Of a DNA stretch of 64,000 bases, positions 1 to 64,000 are shown one piece after another. Under the pieces are notes generated by a model that was not told where the DNA came from, ran no database searches, and worked only from the letters and a program-made list of their open reading frames with translations. The translations under genes were made by a program, and so were the position numbers. Position 1 is the stretch's first letter; every line of letters begins with the position of its first letter. The DNA is from Pyropia haitanensis (lineage: Eukaryota > Rhodophyta > Bangiophyceae > Bangiales > Bangiaceae). The stretch is taken from positions 4,323,409 through 4,387,408 of the forward strand of contig SDUX01000007.1 of NCBI GenBank assembly GCA_008729055.1, read 5' to 3'.

Positions 1-124
1 AGGGTGTCTCTGTCTACCTAGAGGAAACTATATACAAAAAAACGCAAACGGCAGCACCCCTCTGGAGAAGCAGAGAGGTCACCCACACTCGCCCTTGTGT
101 ATGTGTGTGTGGCTGGTATAAAGG
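1..124 (+). ncRNA. 3' end of an LSU group I intron (site L2449)
   Basis: LSU rRNA normally reads CAGGGATAACTGGCTTGTGG. Here the exon begins at AACTGGCTTGTGG (125) and the bases before it (GGTATAAAGG) do not match LSU. The break falls after the residue equivalent to E. coli U2449, a known group I insertion site, and the intron ends in G as group I introns do. Only the 3' tail is inside the window, so the catalytic core cannot be checked. Confidence 0.7.
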
Positions 125-161
125 AACTGGCTTGTGGCAGCCAAGCGTTCATAGCGACGTT

Positions 162-199
<38 letters not shown>

Positions 200-259
200 C
201 GAAGCAGAATTCGCCAAGTGTTGGATTGTTCACCCACTAATAGGGAACGTGAGCTGGGT
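125..259 (+). rRNA. LSU (28S) rRNA, internal exon
   Basis: The segment reads as conserved domain V of the LSU, including GGCAGCCAAGCGTTCATAGC and the stretch through ACGTGAGCTGGGT, part of the peptidyl-transferase region. It is bounded on both sides by group I introns, making a 135-nt mini-exon. The 5' majority of the LSU gene lies left of the window. Confidence 0.93.
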
Positions 260-1489
260 AAAAAACTAACGTTAGAGTCGACCCTTGCCGTCGGCTCTGC
301 CTTTGCCCAAAGGCTGGAAGCTAAGTAGACCTGTGTCTCCCCCCCACCAAAAAGGCCGCGTCTGGGACTTTACCGCATGGGACGCCTCACTTTGCTGGCC
401 TTTTTTCTGACAAAAAAATGGCCCCCACACACCTCCTAGAACTGCTCTAGGAGGAACAAAGCTTTCGGGGGTAGAAGCCGCATTTTTTTAGCGTCAGTCG
501 TGAGCCCCTTAGTATCCTAACCGATATAGGGGCCCGCGGCATAAGGGACCTCCCTTTCTGACAAAAAAATGGCCCCCACACACGCCCCTAGAACTGCTCT
601 AGGAGGAACAAAGCTTTCGGGGGTAGAGGCCGCATTTTTTTAGCGTCAGTCGTGAGCCCCTTAGTATCCTAACCGATATAGGGGCCCGCGGCATAAGGGA
701 CCTCCCTTTCTGACAAAAAAATGGCCCCCACACACGCTCCTAGAACTGCTCTAGGAGGAACAAAGCTCTAGGGGGTAGAGGCCGCATTTTTTTAGCGTCA
801 GTCGTGAGCCCCTTAGTATCCTAACCGATATAGGGGCCCGCGGCATAAGGGACCTCCCTTTCTGACAAAAAAATGGCCCCCACACACGCCCCTAGAACTG
901 CTCTAGGAGGAACAAAGCTCTAGGGGGTAGAAGCCGCATTTTTTTAGCGTCAGTCGTGAGCCCCTTAGTATTCTGAACCCCCTGGGGGGGGGTGCCGTTG
1001 CCCGGCCTCTCACACCGGGCTGCGTCAGTCGGTGTCGGTGTGCCCTTAAAACGCACATCGCCACAGCACTTAGATGGATCTTCCGGCTTAACTAGTCGAG
1101 GATAGATAGAGATCGTCAAATTGCGGGAAACCCCTTAGAGCCTCGAGCTACCAAGTGCGTGCCGAAAGGCATAGATACAGCCAGCAATGGCCGTCGCATG
1201 GCTTGATATCCATCAAGATAGGTTAAAATGCTCGTGGATTGGGCAATCCGCAGCCAAGCCCCTAAGGTCCCTCGCGGCTATGGGGAAGGTTCAACGACTG
1301 TATGGCGTACCGTGCAAGCGGAAGAGACAGTCTAGTCCCACTGGAAACAGTGCCAAAGTACGTAAGCTGGCGTGGTTCTATCCTCTCCCCATATACACCA
1401 CCCGGCCTAGTCGCTTTGGAGGGCAAGCTGCATAGGAGGAAATGCCTTTGCACGTACAAAACACCCCTTGTACAGCCCTGGTAGCATCG
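260..1489 (+). ncRNA. Group I intron in LSU rRNA (about site L2584)
   Basis: The LSU sequence GAGCTGGGT|TTAGACCGTCG is split after T259 and resumes at T1490; the intron ends in G1489. The 5' exon ends in U and the intron in G, as expected for group I splicing. The core elements are readable: P at about 1118-1130 (AAATTGCGGGAAA), Q at 1244-1258 (CAATCCGCAGCCAAG), R at 1286-1300 (GGTTCAACGACTG) and S at 1322-1340 (AGACAGTCTAGTCCC), with R and S pairing as P7. At 1,230 nt it is long; the extra length is upstream of P and consists of a tandem repeat (404-975). I see no convincing homing-endonuclease frame on either strand. The site number is estimated from E. coli 23S numbering. Confidence 0.88.
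404..975 (+). repeat. Four tandem 151-152-bp repeats inside the LSU group I intron
   Basis: The motif TTTCTGACAAAAAAATGGCC recurs at 404, 555, 707 and 859, a period of 151, 152 and 152 bp. The last copy is cut short near 975. Each unit holds a hairpin (CTCCTAGA / TCTAGGAG type) and a second self-complementary part ending ATAGGGGCC. The units differ at a few positions, for example GCTTTCGGGGG in copies 1-2 and GCTCTAGGGGG in copies 3-4. The array lies 5' of the catalytic core, so it probably forms a peripheral extension of P1/P2. Confidence 0.9.
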
Positions 1490-1526
<37 letters not shown>

Positions 1527-1932
1527 ATGAGTCGTTGTCGCAACAGTAATCCAACGCAGTACGAGAGGAACTGTTGGTTCACATAATTGGTCTTTGCGCC
1601 CGGCGGAACCGCCGTTGGCGCGAAGCTACCATGTGCTGGATTATGGCTGAACGCCTCTAAGCCAGAATCCATGCTGGAAAGCGTCAACCTTTGCTCCCCC
1701 AACCCGACATGCATACGCATAGGGCGGCCTTTGTTGCCTCCCCAGAATCATACTATAGAACCCCGCCGTCTTGCCCGACATAGCAAGACGGCGTGCCTTC
1801 CCACCCAATTTTACTCGATGGGGGAGATAAATCCCTTGTAGACGACTTGCTTATGGGACAGGGTGTTGTACGCTTTTGAGTAGCCTCGTTGCTACGATTA
1901 GCTGAGACACAGCCCTTGTCCCTCCGATTTGT
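1490..1932 (+). rRNA. LSU (28S) rRNA, 3' terminal exon
   Basis: The exon continues domain V (TTAGACCGTCGTGAGACAGG) and contains the sarcin-ricin loop AGTACGAGAGGAAC at about 1559-1572. It ends with the conserved 3' part (GAGTAGCCTCGTTGCTACGA, then CCGATTTGTT), matching the usual LSU terminus near GATTTGTT. The exact end is placed at 1932 by similarity to known LSU ends and may be off by a few bases. Confidence 0.93.
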
Positions 1933-3015
1933 TTTCATGAACGGTTAGTGCTACCACGATGTGAACCCGGTTCTAACACTGTAGTGTAACCCCTCACACG
2001 CGGCGACACTTTGGCGTGACACCCCCGGACTCCTCGGGACCGTCACGCCGCCCGTCCATGTCAACAAACCCCGTCCCAGGCGTCGGAAACGGCGGGTTTT
2101 GGCACTCTTCGTGCCTCCGCCCCTTCCTCGCCTCTCCCTTCCCCCCCAAGTCGGGGGGAGGAGGAGAGGGGGGGGGGGGGGGGGGGGCGGGAGAGACTCC
2201 CTACACCATGTCTAACAAAACTCCACCAACCGCCGAATATTAATTTTCCGTTTTAACCCCAACCCGGGGATGCAGATGAGTCGTTACCCCCCCCTTTACC
2301 ACTTCCCAGGGGGGGGGGGGCCCATACAGCCCGGGGGGGGGGGGGTCACGCCCACCGTCTCCGACAAAGGCAAACCCCTAGTTTGACCCCTCCAGGGGGG
2401 GGCCCCCTCCGTACGGGCCTCTGGAGAGGGGGGGGGACCCTAATCCCGCTAATCGCCCCTAAACACACCCCGGAATATGCCAGATGCCGGGGAGGAGCCC
2501 TCAAGGGCTCCCCAGGGCTGGTCAGAGCACCCTTTGGAGCCCCTAGTGAGCCCTCGGGGGGCCCTAATGGGGCACGGGGAGCCCCTAATGGGCCCCAGAG
2601 GCCCCTTAACCACCCTCTAATGACCCGTAACCGTCCCTTAGCAATCTTAACCCCTCCCTAATTTTCATTAACCCACCCTTAAGTGGCCCTAATCGTCCCT
2701 TAACTGGCCCTAACCCACCCTTAAGTGGGCCTAATCGACCCTTAGCAACCTTAACCCTCCGTAATTTTCATTAACCCACCCCTAAGTGGCCCTAACCACC
2801 CCCTAAACGGCCCTAAACCACCCCTAAGTGGCCCTAACCCGCCCTTAACTCACGTAACCGACCTCTAACGCACCGTTAACCCGCCTAAACCGCCCCTAAC
2901 CCGCCCGTAACCGACCCTTAGCCCGCCTAACCCGCCCTTAGCAACCTTAACCCCCCCCTAATTTTCATTAACCCGCCCCTAAGTGCCCCTAACCCACCCC
3001 TAACCCGCCCTAACT
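1933..3015 (+). other. rDNA intergenic spacer, LSU-proximal part
   Basis: No gene is supported. The first 450 bp contain many C and G runs (for example G runs near 2168-2186 and 2335-2345). From about 2440 the sequence becomes a degenerate series of CCCTAA-like words such as CCCTTAACC and CCCTAAGTGG that leads into the 155-bp array. Transcription termination signals for the pre-rRNA should lie here but none can be recognised with confidence. Confidence 0.6.
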
Positions 3016-4057
3016 CGCCTTAGCAACCTTAACCCCCCACTAATTTTCATTAACCCACCCTTAACCCCCCCCTAACCCGCCCTAAGTGGCCTTAGCAACC
3101 GTAACCCCTCACTAATTTTCATTAACCCACCCCTAACCACCCTCTAACCCACCCCTAACCCGCCCTAACTCGCCTTAGCAACCTTAACCCCCCACTAATT
3201 TTCATTAACCCACCCTTAACCCCCCCCTAACCCGCCCTAAGTGGCCTTAGCAACCTTAACCCCTCACTAATTTTCATTAACCCACCCCTAACCACCCTCT
3301 AACCCACCCCTAACCCGCCCTAACTCGCCTTAGCAACCTTAACCCCCCACTAATTTTCATTAACCCACCCTTAACCCCCCCCTAACCCGCCCTAAGTGGC
3401 CTTAGCAACCTTAACCCCTCACTAATTTTCATTAACCCACCCCTAACCACCCTCTAACCCACCCCTAACCCGCCCTAACTCGCCTTAGCAACCTTAACCC
3501 CCCACTAATTTTCATTAACCCACCCTTAACCCCCCCCTAACCCGCCCTAAGTGGCCTTAGCAACCTTAACCCCTCACTAATTTTCATTAACCCACCCCTA
3601 ACCACCCTCTAACCCACCCCTAACCCGCCCTAACTCGCCTTAGCAACCTTAACCCCCCACTAATTTTCATTAACCCACCCTTAACCCCCCCCTAACCCGC
3701 CCTAAGTGGCCTTAGCAACCTTAACCCCTCACTAATTTTCATTAACCCACCCCTAACCACCCTCTAACCCACCCCTAACCCGCCCTAACTCGCCTTAGCA
3801 ACCTTAACCCCCCACTAATTTTCATTAACCCACCCTTAACCCCCCCCTAACCCGCCCTAAGTGGCCTTAGCAACCTTAACCCCTCACTAATTTTCATTAA
3901 CCCACCCCTAACCACCCTCTAACCCACCCCTAACCCGCCCTAACTCGCCTTAGCAACCTTAACCCCCCACTAATTTTCATTAACCCACCCTTAACCCCCC
4001 CCTAACCCGCCCTAAGTGGCCTTAGCAACCTTAACCCCTCACTAATTTTCATTAACC
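3016..4057 (+). repeat. 155-bp tandem array (IGS)
   Basis: CGCCTTAGCAACCTTAACCC recurs at 3016, 3171, 3326, 3481, 3636, 3791 and 3946, exactly 155 bp apart. Units are almost identical. Each holds two sub-copies of a core (TTAGCAACC, then CTAATTTTCATTAACCCACC), so it is itself a diverged dimer. The same core recurs in the 92-bp and 267-bp arrays further right. Confidence 0.95.
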
Positions 4058-4540
4058 CGCCCTTAACCCACCCTTAACCCACCCTTAACCCACCTAACCC
4101 ACCCTTAACCACCCCTTAACCCACCCTTAACCCGCCTAAGTCACCCCTAACCCACCTAACCCACCCTTAGCAACCTTAACCCCTCACTAATTTTCATTAA
4201 CCCTCCCTTAACCCACCCTTAATGACCCCTTAACTCACCTTAACCCACCTCTAATCACCCTTAACCACCCCCTAATCGCCACTAAGTCACCTTAGCAATC
4301 TTAACCCCCCACTAATTTTCGTTAACTCGCCCTAAACCTCGCCTAATCGACCCCTAATGAGCCAAAAACCAGCCCTAATGAGTCGAAATGCACCTCTAAC
4401 CCGCCTAATCGCCCCGGAAATCCTGCAAAGTCGGCCTAGTATGGTCGACCGGGCGACCTCTGAGGGTGCTGGAGAGGCCGTCCGAGCCCGCCGAAACGTC
4501 CGATTTTCGACCTCTGGGGCCGCCGATGGCCTCGCGGAGC
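4058..4540 (+). other. Degenerate CCCTAA-like spacer between arrays
   Basis: The sequence is an irregular continuation of TAACCCACCC words with three more core copies (TTAGCAACC/CTAATTTTC) and no fixed period. It is followed at about 4380-4540 by a short unique stretch that borders the large 373/351-bp array. No gene is supported. Confidence 0.6.
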
Positions 4541-7500
4541 TCGATAAGATACCCCTACAGTCTCCCTTTCCACCTCAGACACCCCCTTCCTACCCCTGGG
4601 GGGGGGTCACGCAACTCTACCCGGGGATAAAAAACGGCACCTGGGACTTAGGCGTTTTTTGCCCCCCAAAGCCAAACACAATGTCACTCCCATCACCTCA
4701 ATAACGGTCCCCAATTCCAAAACAAACCACACAGGGAGACGCGTCTCGGTCTCCTCTACAAGATCCGCTACTCAGATTTCACTTTTGACAAACTCGCCGG
4801 GCCAACTTTGTCGCATTTCCGCCATTTTGACCACTTTTTGACACAAAGGGGTCCCTATGGGATGAAAAAGTTGATCTTTTCGGAAATCTGAGTTCGCCAT
4901 TCGATCCGCCGACCTCGATTACATACCCCTACAGTCTCCCTTTCCACCTCAGACACCCCCTTCCTACCCCTGGGGGGGTCACGGAATGTGACCCGGGGAT
5001 AAAAATTGGGGGGCCCCCCCAGCCAAACACAATGTCACTCCTATCACCTCAATAACGGTCCCCAATTCCAAAACAAACCACACAGGGCGACGCGTCTCGG
5101 TCTCCTCTACAAGATCCGCTACTCAGATTTCACTTTTGACAAACTCGCCGGGCCAACTTTGTCGCCTTTCGGCCATTTTGACCACTTTTTGACACAAAGG
5201 GCTCCCTATGGGATGAAAAAGTTGATCTTTTCGGAAATCTGAGTTCGCCATTCGATCCGCCGACCTCGATTACATACCCCTACAGTCTCCCTTTCCACTC
5301 CAGACACCCCCTTCCTACCCCTGGGGGGGGTCACGCAACTCTACCCGGGGATAAAAAACGGCACCTGGGACTTAGGCGTTTTTTGCCCCCCAAAGCCAAA
5401 CACAATGTCACTCCCATCACCTCAATAACGGTCCCCAATTCCAAAACAAACCACACAGGGAGACGCGTCTCGGTCTCCTCTACAAGATCCGCTACTCAGA
5501 TTTCACTTTTGACAAACTCGCCGGGCCAACTTTGTCGCATTTCGGCCATTTTGACCACTTTTTGACACAAAGGGCTCCCTATGGGATGAAAAAGTTGATC
5601 TTTTCGGAAATCTGAGTTCGCCATTCGATCCGCCGACCTCGATTACATACCCCTACAGTCTCCCTTTCCACCTCAGACACCCCCTTCCTACCCCTGGGGG
5701 GGTCACGGAATGTGACCCGGGGATAAAAATTGGGGGGCCCCCCCAGCCAAACACAATGTCACTCCTATCACCTCAATAACGGTCCCCAATTCCAAAACAA
5801 ACCACACAGGGCGACGCGTCTCGGTCTCCTCTACAAGATCCGCTACTCAGATTTCACTTTTGACAAACTCGCCGGGCCAACTTTGTCGCCTTTCGGCCAT
5901 TTTGACCACTTTTTGACACAAAGGGGTCCCTATGGGATGAAAAAGTTGATCTTTTCGGAAATCTGAGTTCGCCATTCGATCCGCCGACCTCGATTACATA
6001 CCCCTACAGTCTCCCTTTCCACCCCAGACACCCCCTTCCTACCCCTGGGGGGGGGTCACGCAACTCTACCCGGGGATAAAAAACGGCACCTGGGACTTAG
6101 GCGTTTTTTGCCCCCCAAAGCCAAACACAATGTCACTCCCATCACCTCAATAACGGTCCCCAATTCCAAAACAAACCACACAGGGAGACGCGTCTCGGTC
6201 TCCTCTACAAGATCCGCTACTCAGATTTCACTTTTGACAAACTCGCCGGGCCAACTTTGTCGCATTTCCGCCATTTTGACCACTTTTTGACACAAAGGGG
6301 TCCCTATGGGATGAAAAAGTTGATCTTTTCGGAAATCTGAGTTCGCCATTCGATCCGCCGACCTCGATTACATACCCCTACAGTCTCCCTTTCCACCTCA
6401 GACACCCCCTTCCTACCCCTGGGGGGGTCACGGAATGTGACCCGGGGATAAAAATTGGGGGGCCCCCCCAGCCAAACACAATGTCACTCCTATCACCTCA
6501 ATAACGGTCCCCAATTCCAAAACAAACCACACAGGGCGACGCGTCTCGGTCTCCTCTACAAGATCCGCTACTCAGATTTCACTTTTGACAAACTCGCCGG
6601 GCCAACTTTGTCGCATTTCGGCCATTTTGACCACTTTTTGACACAAAGGGGTCCCTATGGGATGAAAAAGTTGATCTTTTCGGAAATCTGAGTTCGCCAT
6701 TCGATCCGCCGACCTCGATTACATACCCCTACAGTCTCCCTTTCCACCCCAGACACCCCCTTCCTACCCCTGGGGGGGGTCACGCAACTCTACCCGGGGA
6801 TAAAAAACGGCACCTGGGACTTAGGCGTTTTTTGCCCCCCAAAGCCAAACACAATGTCACTCCCATCACCTCAATAACGGTCCCCAATTCCAAAACAAAC
6901 CACACAGGGAGACGCGTCTCGGTCTCCTCTACAAGATCCGCTACTCAGATTTCACTTTTGACAAACTCGCCGGGCCAACTTTGTCGCATTTCCGCCATTT
7001 TGACCACTTTTTGACACAAAGGGGTCCCTATGGGATGAAAAAGTTGATCTTTTCGGAAATCTGAGTTCGCCATTCGATCCGCCGACCTCGATTACATACC
7101 CCTACAGTCTCCCTTTCCACCTCAGACACCCCCTTCCTACCCCTGGGGGGGTCACGGAATGTGACCCGGGGATAAAAATTGGGGGGCCCCCCCAGCCAAA
7201 CACAATGTCACTCCTATCACCTCAATAACGGTCCCCAATTCCAAAACAAACCACACAGGGAGACGCGTCTCGGTCTCCTCTACAAGATCCGCTACTCAGA
7301 TTTCACTTTTGACAAACTCGCCGGGCCAACTTTGTCGCATTTCCGCCATTTTGACCACTTTTTGACACAAAGGGGTCCCTATGGGATGAAAAAGTTGATC
7401 TTTTCGGAAATCTGAGTTCGCCATTCGATCCGCCGACCTCGATTACATACCCCTACAGTCTCCCTTTCCACCTCAGACACCCCCTTCCTACCCCTGGGGG

Positions 7501-10500
7501 GGTCACGGAATGTGACCCGGGGATAAAAATTGGGGGGCCCCCCCAGCCAAACACAATGTCACTCCTATCACCTCAATAACGGTCCCCAATTCCAAAACAA
7601 ACCACACAGGGAGACGCGTCTCGGTCTCCTCTACAAGATCCGCTACTCAGATTTCACTTTTGACAAACTCGCCGGGCCAACTTTGTCGCATTTCCGCCAT
7701 TTTGACCACTTTTTGACACAAAGGGCTCCCTATGGGATGAAAAAGTTGATCTTTTCGGAAATCTGAGTTCGCCATTCGATCCGCCGACCTCGATTACATA
7801 CCCCTACAGTCTCCCTTTCCACCCCAGACACCCCCTTCCTACCCCTGGGGGGGGTCACGCAACTCTACCCGGGGATAAAAAACGGCACCTGGGACTTAGG
7901 CGTTTTTTGCCCCCCAAAGCCAAACACAATGTCACTCCCATCACCTCAATAACGGTCCCCAATTCCAAAACAAACCACACAGGGAGACGCGTCTCGGTCT
8001 CCTCTACAAGATCCGCTACTCAGATTTCACTTTTGACAAACTCGCCGGGCCAACTTTGTCGCATTTCGGCCATTTTGACCACTTTTTGACACAAAGGGCT
8101 CCCTATGGGATGAAAAAGTTGATCTTTTCGGAAATCTGAGTTCGCCATTCGATCCGCCGACCTCGATTACATACCCCTACAGTCTCCCTTTCCACCTCAG
8201 ACACCCCCTTCCTACCCCTGGGGGGGTCACGGAATGTGACCCGGGGATAAAAATTGGGGGGCCCCCCCAGCCAAACACAATGTCACTCCTATCACCTCAA
8301 TAACGGTCCCCAATTCCAAAACAAACCACACAGGGCGACGCGTCTCGGTCTCCTCTACAAGATCCGCTACTCAGATTTCACTTTTGACAAACTCGCCGGG
8401 CCAACTTTGTCGCCTTTCGGCCATTTTGACCACTTTTTGACACAAAGGGCTCCCTATGGGATGAAAAAGTTGATCTTTTCGGAAATCTGAGTTCGCCATT
8501 CGATCCGCCGACTTCGATTACATACCCCTACAGTCTCCCTTTCCACTCCAGACACCCCCTTCCTACCCCTGGGGGGGGGTCACGCAACTCTACCCGGGGA
8601 TAAAAAACGGCACCTGGGACTTAGGCGTTTTTTGCCCCCCAAAGCCAAACACAATGTCACTCCCATCACCTCAATAACGGTCACCAATTCCAAAACAAAC
8701 CACACAGGGAGACGCGTCTCGGTCTCCTCTACAAGATCCGCTACTCAGATTTCACTTTTGACAAACTCGCCGGGCCAACTTTGTCGCATTTCGGCCATTT
8801 TGACCACTTTTTGACACAAAGGGCTCCCTATGGGATGAAAAAGTTGATCTTTTCGGAAATCTGAGTTCGCCATTCGATCCGCCGACCTCGATTACATACC
8901 CCTACAGTCTCCCTTTCCACCTCAGACACCCCCTTCCTACCCCTGGGGGGGTCACGGAATGTGACCCGGGGATAAAAATTGGGGGGCCCCCCCAGCCAAA
9001 CACAATGTCACTCCTATCACCTCAATAACGGTCCCCAATTCCAAAACAAACCACACAGGGCGACGCGTCTCGGTCTCCTCTACAAGATCCGCTACTCAGA
9101 TTTCACTTTTGACAAACTCGCCGGGCCAACTTTGTCGCCTTTCGGCCATTTTGACCACTTTTTGACACAAAGGGCTCCCTATGGGATGAAAAAGTTGATC
9201 TTTTCGGAAATCTGAGTTCGCCATTCGATCCGCCGACCTCGATTACATACCCCTACAGTCTCCCTTTCCACTCCAGACACCCCCTTCCTACCCCTGGGGG
9301 GGGGTCACGCAACTCTACCCGGGGATAAAAAACGGCACCTGGGACTTAGGCGTTTTTTGCCCCCCAAAGCCAAACACAATGTCACTCCCATCACCTCAAT
9401 AACGGTCCCCAATTCCAAAACAAACCACACAGGGAGACGCGTCTCGGTCTCCTCTACAAGATCCGCTACTCAGATTTCACTTTTGACAAACTCGCCGGGC
9501 CAACTTTGTCGCATTTCGGCCATTTTGACCACTTTTTGACACAAAGGGCTCCCTATGGGATGAAAAAGTTGATCTTTTCGGAAATCTGAGTTCGCCATTC
9601 GATCCGCCGACCTCGATTACATACCCCTACAGTCTCCCTTTCCACCTCAGACACCCCCTTCCTACCCCTGGGGGGGTCACGGAATGTGACCCGGGGATAA
9701 AAATTGGGGGGCCCCCCCAGCCAAACACAATGTCACTCCTATCACCTCAATAACGGTCCCCAATTCCAAAACAAACCACACAGGGCGACGCGTCTCGGTC
9801 TCCTCTACAAGATCCGCTACTCAGATTTCACTTTTGACAAACTCGCCGGGCCAACTTTGTCGCATTTCCGCCATTTTGACCACTTTTTGACACAAAGGGG
9901 TCCCTATGGGATGAAAAAGTTGATCTTTTCGGAAATCTGAGTTCGCCATTCGATCCGCCGACCTCGATTACATACCCCTACAGTCTCCCTTTCCACTCCA
10001 GACACCCCCTTCCTACCCCTGGGGGGGGGTCACGCAACTCTACCCGGGGATAAAAAACGGCACCTGGGACTTAGGCGTTTTTTGCCCCCCAAAGCCAAAC
10101 ACAATGTCACTCCCATCACCTCAATAACGGTCCCCAATTCCAAAACAAACCACACAGGGAGACGCGTCTCGGTCTCCTCTACAAGATCCGCTACTCAGAT
10201 TTCACTTTTGACAAACTCGCCGGGCCAACTTTGTCGCATTTCCGCCATTTTGACCACTTTTTGACACAAAGGGGTCCCTATGGGATGAAAAAGTTGATCT
10301 TTTCGGAAATCTGAGTTCGCCATTCGATCCGCCGACCTCGATTACATACCCCTACAGTCTCCCTTTCCACCTCAGACACCCCCTTCCTACCCCTGGGGGG
10401 GTCACGGAATGTGACCCGGGGATAAAAATTGGGGGGCCCCCCCAGCCAAACACAATGTCACTCCTATCACCTCAATAACGGTCCCCAATTCCAAAACAAA

Positions 10501-13500
10501 CCACACAGGGCGACGCGTCTCGGTCTCCTCTACAAGATCCGCTACTCAGATTTCACTTTTGACAAACTCGCCGGGCCAACTTTGTCGCATTTCGGCCATT
10601 TTGACCACTTTTTGACACAAAGGGGTCCCTATGGGATGAAAAAGTTGATCTTTTCGGAAATCTGAGTTCGCCATTCGATCCGCCGACCTCGATTACATAC
10701 CCCTACAGTCTCCCTTTCCACCCCAGACACCCCCTTCCTACCCCTGGGGGGGGTCACGCAACTCTACCCGGGGATAAAAAACGGCACCTGGGACTTAGGC
10801 GTTTTTTGCCCCCCAAAGCCAAACACAATGTCACTCCCATCACCTCAATAACGGTCCCCAATTCCAAAACAAACCACACAGGGAGACGCGTCTCGGTCTC
10901 CTCTACAAGATCCGCTACTCAGATTTCACTTTTGACAAACTCGCCGGGCCAACTTTGTCGCATTTCCGCCATTTTGACCACTTTTTGACACAAAGGGGTC
11001 CCTATGGGATGAAAAAGTTGATCTTTTCGGAAATCTGAGTTCGCCATTCGATCCGCCGACCTCGATTACATACCCCTACAGTCTCCCTTTCCACCTCAGA
11101 CACCCCCTTCCTACCCCTGGGGGGGTCACGGAATGTGACCCGGGGATAAAAATTGGGGGGCCCCCCCAGCCAAACACAATGTCACTCCTATCACCTCAAT
11201 AACGGTCCCCAATTCCAAAACAAACCACACAGGGAGACGCGTCTCGGTCTCCTCTACAAGATCCGCTACTCAGATTTCACTTTTGACAAACTCGCCGGGC
11301 CAACTTTGTCGCATTTCCGCCATTTTGACCACTTTTTGACACAAAGGGGTCCCTATGGGATGAAAAAGTTGATCTTTTCGGAAATCTGAGTTCGCCATTC
11401 GATCCGCCGACCTCGATTACATACCCCTACAGTCTCCCTTTCCACCTCAGACACCCCCTTCCTACCCCTGGGGGGGTCACGGAATGTGACCCGGGGATAA
11501 AAATTGGGGGGCCCCCCCAGCCAAACACAATGTCACTCCTATCACCTCAATAACGGTCCCCAATTCCAAAACAAACCACACAGGGAGACGCGTCTCGGTC
11601 TCCTCTACAAGATCCGCTACTCAGATTTCACTTTTGACAAACTCGCCGGGCCAACTTTGTCGCATTTCCGCCATTTTGACCACTTTTTGACACAAAGGGC
11701 TCCCTATGGGATGAAAAAGTTGATCTTTTCGGAAATCTGAGTTCGCCATTCGATCCGCCGACCTCGATTACATACCCCTACAGTCTCCCTTTCCACCCCA
11801 GACACCCCCTTCCTACCCCTGGGGGGGGGTCACGCAACTCTACCCGGGGATAAAAAACGGCACCTGGGACTTAGGCGTTTTTTGCCCCCCAAAGCCAAAC
11901 ACAATGTCACTCCCATCACCTCAATAACGGTCCCCAATTCCAAAACAAACCACACAGGGAGACGCGTCTCGGTCTCCTCTACAAGATCCGCTACTCAGAT
12001 TTCACTTTTGACAAACTCGCCGGGCCAACTTTGTCGCATTTCGGCCATTTTGACCACTTTTTGACACAAAGGGCTCCCTATGGGATGAAAAAGTTGATCT
12101 TTTCGGAAATCTGAGTTCGCCATTCGATCCGCCGACCTCGATTACATACCCCTACAGTCTCCCTTTCCACCTCAGACACCCCCTTCCTACCCCTGGGGGG
12201 GTCACGGAATGTGACCCGGGGATAAAAATTGGGGGGCCCCCCCAGCCAAACACAATGTCACTCCTATCACCTCAATAACGGTCCCCAATTCCAAAACAAA
12301 CCACACAGGGCGACGCGTCTCGGTCTCCTCTACAAGATCCGCTACTCAGATTTCACTTTTGACAAACTCGCCGGGCCAACTTTGTCGCCTTTCGGCCATT
12401 TTGACCACTTTTTGACACAAAGGGCTCCCTATGGGATGAAAAAGTTGATCTTTTCGGAAATCTGAGTTCGCCATTCGATCCGCCGACTTCGATTACATAC
12501 CCCTACAGTCTCCCTTTCCACTCCAGACACCCCCTTCCTACCCCTGGGGGGGGTCACGCAACTCTACCCGGGGATAAAAAACGGCACCTGGGACTTAGGC
12601 GTTTTTTGCCCCCCAAAGCCAAACACAATGTCACTCCCATCACCTCAATAACGGTCACCAATTCCAAAACAAACCACACAGGGAGACGCGTCTCGGTCTC
12701 CTCTACAAGATCCGCTACTCAGATTTCACTTTTGACAAACTCGCCGGGCCAACTTTGTCGCATTTCGGCCATTTTGACCACTTTTTGACACAAAGGGCTC
12801 CCTATGGGATGAAAAAGTTGATCTTTTCGGAAATCTGAGTTCGCCATTCGATCCGCCGACCTCGATTACATACCCCTACAGTCTCCCTTTCCACCTCAGA
12901 CACCCCCTTCCTACCCCTGGGGGGGGTCACGCAACTCTACCCGGGGATAAAAAACGGCACCTGGGACTTAGGCGTTTTTTGCCCCCCAAAGCCAAACACA
13001 ATGTCACTCCCATCACCTCAATAACGGTCCCCAATTCCAAAACAAACCACACAGGGAGACGCGTCTCGGTCTCCTCTACAAGATCCGCTACTCAGATTTC
13101 ACTTTTGACAAACTCGCCGGGCCAACTTTGTCGCATTTCGGCCATTTTGACCACTTTTTGACACAAAGGGCTCCCTATGGGATGAAAAAGTTGATCTTTT
13201 CGGAAATCTGAGTTCGCCATTCGATCCGCCGACCTCGATTACATACCCCTACAGTCTCCCTTTCCACCCCAGACACCCCCTTCCTACCCCTGGGGGGGGT
13301 CACGCAACTCTACCCGGGGATAAAAAACGGCACCTGGGACTTAGGCGTTTTTTGCCCCCCAAAGCCAAACACAATGTCACTCCCATCACCTCAATAACGG
13401 TCCCCAATTCCAAAACAAACCACACAGGGAGACGCGTCTCGGTCTCCTCTACAAGATCCGCTACTCAGATTTCACTTTTGACAAACTCGCCGGGCCAACT

Positions 13501-15647
13501 TTGTCGCATTTCGGCCATTTTGACCACTTTTTGACACAAAGGGCTCCCTATGGGATGAAAAAGTTGATCTTTTCGGAAATCTGAGTTCGCCATTCGATCC
13601 GCCGACCTCGATTACATACCCCTACAGTCTCCCTTTCCACCTCAGACACCCCCTTCCTACCCCTGGGGGGGTCACGGAATGTGACCCGGGGATAAAAATT
13701 GGGGGGCCCCCCCAGCCAAACACAATGTCACTCCTATCACCTCAATAACGGTCCCCAATTCCAAAACAAACCACACAGGGAGACGCGTCTCGGTCTCCTC
13801 TACAAGATCCGCTACTCAGATTTCACTTTTGACAAACTCGCCGGGCCAACTTTGTCGCATTTCCGCCATTTTGACCACTTTTTGACACAAAGGGGTCCCT
13901 ATGGGATGAAAAAGTTGATCTTTTCGGAAATCTGAGTTCGCCATTCGATCCGCCGACCTCGATTACATACCCCTACAGTCTCCCTTTCCACTCCAGACAC
14001 CCCCTTCCTACCCCTGGGGGGGGGTCACGCAACTCTACCCGGGGATAAAAAACGGCACCTGGGACTTAGGCGTTTTTTGCCCCCCAAAGCCAAACACAAT
14101 GTCACTCCCATCACCTCAATAACGGTCCCCAATTCCAAAACAAACCACACAGGGAGACGCGTCTCGGTCTCCTCTACAAGATCCGCTACTCAGATTTCAC
14201 TTTTGACAAACTCGCCGGGCCAACTTTGTCGCATTTCCGCCATTTTGACCACTTTTTGACACAAAGGGCTCCCTATGGGATGAAAAAGTTGATCTTTTCG
14301 GAAATCTGAGTTCGCCATTCGATCCGCCGACCTCGATTACATACCCCTACAGTCTCCCTTTCCACCTCAGACACCCCCTTCCTACCCCTGGGGGGGTCAC
14401 GGAATGTGACCCGGGGATAAAAATTGGGGGGCCCCCCCAGCCAAACACAATGTCACTCCTATCACCTCAATAACGGTCCCCAATTCCAAAACAAACCACA
14501 CAGGGCGACGCGTCTCGGTCTCCTCTACAAGATCCGCTACTCAGATTTCACTTTTGACAAACTCGCCGGGCCAACTTTGTCGCCTTTCGGCCATTTTGAC
14601 CACTTTTTGACACAAAGGGGTCCCTATGGGATGAAAAAGTTGATCTTTTCGGAAATCTGAGTTCGCCATTCGATCCGCCGACCTCGATTACATACCCCTA
14701 CAGTCTCCCTTTCCACCCCAGACACCCCCTTCCTACCCCTGGGGGGGGGTCACGCAACTCTACCCGGGGATAAAAAACGGCACCTGGGACTTAGGCGTTT
14801 TTTGCCCCCCAAAGCCAAACACAATGTCACTCCCATCACCTCAATAACGGTCCCCAATTCCAAAACAAACCACACAGGGAGACGCGTCTCGGTCTCCTCT
14901 ACAAGATCCGCTACTCAGATTTCACTTTTGACAAACTCGCCGGGCCAACTTTGTCGCATTTCCGCCATTTTGACCACTTTTTGACACAAAGGGGTCCCTA
15001 TGGGATGAAAAAGTTGATCTTTTCGGAAATCTGAGTTCGCCATTCGATCCGCCGACCTCGATTACATACCCCTACAGTCTCCCTTTCCACCTCAGACACC
15101 CCCTTCCTACCCCTGGGGGGGTCACGGAATGTGACCCGGGGATAAAAATTGGGGGGCCCCCCCAGCCAAACACAATGTCACTCCTATCACCTCAATAACG
15201 GTCCCCAATTCCAAAACAAACCACACAGGGCGACGCGTCTCGGTCTCCTCTACAAGATCCGCTACTCAGATTTCACTTTTGACAAACTCGCCGGGCCAAC
15301 TTTGTCGCCTTTCGGCCATTTTGACCACTTTTTGACACAAAGGGCTCCCTATGGGATGAAAAAGTTGATCTTTTCGGAAATCTGAGTTCGCCATTCGATC
15401 CGCCGACCTCGATTACATACCCCTACAGTCTCCCTTTCCACCTCAGACACCCCCTTCCTACCCCTGGGGGGGGGTCACGCAACTCTACCCGGGGATAAAA
15501 AACGGCACCTGGGACTTAGGCGTTTTTTGCCCCCCAAAGCCAAACACAATGTCACTCCCATCACCTCAATAACGGTCCCCAATTCCAAAACAAACCACAC
15601 AGGGAGACGCGTCTCGGTCTCCTCTACAAGATCCGCTACTCAGATTT
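4541..15647 (+). repeat. 11-kb tandem array of two alternating units (373 and 351 bp)
   Basis: About 31 monomers of two related types. Type A (about 373 bp) contains GGTCACGCAACTCTACCCGG and GGCGTTTTTTGCCCCCC. Type B (about 351 bp) instead has GGTCACGGAATGTGACCCGG and TTGGGGGGCCCCCCCAG. They share the rest, including CCTCTACAAGATCCGCTACT and TGGGATGAAAAAGTTGATCT. They mostly alternate A-B (725-bp dimer), with B-B at 7179/7530 and 11153/11504 and A-A-A at 12606/12979/13352. Blocks about 3,975 bp apart share the same order and private variants. The array ends abruptly inside a type A unit near 15647. Small open frames of 60 and 78 codons recur in each unit only because the DNA does. Confidence 0.95.
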
Positions 15648-15959
15648 TATATCGCAGCCACCTCCGTGAACGTCTGTTGAGGCACGTACAGGGGGACTAA
15701 CACAGATACATACAGCCCTCGACATTGTGCATTCCCGTTGCTTGGCGGCCTCTGAGCGTCTCATAAATGGCTTCACTGTGTTCCGCAACCCTAACTTGCC
15801 CAGAATCGACCCTTAATACGCACATTTTCAGCCTAAAACGAGTCTTCAGAGCCCTAATGAGCCTTAACCGCCTGCTAATCACGCCTAATGCGCTTAATGG
15901 GGCCCTAAGTGACGCTTAACTCACCCTAACCACCCCTAAGTGCCCTTAACCACCCCCTA
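15648..15959 (+). other. Unique IGS segment between arrays
   Basis: The first 200 bp are non-repetitive, beginning TTATATCGCAGCCACCTCCG. They then pass into CCCTAA-like words (CCCTAATGAGCCTTAACCGC) leading into the 92-bp array. No gene or known signal is recognised. Confidence 0.55.
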
Positions 15960-18770
15960 ACTCGCCCTAAGTGCCCTTAGCAACCTTAACCCCCCACTAA
16001 TTTTCATTAACCCACCCCTAAGTGGCCCTAACCACCCCTTAACCCGCCCTAACTCGCCCTAAGTGGCCTTAGCAACCTTAACCCCCCACTAATTTTCATT
16101 AACCCACCCCTAAGTGGCCCTAACCACCCCTTAACCCGCCCTAACTCGCCCTAAGTGGCCTTAGCAACCTTAACCCCCCACTAATTTTCATTAACCCACC
16201 CCTAAGTGGCCCTAACCCACCCTTAACCCGCCCTAACTCGCCCTAAGTGCCCTTAGCAACCTTAACCCCCCACTAATTTTCATTAACCCACCCTTAAGTG
16301 GCCCTAACCCACCCTTAACCCGCCCTAACTCGCCCTAAGTGGCCTTAGCAACCTTAACCCCCCACTAATTTTCATTAACCCACCCCTAAGTGGCCCTAAC
16401 CCACCCTTAACCCGCCCTAACTCGCCCTAAGTGGCCTTAGCAACCTTAACCCCCCACTAATTTTCATTAACCCACCCCTAAGTGGCCCTAACCACCCTTA
16501 ACCCGCCCTAACTCGCCCTAAGTGGCCTTAGCAACCTTAACCCCCCACTAATTTTCATTAACCCACCCCTAAGTGGCCCTAACCCACCCTTAACCCGCCC
16601 TAACTCGCCCTAAGTGGCCTTAGCAACCTTAACCCCCCACTAATTTTCATTAACCCACCCCTAAGTGGCCCTAACCCACCCTTAACCCGCCCTAACTCGC
16701 CCTAAGTGCCTTAGCAACCTTAACCCCCCACTAATTTTCATTAACCCACCCCTAAGTGGCCCTAACCACCCTTAACCCGCCCTAACTCGCCCTAAGTGCC
16801 TTAGCAACCTTAACCCCCCACTAATTTTCATTAACCCACCCCTAAGTGGCCCTAACCACCCTTAACCCGCCCTAACTCGCCCTAAGTGGCCTTAGCAACC
16901 TTAACCCCCCACTAATTTTCATTAACCCACCCCTAAGTGGCCCTAACCCACCCTTAACCCGCCCTAACTCGCCCTAAGTGCCCTTAGCAACCTTAACCCC
17001 CCACTAATTTTCATTAACCCACCCCTAAGTGGCCCTAACCACCCCTTAACCCGCCCTAACTCGCCCTAAGTGCCCTTAGCAACCTTAACCCCCCACTAAT
17101 TTTCATTAACCCACCCCTAAGTGGCCCTAACCACCCCTTAACCCGCCCTAACTCGCCCTAAGTGCCCTTAGCAACCTTAACCCCCCACTAATTTTCATTA
17201 ACCCACCCCTAAGTGGCCCTAACCACCCCTTAACCCGCCCTAACTCGCCCTAAGTGCCCTTAGCAACCTTAACCCCCCACTAATTTTCATTAACCCACCC
17301 CTAAGTGGCCCTAACCACCCCTTAACCCGCCCTAACTCGCCCTAAGTGGCCTTAGCAACCTTAACCCCCCACTAATTTTCATTAACCCACCCCTAAGTGG
17401 CCCTAACCACCCCTTAACCCGCCCTAACTCGCCCTAAGTGGCCTTAGCAACCTTAACCCCCCACTAATTTTCATTAACCCACCCCTAAGTGGCCCTAACC
17501 ACCCCTTAACCCGCCCTAACTCGCCCTAAGTGGCCTTAGCAACCTTAACCCCCCACTAATTTTCATTAACCCACCCCTAAGTGGCCCTAACCACCCCTTA
17601 ACCCGCCCTAACTCGCCCTAAGTGCCCTTAGCAACCTTAACCCCCCACTAATTTTCATTAACCCACCCCTAAGTGGCCCTAACCACCCCTTAACCCGCCC
17701 TAACTCGCCCTAAGTGGCCTTAGCAACCTTAACCCCCCACTAATTTTCATTAACCCACCCCTAAGTGGCCCTAACCACCCCTTAACCCGCCCTAACTCGC
17801 CCTAAGTGGCCTTAGCAACCTTAACCCCCCACTAATTTTCATTAACCCACCCCTAAGTGGCCCTAACCACCCCTTAACCCGCCCTAACTCGCCCTAAGTG
17901 GCCTTAGCAACCTTAACCCCCCACTAATTTTCATTAACCCACCCCTAAGTGGCCCTAACCACCCCTTAACCCGCCCTAACTCGCCCTAAGTGCCCTTAGC
18001 AACCTTAACCCCCCACTAATTTTCATTAACCCACCCCTAAGTGGCCCTAACCACCCCTTAACCCGCCCTAACTCGCCCTAAGTGCCCTTAGCAACCTTAA
18101 CCCCCCACTAATTTTCATTAACCCACCCCTAAGTGGCCCTAACCACCCCTTAACCCGCCCTAACTCGCCCTAAGTGGCCTTAGCAACCTTAACCCCCCAC
18201 TAATTTTCATTAACCCACCCCTAAGTGGCCCTAACCCACCCTTAACCCGCCCTAACTCGCCCTAAGTGGCCTTAGCAACCTTAACCCCCCACTAATTTTC
18301 ATTAACCCACCCCTAAGTGGCCCTAACCCACCCTTAACCCGCCCTAACTCGCCCTAAGTGCCCTTAGCAACCTTAACCCCCCACTAATTTTCATTAACCC
18401 ACCCCTAAGTGGCCCTAACCCACCCTTAACCCGCCCTAACTCGCCCTAAGTGCCCTTAGCAACCTTAACCCCCCACTAATTTTCATTAACCCACCCCTAA
18501 GTGGCCCTAACCACCCCTTAACCCGCCCTAACTCGCCCTAAGTGGCCTTAGCAACCTTAACCCCCCACTAATTTTCATTAACCCACCCCTAAGTGGCCCT
18601 AACCCACCCTTAACCCGCCCTAACTCGCCCTAAGTGCCCTTAGCAACCTTAACCCCCCACTAATTTTCATTAACCCACCCCTAAGTGGCCCTAACCACCC
18701 CTTAACCCGCCCTAACTCGCCCTAAGTGGCCTTAGCAACCTTAACCCCCCACTAATTTTCATTAACCACC
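15960..18770 (+). repeat. 92-bp tandem array (IGS), about 30 copies
   Basis: TTAGCAACCTTAACCCCCCA recurs every 92 bp (15977, 16069, 16161, 16253 and so on to about 18732), a few units being 90-91 bp. Each unit runs through CTAATTTTCATTAACCCACC, CCTAAGTGGCCCTAACC and CGCCCTAACTCGCC. Variants CCACCCC/CCCACCC and GTGGCC/GTGCCC are distributed in patches, as expected from local duplication and homogenisation. Confidence 0.95.
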
Positions 18771-18784
18771 CCTTAAACGGCCTA

Positions 18785-19640
18785 ATAACCCTTAATTTCA
18801 GGAAAAAAGCGGAAAAGTCGCTCTAAAAGTGCTTAAAAACACGTTCCAAGTCAAATTTTCTGGACATCAAATTATCCTCGTTCAACGGCGCGTCTGATGC
18901 ACGCATTCCCGTGTCGAACGGTTATCATGACCTCTAGTACTTGGCGTGCAAGCGTCGATTTGGCCCGTTTGCGGGACATCTCCACCCACAGTGACTCGGG
19001 ATCGTGTCTGTTTCCGGATCTGATGCCGTCACCTTCTGCGCATGACCTTGACGGACCTTCATGCCAGGTTCGGTCAGCATCGGACATCATGCGGCAACGC
19101 AAGGCCCGTACAAGTGCCAAAATCGGGGGTACACGTCTTTACGGTGCCATAACGGGCGTTCCAGACCTTTGCACACCGATTTTCTTGCTTCCCCAGTGGA
19201 TGCGCACCATCGACTTGCCCTGACCAAGTTTTGGTTCGAATATTGTAAAATGGTCACTCCTGAGCCCCGACATGGTGCCTTGTGGTGTCTTATTGCAGAA
19301 GACAGGCAGACAGCTGAGCGTCAAGTGGCGCATGCGTACAACCCATCAAGTCGGGTTCGACAAAATCGATGGAGGGCTCCTCAGTGGGATGCACGATGGC
19401 GGAAACCCCGGTTGGACCGGTCCCCCGGTCGTTTGGGGGTCCCTGGGGACCCCCTCCAGAACCCCCCTAGGAGGGCCTTTCCGCGCAGGTGGCCAAGTGC
19501 CACGCTGCGGGAACGACTGTGGGAGGTGCTGGGAGGGGTCTATGAGGTTGTAGAGCTCGAGAAATGACCTCAGGAGTGTCTCGAACGTCTAATTCTACCC
19601 TAAAAACCCCCGAATGGGCCTTAGTACGCGCGCAAGTCGG
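18785..19640 (+). repeat. IGS long repeat, copy 1 of 2
   Basis: A roughly 850-bp non-CCCTAA block beginning near AGGAAAAAAGCGGAAAAGTC and containing CAAATTTTCTGGACATCAA and TGACTCGGGATCGTGTC. It recurs with point differences at 21237-22080. Open frames of 108 and 168 codons occur in it but are not conserved as proteins between the copies (indels and substitutions change them), so no gene is called. Confidence 0.85.
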
Positions 19641-19679
19641 GTTAAGTCGCCCATATTACGGCTAAGTCCCCCTAATAAG

Positions 19680-21140
19680 CCTAATATTAGGCCTAATAGG
19701 CTCTTGATCCTCCCTAGTGATCCTTATACCACGTTCATATTTTTTTATTTCGCCTAATGCACCCCTAATGACGCCTAATGCGGCCTAACTCACCTTAACC
19801 CAGCCTAATATTTTCCTAATCACCTTAAGTTCAGCCTAACCCACCTCTAATGACCCCTAATGCAGACTTAACACGGTCCAAGTCCCACTTAAACCAGGAA
19901 AACGACTTAAGATTAGCCTTAATGGGCTCTTGATCCTCCCTAATGATCCTTATACACCATTCATTTCACCTAATCGACCTTAACCCACGCCTAACCCACC
20001 CTTAACCCACCTAACCATCCCCTAATCACCCTAATGTACCCCTAATCACCTTAACTTTAACCAAATCTCCCCCTAAGCGGCCTAATGTGGCCCAAATGGG
20101 GCCTTAATGAGCCTAAACGGGCACTTAGTTGTGGATTTGGACTTATAATGCGCCCTAATCGGCCTCTGATCCTCCTTAGTGATCCTTATACACCATTCAT
20201 TTCACCTAATCGACCTTAACCCACGCCTAACCCACCCTTAACCCACCTAACCACCCCCTAATCACCCTAATGTGCCCCTAATGTCTTAAAGTTAAGCCTA
20301 ATCACCCCCTAAGTGGCCTAATGTGGCCCTAATCGGGCCTTAATGGCCTTAAAGGCGCACTTAGTTGCGTATTTGGACTTAAAGTGAGCCCTAATCGGCC
20401 TCTGATCCTCCCTAATGATCCTTATACACCATTCATTTCACCTAATCGACCTTAACCCACGCCTAACCCACCCTTAACCCACCTAACCACCCCCTAATCA
20501 CCCTAATGTACCCCTAATCACCTTAACTTTAACCAAATCTCCCCCTAAGTGGCCTAATGTGGCCCAAATGGGGCCTTAATGAGCCTAAACGGGCACTTAG
20601 TTGTGGATTTGGACTTATAATGCGCCCTAATCGGCCTCTGATCCTCCTTAGTGATCCTTATACACCATTCATTTCACCTAATCGACCTTAACCCACGCCT
20701 AACCCACCCTTAACCCACCTAACCACCCCCTAATCACCCTAATGTGCCCCTAATATCTTAAAGTTAAGCCTAATCGCCCCCTAAGTGGCCTTATGTGGCC
20801 CAAATGGGGCCTTAATGGCCTTAAAGACGCACTTAGTTGCGTATTTGGACTTAAAGTCGGCCCTAATAGGCCCTTGATCCTCCCTAGTGATCCTTATACA
20901 CCATTCATTTCACCTAATCGACCTTAACCCACGCCTAACCCACCCTTAACCCACCTAACCACCCCCTAATCTCCCTAATATACCCCTAATCACCTTAACT
21001 TTTACTTAACCCTCCCCTAAGTGGCCTAATGAGGCCCTAATGAGGCCTTAATGACGCTAAACAGGCACTTAATCGTGGAATTGCCCTTAAAACGAGGCCT
21101 AATGGGCTCTTGATCCTCCCTAATGCTCCTTATACCACAT
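19680..21140 (+). repeat. 236-bp tandem repeats (IGS)
   Basis: GATCCTTATACACCATTCAT recurs at about 19945, 20181, 20417, 20653 and 20889, a period of 236 bp. Diverged versions flank the series. Neighbouring units alternate slightly (CTTTAACCAAATC versus TTAAAGTTAAGCC), suggesting a 472-bp dimer stage. Most of the unit is CCCTAA-like. Confidence 0.9.
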
Positions 21141-21236
21141 TCATTTCACCTAACCCACCCTTAACCCACCCTTAGTCGCCTTAACCCACCCTTAATGCGG
21201 CCCTAATGCACCCTAATGACCCCTTAATGGCCCTAA

Positions 21237-22080
21237 AAACCCTTAATTTAAGGAAAATAGAGGAAAAGTCGCTCTATTAGGCCTCAAAGACACGTCCCAA
21301 GTCAAATTTTCTGGACATCAACTTATCCTCGTCCAACGGCGCGTCTGATGCACGCACTCCCGTGTCGAACGGTTATCACCTCGTCTAGTACTTGGCGTGG
21401 AAGCGTCAATATGGCCCATTTGCGGTATATCTCCACCCACAGTGACTCGGGATCGTGTCCGTTTCCGGATCTGATGCCTGTACCCTCTGCGCATGACCTG
21501 TACGGACCTCCATGCCAGATCCGGTCAGCATCGGACATCATGCGGCAACGCAAGGCCCGTATAGGTGCCAAAAACGGGGGTATACGCCTTTACGGTGCCA
21601 TAACGGGCGTTCCAGACCTTTGCACACCGATTTTCTTGCTTTCCCAGTGGATGGGCACCATCGACTTGCCCTGACAAAGTTTTGGTTTGAATATTGTAAA
21701 TTGGTCACTCCTGAGCCCTGACATGGTGCCTTGTGGTGTCTTATTGCAGAAGACAGGCAGACGGTTGTCGTTCATGTCACGTACCAACACAACCCATAAA
21801 GTCGGGTTCGACAAAACCGATGGAGGGCTCCTCAGTGGGATGCACGATGGCGGAAACCCCGGTTGGACCGGTCCCCCGGTCGTTTGGGGGTCCCTGGGGA
21901 CCCCCCCCAGAACCCCCCTAGGAGGGGGTTTTTGCGGGTAGAGCCCTAAGGCGGGGTAGGTGGGGGCCAACTGGACTGCCAGGGAGGGGTCTATAGGGTT
22001 GTAGAGCGCGAAAAACGACCTCAGGGGTGTCTAGAACGTCTAAAATGACCCCATAATGCTCCCGAAATGCCTTCGTACGG
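21237..22080 (+). repeat. IGS long repeat, copy 2 of 2
   Basis: Second copy of the block at 18785-19640, about 2.45 kb downstream. Shared blocks include CAAATTTTCTGGACATCAA, GTGACTCGGGATCGTGTC and GGTCCCCCGGTCGTTTGGGG. The copies differ by scattered substitutions and a different 3' part after GAACCCCCCTAGGAGGG. Confidence 0.85.
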
Positions 22081-22290
22081 CCCCAAAGGCCCTAAATGGG
22101 GCTTAATCACCCTAATCACCCCTAATATGGCCCTAATGTGGCCCTAATGCGCCCTAACTCGGCCTAATGTGCCTTAACCCACCCTTAATGACCCCTAATG
22201 GCCCTTAACTCACCTAACTTTCTCCTAATGTGCCCCTAATCACCTTAACTTCTACCTGAACGGCCTTTAATGGGCCTTGATCATCGGGAA
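22081..22290 (+). other. Degenerate CCCTAA-like spacer
   Basis: Irregular words such as CCCTAATGTGGCCCTAATG with no fixed period. No gene is supported. Confidence 0.5.
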
Positions 22291-23870
22291 TTGGCCTTAA
22301 TAGGCCCCTATTGCACTCTGATCACGCCTATCTCATCTTAACTCACCCTAATTTTCACTAACCCACCCTTAAGTGGCCCTAACCCACCCTTAACCCACCC
22401 TTAACCCACCTAACCCACCCTTAGCAACCTTAACCCTCCCTAATATTCATTAACCCACCCTTAACCCACCCCTAATGCCCCCTAATGACCCCTAATGGGT
22501 CCCAAACCTCCCAATATGTCGAATTGGGAGACTTAACTGGGACATACTTGGCCTTAATGTCCCTTAATAGGCCCCTATTGCACTCTGATCACGCCTATCT
22601 CATCTTAACTCACCCTAATTTTCGTTAACCCACCCTTAAGTGGCCTTAACCCACCCTTAACCCACCCTTAACCCACCTAACCCACCCTTAGCAACCTTAA
22701 CCCTCACTAATTTTCATTAACCCACCCTTAACCCACCCCTAATGACCCCTAATGACCCCTAATGGGTCCCAAACCTCCCAATATGTTGAATTCGGAGACT
22801 TAAATGGGACATACTTGGCCTTAATGTCCCTAAATGGGCCCTTATTGCACTCTGATCACGCCTATCTCATCTTAACTCACCCTAATTTTCGTTAACCCAC
22901 CCTTAAGTGGCCTTAACCCACCCTTAACCCACCCTTAACCCACCTAACCCACCCTTAGCAACCTTAACCCTCACTAATATTCATTAACCCACCCTTAACC
23001 CACCCCTAATGACCCCTAATGACCCTAAATGGGGGTCAAACCTCCCAATATGTCGAATTGGGAGACTTAACTGGGACATACTTGGCCTTAATGTCCCTAA
23101 ATAGGCCCTTATTGCACTCTGATCACGCCTATCTCATCTTAACTCACCCTAATTTTCATTAACCCACCCTTAAGTGGCCTTAACCCACCCTTAACCCACC
23201 CTTAACCCACCTAACCCACCCTTAGCAACCTTAACCCTCACTAATTTTCATTAACCCACCCTTAACCCACCCCTAATGACCCCTAATGACCCCTAATGGG
23301 TCCCAAACCTCCCAATATGTTGAATTCGGAGACTTAAGTGGGACATACTTGGCCCTAATGTCCCTAAATAGGCCCTTATTGCACTCTGATCACGCCTATC
23401 TCATCTTAACTCACCCTAATTTTCATTAACCCACCCTTAAGTGGCCCTAACCCACCCTTAACCCACCTAACCCACCCTTAGCAATCTTAACCCCCACTAA
23501 TTTTCATTAACCCACCCTTAACCCACCCCTAATGACCCCTAATGACCCCTAATGCGGCTTAAACCTCCCAATATGTTGAATTGAGCGACTTAACTGGTGC
23601 ATACTTGCCTTAAACGGCCCTTAATAGGCCCCTATTGCACTCTGATCACGCCTATCTCATCTTAACTCACACTAATTTAACTTAACCCACCCTTAACCCA
23701 CCCTTAACCCACCTAACCCACCCTTAAGTGGCCCTAATACTTCTTAACCCCCCTAATATTCATTAAACCACCCCCTAATGCCCCCTAATGACCCCTAATG
23801 GGTCCCTAATCGCCCTTAATGCGCCTTAAGTGGGCCTAATGGTCCCCTATTGCACTCTGATCACGCCTAT
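22291..23870 (+). repeat. 267-bp tandem repeats (IGS)
   Basis: CTGATCACGCCTATCTCATC recurs at about 22318, 22585, 22852, 23119 and 23386, a period of 267 bp, followed by shortened units of 256 and 215 bp. Each unit contains the TTAGCAACC/CTAATTTTCATTAACCC core shared with the 155-bp and 92-bp arrays. Confidence 0.9.
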
Positions 23871-25370
23871 CCCATCTTAATGCGCTCCATTTCATTTCAG
23901 CCCGGCGCTAATGCGACCGAGGCCTCTCCACGGCTAAGACACCGGTAACGCCGGTTCTCTATCCCCGGGTTCGTTTTTGACCCCGTCAGGGGGGGTCCTG
24001 AGGACGCACGAGAGGCCGCCATTCCGGCGACCGGTAACTGTGCCTCTTGGCCGCGTCATGTATGAACGGGCCCACAGGACTATGAGGACAGGTGGTGGTC
24101 GGTCGGCGGATCGACTTTGCCGTGGCAGCCCCCACCCCCCCTCAGGCCCGGGAAACGCATGGTCTGGTCAACCTGCGTTCCTGGGCCTGTTTGGGGGGGG
24201 GGGTGGTCGCGGCCGCCCCGCCTCACTGTTGGGGGCATAGCCGTCGTGGAGCGGCCCCCCCCCTCAGGAGCATGTTTTGGTATGGTTTTTCGTAGCTACC
24301 CACCCTCGGCATAGCCTCGGCGGCATAGCTCATTTCTATACCTCAGCACCATCCTGAGGGGGGGGGTCGCCAGTAGAGAGGGTGCCCCCCTCAGGAAAAC
24401 GCATGTACCAGGGACGATAGTCGAGCATCGGGGTAGGCTCCCGTATGCATAGGGTGGGGTATGTCCCCCCCCCCCTCAGGACCATGTTGGCATAAGGGAT
24501 ACGCTTCACTGGTATCCCCCCCTACGGGGGTCGTTTTCATACGAGATTTTGATGATCGGTCTTGCGACCCGATATCACGAAGGATGGTGTTTCACATATG
24601 CAGGAGCCCCCCTGAGGGGTGTTTTCTTCCACCCCGGCTATCTTTTGCCCTGGTGCTCCGTTTGCGACGGGGACTGCAGATATCGACTCAGCGACCCTTT
24701 CTTAGTCAGAAACGTATCTGAGGTCGGAAATCGGAGACCCCCCCCTGACGGGTGTTTCCTCTAGGAGCATGAGCGATTCCTACAGAGCGATATCTTTGGC
24801 CCTGTTGCTCCGTTTGCGACGGGGACTGCAGATATCGACTCAGCGACCCTTTCTTAGTCAGAAACGCATCCGAGGTTGGAAATCGGAATACCCCCCCTGA
24901 CGGGTGTTTCCTCTAGGAACATGAGCGATTCCTACCGAGCGCTATCTTTGGCCCTGTTGCTCCGTTTGCGACGGGGACTGCAGATATCGACTCAGCGACC
25001 CTTTCTTAGTCAGAAACGCATCTGAGCCCAAGAATCGGAATACCCCCCCTGAGGGTGTTTCCTGGTAGGAATATGACCGTTCCCTACCGAGCGATACCTT
25101 TGGCCCTGTTGCTCCGTTTGCTACGGGACTGCAGATATCGACTCAGCGACCCTTTCTTATCAGAACGCATCTGAGCCCAAGAATCGGAATACCCCCCCTG
25201 ACGGGTGTTCCTGTAGAATACGACCGGTTCCCTACCGAGACCTTTGCCCTGTTGCTCCGTTTGCTACGGGATGCGGGTATCGACTCAGCGACCCTTTCTT
25301 AGTCAGAAACGTATCTGAGGTCGGAAATCGGCCGACCCCCCCGACGCGCTTCATTGGTATACGAGTATAC
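23463..25370 (+). repeat. Large IGS block, copy left of the N
   Basis: Starts ACCCACCTAACCCACCCTTA and includes the end of the 267-bp array, a unique stretch (for example CCGGGTTCGTTTTTGACCCC) and a sub-array with a 152-bp period (GCAGATATCGACTCAGCG at about 24676, 24828, 24980 and 25131). It ends TATACGAGTATAC just before the single N. The same sequence in the same order follows the N. The last 250 bp of this copy show many single-base losses relative to the second copy. Confidence 0.9.
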
Positions 25371-25371
25371 N

Positions 25372-27118
25372 TAACCCACCTAACCCACCCTTAGCAATCT
25401 TAACCCCCACTAATGTTCATTAACCCACCCTTAACCCACCCCTAATGACCCTTAATGACCCCTAATACGGCTTCATCCTCCCAATATGTTGAAATTGGGC
25501 GACTCAACTGGTGTATACTTGCCTTAAACGGCCCTTAATAGGCCCTTATTGCACTCTGATCACGCCTATCTCATCTTAACTCACACTAATTTAACTTAAC
25601 CCACTCTTGACCCACCCTTAAACCACCTAACCCACCCTTAAGTGGCCCAAATACTTCTTAACCCCCTAATATTCATTAAACCACCCCCTAATGCCCCCTA
25701 ATGACCCCTAATGGGTCCCTAATCGCCCTCAATGCGCGTTAAGTGGGCCTAATGGTACCCTATTGCACTCTGATCACGCCTATCCCATCTTAATGCGCTC
25801 CATTTCATTTCAGCCCGGCGCTAATGCGACCGAGGCCTCTCCACGGCTAAGACACCGGTAACGCCGGTTCTCTACCCCCGGGTTCGTTTTTGACCCCGTC
25901 AGGGGGGGTCCTGAGGACGCACGAGAGGCCGCCATTCCGGCGACCGGTAACTGTGCCTCTTCGCCGCGTCATGTATGAACGGGCCCACAGGACTATGAGG
26001 ACAGGGTGGTGGTCGGTCGGCGGATCGACTTTGCCGTGGCAGCCCCCACCCCCCCTCAGGCCCGGGAAACGCATGGTCTGGTCAACCTGCGTTCCTGGGC
26101 CTGTTTGGGGGGGGGGGGTCGCGCGGCCGCCCGCCTCACTGTTGGGGCATAGCCGTCGTGGAGCGGCCCCCCCCCTCAGGAGCATGTTTTGGTATGGTTT
26201 TTCGTAGCTACCCACCCTCGGCATAGCCTCGGCGGCATAGCTCATTTCTATACCTCAGCACCATCCTGAGGGGGGGGGTCGCCAGTAGAGAGGGTGCCCC
26301 CCTCAGGAAAACGCATGTACCAGGGACGATAGTCGAGCATCGGGGTAGGCTCCCGTATGCATAGGGTGGGGTATGTCCCCCCCCCCTCAGGACCATGTTG
26401 GCATAAGGGATACGCTTCACTGGTATCCCCCCCTACGGGGGTCGTTTTCATACGAGATTTTGATGATCGGTCTTGCGACCCGATATCACGAAGGATGGTG
26501 TTTCACATATGCAGGAGCCCCCCTGAGGGGTGTTTTCTTCCACCCCGGCTATCTTTTGCCCTGGTGCTCCGTTTGCGACGGGGACTGCAGATATCGACTC
26601 AGCGACCCTTTCTTAGTCAGAAACGTATCTGAGGTCGGAAATCGGAGTACCCCCCCTGACGGGTGTTTCCTCTAGGAGCATGAGCGATTCCTACAGAGCG
26701 ATATCTTTGGCCCTGTTGCTCCGTTTGCGACGGGGACTGCAGATATCGACTCAGCGACCCTTTCTTAGTCAGAAACACATCTGAGGTTGGAAATCGAAAT
26801 ACCCCCCTGACGGGTGTTTCCTCTAGGAACATGAGCGATTCCCTACCGAGCGCTATCTTTGGCCCTGTTGCTCCGTTTGCGACGGGGACTGCAGATATCG
26901 ACTCAGCGACCCTTTCTTAGTCAGAAACGCATCTGAGCCCAAGAATCGGAATACCCCCCCTGACGGGTGTTTCCTGGTAGGAATACGACCGGTTCCCTAC
27001 CGAGCGATACCTTTGGCCCTGTTGCTCCGTTTGCTACGGGGACTGCGGGTATCGACTCAGCGACCCTTTCTTAGTCAGAAACGCATCTGAGGTCGGAAAT
27101 CGGCCGACCCCCCCGACG
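25372..27118 (+). repeat. Large IGS block, copy right of the N
   Basis: Repeats 23463-25370 collinearly, offset by about 1.91 kb, with the 152-bp sub-array at about 26560-27100. It then continues past the point where the first copy stopped (TATACGAGTATACGGGGG). Differences from the first copy are mostly small indels in homopolymers. Confidence 0.9.
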
Positions 27119-27999
27119 GCGCTTCATTGGTATACGAGTATACGGGGGTGAAGCCAAGACCGCGATAGCTTGGCCCCAAGGGCCAGGTTTGGTATGGGAC
27201 CGTTTGGTATCGACCTAGAGACCCCTTTTCTATCAGAATGGAGTCCAAGACCGGTGGGTGGGGGACCCCCCCCCCTGCGCTTCTGAAGCGCCGTCGGCTG
27301 TAATCAGTCGTCTACCCGATATAGTATGAACATACGTTTCAGGCCCCTAGGGGGCCATTTCAGACCGGCTTTTTTCCTATGGTAGTAGGCTACCAGCCTA
27401 GGGACCGCTATGCCCTCCATTTTCCCGACCTAGGGGGCGCCTTGGAGGAGCCCGGGGATGGCTTCCCGCCTGCCCGCTGGGCCGATTTTGATAGGGGTTT
27501 TTTTCCGCCTGGCGGACCCCACTGTTACTGGCATGTTCTACTATGGTTTCTAGGCCACGGGGTGACCTCCCACTTGACCCGAAACAACCATAGTAAGGGC
27601 CCCGTATTGGAGGCGGGGTAGCGGCTTTTTATGGCCACCGCCCCTCCTCAGAGGCGCACATAGTAGTAGGGGATTTTATGCCCTTGCTCTCCGGCCTGAC
27701 CATCCGGAGTTGGCCTCAACAGTACGTGTGGTCCTCCCATAGGGGGAGGGGGCGACTCGGCCCCACTCGTGTGGTGGCTGAACCCCCCCCCCCTTTGGGG
27801 CATGCGTTGGTATGCCTTTTTTGTGCTCTCTATATACTGAGAGCAAAATCCATAAAGGCATACCTCCCCTTTGTGATGTCTGCTCCCTCCACCTCGCTTT
27901 TTTTTGTTCTTTGGGATAACAAAGAGCGGTGTGGGGGGGGACAGCGGGGTATGGAAACCGCGTGGTGCAAGTAACGCCGGAAGGCCTTTATAGAACGGC
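27119..27999 (+). other. IGS unique segment
   Basis: A mostly non-repetitive stretch rich in C and G runs, with one more diverged 152-bp-type unit near 27160-27260 (GACCTAGAGACCCCTTTTC). No gene, RNA gene or promoter is recognised. Open frames of 60-117 codons lack any family resemblance. Confidence 0.5.
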
Positions 28000-28470
28000 A
28001 CTCCAATGAGGACGCAACGCAGGTCGCCCTTGGATTTGGTCCCGTCGACATGGATTGCGGGTTTGGTAGTAAGGTTCCATATTTGGTCCGCTCACCTCCC
28101 CACCAGTCGGTTGGATAAGAACAAGAGGGCGCGCGCGGTGGCGGCAGCTTATGAGTGTTTTTTCATAGAAAAAAGGGTACTCCAATGAGGACGCAAGGCG
28201 GGGTCGCCCTTGGACTTTTGTCCCGTCGACATGGATTGCGGGTTTGGTAGTAAGGTTCCATATTTGGTCCGCTCACCTCCCCACCAGTCGGTTGGATAAA
28301 GGGAAGAGGGTGCGCGCTGTCGCTCGCGCCAGCTTATGAGTGCCCTTTTTTCTCGGATGGACGCAAGCCTCTGGGGACGCCCTGTACTTTTTTTTTTTTT
28401 CCGCACTGTCTGGATGCGGTTTGGTAGTAAGGTTCCATTGGTCCGCTCACCTCCCCACCAGGCGCTGTGG
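28000..28470 (+). repeat. About 179-bp tandem repeats, 2.6 copies
   Basis: ACTCCAATGAGGACGCAA occurs at 28000 and 28179, with a diverged third unit (GGATGGACGCAAG) near 28355. Each unit carries GGTTTGGTAGTAAGGTTCCA and CCGCTCACCTCCCCACCAG. The repeats lie about 2.5 kb upstream of the SSU gene, where spacer-promoter or enhancer repeats are often found in rDNA. That role is only a possibility. Confidence 0.85.
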
Positions 28471-30765
28471 GAAAAAAAAAAATACCTCAGGCCGTCGTCA
28501 TGACCTTGTGGACCCGTCCGTATCGTTCCGTATTGACTTCCTATACGAGTGCAACGCTGGTACCAGACCACTGCACGTGTGCGCCCCCTTTTTTTGCGCT
28601 TGGGTTGGGGTTCGTTGGGCAAAAAAAAAGGGGGCTCTTGTACAAATGCCCCAAGCTGTGGTAGGGCACCCGTCGTGAATGAGAAACGGGGGAGGGGTTT
28701 GGTTACCCGTCTGCCTTTCTCGCCTCATTGACGGTTGTCCGTTGGGACGATACGAAAGAATTGGGGAAACCGGGTCTCCTTATGATATCACAAGCCGGTC
28801 TTGATGGTTTGCGAAAAAAGCGCTTGCCCCCTGAACGTATACTAAGGCTGTATACTAGTAACGCGGAGATTCGCCATAAGCCTATCCGTTATGAGAAAGG
28901 GGGTTATTTCCATAGGAACCGGGATATTGTTATACGGAGGATAGGTGTACCACCGTTGTGCCGTTTTTTGTAACGGGGGAGCTGGCGGGTTGAAGGGTGG
29001 CGTCCCCTCCCCAAGTGCCGCTCTGAGGAGGCTGCTTAGCCATGCCGAAATCCTTAAGTTGTGCGTTCCTGTGGTGTTCGGCATCTTTACCCGTGACGGT
29101 CTATGGGAATATTCTGGAGCTCTGCTCGACCCCCTACCGGGGCGTGGTATCATTTGTTGTAGCGGGCGCGCTATCACAGTCCTTGGCTGTGGTATCAATC
29201 CGCATATTGAAGCGTTAACGTTTCCCTTGGAGGGCGTCGTATCGTCGCAGCCCCGTCTATGGACATATCTCCGTGTAGCGCAAAGGGGTCCTTTTTTTTG
29301 TTTCTGAGGCGCCGTCCATCTCTTTTCCCGGGTGGACGGCCTGGTTCAAGGTGCTCCTTAGCCCAGGACACCGAACGGGAGTTTTTCTCCATGTCGAAAG
29401 AGGGAGCAGGGAGGGAAGTCCCTTTTTTCCCAAGCAAAAGACCAGAGCTGGGTCTGGCATAAGGAAGGCAGGCAGGGATAAAAGTTCCTAGCTAGAGCGT
29501 ATGATTTCTTGAGGCGGGGCCCTTGCGTAAGAATGCAGAGTGTGAGCTTCGCCACTCGCATGGGTGTTCGCCTGAAAGCCGCATGATGTATTGTGTACGT
29601 TCCACTCTTGGGAGGAACGCCGGCTGGGGCCTTTTGTTTCCTGTCTGTTCTTATTTAGTGTTTCCAGGCTTGGGCTCTGGCCGATAAAGCTTGAGAAGAT
29701 CATCTGTCTGAGACTCGCGCGGCCTCTTTTTCTTTTTTTTCGACGGTATCAAGCCTGGCGTGTTTTTTTGATACAAAAAAAAAGCAGCCTCAGGCTCTAA
29801 GAGTATATATGAGGTGCACATATATACGCGGAGTGCATGAGTAGGTACAGGACAAGGGGGGGACAAAAAAAGTCCTTGCTTGCTCCTCTATCCATGCTAC
29901 GACCTTGTTTGGGGAAAAACGTTTTGCCATGGGGGTACACCTTCCAGTTGATGACAAAACAATGGAAGAGGTTTGGTCGCTCACTCCGCGCGCCTTTACC
30001 TCGCATACATACCTTGGGGAAGTGCCCTTTTTTTTTTTTATAAGAAAAAAAGGGCGGCCTCCTCAAGAAACGTCTCTGAGTGAGTGGCTTGTCTCCCGCC
30101 ATCCCCACACACAAACCCGACCGTTACCTTTTTTTTGGTGGCGGGAACGGGCGGTGGGGGTACAGGGGGGGGGTCTTCACAAAGTAGTCGGCACAGTCTC
30201 TCGTACTTGGGGGGACTGCGCAGTACCATCCGGTTCGACTGGAGAGGAAGGAAAATAACGAACAAGTGTGAAGATTCCTCACACAAGTGACCTGTCGACC
30301 GCTCGTCGGTTGGCATTGACTATGCTGGGATGGCGCGGGGGGGGAAAAAGGGGCAAAAAAGCGCGGGAAGAAAAAAAAAAACCGCCAAGAAAAACTCAGC
30401 AGAGAGCAAAGGTGCGCCGTTACGAAACCCGTCGTGGGGTCACGCGCGGATTTTCCAAGACAACGGCCTCTGCTGGCCCACCCCACGATCCATCATTTTT
30501 GTACGGAAAAAAGACGCACCTGCAACAAGGAGGAAATGCCTGAGCAGATGTGCCGCGGGCGACGGCGCACGTGGATTGCCTTGCAATATAGGCACATCCC
30601 TGCCGTTTGCCAGCGACTTGGTACAAGAGAAAAAAAAAAAAAACCAAGGGAAGTGCCGCCCCGCCTGCGATGGCTGATGCATTGCCCTTTTGACATTTTC
30701 CGCCCATCGCGTGGCTGGCTCTCCCGCCCTTTTTTTTTTTTTCCCTCAAAGTACATGTACCTATT
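28471..30765 (+). other. Pre-SSU spacer (Pol I promoter region and 5' ETS, boundaries unknown)
   Basis: The sequence directly upstream of the SSU must include the 5' external transcribed spacer and probably the Pol I promoter, but neither has a consensus I can place. It is full of T and A tracts of 7-13 bases, several arranged as hairpins: 28583-28635 (GCCCCC plus T-run pairing with A-run plus GGGGGC) and 30024-30055 (GCCC plus T-run, then A-run plus GGGC). No protein gene is supported; the open frames here overlap each other on both strands. Confidence 0.55.
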
Positions 30766-31331
30766 TACCTGGTTGATCCTGCCAGTAGTCATATGCTTGT
30801 CTCAAAGATTAAGCCATGCATGTCTAAGTATAAACACTTTTATACACGTGAAACTGCGAATGGCTCATTAAAACAGTTATAGTTCCTTTGAGAACCACAC
30901 TACTTGGATAACCGTAGTAATTCTAGAGCTAATACATGCCGCAACGCCCGACTCACGAAGGGTGGTATTTATTGGATAAAAAACCATCGTGCTCCTTCCA
31001 GAGCGCTTTGAGATGATTCACAATAACTTGTCGGATCGCATGGCCTTGTGCTGGCGACTGCTCATTCAAATTTCTGCCCTATCAACTTTCGATGGTAGAG
31101 TATTGGTCTACCATGGTGTCGACGGGTAACGGGGAATTAGGGTTCGATTCCGGAGAGGGAGCCTGAGAAACGGCTACCACATGCAAGGAAGGCAGCAGGC
31201 GCGCAAATTACCCAATCCCGACTCGGGGAGGTAGTGACAAAAAATAACAATAGGGGGCCCTTTGGGCCTTCTAATTGGAATGAGAACAATTTAAATCCCT
31301 TATCGAGGATCCATTGGAGGGCAAGTCTGGT
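30766..31331 (+). rRNA. SSU (18S) rRNA, 5' exon
   Basis: Begins TACCTGGTTGATCCTGCCAG and continues through ATGCATGTCTAAGTATAAAC, the conserved ACCTATCAACTTTCGATGG-type region near 31080 and GGAGGGCAAGTCTGGT, the 5' side of the 530 loop. The gene has the orientation expected for the next rDNA unit after the LSU at the left edge. The exon ends at the U equivalent to E. coli 516, where a group I intron begins. Confidence 0.95.
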
Positions 31332-31895
31332 GAACCTAGTTCCACTCGTTGCTCGCCTCGTGCTCGGATCGCATATGCACAGGCGCACCACGTGAAGCGT
31401 CAAGCCCTCGTTAAAATAAAACAGCGCCAGATGTCTCTTTCCGGAAGCAGGGTGACTTGTGGAAGGCAAGCAGGCAAAAGATGGGAACCTATTTTCTTTT
31501 GGGAGAATTAATGAGCCCCCATCATACACTTCTAAATTGTCGGGGAGTGCCCGCCAGGCCTTTGACTACCGCGGTCCGCCGAGAGGTGAGAGCGAGCAAT
31601 CGTTCAGGACGCAGCAGTGTACGTAGTGGTACATGGATGGTTAAAACGTCAAGGGTAGGGTTGATCCGCAGGGAAGCGCGAGTGCTTTTTCCATGCGGCC
31701 TCCTTTTGGTGGCCGCGTGGCGAGATGCAAAGGCGAACCTTCAGAGACTCTAATGGAGTGGGCGCAAGCTTAAGGGAGAGTCCAATCCACTGGGAAAAAA
31801 ACCAGGTCCACAGGAGTAACGGGATTTTGCTCGCCCCGGAGGACTGTGGAAGGCGACCAAGCGTCTTATGGGCGCAGCGTTGTCGGGTATGAATG
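31332..31895 (+). ncRNA. Group I intron in SSU rRNA (site S516)
   Basis: SSU normally reads GTCTGGTGCCAGCAGCCGCGG. Here 564 nt separate GTCTGGT from GCCAGCAGCCGCGG, and the intron ends in G. Core elements are visible: P at about 31534-31546 (AAATTGTCGGGGA), Q near 31661-31672 (TTGATCCGCAGG), R at 31739-31755 (CTTCAGAGACTCTAATG) and S at 31770-31785 (TTAAGGGAGAGTCCA), with GAGACT/AGAGTCC forming P7. S516 introns are well known in red algae. No intact homing-endonuclease frame is seen; a minus-strand frame across 31137-31529 extends into the exon and is rejected. Confidence 0.9.
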
Positions 31896-32759
31896 GCCAG
31901 CAGCCGCGGTAATTCCAGCTCCAATTGCGTATATTAAAGTTGTTGCAGTTAAAACGCTCGTAGTCGGACCTCGGAGCGCCCTCAGAGCACATCCAACAAT
32001 GCCAGGATGGTCGCGAATACGTACACGTGGCTCTCATATTTGCTGGATGGGGTTCGAACGCTCAGCAGTCAATACAAACGGCCGCATGACGCCCCAACGG
32101 CAGACCATATATGACGAATCTGATTCATATATTTTTAGTAAGTACTCTGCATATTCGGATCGCAGGATGGGGTTGGTCTCTCCTGCGCCCCATTTTGTGT
32201 GAGAATGGGGAGCGAGCGGGACCATCCCCATCCTGTTGGCGACCTGTGAAACAAAATCGGACCAATGGGGTGACTGAAACGTGGCTGTGGACGATCGCGG
32301 GCTCGCATCCCAGCTGCTTCTCTGATCCCGATTTGAAGCTACATTCGAGGAATGGGGTTGGGTCTTTGTTCTCCCACCGGCGTGAACCCATCCTTCCGCC
32401 TTTTCGGCTAGTCTGCGCCCCGTTCCATACAAGTCCTGCAAGACCGGTTGGGGCACGCCCCAACAGAAATGGGCATCCAACCAGAAGCGCGCACGTGTTC
32501 GCTGAAATGAATCATTTGACCATTGGTCCCGACGTTGCTGGATGTGCTCTCACGGGCCGGGCTTCTGCCCTTGTGCCAGTGGGAGTTTGTCTCCTTTTGT
32601 CGGGACGCGGTGTGTGGGGCCTTGACTGGTTCCGCGCGTTTATACCTGCGGGCCGACCGTTTACTGTGAAGAAAGTAAAGTGTTCAAAGCAGGCCAATGC
32701 CTTGAATATGTGAGCATGGAATAATAGAATAGGACTTGGGCTCTATTTTGTTGGTTTCC
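31896..32759 (+). rRNA. SSU (18S) rRNA, second exon, truncated
   Basis: Resumes at GCCAGCAGCCGCGGTAATTC and includes AAAACGCTCGTAGTCGGAC, the signature that suggests a red alga. From there to GTGTTCAAAGCAGGCCAATG is about 720 nt, roughly three times the usual V4 length. After TAGGACTTGGGCTCTATTTTG and TTGGTTTCCA the match to SSU stops at about 32759. The expected continuation (GGACC...TAATGATTAATAGGGAC) and the 3' half of the gene are absent from the rest of the window. Confidence 0.93.
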
Positions 32760-34430
32760 AGTGCGGCCGCCCGGTCGCCCGCTCGCGGCGGTGCCGCCCC
32801 GCCCGCGGCACCGCGGCCCGCGTCGGGGCGGCCCGCGTGACGGCGGCGGCGGCGGCGGCGGCGACGGGGGCGGCGCTCTCTCTCCCCCCCCCCGCTGCCG
32901 CGGTCGACGGCGGCCACGCGCTGGACCCGGGGCTCGCCCTGGACCTGGCCCTCATCCCGCTGCGCCTCCCGCTGCTGGGCCGGCCGGCCGCCACGTGCGC
33001 GACTTCCAAACCAGGCTCACTCCCCAACCTCAAAACACTACCGCCCCAACGGCATAATCAGAGGCGCAACAGACAAAAAAGAAAGGGCTCCCCCGGAACA
33101 CAGCCACACAAAGCGCCATCGAGGCGGCGGTGCGACGTCGCCCGCCGCGCGCGCCGGCAACAGCCCCCCCACCTCCCCTCTCCGACCCCGGCGCCTCCTC
33201 TGCCGAGAAGAGCCGCCCCCACGGGGTGCCCAACGACCGCCGCACGTCTAGGTGCCAGCGGCGCAGCCGCCGGGACGCGGCGTCCAGGCTGGCCGGCGCG
33301 CCGGCGGCCGTGGCGTCGGCGGCGGCGGGCGGGCCGGGGGCGCCGCCGAGGCGGGGTCGCCCCCCGCTCCCGCCGCCGCCCCTCGCCGGCCCCGCTGCGG
33401 GCGGCCCCCGCCCGCCCCCGCCGACCGCGCGGCGTGCGCGCGGGCGACGCGCGCGTGGAAGTGCGCTGCCACCCCCGCAAACACCGCCGCCGCTGCCGCA
33501 GCGGTGCCCGACACTGCAGGGGGGGCGGCCGGTAGGCAGCACTGCGCGCCCGGCGGCGGCGGCGGCGGGTGCATGGCGCGGCCACCGTGGCAGGCGGGAC
33601 GTCGCCGCCCGCACTCGCGTCGCCCGAAGGCGCGGGGCAGCGGCGACGGCGCCTCGCAACGGGCCACGCGGGCAGCCGCGGCGACGGGCGTGGCGGGGGT
33701 GAGCGGCCGCGACGTGCGCGGCGGGGGCGGCGGTGGGATGACGAAAGCGGGCGGGTGGAGGCGCCTCCGCGTGCGCCTTCGCAGGCGTGCGGCGCGCGCC
33801 GCCACCGCCCACCTGCCGGTCGGCTGGCGCACCGTCGGGGGCCGACGCAGCGTCGCGGGCAGCCGCGCGGCCGCGTCGCCACCCGACGCGGCCCGTGGCG
33901 CGGGCGCCGCTGCGGCGGCGGCGGCGGGCGGCGCCGCCCGCCGCCCCCGCGCCGGCGCCACGGCAGTGCGGGCGGTGCGGGCGGGCGTGCCGGGCGCGGG
34001 GGGGGGGGGGGGGCGAGGAGGACGCCCGCCGCCGCGGACGCCGCCGGGCGGTCGCTGTGGGCGGCGACGGTAGTGGAGTATGGGGGCGCCTCCGCCACCG
34101 CCAGCGGCGGCGCCGCCCGCGCGGCGCCCGCGCCCGACCGAGGGTGACGATGGCGGGCGCATCCGGGCGTGGGCGCGCAAGAAGCACACAGACGGGTGGA
34201 TGGGGGCTGGCGCCAAACGGAGGGGGGGAGTGTGGCGGCAGGGACTGGCCCGTGGTGCACGGCCGACACTGGCCCGAAAAATGCCTGGAGGGGGCCGTGA
34301 CGCCATGCCCTGGCGGCCCTTTCGGACGAGGATTGCCGCGCCCACGATCAGAAAAATGCAGGAGGAGGTGCCCTGTCGCGCGGATGGCCACTGCCAGAGG
34401 TTTTTTTTTCCCCGGGTTTTTTTCCTGGCG
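32760..34430 (-). other. Very GC-rich segment, possible minus-strand gene, not resolved
   Basis: All six frames are open over long stretches because of the base composition, so openness is not evidence. The most protein-like reading is on the minus strand: a segment near 33260-33100 with LDAASRRLRRWHLDVRR and GTPWGRLFSAEE ending in a stop near 33030, and upstream of it GVAAHFHARVARAHAARS near 33480-33400 in another frame. These could be one gene broken by a frame change. No family is recognised. Another stretch (32980-33110) is less GC-rich and holds nothing I can name. Confidence 0.25.
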
Positions 34431-34443
34431 TGCGCCCACGCCG

Positions 34444-34630
34444 CGGGCCAAAAAAATGGCGCCTTATTCGTCACATACCCTCGCAAGCCCATCTACTTGT
34501 GCCCCCCCCCCCCCCCGTACAGGCGTGCGCGATTGGTGGACGTTTCGCGCGCACACCCCGTGGGCCAAAAATATGACGACTTAATCGTCACATGCACTCA
34601 CAAGCCCGGGAACTTGTGTCGCCCCCCCCC
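34444..34630 (+). repeat. Pair of diverged direct repeats, 117 bp apart
   Basis: GGGCCAAAAAAATGGCG at 34445 and GGGCCAAAAATATGACG at 34562 start two related segments that run through CGTCACAT, CAAGCCC and CTTGTG into a C run. The second holds a GACGA/TCGTC inverted repeat. They lie 290 bp upstream of the Fanzor start and could be the left end of that element, which is unproven. Confidence 0.6.
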
Positions 34631-34918
34631 CCCGAGTCATCGAGAAAAGCTGTTGCTGCTGTGCGGATGCACAGCACAAGCATGCGTGCCGTGGCCAGCG
34701 CGCATGCATGTCGCGGGGGCAGCGATGGGGCTGCTGGCGGCAGGCGTGGCGGGTGCCGCACATGCTCAGATGTGCATGCTGGCCCTCGCCGCGTCGCGCT
34801 TTGCTGCACCTGCTCCCACTCCGCGCGCACGCGGCGTGCGTGGGCAGGGACGACCGGCCGCGACCCCCCCCCCCCCCCGCCCGCCGAGCCGCGTCGCCGG
34901 TGCGCGGCTCGGACCACC

Positions 34919-36920
34919 ATGCCCGGCACAGAGGCGTCGAGCGCGACGCTGGAGGACGACGATGCCGCAGGTAAGCACGGCTCCGACCTAGACGCCGACG
35001 ATGCGTGCGGCGACGCGTCGGCCACGGCGTCAGAGGACGACGTCCGTGTCGGCGACGACGACGAGGATGCTGCTGCGTGGAGCGAGGCGTCGGACGCGTC
35101 AACTGCTGAGACCGACGAGGGCTCGGACGCGGCGGGTGGCGACGCGCAGGAAGCGCCCCCCCTGCCGCCCGACGAGCGAGACTCGCTGCTGGCCGCGCTG
35201 CGCGTGAAACGCTGGCGACTGCGGCTGCTTCTGGTGCGCGTCGAGGCTGTGGCACGGGCGCGCGCCCCCCCCCCAGGCGATGCCACCCTCGACACGGTCG
35301 TCGCCGCTCTGCGCACAGCCGCGGCGGTGGTGGACGCCCCCCCCCCCCCCCCCGCCCGACGCCACCACGGACGTGGCGCATCGCACGGCGGTCGTTGACA
35401 CGGCCACCCGCGACGAGGAAGCTGTGACCGCCGCGGTGACCACTGCAGCCGAATGGGTCGCCGCGCACGCGCCGGACGGCGTCGACGCGTCACGGCTGGC
35501 CGCCCGAGCGGTGCGGGCGGCGGCGCTGGTCGGCCCGACGGCGCGCGGCCTCGCCCGCCGCTCGGTCGAGGCGGAGCCCCGACGCGCAGCGGCACCGGCC
35601 GGCCCACAACCCCCCCCCCCTGCCAGAACTGCTGCGGCCGCACGCACCCGAGGCGGTCCAAGGTGTGCCCGGCCAGGGCGTGGGGTGGCGCGTCCCTCCC
35701 GCATGTGCACGATCGGGGCGAGGACGTGGCGGCAACCGATCCGTACGCCAACCGCGCGACGGTAACGCACACCGTGACGGTGCCGCTGGGGCTTGTTGTG
35801 CGCGCGGTGGCGCCTGCCCCTGGCGACGCGGCCGCTGCGTCGGGCCTGACGGCGGCATTTGAGGCGGTGGCGCGCCATGCCACACACTTTGACCTGTGCC
35901 TGCGACTGTTGTGGGTCAACACGGTTCACCGACTGCTGCCGGCGACTGGTGCGGACGCGTGGGACGCGGCACTGCCGGCAACGACGCAGGGGTGGACGGA
36001 CTTTTGGAACTGGGCGTCGAACGCAGTCAGCTGCCGTGGCGCGTTCGGCGGGAGCCTGTCCGGGGAGGATGTGTGCGGAACGTGTGGGCGGGCTCGCGAG
36101 CACCGGCTCAGTCGCCCTGCATACACACGGCTGCTGACCCCCCCCCCCCACCACCCGCCAAGCCGCCGCGCGGTGCGGCGCCCACGCTTCTTGCTGCGGC
36201 GGAGATGGCGCTGAGGGACTTATCACCTGCCCTCGTCTCTCCGTGCCACGAGCACCTTCCGGGCAATAACGATCGCATGCGGTGGACGCAGACCGTGACG
36301 CGGCTGGCGCAGACGACGGCGCAGCGCGTGACGCGTGCGCTGCGCGGCCTGGCGGGCGCCGTGACTGACGCGGCCCCCCCCGCCGTGGGCGCACGCGGCA
36401 GCGACGGACGCCGAGGAGTGTTTGCAGCAGCTCTGAGGTGCTTTTCGCGTGGCGTCGACGAGCCGACCGGGGCAGCCGCAAGAAAGTTCGTCGCTGCCGT
36501 GCCGGACGCCGCGGCGCGCGCGGCGGTACTGGCGTCGATCGCTGCGATACGCGCGCGCGTGCAGCCCGTGAGGCAGCGGCCGACGCGCCTCTTCCCGACG
36601 GGCGGCCACGTCGCTGTCGTGGCGCGTTGGTGGGCATACGTCCCCTTTGTCGTGGCCGTGCAACGCGAGGGCATCCGCCGCCCGTTCGCGTTGGTCCCCG
36701 CCAAGTCCGCGCCGCTGCACATGTACGGCACGTTTACGCGGCTGCGCCTGACCCGTTTGGTGAACTCCCTGCGCGTTGGTGACGTCGCTTTCCGCGCCGC
36801 GGTGCGGGACCGTGGCGCGGCCGCGTTCGCTGCGCGCCTGCCCGGCCGGCCGATCGGCAGCGGAACGCGTTCTGTCGGGGCGAACCTGACTACCAACGGC
36901 GTGGCGGTGGCCTTTACGGT
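34919..36920 (+). CDS. Fanzor nuclease, N-terminal half (interrupted gene)
   Basis: The start is ACCACCATGC at 34919, a good initiation context. The product opens with a strongly acidic, Ala/Ser/Asp-rich region (about 80 residues), then helical sequence (ERDSLLAALRVKRWRLRLLL), a cysteine cluster CQNCCGRTHPRRSKVC (from about 35621) and CGTCGRAREH (about 36075). The last 250 residues contain WWAYVPFVVAVQREGIRRPF, FALVPAKSAPLHMYG and NLTTNGVAVAF, which fit the pre-RuvC part of Fanzor proteins, where a TDGVxV-type motif precedes the RuvC fold. The frame shifts at C17 (35337-35353), C11 (35610-35620) and C12 (36138-36149). Coding similarity stops at 36920, where an inserted element begins; the protein resumes at 38829. 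Assignment rests mainly on the C-terminal half and the collinear arrangement. Confidence 0.6.
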
Positions 36921-38828
36921 CGTCACTATGGACTCAAATCGCTACACAAGGGCTACACAGGCTACACACATACACAACCCCCCAGGAATCATGTTTCCTG
37001 GGGGGGGTCCAAAAGTCATCGCAATCTCGGCTTGACGCCCCGAAGGCGACCGAGCTTTCGTGAAGAACCCGGCTGCAACAGCTCCGGCGGTCAGAAGTGC
37101 CTCGCGCCGGAACTGCCAAATCGGCCTCCGATTGGCTGGATCGCCCAAAGAAGTCAACTGTCCCCGTTGGAGCGCAGCTCAGTCTCGGATCCGCGAGACC
37201 GGACTGCCTTACAGCTCGGCTGTGGTCCCTCTGAGCATCCTGAGCCTCAAGGGTCCTGTGCGGGGGGGGGCAACCTGAGCATCGCTGTGTCGACTCGCGA
37301 ACGGCCCGTCGCCACGTGGTGAGGGAACAACTGGTCGACCTCGGAAGCTCTCCCGCACTTCGACGATCACGCGGCGGCGCGTCACGCGCCGAGAGGTTGT
37401 CAAAGACAATCTCGCTGGGGACAAATTACTAGAAGCGTTGCAGCGTCACCCCGCTTCATTGCACACTTCGTCGCTGCCCAAGTAAGGGTTGGGGGGAAGC
37501 TTCGTGCTGATCGACCAATAGGCAGGTCGCATACGTATCCAATTTGTACACGCGTTCGACACTCTGTCCTCTGTGTCGGAGTTGAAGACTAAAGTCTTCT
37601 TTTTGCAGGTCCGATCCCGACCGCTGAGAATCGAGACGCCGCGAGACCCAAAGCTTCGGCCGCGGACCAAGCTGTGGACTCGTTTCCGGCCACCTCTCGC
37701 CGTCTCGCGCTAAGTGGGCACGCTCTCTCACTCAGACGCACTACACCCAGCACGACCCTCTCCTCCTTCCCCTCGAGGTGCCCGACCGTCTACCAATGGA
37801 TCGAGGCACTTCTTCGTCCGACGGCACGGCTGTAGGTGCGCGCGTTCACCGTTGTCCATCCGTGCGCTAACGTCATGAAAGATTTGCAGGGCGAGCGCGG
37901 CTCCTTGGTGACTCGCCGACCGCTCGGCAGCTGGAGGGAGATCGTTCTTGTTCTGCGCGTGAGTGTTTGGCATGGAGGTGTCTAACTTTGCCCTTTTGCC
38001 GCGTCCATCGCTGCATGGTCGGTTCTTGGTTTGCATGTATTGTACGTGGATCTGTTGTGCGTGGATCGGGATCAAAAAGACAAGGCATGAACAAAGACAC
38101 TGGTGTAGCTGCGCGGTGCGGAGTTGGCTGAGGCAACAGGGGGCAAGAAGTCGGAGGACGTGGAGAGGGGGAGCGGCGTTGAGGATGGCAGAGGGCATTG
38201 AGGAAGGTGGAGAGAGTTGAAGATGGGGGTCGCGTTGATATGGGTGGGGGGCGTGGGTGCGTGTAGGGTGGGGGCGACGCACCGGACTTGTGGGCGGGGG
38301 GTGGAGATGCTAGCGGAGTGCTAGAGGAGAGCTCGCCGCCCCCCTCCTCACCACCTGCAGGCAGGTCGCCGCTACGGTTGAGAGGTGAGGGGGGGGAGGG
38401 CGGGGGCGGGCACTCCCGCTGCATGAAGCAGCTGGTACAAAGAGAAATAAAGCGTGCACATGGTACCATGAAGAATCGCACGTGGCACAGGAAGGAGCAA
38501 CGTGGCGGCCAGTGGGCCACCAGAGCACCCTGTTTTGATGCCCTTGAACGGGACTGTCAGCCTTCTATATGCACTGTGGTTGGTCCATGAGTCGTCGATC
38601 GACACTCTCTGATTGGGTGGCGTGGCAACACGGTCCGTGGCATACCTCATTTCGATGAGACGAGTCGGGGTCATCACAACGGGATACACAGGCTACACAC
38701 ATACACACATACACACATCCTACACAACCCTTCGAAACTGACCCCGTGAGGCCCGACTTCGGGCCCCGGCCAACTCATCACAAAGCTATCGCAATCGGGG
38801 TGTGTATCAAATTTTGTCGATAGTGACG
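36921..38828 (+). mobile_element. 1.9-kb non-coding element with CGTCACTAT inverted ends, inserted in Fanzor
   Basis: The left end reads CGTCACTATGGAC (36921-36933) and the right end GTCGATAGTGACG (38816-38828), inverted repeats matching at 12 of 13 positions with weaker similarity inward. Bases GT flank both sides, and removal of the element with one GT joins the two Fanzor halves in frame. Inside, a direct pair of subterminal blocks occurs: TACACAGGCTACACACATAC at 36954 and 38685, each followed by a hairpin and then by ATCGCAATC...GG (37018 and 38788). GC content is visibly lower than in the surroundings and no convincing protein is encoded. The ends recall CACTA-type DNA transposons, but the classic 3-bp target duplication is not clear. 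An intron derived from such an element is the alternative, yet no GT-AG pair in the right phase was found at the ends. Confidence 0.65.
36978..37006 (+). repeat. 11-bp perfect inverted repeat (hairpin) near left end of the element
   Basis: CCCCCCAGGAA and TTCCTGGGGGG are separated by 6 nt. At the other end the corresponding position holds a different hairpin, GGCCCGA/TCGGGCC at 38750-38765. The two hairpins occupy the same place within the duplicated subterminal block although their sequences differ. Confidence 0.8.
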
Positions 38829-40831
38829 GTGTCCCGGCCGGCGACGCCTGCAGAAGCCGAGGCTGCGGACATTGCTGCTGCGAAGCGGCGGCGCGATGGG
38901 GCGCGCGTGCGGCGGCGGGTCGCGGGGTCACCCACCACGCAGCTAGAAAAACAAGGCTGCCCCGTGGCTGGCGTGTCGCGGCTGACTGTGGTGTCGGCGG
39001 ACCCTGGTGTAGCCACGGTGCTGACGGCCGTGTCAAGCGGCCCGACGGCCGCTCAGTGGGCGGCCCGCAGCCGCGTGTGGGCGACCCGATGCGCGCGAGC
39101 GAGGCTGGTCGCGGTTGAGGCGCTGATGCGCGCTGCGCTGGCGGTGGAGGCTGGAGTCACCGCTGCGGCCGGCCTGACAGAGGGCCAGATGGCGGAGGTT
39201 GAAGCGGCGGCCGCGGCGACAGCTGGGACGCCCCCCGCCGTGGCCACCAAGGCGGCCGCTGGCAAGCGCCAAGCCGTGGGTGCCGGGTCTGGCGCGGACA
39301 GGAAGCGGCCACGCGGCGGAGCGGCGGCCGCCGGCAGCACAGACGCGTTGCCCCCCCCCGCTGCTGCAGCCGCGGTCATGCCGCCGCGCTCAGGTCGCCG
39401 GTGCGTGCGGCGCGTGCGCGGCGCCGCGCGGCGCCTGCGACGCACGGCTCGCGTCGACCTGTGCAAGGCGCTACGCGAGCTGCTGGCGGCAACCGGGCGC
39501 GGGAGGTGGCGGGTGCCGCGCCACGCGGCGGTGCGAGTTGCGCTGGCGTGCCTGCCCCGCGCGACGCGCGGCATGGCGGTGGCAGACGTGGACGACGGGC
39601 GTCCGCTGGCGGAGGCGTATCTGACGGACCGCGCGGCAGCAGTGACGGCCGACCGCGCGGCCGCGGGTACGTACGCCGGTGCGCTTAGGGCACTGGCGGC
39701 GCGAGTGCGTGCGGCGACGCGCGCGAGCCGCGGGTGGCGCGCCCCCCCCCCCCCGGGGCGGTGTACAGCCTGTCGCGCGAGCGGTACCACGAGGAGAGCG
39801 GGAATGGGATGACGACGCGGGCGGTAGCCGACCACCGCGCGGCGGCCGTGGCGCGCATCGCCGAGCTGGGCGATGCCGCGGGCGTGCGGACACCCGAGCA
39901 GGTGACGGAGCGCGCGACGTTGTGCGTGGGCGACGCGGAAGCGGTGCGAGTCGCGTCACGCGAGTGGCTGGCCGCCCGCTGCAAGCCCGTGTATGAGGCG
40001 GTGTGGGGGTCGGCGGCGACGCGCGGGCTGCGCGAGGCGCGGCTGTACGGGGTGCTGCAGCGCGGGCGGTTTGCGGCGCGCGTCGCGCGGGAGCTGACGG
40101 GCGGACGTCTGCGGCGGGTTGTCAACGGGTCGGTGGTGGCGGTGGCGCTGGGCGACGCGGCGACACGCGGCGGGGCGACGCAGCTGTGGCGGCGCCTGCG
40201 CCACCTGTGCTGGACGGTGGACGTGCCCGAGCGCAACACGAGTGCAGCTTGCGACGGCTGCCACACGCGGCTGGCGCTGGTGTTCCCGACGCCCGCGTCT
40301 CCGCCGCAAGTGCCCCGCGGCACGCGCGTGTGCGGGCGGCGCCGTGGCGTGCGCGGCCGCACCGGCCGGCCGAGCGGCGTGCAGCGCGGGTGGTGGGACC
40401 GCAGCGCGCCGGTGCGGTACGCCCGCCGGCGGGCGGCGTGCCGCGCCGAGGCGGAGAACGCCGCGACGGCACGGGCGGCTGCACACCCGCGGCCGCACGC
40501 GGGCCCGGTCTTTCGGGCGGACCGCAAGGCGGTGGTGTGGTGCGTCAAGGTTTGCGTGGAGCCGACGTGTGCCCGAGGGATGGTGAACCGCGACGTGACG
40601 GCGGCGGCCAACCTCGGCTGGCGCACATGGCAGTGGATACGCGGGCGCCCGTGCCACCCGTTCCGGACCGCGGCCCACGTACGGTGGCCGCGGATCGACT
40701 GGAACGGCCGCACGGGCGGGGCGGCGGATGGGCGCGGCGCGGGCGGGGCAGCGGCGGACCCGCTGGTCGCGGCGAGCGGGGAGGGGGGCGGCGCGGCGGC
40801 GGCTGGTGGCGGGGAGGCACCCCACGCGTGA
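38829..40831 (+). CDS. Fanzor nuclease, C-terminal half with RuvC domain
   Basis: Eukaryotic TnpB relative, a programmable RNA-guided DNA nuclease family. RuvC-I is VVSADPGVATVLTAV (catalytic Asp codon at 39000). A basic region (KRRRD, DRKRPRG) follows, then SLSRERYHEESGNGM, typical of the Fanzor linker. Near the end come VVAVALGDA, then the DVPERNTSAACDGCHTRL motif, in which Glu (codon at 40229) sits at the alternative Fanzor RuvC-II position and the first CxxC of the zinc ribbon follows. VCVEPTCARGMVNRDVTAAA carries the second Cys pair and the RuvC-III Asp (codon at 40592). All catalytic and zinc ligands appear intact. One frame change occurs at C13 (39742-39754). The stop is at 40831. No other transposition gene is adjacent. 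Alternative: another TnpB-like protein family. Confidence 0.75.
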
Positions 40832-41262
40832 GACGGTTCAACACCGCGGTACTCACGCGGGGCGCCCCCCGCGGCTGGCCGTTGCAGCGGCCCCTCCCTC
40901 TCCGACGAGCCGCAACGCGGGCAATCGTCGGATGTTCATTATCACTGTGGGTGAGAATCTTTGCGAGTGCGAGGGTTTTTACCAAGGGGTCGGTCCCCCC
41001 ACAGCGGTAAGCAGAGCTCGGCCGTGCGCGGAGATCCCGCGACCGCCGCCGCCGGCGCCGCCGCCGGCACCGCCCGACGGGCGCCCGCCGCGGCGGCCAT
41101 CGACGGCGGCTGGCCGCGCCACCATCGCTGCCGCCGCTTCCCCAGACGTCACCGGCACGCGCCGCGCACCCCCCCCCCCCGCGTGGCGCCCCCCCCTTTT
41201 TTCCGAGCTGGCGGCCTCCCTCCCCCCCCCCCCCCCCGCCTTTGCTTCCCACCCCTCGCCGC
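40832..41262 (+). promoter_or_regulatory. Fanzor 3' flank and ABC1-kinase upstream region
   Basis: In Fanzor systems the guide (omega) RNA is usually encoded at the 3' end of the element, overlapping or following the nuclease gene. Here the 3' flank contains an inverted repeat CTGTGGG (40945-40951) / CCCACAG (40998-41004) and a shorter GACGAG...CGTCGG pair around 40900-40931, which could be part of such an RNA or of the element end. The later part is C-rich and precedes the ATG at 41263. No element boundary or promoter consensus can be fixed. Confidence 0.3.
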
Positions 41263-41364
41263 CATGGCCGCCCGCCGCCCGCGCCGCCCGTGCGGCCGCC
41301 CCCACCCGGCGGTGCTGCCGGCGTTCCGGCCGCCGCTCGCGGGCACCCCCGCGGGGGGTGGCAT

Positions 41365-41424
<60 letters not shown>

Positions 41425-44135
41425 CGCCGCCGGCAGCGTCGTCGACGCCCTCTGCCGCGGCCGCCCCCGCCCGCGCGCGGCGGCGGCGACGGCACGGCGG
41501 GCGGCCGCGTTTTGGGCCGCCGCCGCCCGCGTGTACGTGGCGTACAAGGTGACCCCGCGGCGCGCGGCGGCGGCGGCGGCGGCGGCTGCCGCCAGGGCGG
41601 CAACCACCACCGCCGCGGGTGGCACCGGCACGGCGGCGGCGGCGGCGGCGACTGCAGCGGCGGCGGCGGCGGCCGAGGCGGCCGAGGCGGTGTGGGCAGA
41701 GCAGCACGCGTGGGCGGGGGAGGAGATGCGGCGGGTGTGCGTCGGGCTGGGCGGCTTTTACGCCAAGGCGGGGCAGTTTTTGGCGACGCGGGTGGACTTT
41801 GGTGCGTTTGTGGACGGCAGGAGGGGGGGGGGAGGGGGGGGGGGGGGGGGAGGGATGGCACGGCGGGAGGGGTCGAGTGGGGTAGGGGATGGCGGTGCCG
41901 CACCGAGGGGAGCGGGTGGCACTCGCGGTGGCGGCCTGCTGGTCGTGGCGCTTGGCCCCCCCCCCTGCTCTGTGTGGGTAGTCAGCGAGCGTGTGGGCGG
42001 GGCTACCGGCGGGGGTCCCGCTACCGTGCTGCTCGTGCGGCTGGTCGTCAACCGCCCGAGCGTGTGGCTGACGATGGGGACGACCGCTCCTTGCCTGGGG
42101 TGCACGTGTGGCGGGGCGTACGTTTGGTCACCCCGCCGCATCGGTCCATTACCCCCCCCCTCCTCCCCCCCCCCCCCCCCCCCCCCGTCCCCCCCTCTCT
42201 TTTCCTTCCCGGGCCTCCCCGCCCCGTGCTGTTGGCAGTACCGCTCCCCATCTGCCGCGCCCTCCACACGGTGCACACGGAGCTGCCGGCGCTCCCCCCC
42301 GACGTCCCCCCCGCGCTCGTCGAGGCGGCCTTCCCCGGCCACCGGCTCGCCAACCTCTCCCCCACCCCCATCGCCGTCGCGTCCGTTGCGCAGGTGCACA
42401 CTGCAGACGCGGTGGCGGCGGGCGCGGCCGGCCCGGCCGCGCACCCCCCCCCCCCCCCCCCACCCGCCCGTCGACGACGCCCGTGGTGGTCAAGCTCACC
42501 CGCCCCGGCGGCCGCCGCGTCATGGCCGCGGACATGGCCAACGTGGGCGCCCTCGCGCGCCTCCTCACCGCCTCGGACGTGCCGTTTGACCTGTCGGGCG
42601 CGGTGGCGGAGCTGCGGTCGCAGCTCGCCGCGGAGTTTGACCTCGCCGCCGAGGCCGCGACGCTCACCGAGGTGGGCGGCAACCTCGCCGCGCTCGCCGC
42701 GGGCCGCCGCGGGCCCGCGCTGTGGCGGTGGCGCCGCTGGGGGGGGCCGTCACCCTGCCACGGGTGGTGGGCGGCATGGCCAGCCGGGGGGTGCTGGTGA
42801 TGAGCCGCGTGGGGGGGGTGCCGCTCAGCCGGCTGGGCGCGGGGGGGGGGGGGGGGCGCCGGGGGGGGACGCCAGCCCCGCCGTGGCCGCCGCCGATGGG
42901 GGGGGGGGGGAGGCGGCGGCCGCCGCCGCCGCCGCCGCCGCCGCCGCGGAGGGGGGGGTGCGCGCCCGGATGGCGGCGTGGGCGCAGCGCCGCGCCGTCC
43001 GTGGCATCCTGCGCAAGCTGTACCGCGCGTACGGGGCGATGGTGCTGGTGGACGGCCTCCACCACGCGGACAGGTACGGGAGGGGCCGGGGGGGGGGGGG
43101 GGGGAGGCACCAGGGGTGGGAGGCGGCTGTTTGGAGAGGGTGCGGGGGAGGGGCGCGCGCTCGCGCGTGCGGCCGCCTGCCGCTGCCGGCAACGTGCATG
43201 CCGACCCGTGGGCGCCGCGGTGGGGAGCGGCACGCCGACGGCGCCGCCGTTGCCCTGCGGGACTGGCTATTGACACGCGCACGTCCGTCCTCCCCCCTTC
43301 CCCCCCCCCTCCTTTCGCGTGGCGTCTCTGCTCCTCCCCCTCTACGACGTCCCCACTGTCCGCCCCCTCTCCCCTACCCCTTCCCCCCCCCCACCGCCCC
43401 CTCCCCCGCGGCAGCCACCCCGGCAACATCCTCATTGACCGCCACTGGGCGGGCGTGCGCGTCGGCCTCGTCGACTTTGGGCAGGCCAAGCGCCTCAGCC
43501 GCGCACACCGCCTCGGCATTGCGCGGCTGGTCGTGGCGCTCGACGATGGCGACGCCGCCGCCACCGCCGCGGGCCTCGCCGCGCTCGACATCCACATTGG
43601 CGGGCCCGCGGGGGCGGCGGGGGGAGGCGGCGGCGGCGGCGGCGTCGCCGCCGCCGCCGCCGCCGTCCCGGCCGCCGCCGCCGCGTCGGGCGTCGCCGCC
43701 GCGGCGGCCGCGGGGGTCCCCCCGCCGGCGTCCCCCCCCGCCGCCGCCGCCGCCGCCGCCACACCCCCCCCACCCCCACCTCTACGCAGCCCCCCCCGCC
43801 GCGGCGGCCGCTCATCGCGCGGCGGCTGGGCGTCCGGTCGCGCCCCCCCCCCCCCACGGCCTGTCCATCGCGCAGCGCCACGCGTACGGCATGTTTGACA
43901 CCGCCGCCCGCCCCGGCGTCGACGGCAGCCCGTGGGGTGGCGACGACCTCGCCGCGTCGCCCGTCACGCGCTTCCCGCGGGACCTCTTCTTCCTCCTCCG
44001 GACGGTGCAGATCCTGCGCGGCGTCGCGGCGGGCGCGGGCGTCACGGGGGGGGGGGGATCGTCGCCGAGTGGGCGCCGCTCGCGCGCGCCGTCCTCCGCG
44101 CCGAGGGCGCCGCCGCCGCCGCCGTCGCCGCCTAG
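41263..44135 (+). CDS. ABC1/UbiB (ADCK)-family atypical kinase
   Basis: Members are atypical protein-kinase-like ATPases of mitochondria and plastids, many linked to ubiquinone or plastoquinone lipid metabolism. Start GCCGCCATGG (41263). Exon 1 has a poly-Gly run, YVAYK and the hallmark LGGFYAKAGQFLATRVDF. Exon 2 has PIAVASVAQVHTAD (family AxSxAQVH), VVVKLTRPGG with the likely Lys, and LHTVHTELPALPPDV. After GVLVMSRVGGVPLSRL comes VDGLHHAD, and exon 3 starts SHPGNILIDRHW, then GLVDFGQAKRLS (DFG motif). The C-terminus has FPRDLFFLLRTVQILRG and IVAEWAPLARAVLRAE, stop at 44135. The usual HADPHPGN reads HADSHPGN across the splice. Frame changes occur at C18 (42444-42461), near 42710, at C13 (43843-43855) and G12 (44046-44057). 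Exact subfamily and organelle are not determined. Confidence 0.85.
41802..42238 (+). other. Intron 1 of the ABC1-family kinase gene
   Basis: Donor G|GTGCGT after GACTTTG and acceptor TTGGCAG|TACCG. Removing it joins phase-1 codons to give RVDF-VPLPICRALH, matching the family. A long polypyrimidine stretch (C and T runs, 42150-42215) precedes the acceptor. Confidence 0.85.
43074..43414 (+). other. Intron 2 of the ABC1-family kinase gene
   Basis: Donor CAG|GTACGG and acceptor GCGGCAG|CCACCC. Splicing joins HHAD-S-HPGN, restoring the family HADxHPGN motif with Ser at the variable place. A C-rich tract precedes the acceptor. Confidence 0.85.
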
Positions 44136-44266
44136 AAGCAGAGAGGGCGGTGCGGGGCGCGCAGCGGCAGTGGCGGCGCGGCGGCGGTGGTGACAAACGA
44201 TAGGGGTGGCGGCGGGGGTGGGGGTGGCGGCGGCTGCGGCGGCGGCGGCGGCGGCGGCGGCGGCTG

Positions 44267-44297
<31 letters not shown>

Positions 44298-45378
44298 GGC
44301 TGCGTGCCGCCTTTCTACCCCTCCCCCCCGGCGTGTCGGCGAGCACCACGGACGGGGTCCCCGTGTGGGCGGTGTGGTGTGGCGCCCTGTTCCCCATGGG
44401 GGGTGGTCAACGGGGACGCGTCTGGGCTACCCCCCCCCCCCCCCGCGCTGGCCGTGCGCTGCGTCTCGGTGGTGCGCGCGGCGTCCGCCTCCGTGCAGAC
44501 GCGCGCGGCGGCGGCGGCGCGGTCGGTACCCCCCGCGGGTGCCGCGACGGGTGACGCGGCGAGCGCGGGGGCGGGGGCTGGTGTGGGGCCAGCGCGGCTG
44601 CCCGGTGGGCTATGGGGGGGGGGGGGGCACCCGCAGGCCGGCCGGCGTCGCGTCCCGCCGCGGCGGTGGCGGCGGCGGCGGTGGCGGCGGCGGTGGTGAC
44701 CGCCGCGGTGGCGGTGGCGGTGGCGGTCGTACCCGGCGGGGGTGTGGGCGGGGGTGGGTGGCTGTGGCGCGCGCGGGGGGCGGCGGCGGCGGCGCCGCGG
44801 CGCGGGTCACCGCGGCGGGCGGCCGCCCGCGCGCAGGCGTCCACGCCTGTCCACGCGCGGCGGTCGGCGGCGGCGGCGGCGGCGGCGGCCGTCGCCGCCG
44901 CGGCCGCCGCCGGCCGCCGGCCGGCGCGCGGTCCCCCCACGCGGCGTCTTACCGACGAGCCGCACGCCGCGGCCGCCGCCGCCGCCGTCGGCCGCGGCCC
45001 GCCCGACGCAGCGCGGGGGTGGTGCTGCCGCGTGCCGCCGGCCGGCGCTGCCGCCGTGGCCGCCGCTGCGGCTGTTACCCGGGATACCGTGGGGAGCCGC
45101 CCTCCGTTCCTAGCCCCGGGAGATGTTTTCGTTTTCTTTTCAAAGGGGACCAGACGCCACCCCCTCCTCCCCTCTCCGGCGTCCCCCCCCCCCCCCCCCC
45201 CTCCTATATACCACACGCACGCACGGGAAACGCAGCGCCGCTCGTGAGCGGTACCAAAAAAAAAAAAAAAAAAAGCAATAGAACAAACCACCCCTGCTCC
45301 CCCCGTCTGCACGTGCGCGCATCCGCTCCCTGCACTCGTAGCGGGCGGTGGCCGCGGCGGCGGCGAAGGGGCGGGGCG
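44136..45378 (+). other. GC-rich intergenic stretch with GGC repeats, no gene called
   Basis: Contains a long GGC/GCG trinucleotide tract (about 44222-44302), further C and G runs, a TATATA at 45205-45210 and an A19 run at 45256-45274. Plus-strand fragments such as VPVWAVWCGALFPMGGG (near 44360) and ALAVRCVSVVRAASASVQTR (near 44450) look somewhat protein-like but lie in different frames and match nothing I know. The last part would be 3' flank of the minus-strand gene ending at 45379. Confidence 0.4.
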
Positions 45379-48300
45379 CTACCCCTTGGGCGCCCCCCCT
45401 CCATCGCTGCCACCGCCACCGCCGCCGCCGCCACCGCCACCACCACCCCCACCACCGGCCGAGCCGCCCCCGGCTGGGGTCGACGCCGCGGCGGGGGCGG
45501 CGGCGGCGGCACCGCCACCGCCGCCCCCCCCCCTCGCCTTGGCGCCGCCGCCCGCGTCGCCGAGCCGGTCGAGCTGCCGCAGCACGTTGCGGTAGCGCTC
45601 GACCTCGTGCGCGAGCTTGTTCCGCCCCCCCGCCTTGCGGCTAAAGCTCGCGTTGCCCCCGCCGGGGCCGCGGGGGAGGCCCGAGAACCGCTCCCGGCCG
45701 CCGCCGCCGGCCCACTCCTTGCCGTCCATGCCAGGTACGCCGCCGCCGCCGCCGCCGCGACTGCCGCCGCCACCGCCGCCACCGGGGCCACCCCCGCCGC
45801 CGCCGCCGCCACTGCCGCCGCCGCTGCCGCCGCCGCCGCCACCGCCGCCACCGTCGCTGCCGTCGCCATCACCGTCGCCGGTGGGGCGCGCGCGGAAAGA
45901 GCGGCGGCGGCCGAGGCCGCCGCCGCCGCCGCCACCGCCGCCACTCGTGTCGCGGCGTCGCACAAACGCAGCGTCCTCCTCCCCGTGCATGAGGCCCGGC
46001 ACGCCCCGCGTCGGGCCGCCATAGCCGCCGCCGCCCATACCCATCCCGACCATCTGGTTGCCCATCTGGCCGCCCATCATGTTGCCCATTTGGCCGCCCA
46101 TGCCCATGCCACCCATCATGCCGCCCATCTGGCCGCCCATCTGGCCGCCCATGTTGCCCATCTGGCCACCCATGCCCATCTGGCCCATCTGGCCCATCTG
46201 GTTGCCCATCTGGCCGCCCATGTTGCCCATCTGGCCGCCCATGTTGCCCATCTGGCCGCCCATGCCCATCTGGCCCATCTGGCCCATCTGGTTGCCCATC
46301 TGGTTGCCCATCTGGCCGCCCATGCCGCCCATCATGCCGCCGCCCATGTTGCCCATCTGGCCGCCCATGCCCATCTGGCCCATGTGGCCACCCATCTGGC
46401 CGCCCATCTGGCCGCCCATCTGGCCGCCCATCTGCCCCCCCATTTGACCCTGGCCACCACCTTGCCCCCATGCCGAATTGCGGGACAGGTTGTTGCCGCC
46501 AATAAAGGCACTCGCGCGCGGCAGCCGCGACCGCGCGCGACCGCCGCCAAAGCTGGCACTCCCCATCGCATTGGTGCCGTAGATGCCGCCACCACCGCCG
46601 CCGCCACCGCCGCCGCCGCCGCCCGGCCCCCCCCCGGCGCCACCCCCGCTGGCGCCACTCCAGCTGGCGTTGGGGTTGGTGGGCATGAAGCCCCCCCCCC
46701 CCCAGCGCCGCCGTCGCCGGAATTGGGCATCGGATCGTCCATGCCCGACGAGTGGACGGGCTCAAAGAGGAAGTCGTCCTCGAGGGAGCGCCCAATCGCC
46801 GACCGCGCGCCGCGGGGCTTGGAGAAGGACGCCCGGGCCGACCGCGAGCTGGGTGACGACGACAGCCGTGCCCACGGCGCACACTCCAGGTCTGGGTTGA
46901 TAGCGTCGGGCGTTTTGGCATCGACCGGGAGGGGGTCGTCGGTAGTGGCAGCCGCCGCGAGCGCGGAAATCTTGTGGCTGGACCTGCCGGTGCTGGCTGC
47001 CAGTGACGGCTGCTCGATCGCGTCGTCGTCAGCGTCGGCACCAGCGGCAGCCGCGCCGCCGGCCGCCGTTACCGCCTCGTCGCCACCCTCGTCGGCCGCC
47101 GCGCCAGCAGACCCTGGCAGGGCCGGCAGAGGCTTGTGGGGCTCCTCTGGTGCACCGTCGGGCGCCGACGGCACGCCATCCGCATCCGATCCCGCCGCCG
47201 CGGCGGCTCCATCTTCCTCAGACGCGCTCGAGTCCGAGTCATCGTCCACATCCTCCTCATCCGCGGGCATCGCGTCAGCTTCCTCCGCGTCACCGGCGTT
47301 GTCTTCCTCGTCGGACCCGGCCTCGTCCTCTTCCTCGTCGCTCCAGTTGCCATTGTTGGCGTAATCCCGGATGCCCTCAGGCTCGTCGTCAAAGCCGCCC
47401 ATCCCGCCGGGCGACGCGTCGGGCTCCTCCCCGCCCCCAATGACCGTGTTGGCAAACGCGTCGAGCGGCTTGGAGTACATGTCCTCGTCAATGGGCGGCC
47501 CAGGGGTGGCCAGCGGGGGGAACCACAACTCAATGCCTGCGTCTGCCGACGCACCGTCGGCGCCGCCAGCCGACGAGTCGCCGCCATTGACAGAGGTGAC
47601 CGCCACGGTCGTTGACGTCACGTTGGCTGAGTCCTTGCCAAACGAACGCCGCAGCGCCGGCACGGCCGCTGACAGGGATGGCCGGAAGCCGTTCCCATTC
47701 CCCACCGACGGCAGTGACACGAGCGTCGACGGTGCCGCCTGCGCCGAGGCGGCGTGACACAGCTCCGCCGTAGCGGCGACGTGGCGGTCGGTGAGTGCGG
47801 CGACCGCCTCGCGGACGTCTGGGTTCCAGTGCCGCCGCAGCGGCTCGAGCGCCCGCCACACGCTGTCGGGTGGCAGCGGGAGGGCAGCAGTCGCCGACGC
47901 CGCCGCGTTGAGCTCCCGACCGCGCATCCACACCTCGAGCAGCCGCATCCCCCACAGGCGCGTGTCTTGGGACGCCGCCGCCAGCGCGCGCTCGATAGAC
48001 GGGAAGAGGTGGGTGGAGGTGAAGAGCAGCACCGCGTTGCGACGGAGGCGTATTTGGCCCGGCGTCCGCGCCGTGATGGCCGCGTGCAGCGCCGCGTTCT
48101 CCAACGCGGCCAGCACCCAAAACGACAGCGAGTTGAGCGTCCGCCAGGGAGAGCCAATCAACCGAGAAATCGCCTCCCACAGCGCGTCGATGCTTTCAAA
48201 CGACACCCCCGCACACGCGGACGCGCGGCCGCCAGTCATGGCCGCCAGCACCGCGCGACGCACATAGTCCAGCACAGCCCGCTGCACCACGTAGTCCACA

Positions 48301-51300
48301 TAGCGGCTGACGCCCAGGGAGGAGGTGACAAACGCGCACAGGACGTTCCAGCCCTTCTCGGCGCCAGCCGCGGCAGCAGCACGCCCCTCTTCGGCCGCCA
48401 AGACCGTCGTGCCGGTGGACGTTGCCGAAGCCGCCGTCGTTGACGAGGCGCCGCCCGCTCCCCCGCCAGCGGCGCCGCCACCTTCAGCGCCACCAAAGCA
48501 CACCTGTCCACCCGCCGTGTACTTGTCCATATCAATGGACGTGTCCGCAAACGAATTGGCCGCGTGCGCGGTCGACAGGCTGCCACCCGGCGCACCCGCC
48601 GCCGCTGCCTCGTCAGACGGCGTCGCAGCAAACAACACGTCCAGGGCGGCAGAAAAGATGTGGAAGCCCCCCAGCCGCACCCGCCCGTCGGGGTGGTCCT
48701 GCATGCGCAGGGTGGTCGCAAAGACGTCCCCGAGCGTGGACGCAATGTACGCCCGGTGCACGTGTGGCGCAGACGCCGACGCTTCCCTGAGGCAACGGCT
48801 GAGAAAGGCCGCGTGCTCCACCCAGCTGCTCAGTGCTGCTGCAGCCACTGTTGGGCCCGCTGCGGTCGTGCAGCCGGGTGCGGCGGGCTCGCGGCCGCCC
48901 GAGCCACCGCGACCCGCTGGCGATGCGTATCGTCCCGACGCGCTGCTCGGGGAGAGAAGCCCGCCGCTCGACGGCGTCACGTTGCCACGGGGGCTGAAAA
49001 AGGCGCCCACCAGCATGCCATTTCCATCGCGCTTGATGCGCGCCGCCGCCGCACGACTCGCCGCCGCGCTCAACGCGTCGTAGCGGTCAAAGCACGAGGC
49101 GAGAGCAACGTGCAGGAAAAAGGACGGGTGCATGGGCGGGACACCCCCCGGCAGTGGCGATGCACCCGCAACCGCACTGGCCGAGGCACCAGGCGCGACA
49201 AAGCCCGCCAGGTTGCTTTGGCTGTTGGACAGGGCGCCCGCACGGACAGTGCCGCTAGCCGAAGAAAGCGACGACTGCCGCTTGAATGCATTCGCCGACG
49301 GCACCCGCACGCTGCCGCCGCGGAAGAAGGCGCCGCCAGCGCCCGGGCCGGCTGCACTGCCCGGCGGCGGTGGCGACAATGTGGAGGCGCTCAGGGGGAA
49401 GGCGTCGAGCATCCGCTGCCGCTGCGTGCTGGACGAACGGGTTGCCACCTTGCGCAGTGATACAGCCGCGGCGAGTGCGTTGGCGGGCGCCACCGCCACC
49501 ACCGCGGTAGCAAGGGTGCCCAGCGATGAGTCGGCACGGCTCGCCACCGCCTCGGTCTGGTCTGACAGGCCGTCAATGACAGCCAGCAAGTCCGATGCCG
49601 TAAACTGCGGGCAGGCGACCCCTACCAACGCGTCAAAAACATCAAACACCTCCTCGTGGTGAGCCTGCGGCAGCCACGGCAGGAGGGACCGGAAGATGGC
49701 GAGGAAGGTCAAGTCCTTGCTGTCACCACCAGCCGGATCGTTCTTGGAAAACACGGCCTTTGCATCGGCGCCAGGGGCCCCCGCCGGGACCGTCCGCATA
49801 CTCGCATTGCAGTCGTCACTGGAGCCCGAGATGCAACAGGCAAGCAACTGAAGGAGCCCCCGTGGCGGTGACCGCCGAGCCAGCCGAGCCACGACCAGCC
49901 GCAGCACCGGCTTGAGTGCCCAGTTGACGTCCGCGTCGGCCGCCGCGGGAGGTGGTAGCAGCCGCACCAGCGCCCAAAACGCGGTGAGCAGCTCCTCCAG
50001 CACCTCGCACGACGCGTCGAGGGAGCCGTTGAAGAGCATGGCCTTTTCCGTCTCTTCTTCCCCGTCACTGTCCGGCTCTCCACCGCCGGCATAGCAGACG
50101 CCCGACTCAAACCGCCCGATATCGCCAAGGATGCTCAGCGTCAGGCTCGCAATGTGGGAGCCGAGCAGCCGCGCCAGCGACACCGTAGCCGACGCGGCGG
50201 GGTTGCGGCTGAAGCTTCCCCCCCGGTAGCTCCCCACCACGTCCGCATCGTTGATCTTTGGGTTCGCTACGCTGCCTTCCAACGACCGCGCGACGGCGGA
50301 CACGAGCTTGACGAGCCGCAGCAGTGACGGACGGTCGACCAGCTCCACTCGCTCGCCGCCCCGGGCGAGTAGCGCTAGCAGCTCCGCGTCGGTGGGGGGA
50401 ACCAGCCGCTCGGGCCGAGAGAAGACGGATGGGGGTGCCTTTCGCCGCTGCCGCCGCTCCAGCCGGTCGGCGCGGCGCTCCTCACGGCGCTCGGCAAGGC
50501 GCTCCTCGCGGGACTCTTCGTCCTCGTCGGGGTCTGCGTCCTCGTCCTCGTCCTCGTCAGACGACGACGACGATGACTCGGAGCCGTCGTCACCCGAGTC
50601 ACCGTCGGCCGTCGCCGAGCCGTCCTCCCACGGCTCCCGCTCGACGGGCGCGATGAGGTCGTCGAGCAGCCCGCGGGCGAGCACAAACAGCTCACGCGCG
50701 TCGGCCAGCGGCGCCGCGTGCGCGCCTAGCACCAGCGACCGGTGGAGGACCTCCCACAGGTGCAGAGCCGACCGGCGGAGCACCACCGGTGTCTGCGGTT
50801 GCCCCTGCACCGTGAGGAGCATGCTGTGAACGCGGCCGACGAGGGCAGCGGGGAGCTTGACCTCCCCTGCGAGCAGCGACAGCAGCAGGTAGAGCAGCCG
50901 CACGACGTGGCTCACCGCCGTAATGGTGCGGTCGGCCTCGTCCCCTTCGGGTGGCCCGTCAGGCTGCAGATACGCGCTCTCCCGAAATTCCTCCACCAGC
51001 AGCGGCACCACCGTGGACAGCAACAGCTGCTGCAGGAGCCCGTGCTCCAGCAGCGGCAGCAGCCGGCAGCACGCGTCGAGCAGTCGCTCGTACGCCTCCT
51101 CCACCGTATCGTAGGGGAAGGACGCGATGGACGTCCGCTCCCGCGACGTCAGCGGCCGGCAGTGCCCATAGTTGCGCACCGCCGTGGCAATGATGGCGGC
51201 CATCTCCCGGCCGACGGCGCCGCCCAGCTGCTCAAGGAGGTACTCAATCATCCGCGCCGCGGCCAGCTGCGTCGGCAGCGACTCGTCGGTGCCCAAAAAG

Positions 51301-52680
51301 TCCACCAGCGACGCCAGCAGCGCGGGCTGGAACTGCAGCAGCACCGTGCGCACGTCAAACAGCTGGCTGCGGTCATCCAGGGGGATGGGCGGCACCGCGC
51401 GGGCCGCAACGACCTTGCCATTCCCGCCAACGCCCCCGCCGGGTGTGGCGGCCGCGGCGCCACCCCCCCCCGCCGCGGCGAGCGCGCCCGCCACGCCCGC
51501 CCGCAACGCGGCAACGTGCCCCAGCGCGAGCAGCCCGTCCGTCCCGCCCGGTTGCGCCTGCAGGTACGCGTGGCCGGCGAGCAGCCGCAGCTGACACGCC
51601 CACCGGCGCTGCTCGTCGGCGCCCAGACCGTGGCGCTCATCGTCGGCGGCGGTAGCCAGCGCCGCCTCCCCCGCGCGGGTGAGGAACTCCGCCGCCTGGC
51701 GGTACTTGCGGAGGTTGAGCAGCGCCAAGCCGCAGAGGGAGTCGGCGCCAGCGCGGTCCGCGACGGTGCCGCCCAGGCGGAGCTTGGTCGACGCGTTGAG
51801 CAGCGTCTTGAGCCGGTTCCCCGCGGGCGACTGCTCCCGCGTGTAGCCAACCACGTTGATGCCCAGGACGACCATGCCGCCGCCAAACACCTCCTCGTCT
51901 TCCGCGTCCACGCTCGTCGACGGCAGCGCTACGAGCTCCCCGTTGCTGCCCGCGGACGCCGCGGCCGCGTCGCCCCCGGTGCTGTGCCCGCTCGACGCCC
52001 GGCTGGCAGCCGCGGCGGTGGCAGCGCTGGCCGCCGCCGCGGCGGAGCCCCCCCCACGGCGGCGGCCGTCGACCAGGTCGGCCATGGTGATGCGCAGGGC
52101 GCTCGCCACGCCCATCACATCTACCACCTTGCGGATGGGCGGCGGCGCCGCGTCTCCCCCCCCGGCGTCATCGTCCCCACCCGCGCCGGCCTTATCCTCA
52201 TCCTCATCGTCGTCCGCGTCGTCGGCGTCCCCCCCCCCGGCGGTGGCCTTCCCCCCGCCGGCCGTCTCCTCCCCGTCGGCAGACCCGCCCTCCCCCGCCG
52301 CCGTCGCCCCCCCCCCTCCCCCCCCGCCGCCGCCGCCGCCGCCACCGCCGCCGCGTCGTACACCGTGTCGTACTCAATGTTGTTGAGCGTACGCTCGACC
52401 TCGAGGTCCTCAAAGTCCCACACCACCGGCGTCGACCGGGGGCTCCCGTCCGCGAGGGGCACCAGCGGCGGCAGCCGCACCGCCACGGACAGCACAAAGC
52501 AGCGGGGCGGGAGCTCCACGCGGAAGCGCAGGCGCTTGCGGGACGGCGCGGCGGGGACGGCCGACGGGGGGGCGACCGCCTCGAGGTAGCAGCTCACCGC
52601 CAGGCCTTCCACGTTGTACGTGTAGCGGCCCCACGGGATGCCCCCGTCGGCACCGCCAGATACCCCCGCGCCGCCGCCGC

Positions 52681-52711
<31 letters not shown>

Positions 52712-52953
52712 GCCACCAACCCCGGCGCTGCCGCCGGCACCCGCGACGCCGCTGCCGGCGGCGCCGCCGCGGGTACCCCCCCTGTCGCCGTCCCCCCCCG
52801 CGCCGCCGCCGGTGGTGCTGTCGTCGCTGTCGCTGCCGGCGCTCCCCCCCCCCCAGCCCCCGCGCCGCCGCCGCCCAGCTGCTCCAGCAGCGCCGCCTCG
52901 GCGGCGAGGCGCGCCGTAAACGCGTCATCGTCCTCATCGTCAGAGGAGCCCAT
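45379..52953 (-). CDS. Large alpha-solenoid (HEAT/ARM-like) protein with Met/Gly/Gln-rich C-terminus
   Basis: The start is the ATG at 52951-52953, giving MGSSDDEDDDAFTARLAAEA, then a Gly/Ser linker and a predicted beta-rich part (GIPWGRYTYNVEGLAVSCYL; DFEDLEVERTLNNIEYDTVY). One frame open from about 52127 to 46704 encodes mostly helical pairs (for example QLFDVRTVLLQFQPALLASL; AARMIEYLLEQLGG; DYVVQRAVLDYVRRAVLAAM), reading like HEAT/ARM repeats, with two acidic low-complexity stretches (near 50580-50500 and 47345-47200). After C13 (46691-46703) the product continues through NPNASWSGASGGG, a Met/Gly/Gln/Asn repeat region and NKLAHEVERYRNVLRQLDRL to a stop at 45379. Other frame changes fall at C11 (52844-52854) and near 52307-52325. 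About 2,300-2,500 residues. Not recognised; a trafficking or scaffold role is only typical of such folds. Confidence 0.7.
46040..46450 (-). repeat. Met-Gly-Gln-rich coding repeat (MGGQMGN units)
   Basis: On the minus strand about 137 residues are composed almost only of M, G, Q and N, in units such as MGGQMGN, MGQMGQMGMGG and MGGQMGG. At DNA level it is a 12-bp-like repeat of CATCTGGCCGCC words. Such composition resembles prion-like, phase-separating domains. The frame is kept across the whole tract, which supports it being coding. Confidence 0.85.
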
Positions 52954-55501
52954 CGTGGCTGGTCCGCACGGACGTGCGGACAAAGGGGGAGCAAGCGCAG
53001 AAGGGGGGAGGGGGGAGCAGGCAGAAGCAGCGCAGTGAGGGGGGGGCGCGGACAGGGGGTCAGAGGGGGGACCGCCGGCGATGGCACGGCGGGGGGTGGA
53101 GGAGGGGGGGGGGGGGCAGCGGCGGTCAGCCACGCCCGACAGTGCCACCGCGGCGGCAGCAGCGCTGGCGGCAGCGGCGGCAGCTGCAGCGGCGGCAACG
53201 GCGGCGACAGCGGCAGCGGCGGCACGTGCACGGTGCGGGGCGGTGGCGCAGCCCCCCCACCCCCCCCCCCCCCCGGCCCCCGCGTCGGTCCCCACCCCCC
53301 CCCCCCCCACTCGGAGCGGCCCACGCTCGCGCCGCCGGCCACGCGCACGCGCCGCAGCGGTCGCGGCGGGCTGGCTGCCTGGCTGGCAGGCCGGCTGCCG
53401 CCGCCGCCACCGCCGGTCGGCGGCAGCCGCCGGCGGTCCCCCCTTGCGGGGGCGAGCGGTGCACGCCCCCAGCCGCCGCCGCCGCGGCGGCCTCGTCGGT
53501 GCGTCGGGGGGGGGAGCAGCGACGAGAGGGAGGGGGAGGAGGGGCGGCGCGACGCCGGCCGGGGGGGAGGGGGGGGGGGGGGGTGGGGGGGGGGAAGCAG
53601 AGGGGGGGGACCGCCGGCGTGCGCGTGGGGGGGGGGGGGACGCGGCACGCCCGCTGCCGCACGGGGGTGGCCGCGGCGGCGGCAACGGCGGCCGCGGTGG
53701 CCGCTGCCGCGGCGTCGGTCGTGCGGCGCGGGGAGGTGCGCCGCGGGGGAGAGGGCGGCGAGGGGGGGAGGTGGGGGGGGGGGGGAGGGGAAGAGCAGCC
53801 GCGGCGCCGCGGCCCTGCTGCACCGCGTGGTCTGGTGGTGTGGCACGTCGAGGGAGCGGAAGGGGGGGGGGTGGGCGGGGGGGGGGGCTGTCAGCGGGTG
53901 TAGCGCCTCGCGCGGCCGCCGCGAGGCGCGTTGAATTGGTCAGCTGGGGGGGGGGGGCGCATGAATTGGCCCGCGTGGGGGGGGCGCGCCTGGGTCCAAT
54001 TTGGGCTGGCGTGACCTGCGCGCATCGTTCTTTTTTTTTTTGTCAGTTGGGTGGGGGCGATGCGGGGCGTGGCCCTCGCACGCTTCGCGGTCGGGGGGGG
54101 GGAGGGGGGGGGGGGGGTGGCAGCCGGGGCGCGCGCGCCCCGGCGCGACGCCGCGCCGCCGCCACCGCCCACCCCCACCGCGCGGTCGACGGCGGGGCGG
54201 GGAGGCGCGCGCTTGGCCATCGCTCCCGCGCTCGCCCTTCCCTTCCCCTCTCCCATGGCCGCCGTTTTTTTTTGTCGTTCTCTCTTCTGGCTGTCGTCGG
54301 TGACCAGCCACCCCAACGGAAGGAGACCGTACTGGCAGCGAGGTGGGAAGGGGCGGCAGCGCACCGCCCGCGGACGCGGCGGTCCCCCCCGCCCACCCCC
54401 GCCTCGATCCCTGGCACGCGCGACAGGGGGTGGACGGCGGCCGGCCCATACCGCCGCCGCCGCCGCCGCCGCGGCGGCGACCGCCGACACCTCCCCTCCA
54501 CGAGCCGCCGCCCAGACACCCCCCTGCCAATGGGGGAGACGCGCGGCGGTTGGGCAGACCGCTGTGCACCCTCCGCTCGACAGCAGCGGCCGTCGTTGAG
54601 TCCCACCCCCACGCCGCCCGCCCACCTCCACCCGCCGCGGCGGCGCGTCCCAGTCACCGGGGCGGCACGCGCGTGCGGCCGCCGGCGGTGGTGGTGGCGC
54701 CGGCCGTGACCATGGCGGCCGCAACGGCGACGGCGGCGGCAGCGGCAGCGGCAGCCGCCGCGGCGGCAGGTGTAGCGGTGGCAGCGGTGTTCCGTCAGCC
54801 GGGATGGCCGGCGGCAAGCGGGGCGGCGGCGGCCGCGACGGTAACGGCCGCCGCTGCCGACGACCGGCCGGCCGCCAGTCGGGGCTGGCGGTGGGGGCGG
54901 TGGGCCGCAGCAGCGGGCGGGCCGGTACGGTGGTGGCCACCAGGCCGTGGGGGGAAGACGAGCGACGACCGGCAGTTGCGGTGGCCGCGCCGCGATAAGG
55001 CGCTCGCCAGAGGCACCCCACGGGCGGCGGTCGCGGTTGGCAGCGCCGGCATCACACCCTCCGCCGTTCCCCACCCGGCCCGCCGCTGCTCTCCCCTTCC
55101 CTCCCCTATCTTTACCTGCGGCAGCTGCCGTCACCCGCCGCCACCACGCCTGCTGCTGCCGCTACGACGGCCGCGCCCGACTTGACATCGCCACCCGCCA
55201 GGCCGCCCGGGGTGCCCGCCGGCGAGTCTCCAACGCTCACCAATGACGGCGGTGGCGAGCACCCAAACCGCCGCGGCGGAGCCAGTCGAGAGCGCCGCCG
55301 AGGTGCACTCCCCCGGCACGAGCACTGCCACCGCCGGGCGTCGGCGTGGCGGCGCGCCCCCCCCCGCGGGGTGAGAGTGACACGCCCAGAGGGGAGGAAC
55401 AGGATACGGGTGTGGGACCGCTGCCGCCCCAACCCCCTTCCCCAACCCGCCGACCGCCCGCACCCCCCCCGCCACAGCTGGCCGCGACTGCCCCCAGCGG
55501 T
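52954..55501. other. GC-rich low-complexity stretch between two minus-strand genes
   Basis: Long G and C runs (for example 53563-53592 and 54100-54117) and GCC/GGC tracts dominate. Frames on both strands are open without family resemblance. On the minus strand, CTGCCGCAG|GTAAAG near 55112 looks like a splice donor preceded by an open segment (KSGAAVVAAAAGVVAAGDG). It might be an additional exon or small gene downstream of BMT2. The part near 52954-53100 is the upstream flank of the solenoid-protein gene. Confidence 0.35.
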
Positions 55502-56872
55502 CTACTTACCCCGCTTGGCCGCCCGCGCCGCCGCCTTGCGCGCCTTTTTGCGCTGGTTGCTCGTCGTCGGCGCCCCCCCGGCACCACGCGGCGGCGGGCG
55601 CCCGCCCGGGCGGCGCCCGTGGGGTGGCGGCCGCTTGCGGCCACCGCGGCCACCCACCGCCGCCCCCCCCCCCCACCCGCTCCCCCCCCCCCGCCTCCCC
55701 CGCCCCCCCCGCCCCCCCGCCCAGCCCCCTCACGCCATCCCACAGCACCACAAAGTTGTTGCGATCACCCCCCCCCCGGACGACCCGGCGCTTGGACCAC
55801 GCCCCCCCGCCCCCCCCCGCCCCCACACCGGGCGCGTCCCGCCGCACCGCCACCCACCGACCCAGCCGCGGCGAGTGCGGCGTGGCCACCACCGCCCACC
55901 CCACCGCGGCGAGCAGCGCCACCAGCCCCGCCTCGTCCGTGTAGCGGCTATTGTCCACGCACGCCCGCGGGAGGACGAGGCAGAGGATGCCGCCGGGGCG
56001 CGTCAGCGCGGCGGCGGCGGCGAGCATCCGCCCCCGCCCGGCCGGGTCGGCCACGTAGTTGACCACCAGCGACAGGACGAGGACGTCCACCGAGGCGGGC
56101 ACGGCCGCCGCGGCGTAGTCGAAAAAGTCGACCCGCCGCACCCGTTCGTCGGCGGGGGCCAAGTCGATGGACGTGACGGCCAGCGTGCGGGGGGGGTGGG
56201 GGGCGGGGAGCGGAAGCGTGTCGGGGAAGCGGTGGTGGATGGAGCCAACGTCGAGGACCACCAGGGGGGGGGAGGGGGTGGCGGACGTGACCGCGGGTGC
56301 CTCTGCCGCCGCCGCCGCGGCCACGGCCGAGCCTTCCCGCCCCCCGGCACTGTCCCCGACAGCCGCCACGCCGGCCACCTCGTCTGCAGCAGCCTCCTCC
56401 GCCCCCCCACGCACGCCCCGCCCCCCGACTGCCCCCTCTCCTGCTGCCGCGGCATCCATCACACCCGCGCCCCCCCCCAGCCGCTCTGCCAGCACGGCGA
56501 GCACCCACGCGGACGCGTCGACCCCCCCCCCGCGGCCTCGCCGACCAGGCTCGCCGCCTGGTACGCCGCGTGCCCGCCGAGCGCGGCCAGCTGCGCACGC
56601 AGCGCGGCACGGCGCGCCGCCTGCGCCGCCGCCGTCGGGTAAGCCGCGTCCCGCCCGACCGCCGCGATGCGCTTGAGCAGCGCGTGGTACCGCGAGATGA
56701 GGCGCGCGTGGTCACCGCCGGGCGTGGCGGCCGCCGCGGCCGACGCCGTCGCCGGCGCCGTCGCCGCGGATAGCGCCGTCGACGCTGCCGCCGCCGGCGC
56801 CGTCGACGCTGTCGCCGTCGCCGCTTCGGTCCGGGGGCGGCGCTCCGTGGCGGTGGGGGTGGCCGCGTCCAT
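55502..56872 (-). CDS. BMT2: 25S rRNA adenine-N1-methyltransferase BMT2
   Basis: BMT2 is a nucleolar SAM-dependent enzyme that makes m1A in helix 65 of LSU rRNA. Start codon 56870-56872 (CGCGCCATGG). After an Ala/Thr-rich leader come HARLISRYHALLKRI and LGGHAAYQAASLVGEA, the family N-terminal signature. The SAM-binding core follows: VVLDVGSIHHRFPD, VTSIDLAPADE, VDFFDY, then SLVVNYVADPAGRGRML and CLVLPRACVDNSRYTDE, nearly identical to the BMT2 pattern (NFVPDPxxRGRML; NNSRYM). LGRWVAVRRD follows. The frame shifts at C10 (56522-56531) and probably again around 55660-55700. In the resulting frame the tail is basic (QRKKARKAAARAAKRGK), consistent with nucleolar localisation, with a stop at 55502. 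That stop lies in GGGTAAGTAG, so a splice donor is an alternative ending. Confidence 0.87.
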
Positions 56873-58171
56873 GGCGCGGGCGAGGGAGGTGAACGCGGTG
56901 CGAGACCCGCGAGCGCCGCTGCTGCAGCGGCAGAAGCCACACGGTGTGTTGACGTAATGGTGAAAAAGGGGGAGACGATGTTGTCGGCGAGAAGGAGCAA
57001 CGGTCCCAGAGGCCGCCACGGGGGTGGGCGTGGTGGATGGAGGACACGCAGGCGCGTGAGGCGATGCGGGACGAGCGGTCGCGGACGGCGACGAGACGGC
57101 CGCTCTCCGCCCAGAGACAAACCCGTCGGTCATGTATGACGCGAATTCTGATCCTCGAGGCACAGAAATGTGGCCTAGCATTTCGCGCAGTGCCAAGAAA
57201 AACGCAACATTCCATGTCCAGCGAAGTCCTCCATCCCATGTGCTGGTGTGGACGACGCAGCGTCAAGATGGACCCGCGAGAACATGCGGCTGGCCTGTGG
57301 TAGCGCTTGGGACGACTGGCCGGCTCGGGTTGCTTCCGTCGTCGTCTCAGAGAGGGGGACCTGGTACTCCTTGGGTGTAGTCGTCGGTCTGCAGCAGGAC
57401 TGGCGACCACAGGACGGACAGACAATGCCTATCCCCACCTTCTGCCACGCGGTGGGCGGGTGGCGCTGCACCCAGAGCGCCCGCGGCCAGACGACGGGGG
57501 CCTTCCCACGTCTTTGCGTGGCTGCGGGCCTGCTAGCGATGCCACTGCCACCATCGCTGCCAACGCCGCCACCGTCGCTGCCGCCGCTGCCGCTGCCACC
57601 ACCGCCACCACCGCCATTGCCGCGACCCTCGGGGGGAAGGACCGCCTATTGAGGGCACAGCGGGGGCGGCGCCCACTCAGCGCAGGCCAAGGCTGTCACG
57701 TCTGGCCGTCGCCGAGACGGCACCGTGGACTCGCACATGACGGGGGGCCCAGGGCGGACCACCCCGGCGGGCAGCGTACAGCCGCCGCCCCCCCCACCGC
57801 CACATTCGGGGTGCCCCGCCCACGCGCCGCCGGCGTCGGCCGTGGTGCACCTTGCCTCCGCGGTCTCCCCTGTCCCGCTCCGCCAGCGCCACTACGCGGC
57901 CGTCGCGGCCGACGTACGCGGCCGCGCCGCGACGGCGGCCGTGCGCCAGCCACCCCCCCGACGTCCCACCCCCCATAACTTACTTTCCAAGACCGAGCAC
58001 ACGGGGCAATCCCCATGCTCGTCATCCCGACCTCCTCCGGTCCACCGACAAAAAACAAAATCCCCATCCTCGTGGGGACGACCACCAGACGCGCGCGGCG
58101 CCCCCCCCACCCCAGCCACCCACCCTCCCACACTCCCCCCCCTTTCGCTCACCCCTCCGCCCCACCTCCCC
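56873..58171. other. Intergenic stretch between BMT2 and the phosphatase gene, unassigned frames
   Basis: The part at 56930-57420 has lower GC than its surroundings. A minus-strand frame at 57175-57471 includes VCPSCGRQSCCRPTTT, a cysteine group without a family match. A plus-strand frame from about 57725 to 58010 (GGPGRTTPAGSVQ, then PLRQRHYAAVAADVRGR) looks mildly protein-like but has no recognisable domain and runs on into shadow sequence of the phosphatase gene. A GCC/CCA tract lies at 57540-57620. I call no gene. Confidence 0.35.
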
Positions 58172-58684
58172 TCACAACCACTCTGGCGCCGTCGTCGGCA
58201 CGCTGACCAGGTCCGTATCAAACAGCTCGATAAACTGCTCGTTCATCAGCCGCACCTTGGCGCCCGCGTACCGGCGGTACTCCTCAAACACGCTCGTCAG
58301 CGCCCAGCGTTGGAGCTTGCGCAGGCACCCCACCACCGTCCCCGTCCGGTGGCGCCCCAGGTTGCACATGATGAGCAGCGGCGCGCGCGTCGGCGTCAGC
58401 AGCACCTCGAGGGCGGTGAGGACCACGTCCTCGGACGTGGGCTTCCATGGCGCCGTCGGCGCCTCGTCGCCGAGCGGCACCAGCTCGATGGACTGGTCGT
58501 CGACAAAGGCGAGGAAGGCGGGCGATGGCTCCTCGGGCGCGAGGTAGATGATGGTCGCCAGCTGCAGCTTCTCGATGAAGGGGAAGTTGAGCTCGTTGGG
58601 CATCCCCGACCGGTACACGTTCTCCTCCACGATGCCAAAGTTGATGGGGGGGATGAGGCTGCCGCCGACGACTACATGCTCCAT
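58172..58684 (-). CDS. OCA1/SIW14-like atypical dual-specificity phosphatase
   Basis: Small cytoplasmic phosphatase of the plant/fungal PFA-DSP group; relatives hydrolyse inositol pyrophosphates or phosphotyrosine. The start is the ATG at 58682-58684; the frame stays open upstream but is low-complexity. 170 residues, close to the domain size. Visible motifs: LIPPINFGIVEENVYRSGMP (family N-terminus), NFPFIEKLQLATIIYLAPEE, and the active-site loop LIMCNLGRHRTGTVVGC with the Cx5R signature (Cys codon at 58364-58366). SVFEEYRRYAGAK, EQFIELFD and the end VPTTAPEWL follow. The ending and the GRHRTGTV loop favour OCA1 over SIW14. It is the only gene in the unique part that reads through without a frame change. 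Confidence 0.9.
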   Translation of the reverse strand: MEHVVVGGSLIPPINFGIVEENVYRSGMPNELNFPFIEKLQLATIIYLAPEEPSPAFLAFVDDQSIELVPLGDEAPTAPWKPTSEDVVLTALEVLLTPTRAPLLIMCNLGRHRTGTVVGCLRKLQRWALTSVFEEYRRYAGAKVRLMNEQFIELFDTDLVSVPTTAPEWL

Positions 58685-59537
58685 GGTTGTGGGGGGGGGG
58701 GAAAGAGGAGGGCAGGAAAGGTTGGGGGGGGGGACAACCCACGCCGCCGCGACAGCGGCGGCCGTCGTGGGGACCACCCCGTCCACGCCCTCGGCGCACG
58801 CGCGCGCCCGAGGCGTCGGCCCCCACGTGTCCATACGGCTGGCCAGGATCGACCGAGGACTGGCCCCCTCCCAATGCACCACAACTTTGTCCCATACCCA
58901 CGCACAAGTACACACCGGATTGAGCTGGCACCCGTTTGTCAAGCGCATGCCACCGACCGACACCGCCACCTCACCGCGGCCGCCCGCCCCGCGCCGCGGT
59001 CCACTGTTGCCGCGTCCCCGGTGGGCGCTCAACGCAGCCCGTCCCACCAGCGCACCCCGCCCCCCCCCCCCCCCCCCCCACCCCACCTACCCCCACCCTC
59101 ACCGTATCGCGGTGGGCGTGCCAGTGGCGGCGTGCCGCCCTCCTCCCCGCCCCGTGCCGGCGGGTGCGCGCGGCGGCCCACGGGCGGCGCGGCGTGTCTG
59201 CCTACCCCCCCCCCCCCACCCCCCCCGCACGCCCACCCCTCACTCACCTCGCGCCGAGGCGGCCGGCCCCCTCTCGACCGCCCGCGTCGCGGCGGCGGCG
59301 ACGCTGGCGCCCCCCCGCGGCGGGCGCCGCCAGCAGGCCGCCCCCCCCCCCCCCCCCCCCCCCGCCGTTGGTGCGTCCGCGCCCCCGGCGGCCGCCGCTG
59401 CCAGCTCCCCCCCCCGCACGCGGCGGTCGCGCCGCCGCCGGCGGCGGGGCGCCCCCCCCCGCCGCGGCGGGGACGGCCGCCCGCCCGGCGGTGGCGGCCG
59501 TCGTCGGTGGGCGCGGGCGGTTCCCCCCCCCCCCCCT
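58685..59537. other. C/G-run-rich intergenic stretch
   Basis: Upstream flank of the phosphatase gene followed by sequence dominated by C runs (59061-59080, 59200-59222, 59340-59363, 59523-59536). Frames are open on both strands with only Pro, Arg, Gly and Ala. No gene, RNA or promoter is recognised. It ends at a C15 run that borders the inverted-repeat element. Confidence 0.45.
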
Positions 59538-59610
59538 GCGCAGTGCTCCTTATTCCGGGATCCACTTCAAGCGGCTTCAAGGCTTGAAGCGCTTGAAGAA
59601 ACCTTGAATT
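59538..59610 (+). repeat. Left terminal inverted repeat, 73 bp
   Basis: Identical to the reverse complement of 60832-60904. It contains TTCAAGCGGCTTCAAGGC, which is itself partly self-complementary with the following CTTGAAGCGCTTGAAG. Confidence 0.93.
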
Positions 59611-60831
59611 CTCTTGAAGCGCTCGCGCTTCAAGGTCCGCCGACCCGCCTAAACGGCTGCGAATCAGACCTTGAATCGAGCGTTTAGAGCACTTAATCGA
59701 GTAACAACTACCGCACAGTACATGGTTAAGAGGGTGTGCCGATGCCTAAGCGAAGCAGCCCAGTCCTTTGCAAGTCGAGTGAAGTCTCCCGGTCAGTCCA
59801 CCGGCAGCGCCCGGCCGCGCACGAAAAGTCTCTCAAGCAACGGGCAGCAGCCCGGGCCGAGGTCCGGTCCTGTTAAAGGAAACGGCCACACCCGAAGTAT
59901 CCTCTTCAACGGGCCTACCACGCCGGCGCACCTCTCCGCCGTCCTGCCCCCTTCCCCCCTCACCAGTCGTGAGTGGGGCACCCTACCCACCCGGCGCAGA
60001 CGTCGTGCACTGGGGCCGACGGCGGCGGCGGCTGCCGCACCTCCGCCGGTCGCCCTGCCGCCTTTTCTCCACACCGGCGGTGGTGTGGCACCCAATCCAC
60101 CCCGGAGAAGCAGTGCGTGGAACACACGAGGCATGCAGAGCCTGGACACCAAGTGCGGCTGTTGCTGCTGCAGGCCTACTGCCGTTCCTGTTCATTGCCG
60201 CCAGTCTGGACTTTGCTCTCAGCTTTATGTGGATGCGCTCTCGTACGCCGGGACCAGTCAACTGTGGGAACAGTTGGAGAGGGTACATGGTCGAGACAGC
60301 GCGTCGCGCACTCGGAAAATGTTCTCATGGCGGGACGGAGCCACTTGCCATCACAGCCGCTGTGCTCCGCCAGGTCTGGCGGTTTGTATTGTGTAAGCTA
60401 AATTTGCGAATAACTGTGCAAAGACGCACCGGCACCGTCCCAGAGGCGTCTTGGACCCAACGGGAAAAGTCCATGCATCGTTACAACTGGCGTCTTTCAA
60501 GCCCTGCGGGAGGGACTTTGACGTCAGATGGACCTCTTTCGGGAGCCGTACTTCCCTTAACGAGGCCATTCAAGCGCACTTCAAGGTCCGGGCCTGTCGC
60601 GAATCGCTAATGGGCGACCTTGAAAAACGCTTGAATTTCCTTGAAAAAACGTACCCCTGCGCGATTTTCGCACATTTTCTACACACCACCGTGTAGCTCT
60701 TCCTGTTGCGGTGCGTACCATGTGTCGTACGACCGCGAAAACGATGCAGGGGCAAAAGCATCAAGCATATTCAAGCTGTGTACTAAGCGATCGGCGTTTC
60801 CAGCGCCTGAGGGGGGGGTCACGGGGGCTAC

Positions 60832-60904
60832 AATTCAAGGTTTCTTCAAGCGCTTCAAGCCTTGAAGCCGCTTGAAGTGGATCCCGGAATAAGGAGCACT
60901 GCGC
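60832..60904 (-). repeat. Right terminal inverted repeat, 73 bp
   Basis: Reverse complement of 59538-59610 without mismatch. Beyond it the sequence is TGCCCCCCCACC, again a C-rich flank. Confidence 0.93.
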
Positions 60905-61406
60905 TGCCCCCCCACCGCCGTGACGGCGGCGCCGCGGGGGGGCGCCCACCCGCCGCCGGCGCGCCGCCCCGCGGCGGCCGGCCGTTTCGGCTGCCGCGGC
61001 GGGCGGCAGGCGGTGGGCCGCCCCGCTGCCGCGGCGCCGCGGCTCCCCTCACCACCGCCGGCGCGGGTGGCCACCCCGCCCACCCCCGCTGCGCACACCC
61101 CTCTCTCCCCAGCCGCCTGCCCACCCACCCACCCACCCACCCCCCCACCCACCCACCCCCCCACCCACCCACCCACCCACCCCCCCCACCCACCCACCCA
61201 CCCACCCCCCCACCCACCCACCCACCCACCCCCCCCACCCACCCACCCACCCACCCACCGCCCCCTCACCTACGCACCTTGCGCCCCCCCCACCCACCGC
61301 CCCACTGACCCGCCCGGCCGCTCGCCCGCTCCGCCACCCGCCCCTGCCGCTGCTCCCTCCGCGGCGTCGGCGGCCGCCACCCGCGCCGCGCCTCGTGCGG
61401 CGTCGC

Positions 61407-61455
<49 letters not shown>

Positions 61456-61880
61456 CCGCTGTCGGCCGCCCGCCCGCCGCGGCCGCCCGTGGGCCCCGCC
61501 ACCGCCGCCGCCACCGCCGCCGCCGCCACCGCCGCCGCCGCCCGCCGCCACCACCCCGCTGCCGTGCCCGGCGGCCGCCCGCCGCGGCTCCCCGGCGGCG
61601 CCCCCCCCCCCCCCCTCCCCCCCCACCGCCGCGGCGGCTCGTGCGCCGCGGCGGCGCCGCGGCCGGCGCGGCCGCGTCGCCGCTGCTGCCGCGCCGCGCC
61701 GCGCGGCGCGGCGGCGGCGCCGACGGCCGGCGGCAGCCGCCCTTCCCCTCCCACGAGGACCGCCCTCCCCCCCCCCCCCCCCCCCCCCGCCCCCACTGCG
61801 CGTCACCCCCCCTCTGCCGGCGCCACCTCCGCCGCGACCCCCCCCCCCCCCCTCCCCCCTCCGCCGCCCCCGTCCCGGTG
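60905..61880. other. C-rich flank with CCCA minisatellite and CCG tract
   Basis: Positions 61110-61260 are a minisatellite of CCCA and CCCCCCCA words (G-rich on the minus strand, able to form G-quadruplexes). Positions about 61406-61455 are a CCG trinucleotide tract. The rest is GC-rich low complexity. Minus-strand frames encoding GGWVGG repeats only reflect the minisatellite. The end of this stretch is the likely 5' flank of the gene starting at 61881. Confidence 0.6.
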
Positions 61881-64000
61881 ATGCGGGCGGCCATGGCGGC
61901 GTCCGACGGGCAGCACCCCCCCCTGCCGCCGGGCCTGTCCGACACGCAGGCCGCCTCCCTCACCACCTCCCGCCGGCTCGCCGCGCTGCGGCGGCTCGGC
62001 GCGGCCGTGACGCCCGCGCAGGCGGCGGAGATGGTCGGCCTCCGCGCGACGCTCGACGCCCTCGCCGACGCGATGCTGGAAGAGGCGGGGGGGGGGGGGG
62101 GGAGCCGCGGCGGGGCACCCCGGCCGCCGCTGCCGCCACCGCTGCCGCTGTCGACGGTGCCGCTGCCGGCGGGGCGGCGTGCGGGGTGGGCGGCGGCAGC
62201 GGCGGCGGCAGCGGCGGCAGCGGCGTGTCGACGGCGTCGGACAGCTTCCACTCCACGTCGTCGGCGCCCAACCCGGGCGGGTCGTCCCCGTTGGTGCCGC
62301 CGCCCGCGCCGGCCATGCCCGACGCCGCCGCCGCCGCCGCGGCGGCGCCGTTCCCCCCGGCGCCGCCCTCCCCGCCGGCGGCGTCGGTCCCCCCGCCGGC
62401 GGCGGACGTGCCCCTCCCGCCGCCCGAGTACGTGGTCGGGGTGGACGCCCGGTCGGGCGGGTCCACGTCGCCGTCGTCATCGCGCACCTCCTCGTCCTCG
62501 TCGCTGCCGTCCATGATCAAACTCACGGGCGGCTTCCCGCCGCCGCCGCCGCGGCCCGGCCGCGTGCCGGTGGTCGTTCCGTCCCCGCCGCCGCCGCCGG
62601 TGCCGGCGTTTCCCACCATGGACGACGTGGCCGCCGAGGTGGGCAAGGCCGCCGCGGGGGGCGGCCACCCCACGCCGGCCGCCACCGTGGCCGCCACCCC
62701 CACCGCGGGCGACGACGGCCGTGGCGGTGGCGACCGCAACGGTGGCGACCGCAACGGTGGCGGCGGCGGCGGCAGCAGCGGCAACAGCAGCAACGTTGGT
62801 GGTGGCGGTGGCGGCGGCGTGGGGAGCCCGTCGACGCCCGCTGCGCTCCCACCCTCCTCCCAGTCGCCGCCGACGGGAGCGGCCGCCGCGGCGGTGGCGG
62901 CGATGCCGCCCACGCCCACGACGGGCGTTGAGCCGCCCGGCGCGCGCGCGCGGGTGGCGGTCGCGGACGCGACGGCGACGCTGCGCAAGTGGGGCGTCAC
63001 CGCCCTCCGCCGCGGGGGAGGGGACGGCGCCGCGGGGCGCGGGGCACCCCCCACGTCTGGGCCATCCCCGTCGCCGCCGCCGCCGCCGTCGGTGTCGTCT
63101 GTCACGGGGGGCCCCGCCGAGCGGGTTGACAAGGCCGCGGCGAGTGCCGACGCGCCCACGACCGACGCCGACACGCCGGCGGCGGTGGGCGATGGCGCCA
63201 CGGCTGCCAGCACCCCCGCCACGGCCGCGGCCGGCGCCCCACCCGCCGACGGGATGCCGGCCAGCGACGGTGGCGCCGTCGGCGACGGCCCCCCGGCGGC
63301 CGCGGCGGGCGCCACGTCGGCCGCCGACAGTGCGACGAGCCTCATCGACGCGGCCGACGCGGCGGCCGAGACGGTCGCGGCGGCGGTGGTGCCGTCGCCC
63401 CCCCCCCCCCGCCTGCTCGCCGCGGGCGTCCCCGCGGCGGACGCGGAGCCAGAGCTGCGGGACCCGGTGCGCGCCGCGTCGGCCCGGTCACCGTCGGCGG
63501 CGCCGATCGCGCCCACCCCGCACAGCCCGTCGTCGCTCGGCGGCGGGGAGGGCCGCCCCTTTGGTGGCGGCCGCGCCGACAGCGGCGGGCGTGGCGGCAA
63601 GGCGCGGCCCATGGCCAAGGCCGCCCTCTCCCGCGTCCGCCGCACGTCGGCGGTCGCGGCGGGCGCGACGCGCCAAAAGGTGGGCGTCGCGATCGCGGGG
63701 CTCCGCCGGCGGCGGCGGGGGGGGGCGGGCTCTGGGTCGGGGGGGGGCTCCGCCACGGGGGGGGGGAGGGCGACACGCTCAGCGGCGCCCGCCGCAGCGG
63801 CGGCGGCAGCGGCGGCTGGGCGGCGGACGTGCCGCCGCCGGCCGTTGGCTCCCGGCCCGCCGCCACCATCGACGCGGGGGAGCTGCCCCCCGTCGTGGCC
63901 AATGGCCTCGACGACGGGTCGGACGGGAAGCCCGCGGAGGGGGCGGGTGCCTCTGCCGATGGCGTGGCGGTGCCGCCGCCGTCGCCGCGGCCAGCGCTGT
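61881..64000 (+). CDS. Unrecognised Pro/Ala/Ser-rich protein, 5' part (runs off the window)
   Basis: ATG codons at 61881 and 61893 (GCGGCCATGG, better context) are in frame. The N-terminus is helical: GLSDTQAASLTTSRRLAALR, LGAAVTPAQAAEMVGLRATL, DALADAMLEEA. After G16 (62087-62102) the frame changes and stays open to the end of the window. It contains STASDSFHSTSSAPNPGGSS, LPPPEYVVGVDARSGGS, a Ser-rich run, PTMDDVAAEVGKAAAGG, ATATLRKWGVTALRRGG, AADSATSLIDAADAAAETVA and a basic stretch KARPMAKAALSRVRRTSA. After G10 (63757-63766) the reading GDTLSGARRSGGGSGGWAAD in another frame looks more natural. No domain is recognised. The opposite-strand open frame (61960-63756) is judged a shadow because it is almost only Pro/Arg/Ala without helical segments. 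Confidence 0.55.

Follow-up and report, generated by a model that had tools for sequence, protein, structure and literature searches.

A DNA transposon splits one copy of a very divergent Fanzor-like gene family in the red alga Pyropia haitanensis

The window (the whole 64,000-nucleotide stretch of Pyropia haitanensis DNA that was analysed) contains a gene that is split by a DNA transposon and that, judged by its motifs, looks like a member of a very divergent Fanzor-like family. Fanzor proteins occur in eukaryotes and are related to the nucleases of CRISPR systems. The arrangement is very probably that of a transposon inside a transposon, with a Fanzor-like mobile unit on the outside and a 1,908-bp element with terminal inverted repeats (TIR) on the inside (Table 1). 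The coding sequence breaks off at 36918-36920 and restarts at 38829-38831, and the host stretch without the insert comes to 4,003 nt or about 1,334 codons, in agreement with the size of about 1,330 residues given in an earlier note on this DNA. The protein would open with an extended acidic N-terminal part, in which a zinc-knuckle-like cluster lies, and continue with RuvC with DPG, an alternative Glu, a zinc ribbon and NRD. The RuvC-I, DVPERNTS, CxxC, CxxxxC and NRD motifs quoted in the earlier note were all found where it had placed them, and the acidic N-terminus and extra Cys cluster that it described were seen again in paralogues. In the window copy, the second Cys pair (C-x4-C) lies 97 residues downstream of the first.

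Table 1. Features of the split gene, its insert and its 3' region (positions in the window)
Feature	Position	Strand	Basis or remark
Fanzor-like gene remnant	34919..40831	+	several frames; ORFs, genome matches of the C-terminal piece, paralogue alignment
CX2CX4HX6C cluster, zinc-knuckle-like, N-terminal region	35621..35668	+	kept in P0001, P0002, L015, L022
Target duplication GT, left copy	36919..36920	.	empty sites in L009-L011
Non-autonomous TIR element, 1,908 bp	36921..38828	.	multi-copy, ends and duplications, no domain found
Left terminal inverted repeat CGTCACTAT	36921..36929	+	perfect over 9 bp; 79% over 28 bp
Right terminal inverted repeat	38820..38828	-	pairs with left repeat
Target duplication GT, right copy	38829..38830	.	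flanks right end of insert
RuvC-I ADPGVATVLTAV	38997..39032	+	catalytic Asp 39000-39002; DPG conserved in paralogues
13-C tract, frame change between RuvC-I and RuvC-II/III	39742..39754	+	13 C also in L009, L010, L011
DVPERNTS with alternative Glu 40229-40231, then CxxC 40250-40261	40220..40261	+	sequence
CxxxxC 40553-40570 and RuvC-III NRD 40586-40594 (Asp 40592-40594)	40553..40594	+	sequence
Structured conserved 3' region, about 180 nt, omegaRNA candidate	40832..41011	+	ends exactly at 3' end of mobile unit

That a 1.9-kb element splits the gene, as had been proposed, is borne out by its multiple copies, its inverted repeats, the target duplication, empty sites and uninterrupted paralogues. 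The insert query is spanned at 95-100% identity in 11 places, the one in the window included; among the eight insert loci examined the ends are identical and accompanied by a 2-bp duplication in seven, the eighth being without duplication, and four of the eight copies differ by 0-4 positions. Relatives of the insert at about 70% also occur. Three copies of the host gene that are about 99% identical (L009, L010 and L011) show the empty site, and in their alignment window position 36920 joins 38826 with a 5-bp overlap and the sequence reads through in frame. An alternative right end at 38825, which would make the duplication 5 bp long (ACGGT), was considered and dropped, since CGT/ACG is found in all eight copies examined and so belongs to the element, which makes the target duplication 2 bp long. 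None of the three ORFs of the insert matched a Pfam family. The insert is like non-autonomous TIR DNA transposons (MITE-like) in its inverted repeats, short duplication and near-identical copies as well as in having no coding capacity found, although its CGTCACTAT ends and 2-bp duplications were matched to no named superfamily; the labels Transib and CACTA were considered and dropped.

The earlier note also allowed for the insert being spliced out. As a mobile intron it would leave the window copy still able to yield Fanzor, and the insert is indeed frame-neutral, its empty site reads through, and by eye a number of other copies have left ends that resemble acceptor sites. This is nevertheless extremely improbable, because exact removal needs GT...CG rather than GT...AG (no spliceosomal GT...AG was found at the exact boundaries of the insert), while elsewhere the element carries inverted repeats of its own and is flanked by 2-bp duplications, and the gene without it is still frame-broken at 39742-39754. 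The picture of two halves holds for the split itself and fails for each half as one open frame, the poly-C frame changes having been overlooked: in the frames that align with paralogues, changes occur at poly-C tracts at 35337-35353, 35610-35620, 36138-36149 and at the 13-C tract. That last tract has the same length in four of four near-identical copies, three of them insert-free, so the claim that the protein was functional until recently, or until the insertion, is unsupported for the window copy. Were the frame breaks assembly errors in homopolymers, the window copy could have worked until the element arrived, a possibility that we take seriously without favouring it. Every frame change sits in a poly-C tract of 11-17, three tracts differ in length among near-identical copies, and a C-half of the same subfamily from read-derived data (P0003) is insert-free with an open frame; against this stand the 13 C common to all four assembled copies and the prospect that another copy or strain is the source of P0003. 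The window copy as it stands cannot give a full-length protein, because the insert breaks the gene and, at face value, the poly-C frame changes do so too.

Matches to the C-terminal piece of the window gene number 40 in the genome, 22 of them near full length (at least 330 of 357 residues), and ten of these 22 have open frames of 1,380-1,556 codons with no internal stop, three of the ten having been read in sequence. The search for an uninterrupted paralogue in the same genome, suggested earlier, returned both near-identical insert-free copies and longer open relatives. No unrelated family exceeded the cut-off with the N-half of the window gene, and this half can be aligned over 237 codons, at a dN/dS of 0.23, to the corresponding half of a paralogue that lacks the interruption; dN/dS among the family comparisons is 0.23-0.47. 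Compared in 100-base bins with a paralogue of 1,527 aa, the window copy is 59-80% identical up to about 40130 and 98-100% identical from about 40230 on, the 3' RNA region being identical. Sixteen homologues were found, of which the six that are named are all hypothetical proteins of Pyropia yezoensis.

The diagnostic features of Fanzor are DPG at RuvC-I, a Glu six residues ahead of the first CxxC and, at RuvC-III, an Asp that follows the zinc finger by four to eight residues (PMC10711439). DPG is present in the window (ADPGVATVLTAV), at position 879 in L015 and at position 733 in L022; the Glu precedes the first CxxC by six residues in the window and L015 (ERNTSAACDGC) and in L022 (EHNSSQACAGC), and the RuvC-III Asp lies 4-8 residues past the zinc finger (CVEPTCARGMVNRD and CVERACSRQLVNRD). 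The ordered signature of DPG, Glu six before CxxC, second Cys pair and NRD arose in 1/5,000 and 0/5,000 composition-preserving shuffles of two paralogues, with the motif spacings of the tested pattern chosen with the family in view. The TnpB/Fanzor pattern of 2013, which reads D-X(125,275)-[TS][TS]XX-C4 zinc finger-X(5,50)-RD (PMC3627910), was not matched: the order is right and the spacing from D to TS is too long, at 417 residues in L022 and 451 in L015 against 125-275. The zinc-finger part of the ordered signature used in the shuffles occurs in one of the 95 window frames of at least 200 aa, namely that of the host gene.

Searches with profiles and structures gave little to set beside these motifs. 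The Pfam TNB model matched none of five window pieces, reached E 1.5, below cut-off, in one of two paralogues, and lay below cut-off on the expected stretch in four of seven homologues with no match in the other three; its best score was 19.6 bits against a cut-off of 26.3 (P0007, E 0.001), and in P0005 an unrelated family slightly outscores it. A lack of any profile match above cut-off is one of the two outcomes that the earlier note had named as refuting its reading; the other, an N-half that belongs to an unrelated family, did not occur. A six-frame genome search with PF07282 found two places elsewhere, below cut-off, and no match on the host-gene family. PDB searches with the pieces and a 12-row profile gave no match and the remaining ones only chance-level Bud21 and XIAP, hhalign against TnpB aligned 15-19 columns at a probability of 0.9-3.9%, and AlphaFold models from 6- and 12-sequence inputs had mean pLDDT of 35.7 and 38.5, which makes them unusable for fold comparison. 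Neither of two TnpB queries against the PDB, the searched copy of which presumably includes Fanzor chains, listed a chain of that name (36 and 33 matches), which suggests that comparing sequences may have little power to test Fanzor identity. With profile, PDB and structure support falling short of significance, the host gene might encode not a Fanzor/TnpB nuclease but a mobile protein of red algae that is unrelated to these and has a zinc ribbon of similar look. This we consider improbable, given that the four-part ordered signature is rare by chance, that it recurs in subfamilies 33-55% identical, except in L039 (Lys in place of Glu, no NRD), P0001 (no NRD) and P0005 (IRD for NRD), and that the weak TNB matches hit the expected stretch. 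The Fanzor identity first proposed is supported by diagnostic motifs, eukaryotic mobile setting and RNA-like 3' end, while profiles and structure do not establish it.

On its 3' side the mobile unit stops at exactly the same point in 18 of 20 fetched loci and in the window copy, whereas truncation points, and with them the 5' ends, vary from copy to copy. The region between the gene and this end is, from its sequence, a candidate omegaRNA: on three of the five measures used, its conserved RNA fold shows more covariation than any of 500 shuffles, the structure being derived from the same small alignment used to score it, and the Rfam matches on 40700-41100 (RF03066 and RF04159) all fell short of the gathering score. 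On the left, 9.0-kb homology between two members of a 55% subfamily leads to an end without visible duplication. The 18S junction at 32763/32764 resembles a left end but is at most a candidate for it, two other copies having the same sequence to its left.

The Fanzor1 proteins of eukaryotic transposons (Bao and Jurka 2013; PMC3627910) include CMe-1A from Cyanidioschyzon merolae, also a red alga, with about 150 copies, the prototype SPu-1-1p of 633 residues, and those of the Chlamydomonas elements CRe-1, 2 and 3, which are Helitron2 with one-ended transposition. The host family is likewise mobile, multi-copy and eukaryotic, red-algal like CMe-1A, and shares a variable N-terminal region and the [TS][TS]xxC zinc ribbon with RD after it. 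It differs in its 1,330-1,550 residues, against the 633 of SPu-1-1p, and in its second Cys pair and N-terminal zinc-knuckle-like cluster; no sequence-level link to Fanzor1 was found in the searches made. Its fixed 3' end, nearby hairpin and variable 5' ends recall CRe-1, 2 and 3, a likeness to Helitron2 that rests on these features and takes in no Helitron ends or RepHel link. With TnpB of IS200/IS605 (E. coli InsQ was compared) the family has in common the TSxxCxxC stretch, an RD-type RuvC-III and an expected 3'-end RNA, but its Glu is of the alternative type and the hhalign probabilities are those given above.

The outer unit is one copy of a red-algal family of mobile elements that, judged by its motifs, would encode a very divergent Fanzor1-like RNA-guided endonuclease. 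By analogy, the 180 nt that separate the stop codon from the 3' end may supply its scaffold RNA, with whatever sequence lies past that end as guide. The inner element went in immediately ahead of RuvC-I and duplicated 2 bp there, presumably moved by a transposase encoded elsewhere, and the window copy may at most live on by serving relatives with open frames as a template or a source of RNA. A wider and decidedly speculative scheme would have giant Fanzor-like nucleases, missed by profiles, spread in Bangiales by 3'-end-fixed (one-ended) copying, with nuclease-end domain, guide RNA and 3' terminus forming a cassette swapped between subfamilies and insertion-broken copies continuing to lend RNA or ends to open ones.

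Transposon-in-transposon damage of the window copy is ordinary; the interesting part is the divergent Fanzor-like family, which appears expanded in red seaweeds and seems to combine ten long open copies in a single genome with a protein of uncommon size and a candidate guide RNA. If the protein is a nuclease, the family would extend Fanzor beyond the sizes and sequences known so far and offer a natural case of joint change in RNA end and nuclease domain.

PMC10711439 describes as Fanzor features DPG in RuvC-I, a Glu placed six residues ahead of CxxC, a further pair of Cys and then an Asp; the Fanzor-like family of P. haitanensis has all of them, the Asp being that of NRD. Among 5,000 composition shuffles for each of two paralogues, 1 and 0 reproduce the ordered signature, the spacings of which were chosen with the family in view. 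The zinc-finger part of the signature is found in one of the 95 window frames of at least 200 aa. The D-to-TS spacing, at 417 and 451, exceeds the 125–275 of the 2013 pattern (PMC3627910). Individual members deviate: genomic locus L039 has Lys in place of Glu and no NRD, the homologous protein P0001 also lacks NRD, and homologue P0005 carries IRD instead. The large size, acidic N-terminus and extra Cys cluster described in the earlier note were borne out, the cluster being a conserved CX2CX4HX6C. We consider it very likely that the gene is a Fanzor.

The Pfam TNB model (PF07282, Cas12f1-like) matches four of seven homologues, all below the cut-off (E 0.001, 0.0049, 0.06 and 0.073, the last in P0005, against E 0.066 for BES1_N), and one of two paralogues, also below it (E 1.5), with no match in any of five window pieces. 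A six-frame genome search with the same model returned two sub-cut-off places, neither in the Fanzor-like family; these (G000:C101:60860-60967, E 0.0125, and G000:C7:744926-745051, E 0.0376) are possibly other Fanzor or TnpB remnants. When aligned by hhalign with a seven-member TnpB alignment, the family matched over the TSxxCxxC stretch only (P 0.01–0.06, probability 0.9–3.9%), both AlphaFold models of the protein were unusable, and searches of the PDB with the pieces, a paralogue or profiles gave nothing relevant, only Bud21 and XIAP at chance level. Fanzor chains are present in the PDB. Searches with two TnpBs named none among their 36 and 33 matches, so searching by sequence may have little power to test Fanzor identity.

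The gene is a GC-rich coding sequence with one break by foreign DNA and four frame changes, all of which fall in poly-C tracts if the frames matching the paralogues are followed. A genome search with its 357-residue C-terminal piece gave 40 matches, 22 of them covering at least 330 residues; 10 of these 22 lie in stop-to-stop open frames of 1,380–1,556 codons with no internal stop, a count that leaves out two short matches with reported frames of ~16,700 codons. The three open-frame paralogue proteins read have 1,527, 1,552 and 1,393 aa. Since the tract at 39742 has the same length in the window copy and its near-identical relatives L009, L010 and L011, all four, at face value, lose the frame between RuvC-I and RuvC-II, and three of these copies are insert-free. 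The homologous protein P0003 (733 aa, encoded on a 4.5-kb contig derived from reads) represents the C-terminal portion of this subfamily in a single open frame, with the insert absent; either the assembly miscounts the tract, or open copies coexist with broken ones. Sequence change in the family looks purifying, with dN/dS of 0.23–0.47 when subfamilies are compared and 0.46 for a pair of close copies; these values are rough, dS being near 1 in most comparisons.

Features of the window and length of poly-C tracts in the four near-identical copies
Feature	Position	Detail
Tandem arrays	404-28342	
351-bp array	4660-15647	30 units
92-bp array	15943-18773	31 units
18S rRNA gene, 5' part	30769-32763	
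Rfam 18S match	30769-31935	model 4-605
Repeat in 18S	~31981-32550	~565 bp
Fanzor-like gene	34919-40831 (+)	
Poly-C tract	35337	17/25/20/20 C
Poly-C tract	35610	11/12/11/12 C
Poly-C tract	36138	12/13/12/11 C
Insert	36921-38828	
Poly-C tract	39742-39754	13 C in 4/4 copies
3' end of unit	41011	...GGTAAG
ABC1-type kinase gene	42072-43895	

That a 1.9-kb element splits the gene, as the earlier note had proposed, was confirmed: in L009, L010 and L011 (~99% identity) window position 36920 runs directly into 38826 in the alignment, the empty site reading ...GCCTTTACGGTGTCCCGG..., and the GC content of the insert is 59% versus 74% and 78% in the coding sequence. At least 66 matches to the insert were found in the genome (40 of 67 candidates scored), 11 of which, the window's own counted in, span the query at 95–100% identity, and many further related pieces are present at ~70% identity. 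Across eight loci compared, the window among them, the element is 1,907–1,908 bp long with ends CGTCACTAT...ATAGTGACG, and is flanked in seven by a 2-bp duplication (GT, AC, AT, GT, AA, GT, AT), which locus L036 is without. The family of the insert has moved recently, as four of the eight loci differ from the window copy at 0, 2, 3 and 4 positions. The longest open frame in the element is 227 aa, three of its ORFs had no Pfam match at E 1, and it is a non-autonomous TIR element. The suggestion that the insert is spliced out fared less well, rescue by splicing being unlikely because exact removal would require GT...CG ends. The L011 copy (C40:7225-17200, with L087 and L088) is in turn interrupted by ~19.3 kb of other sequence, accompanied by what looks like an 8-bp duplication, AACGGAGG. 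Loci L023 and L025 point to a further element that inserts into the Fanzor-like family, since the same left sequence (ending ...GTGCCTCACA) meets the gene at two different points there, oriented positions 5253 and 5614. Three partial Fanzor-like copies (45% identity) lie in a row 9–14 kb apart at G000:C8:4609039-4632152.

A homologous 3' end is shared by the window and 18 of 20 fetched loci (exceptions L018 and L021), reading ...CATACTC or CATTCTC in the ~55% identical subfamily, and the flanks diverge beyond it. The 180 nt before this end fold better than shuffled versions, with a z of -2.76 (1 of 200 shuffles at least as good). In a covariation test on a small sample of five distinct sequences (eight rows), with the structure derived from the same alignment, 87.9% of predicted pairs are kept against a shuffled mean of 80.0% (0/500 shuffles reach this), and two-sided changes are seen in 16 cells against 6.7 (0/500) and in nine pairs against 6.0 (11/500); further pair types are unremarkable (21 against 18.9; 58/500), and slid versions of the structure pair at 44–57%. 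The module, found at 27 genome places, 12 of them at 99–100%, is the natural omegaRNA candidate. The window copy is 59–80% identical to the 1,527-aa paralogue L015 in 100-base bins as far as 40128; the bin that follows stands at 87%, and from 40229 on identity is 98–100%. Their 3' RNA rows match completely, all of which suggests exchange or homogenisation, in one block, of the final ~800 bp with the zinc ribbon, RuvC-III, the RNA and the end.

The genome (G000) comprises 52.9 Mb in 136 contigs, the window being C9:4323409-4387408. The named homologues are Pyropia yezoensis hypothetical proteins and the window carries eukaryotic 18S rRNA, which makes a bangialean red alga the very probable host. 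The end of the 18S fragment abuts the Fanzor-like unit's upstream region, a junction common to L009 (by letters) and L010 (by alignment), the right flanks of which differ. The repeat that breaks it, with inverted ends (GAGCACATCCA...), occurs at 25 other places with 97–99% identity, and one copy lies directly past the 3' end of L010. The long tandem arrays are perhaps ribosomal spacer. Just past the unit's 3' end, the kinase gene has Pfam matches in one piece at E 7.6e-07 and in a second, below the cut-off, at E 6.3e-04.

No paper combining Fanzor with Pyropia or with Porphyra was found in a search of mainly open-access papers, and the accessible part of PMC10820777 does not treat a red-algal Fanzor. 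Fanzors were shown to be RNA-guided nucleases in 2023 (PMC10432273). The Fanzor-like family is a divergent form of an already known kind, and the interruption of a gene by a transposon is ordinary.
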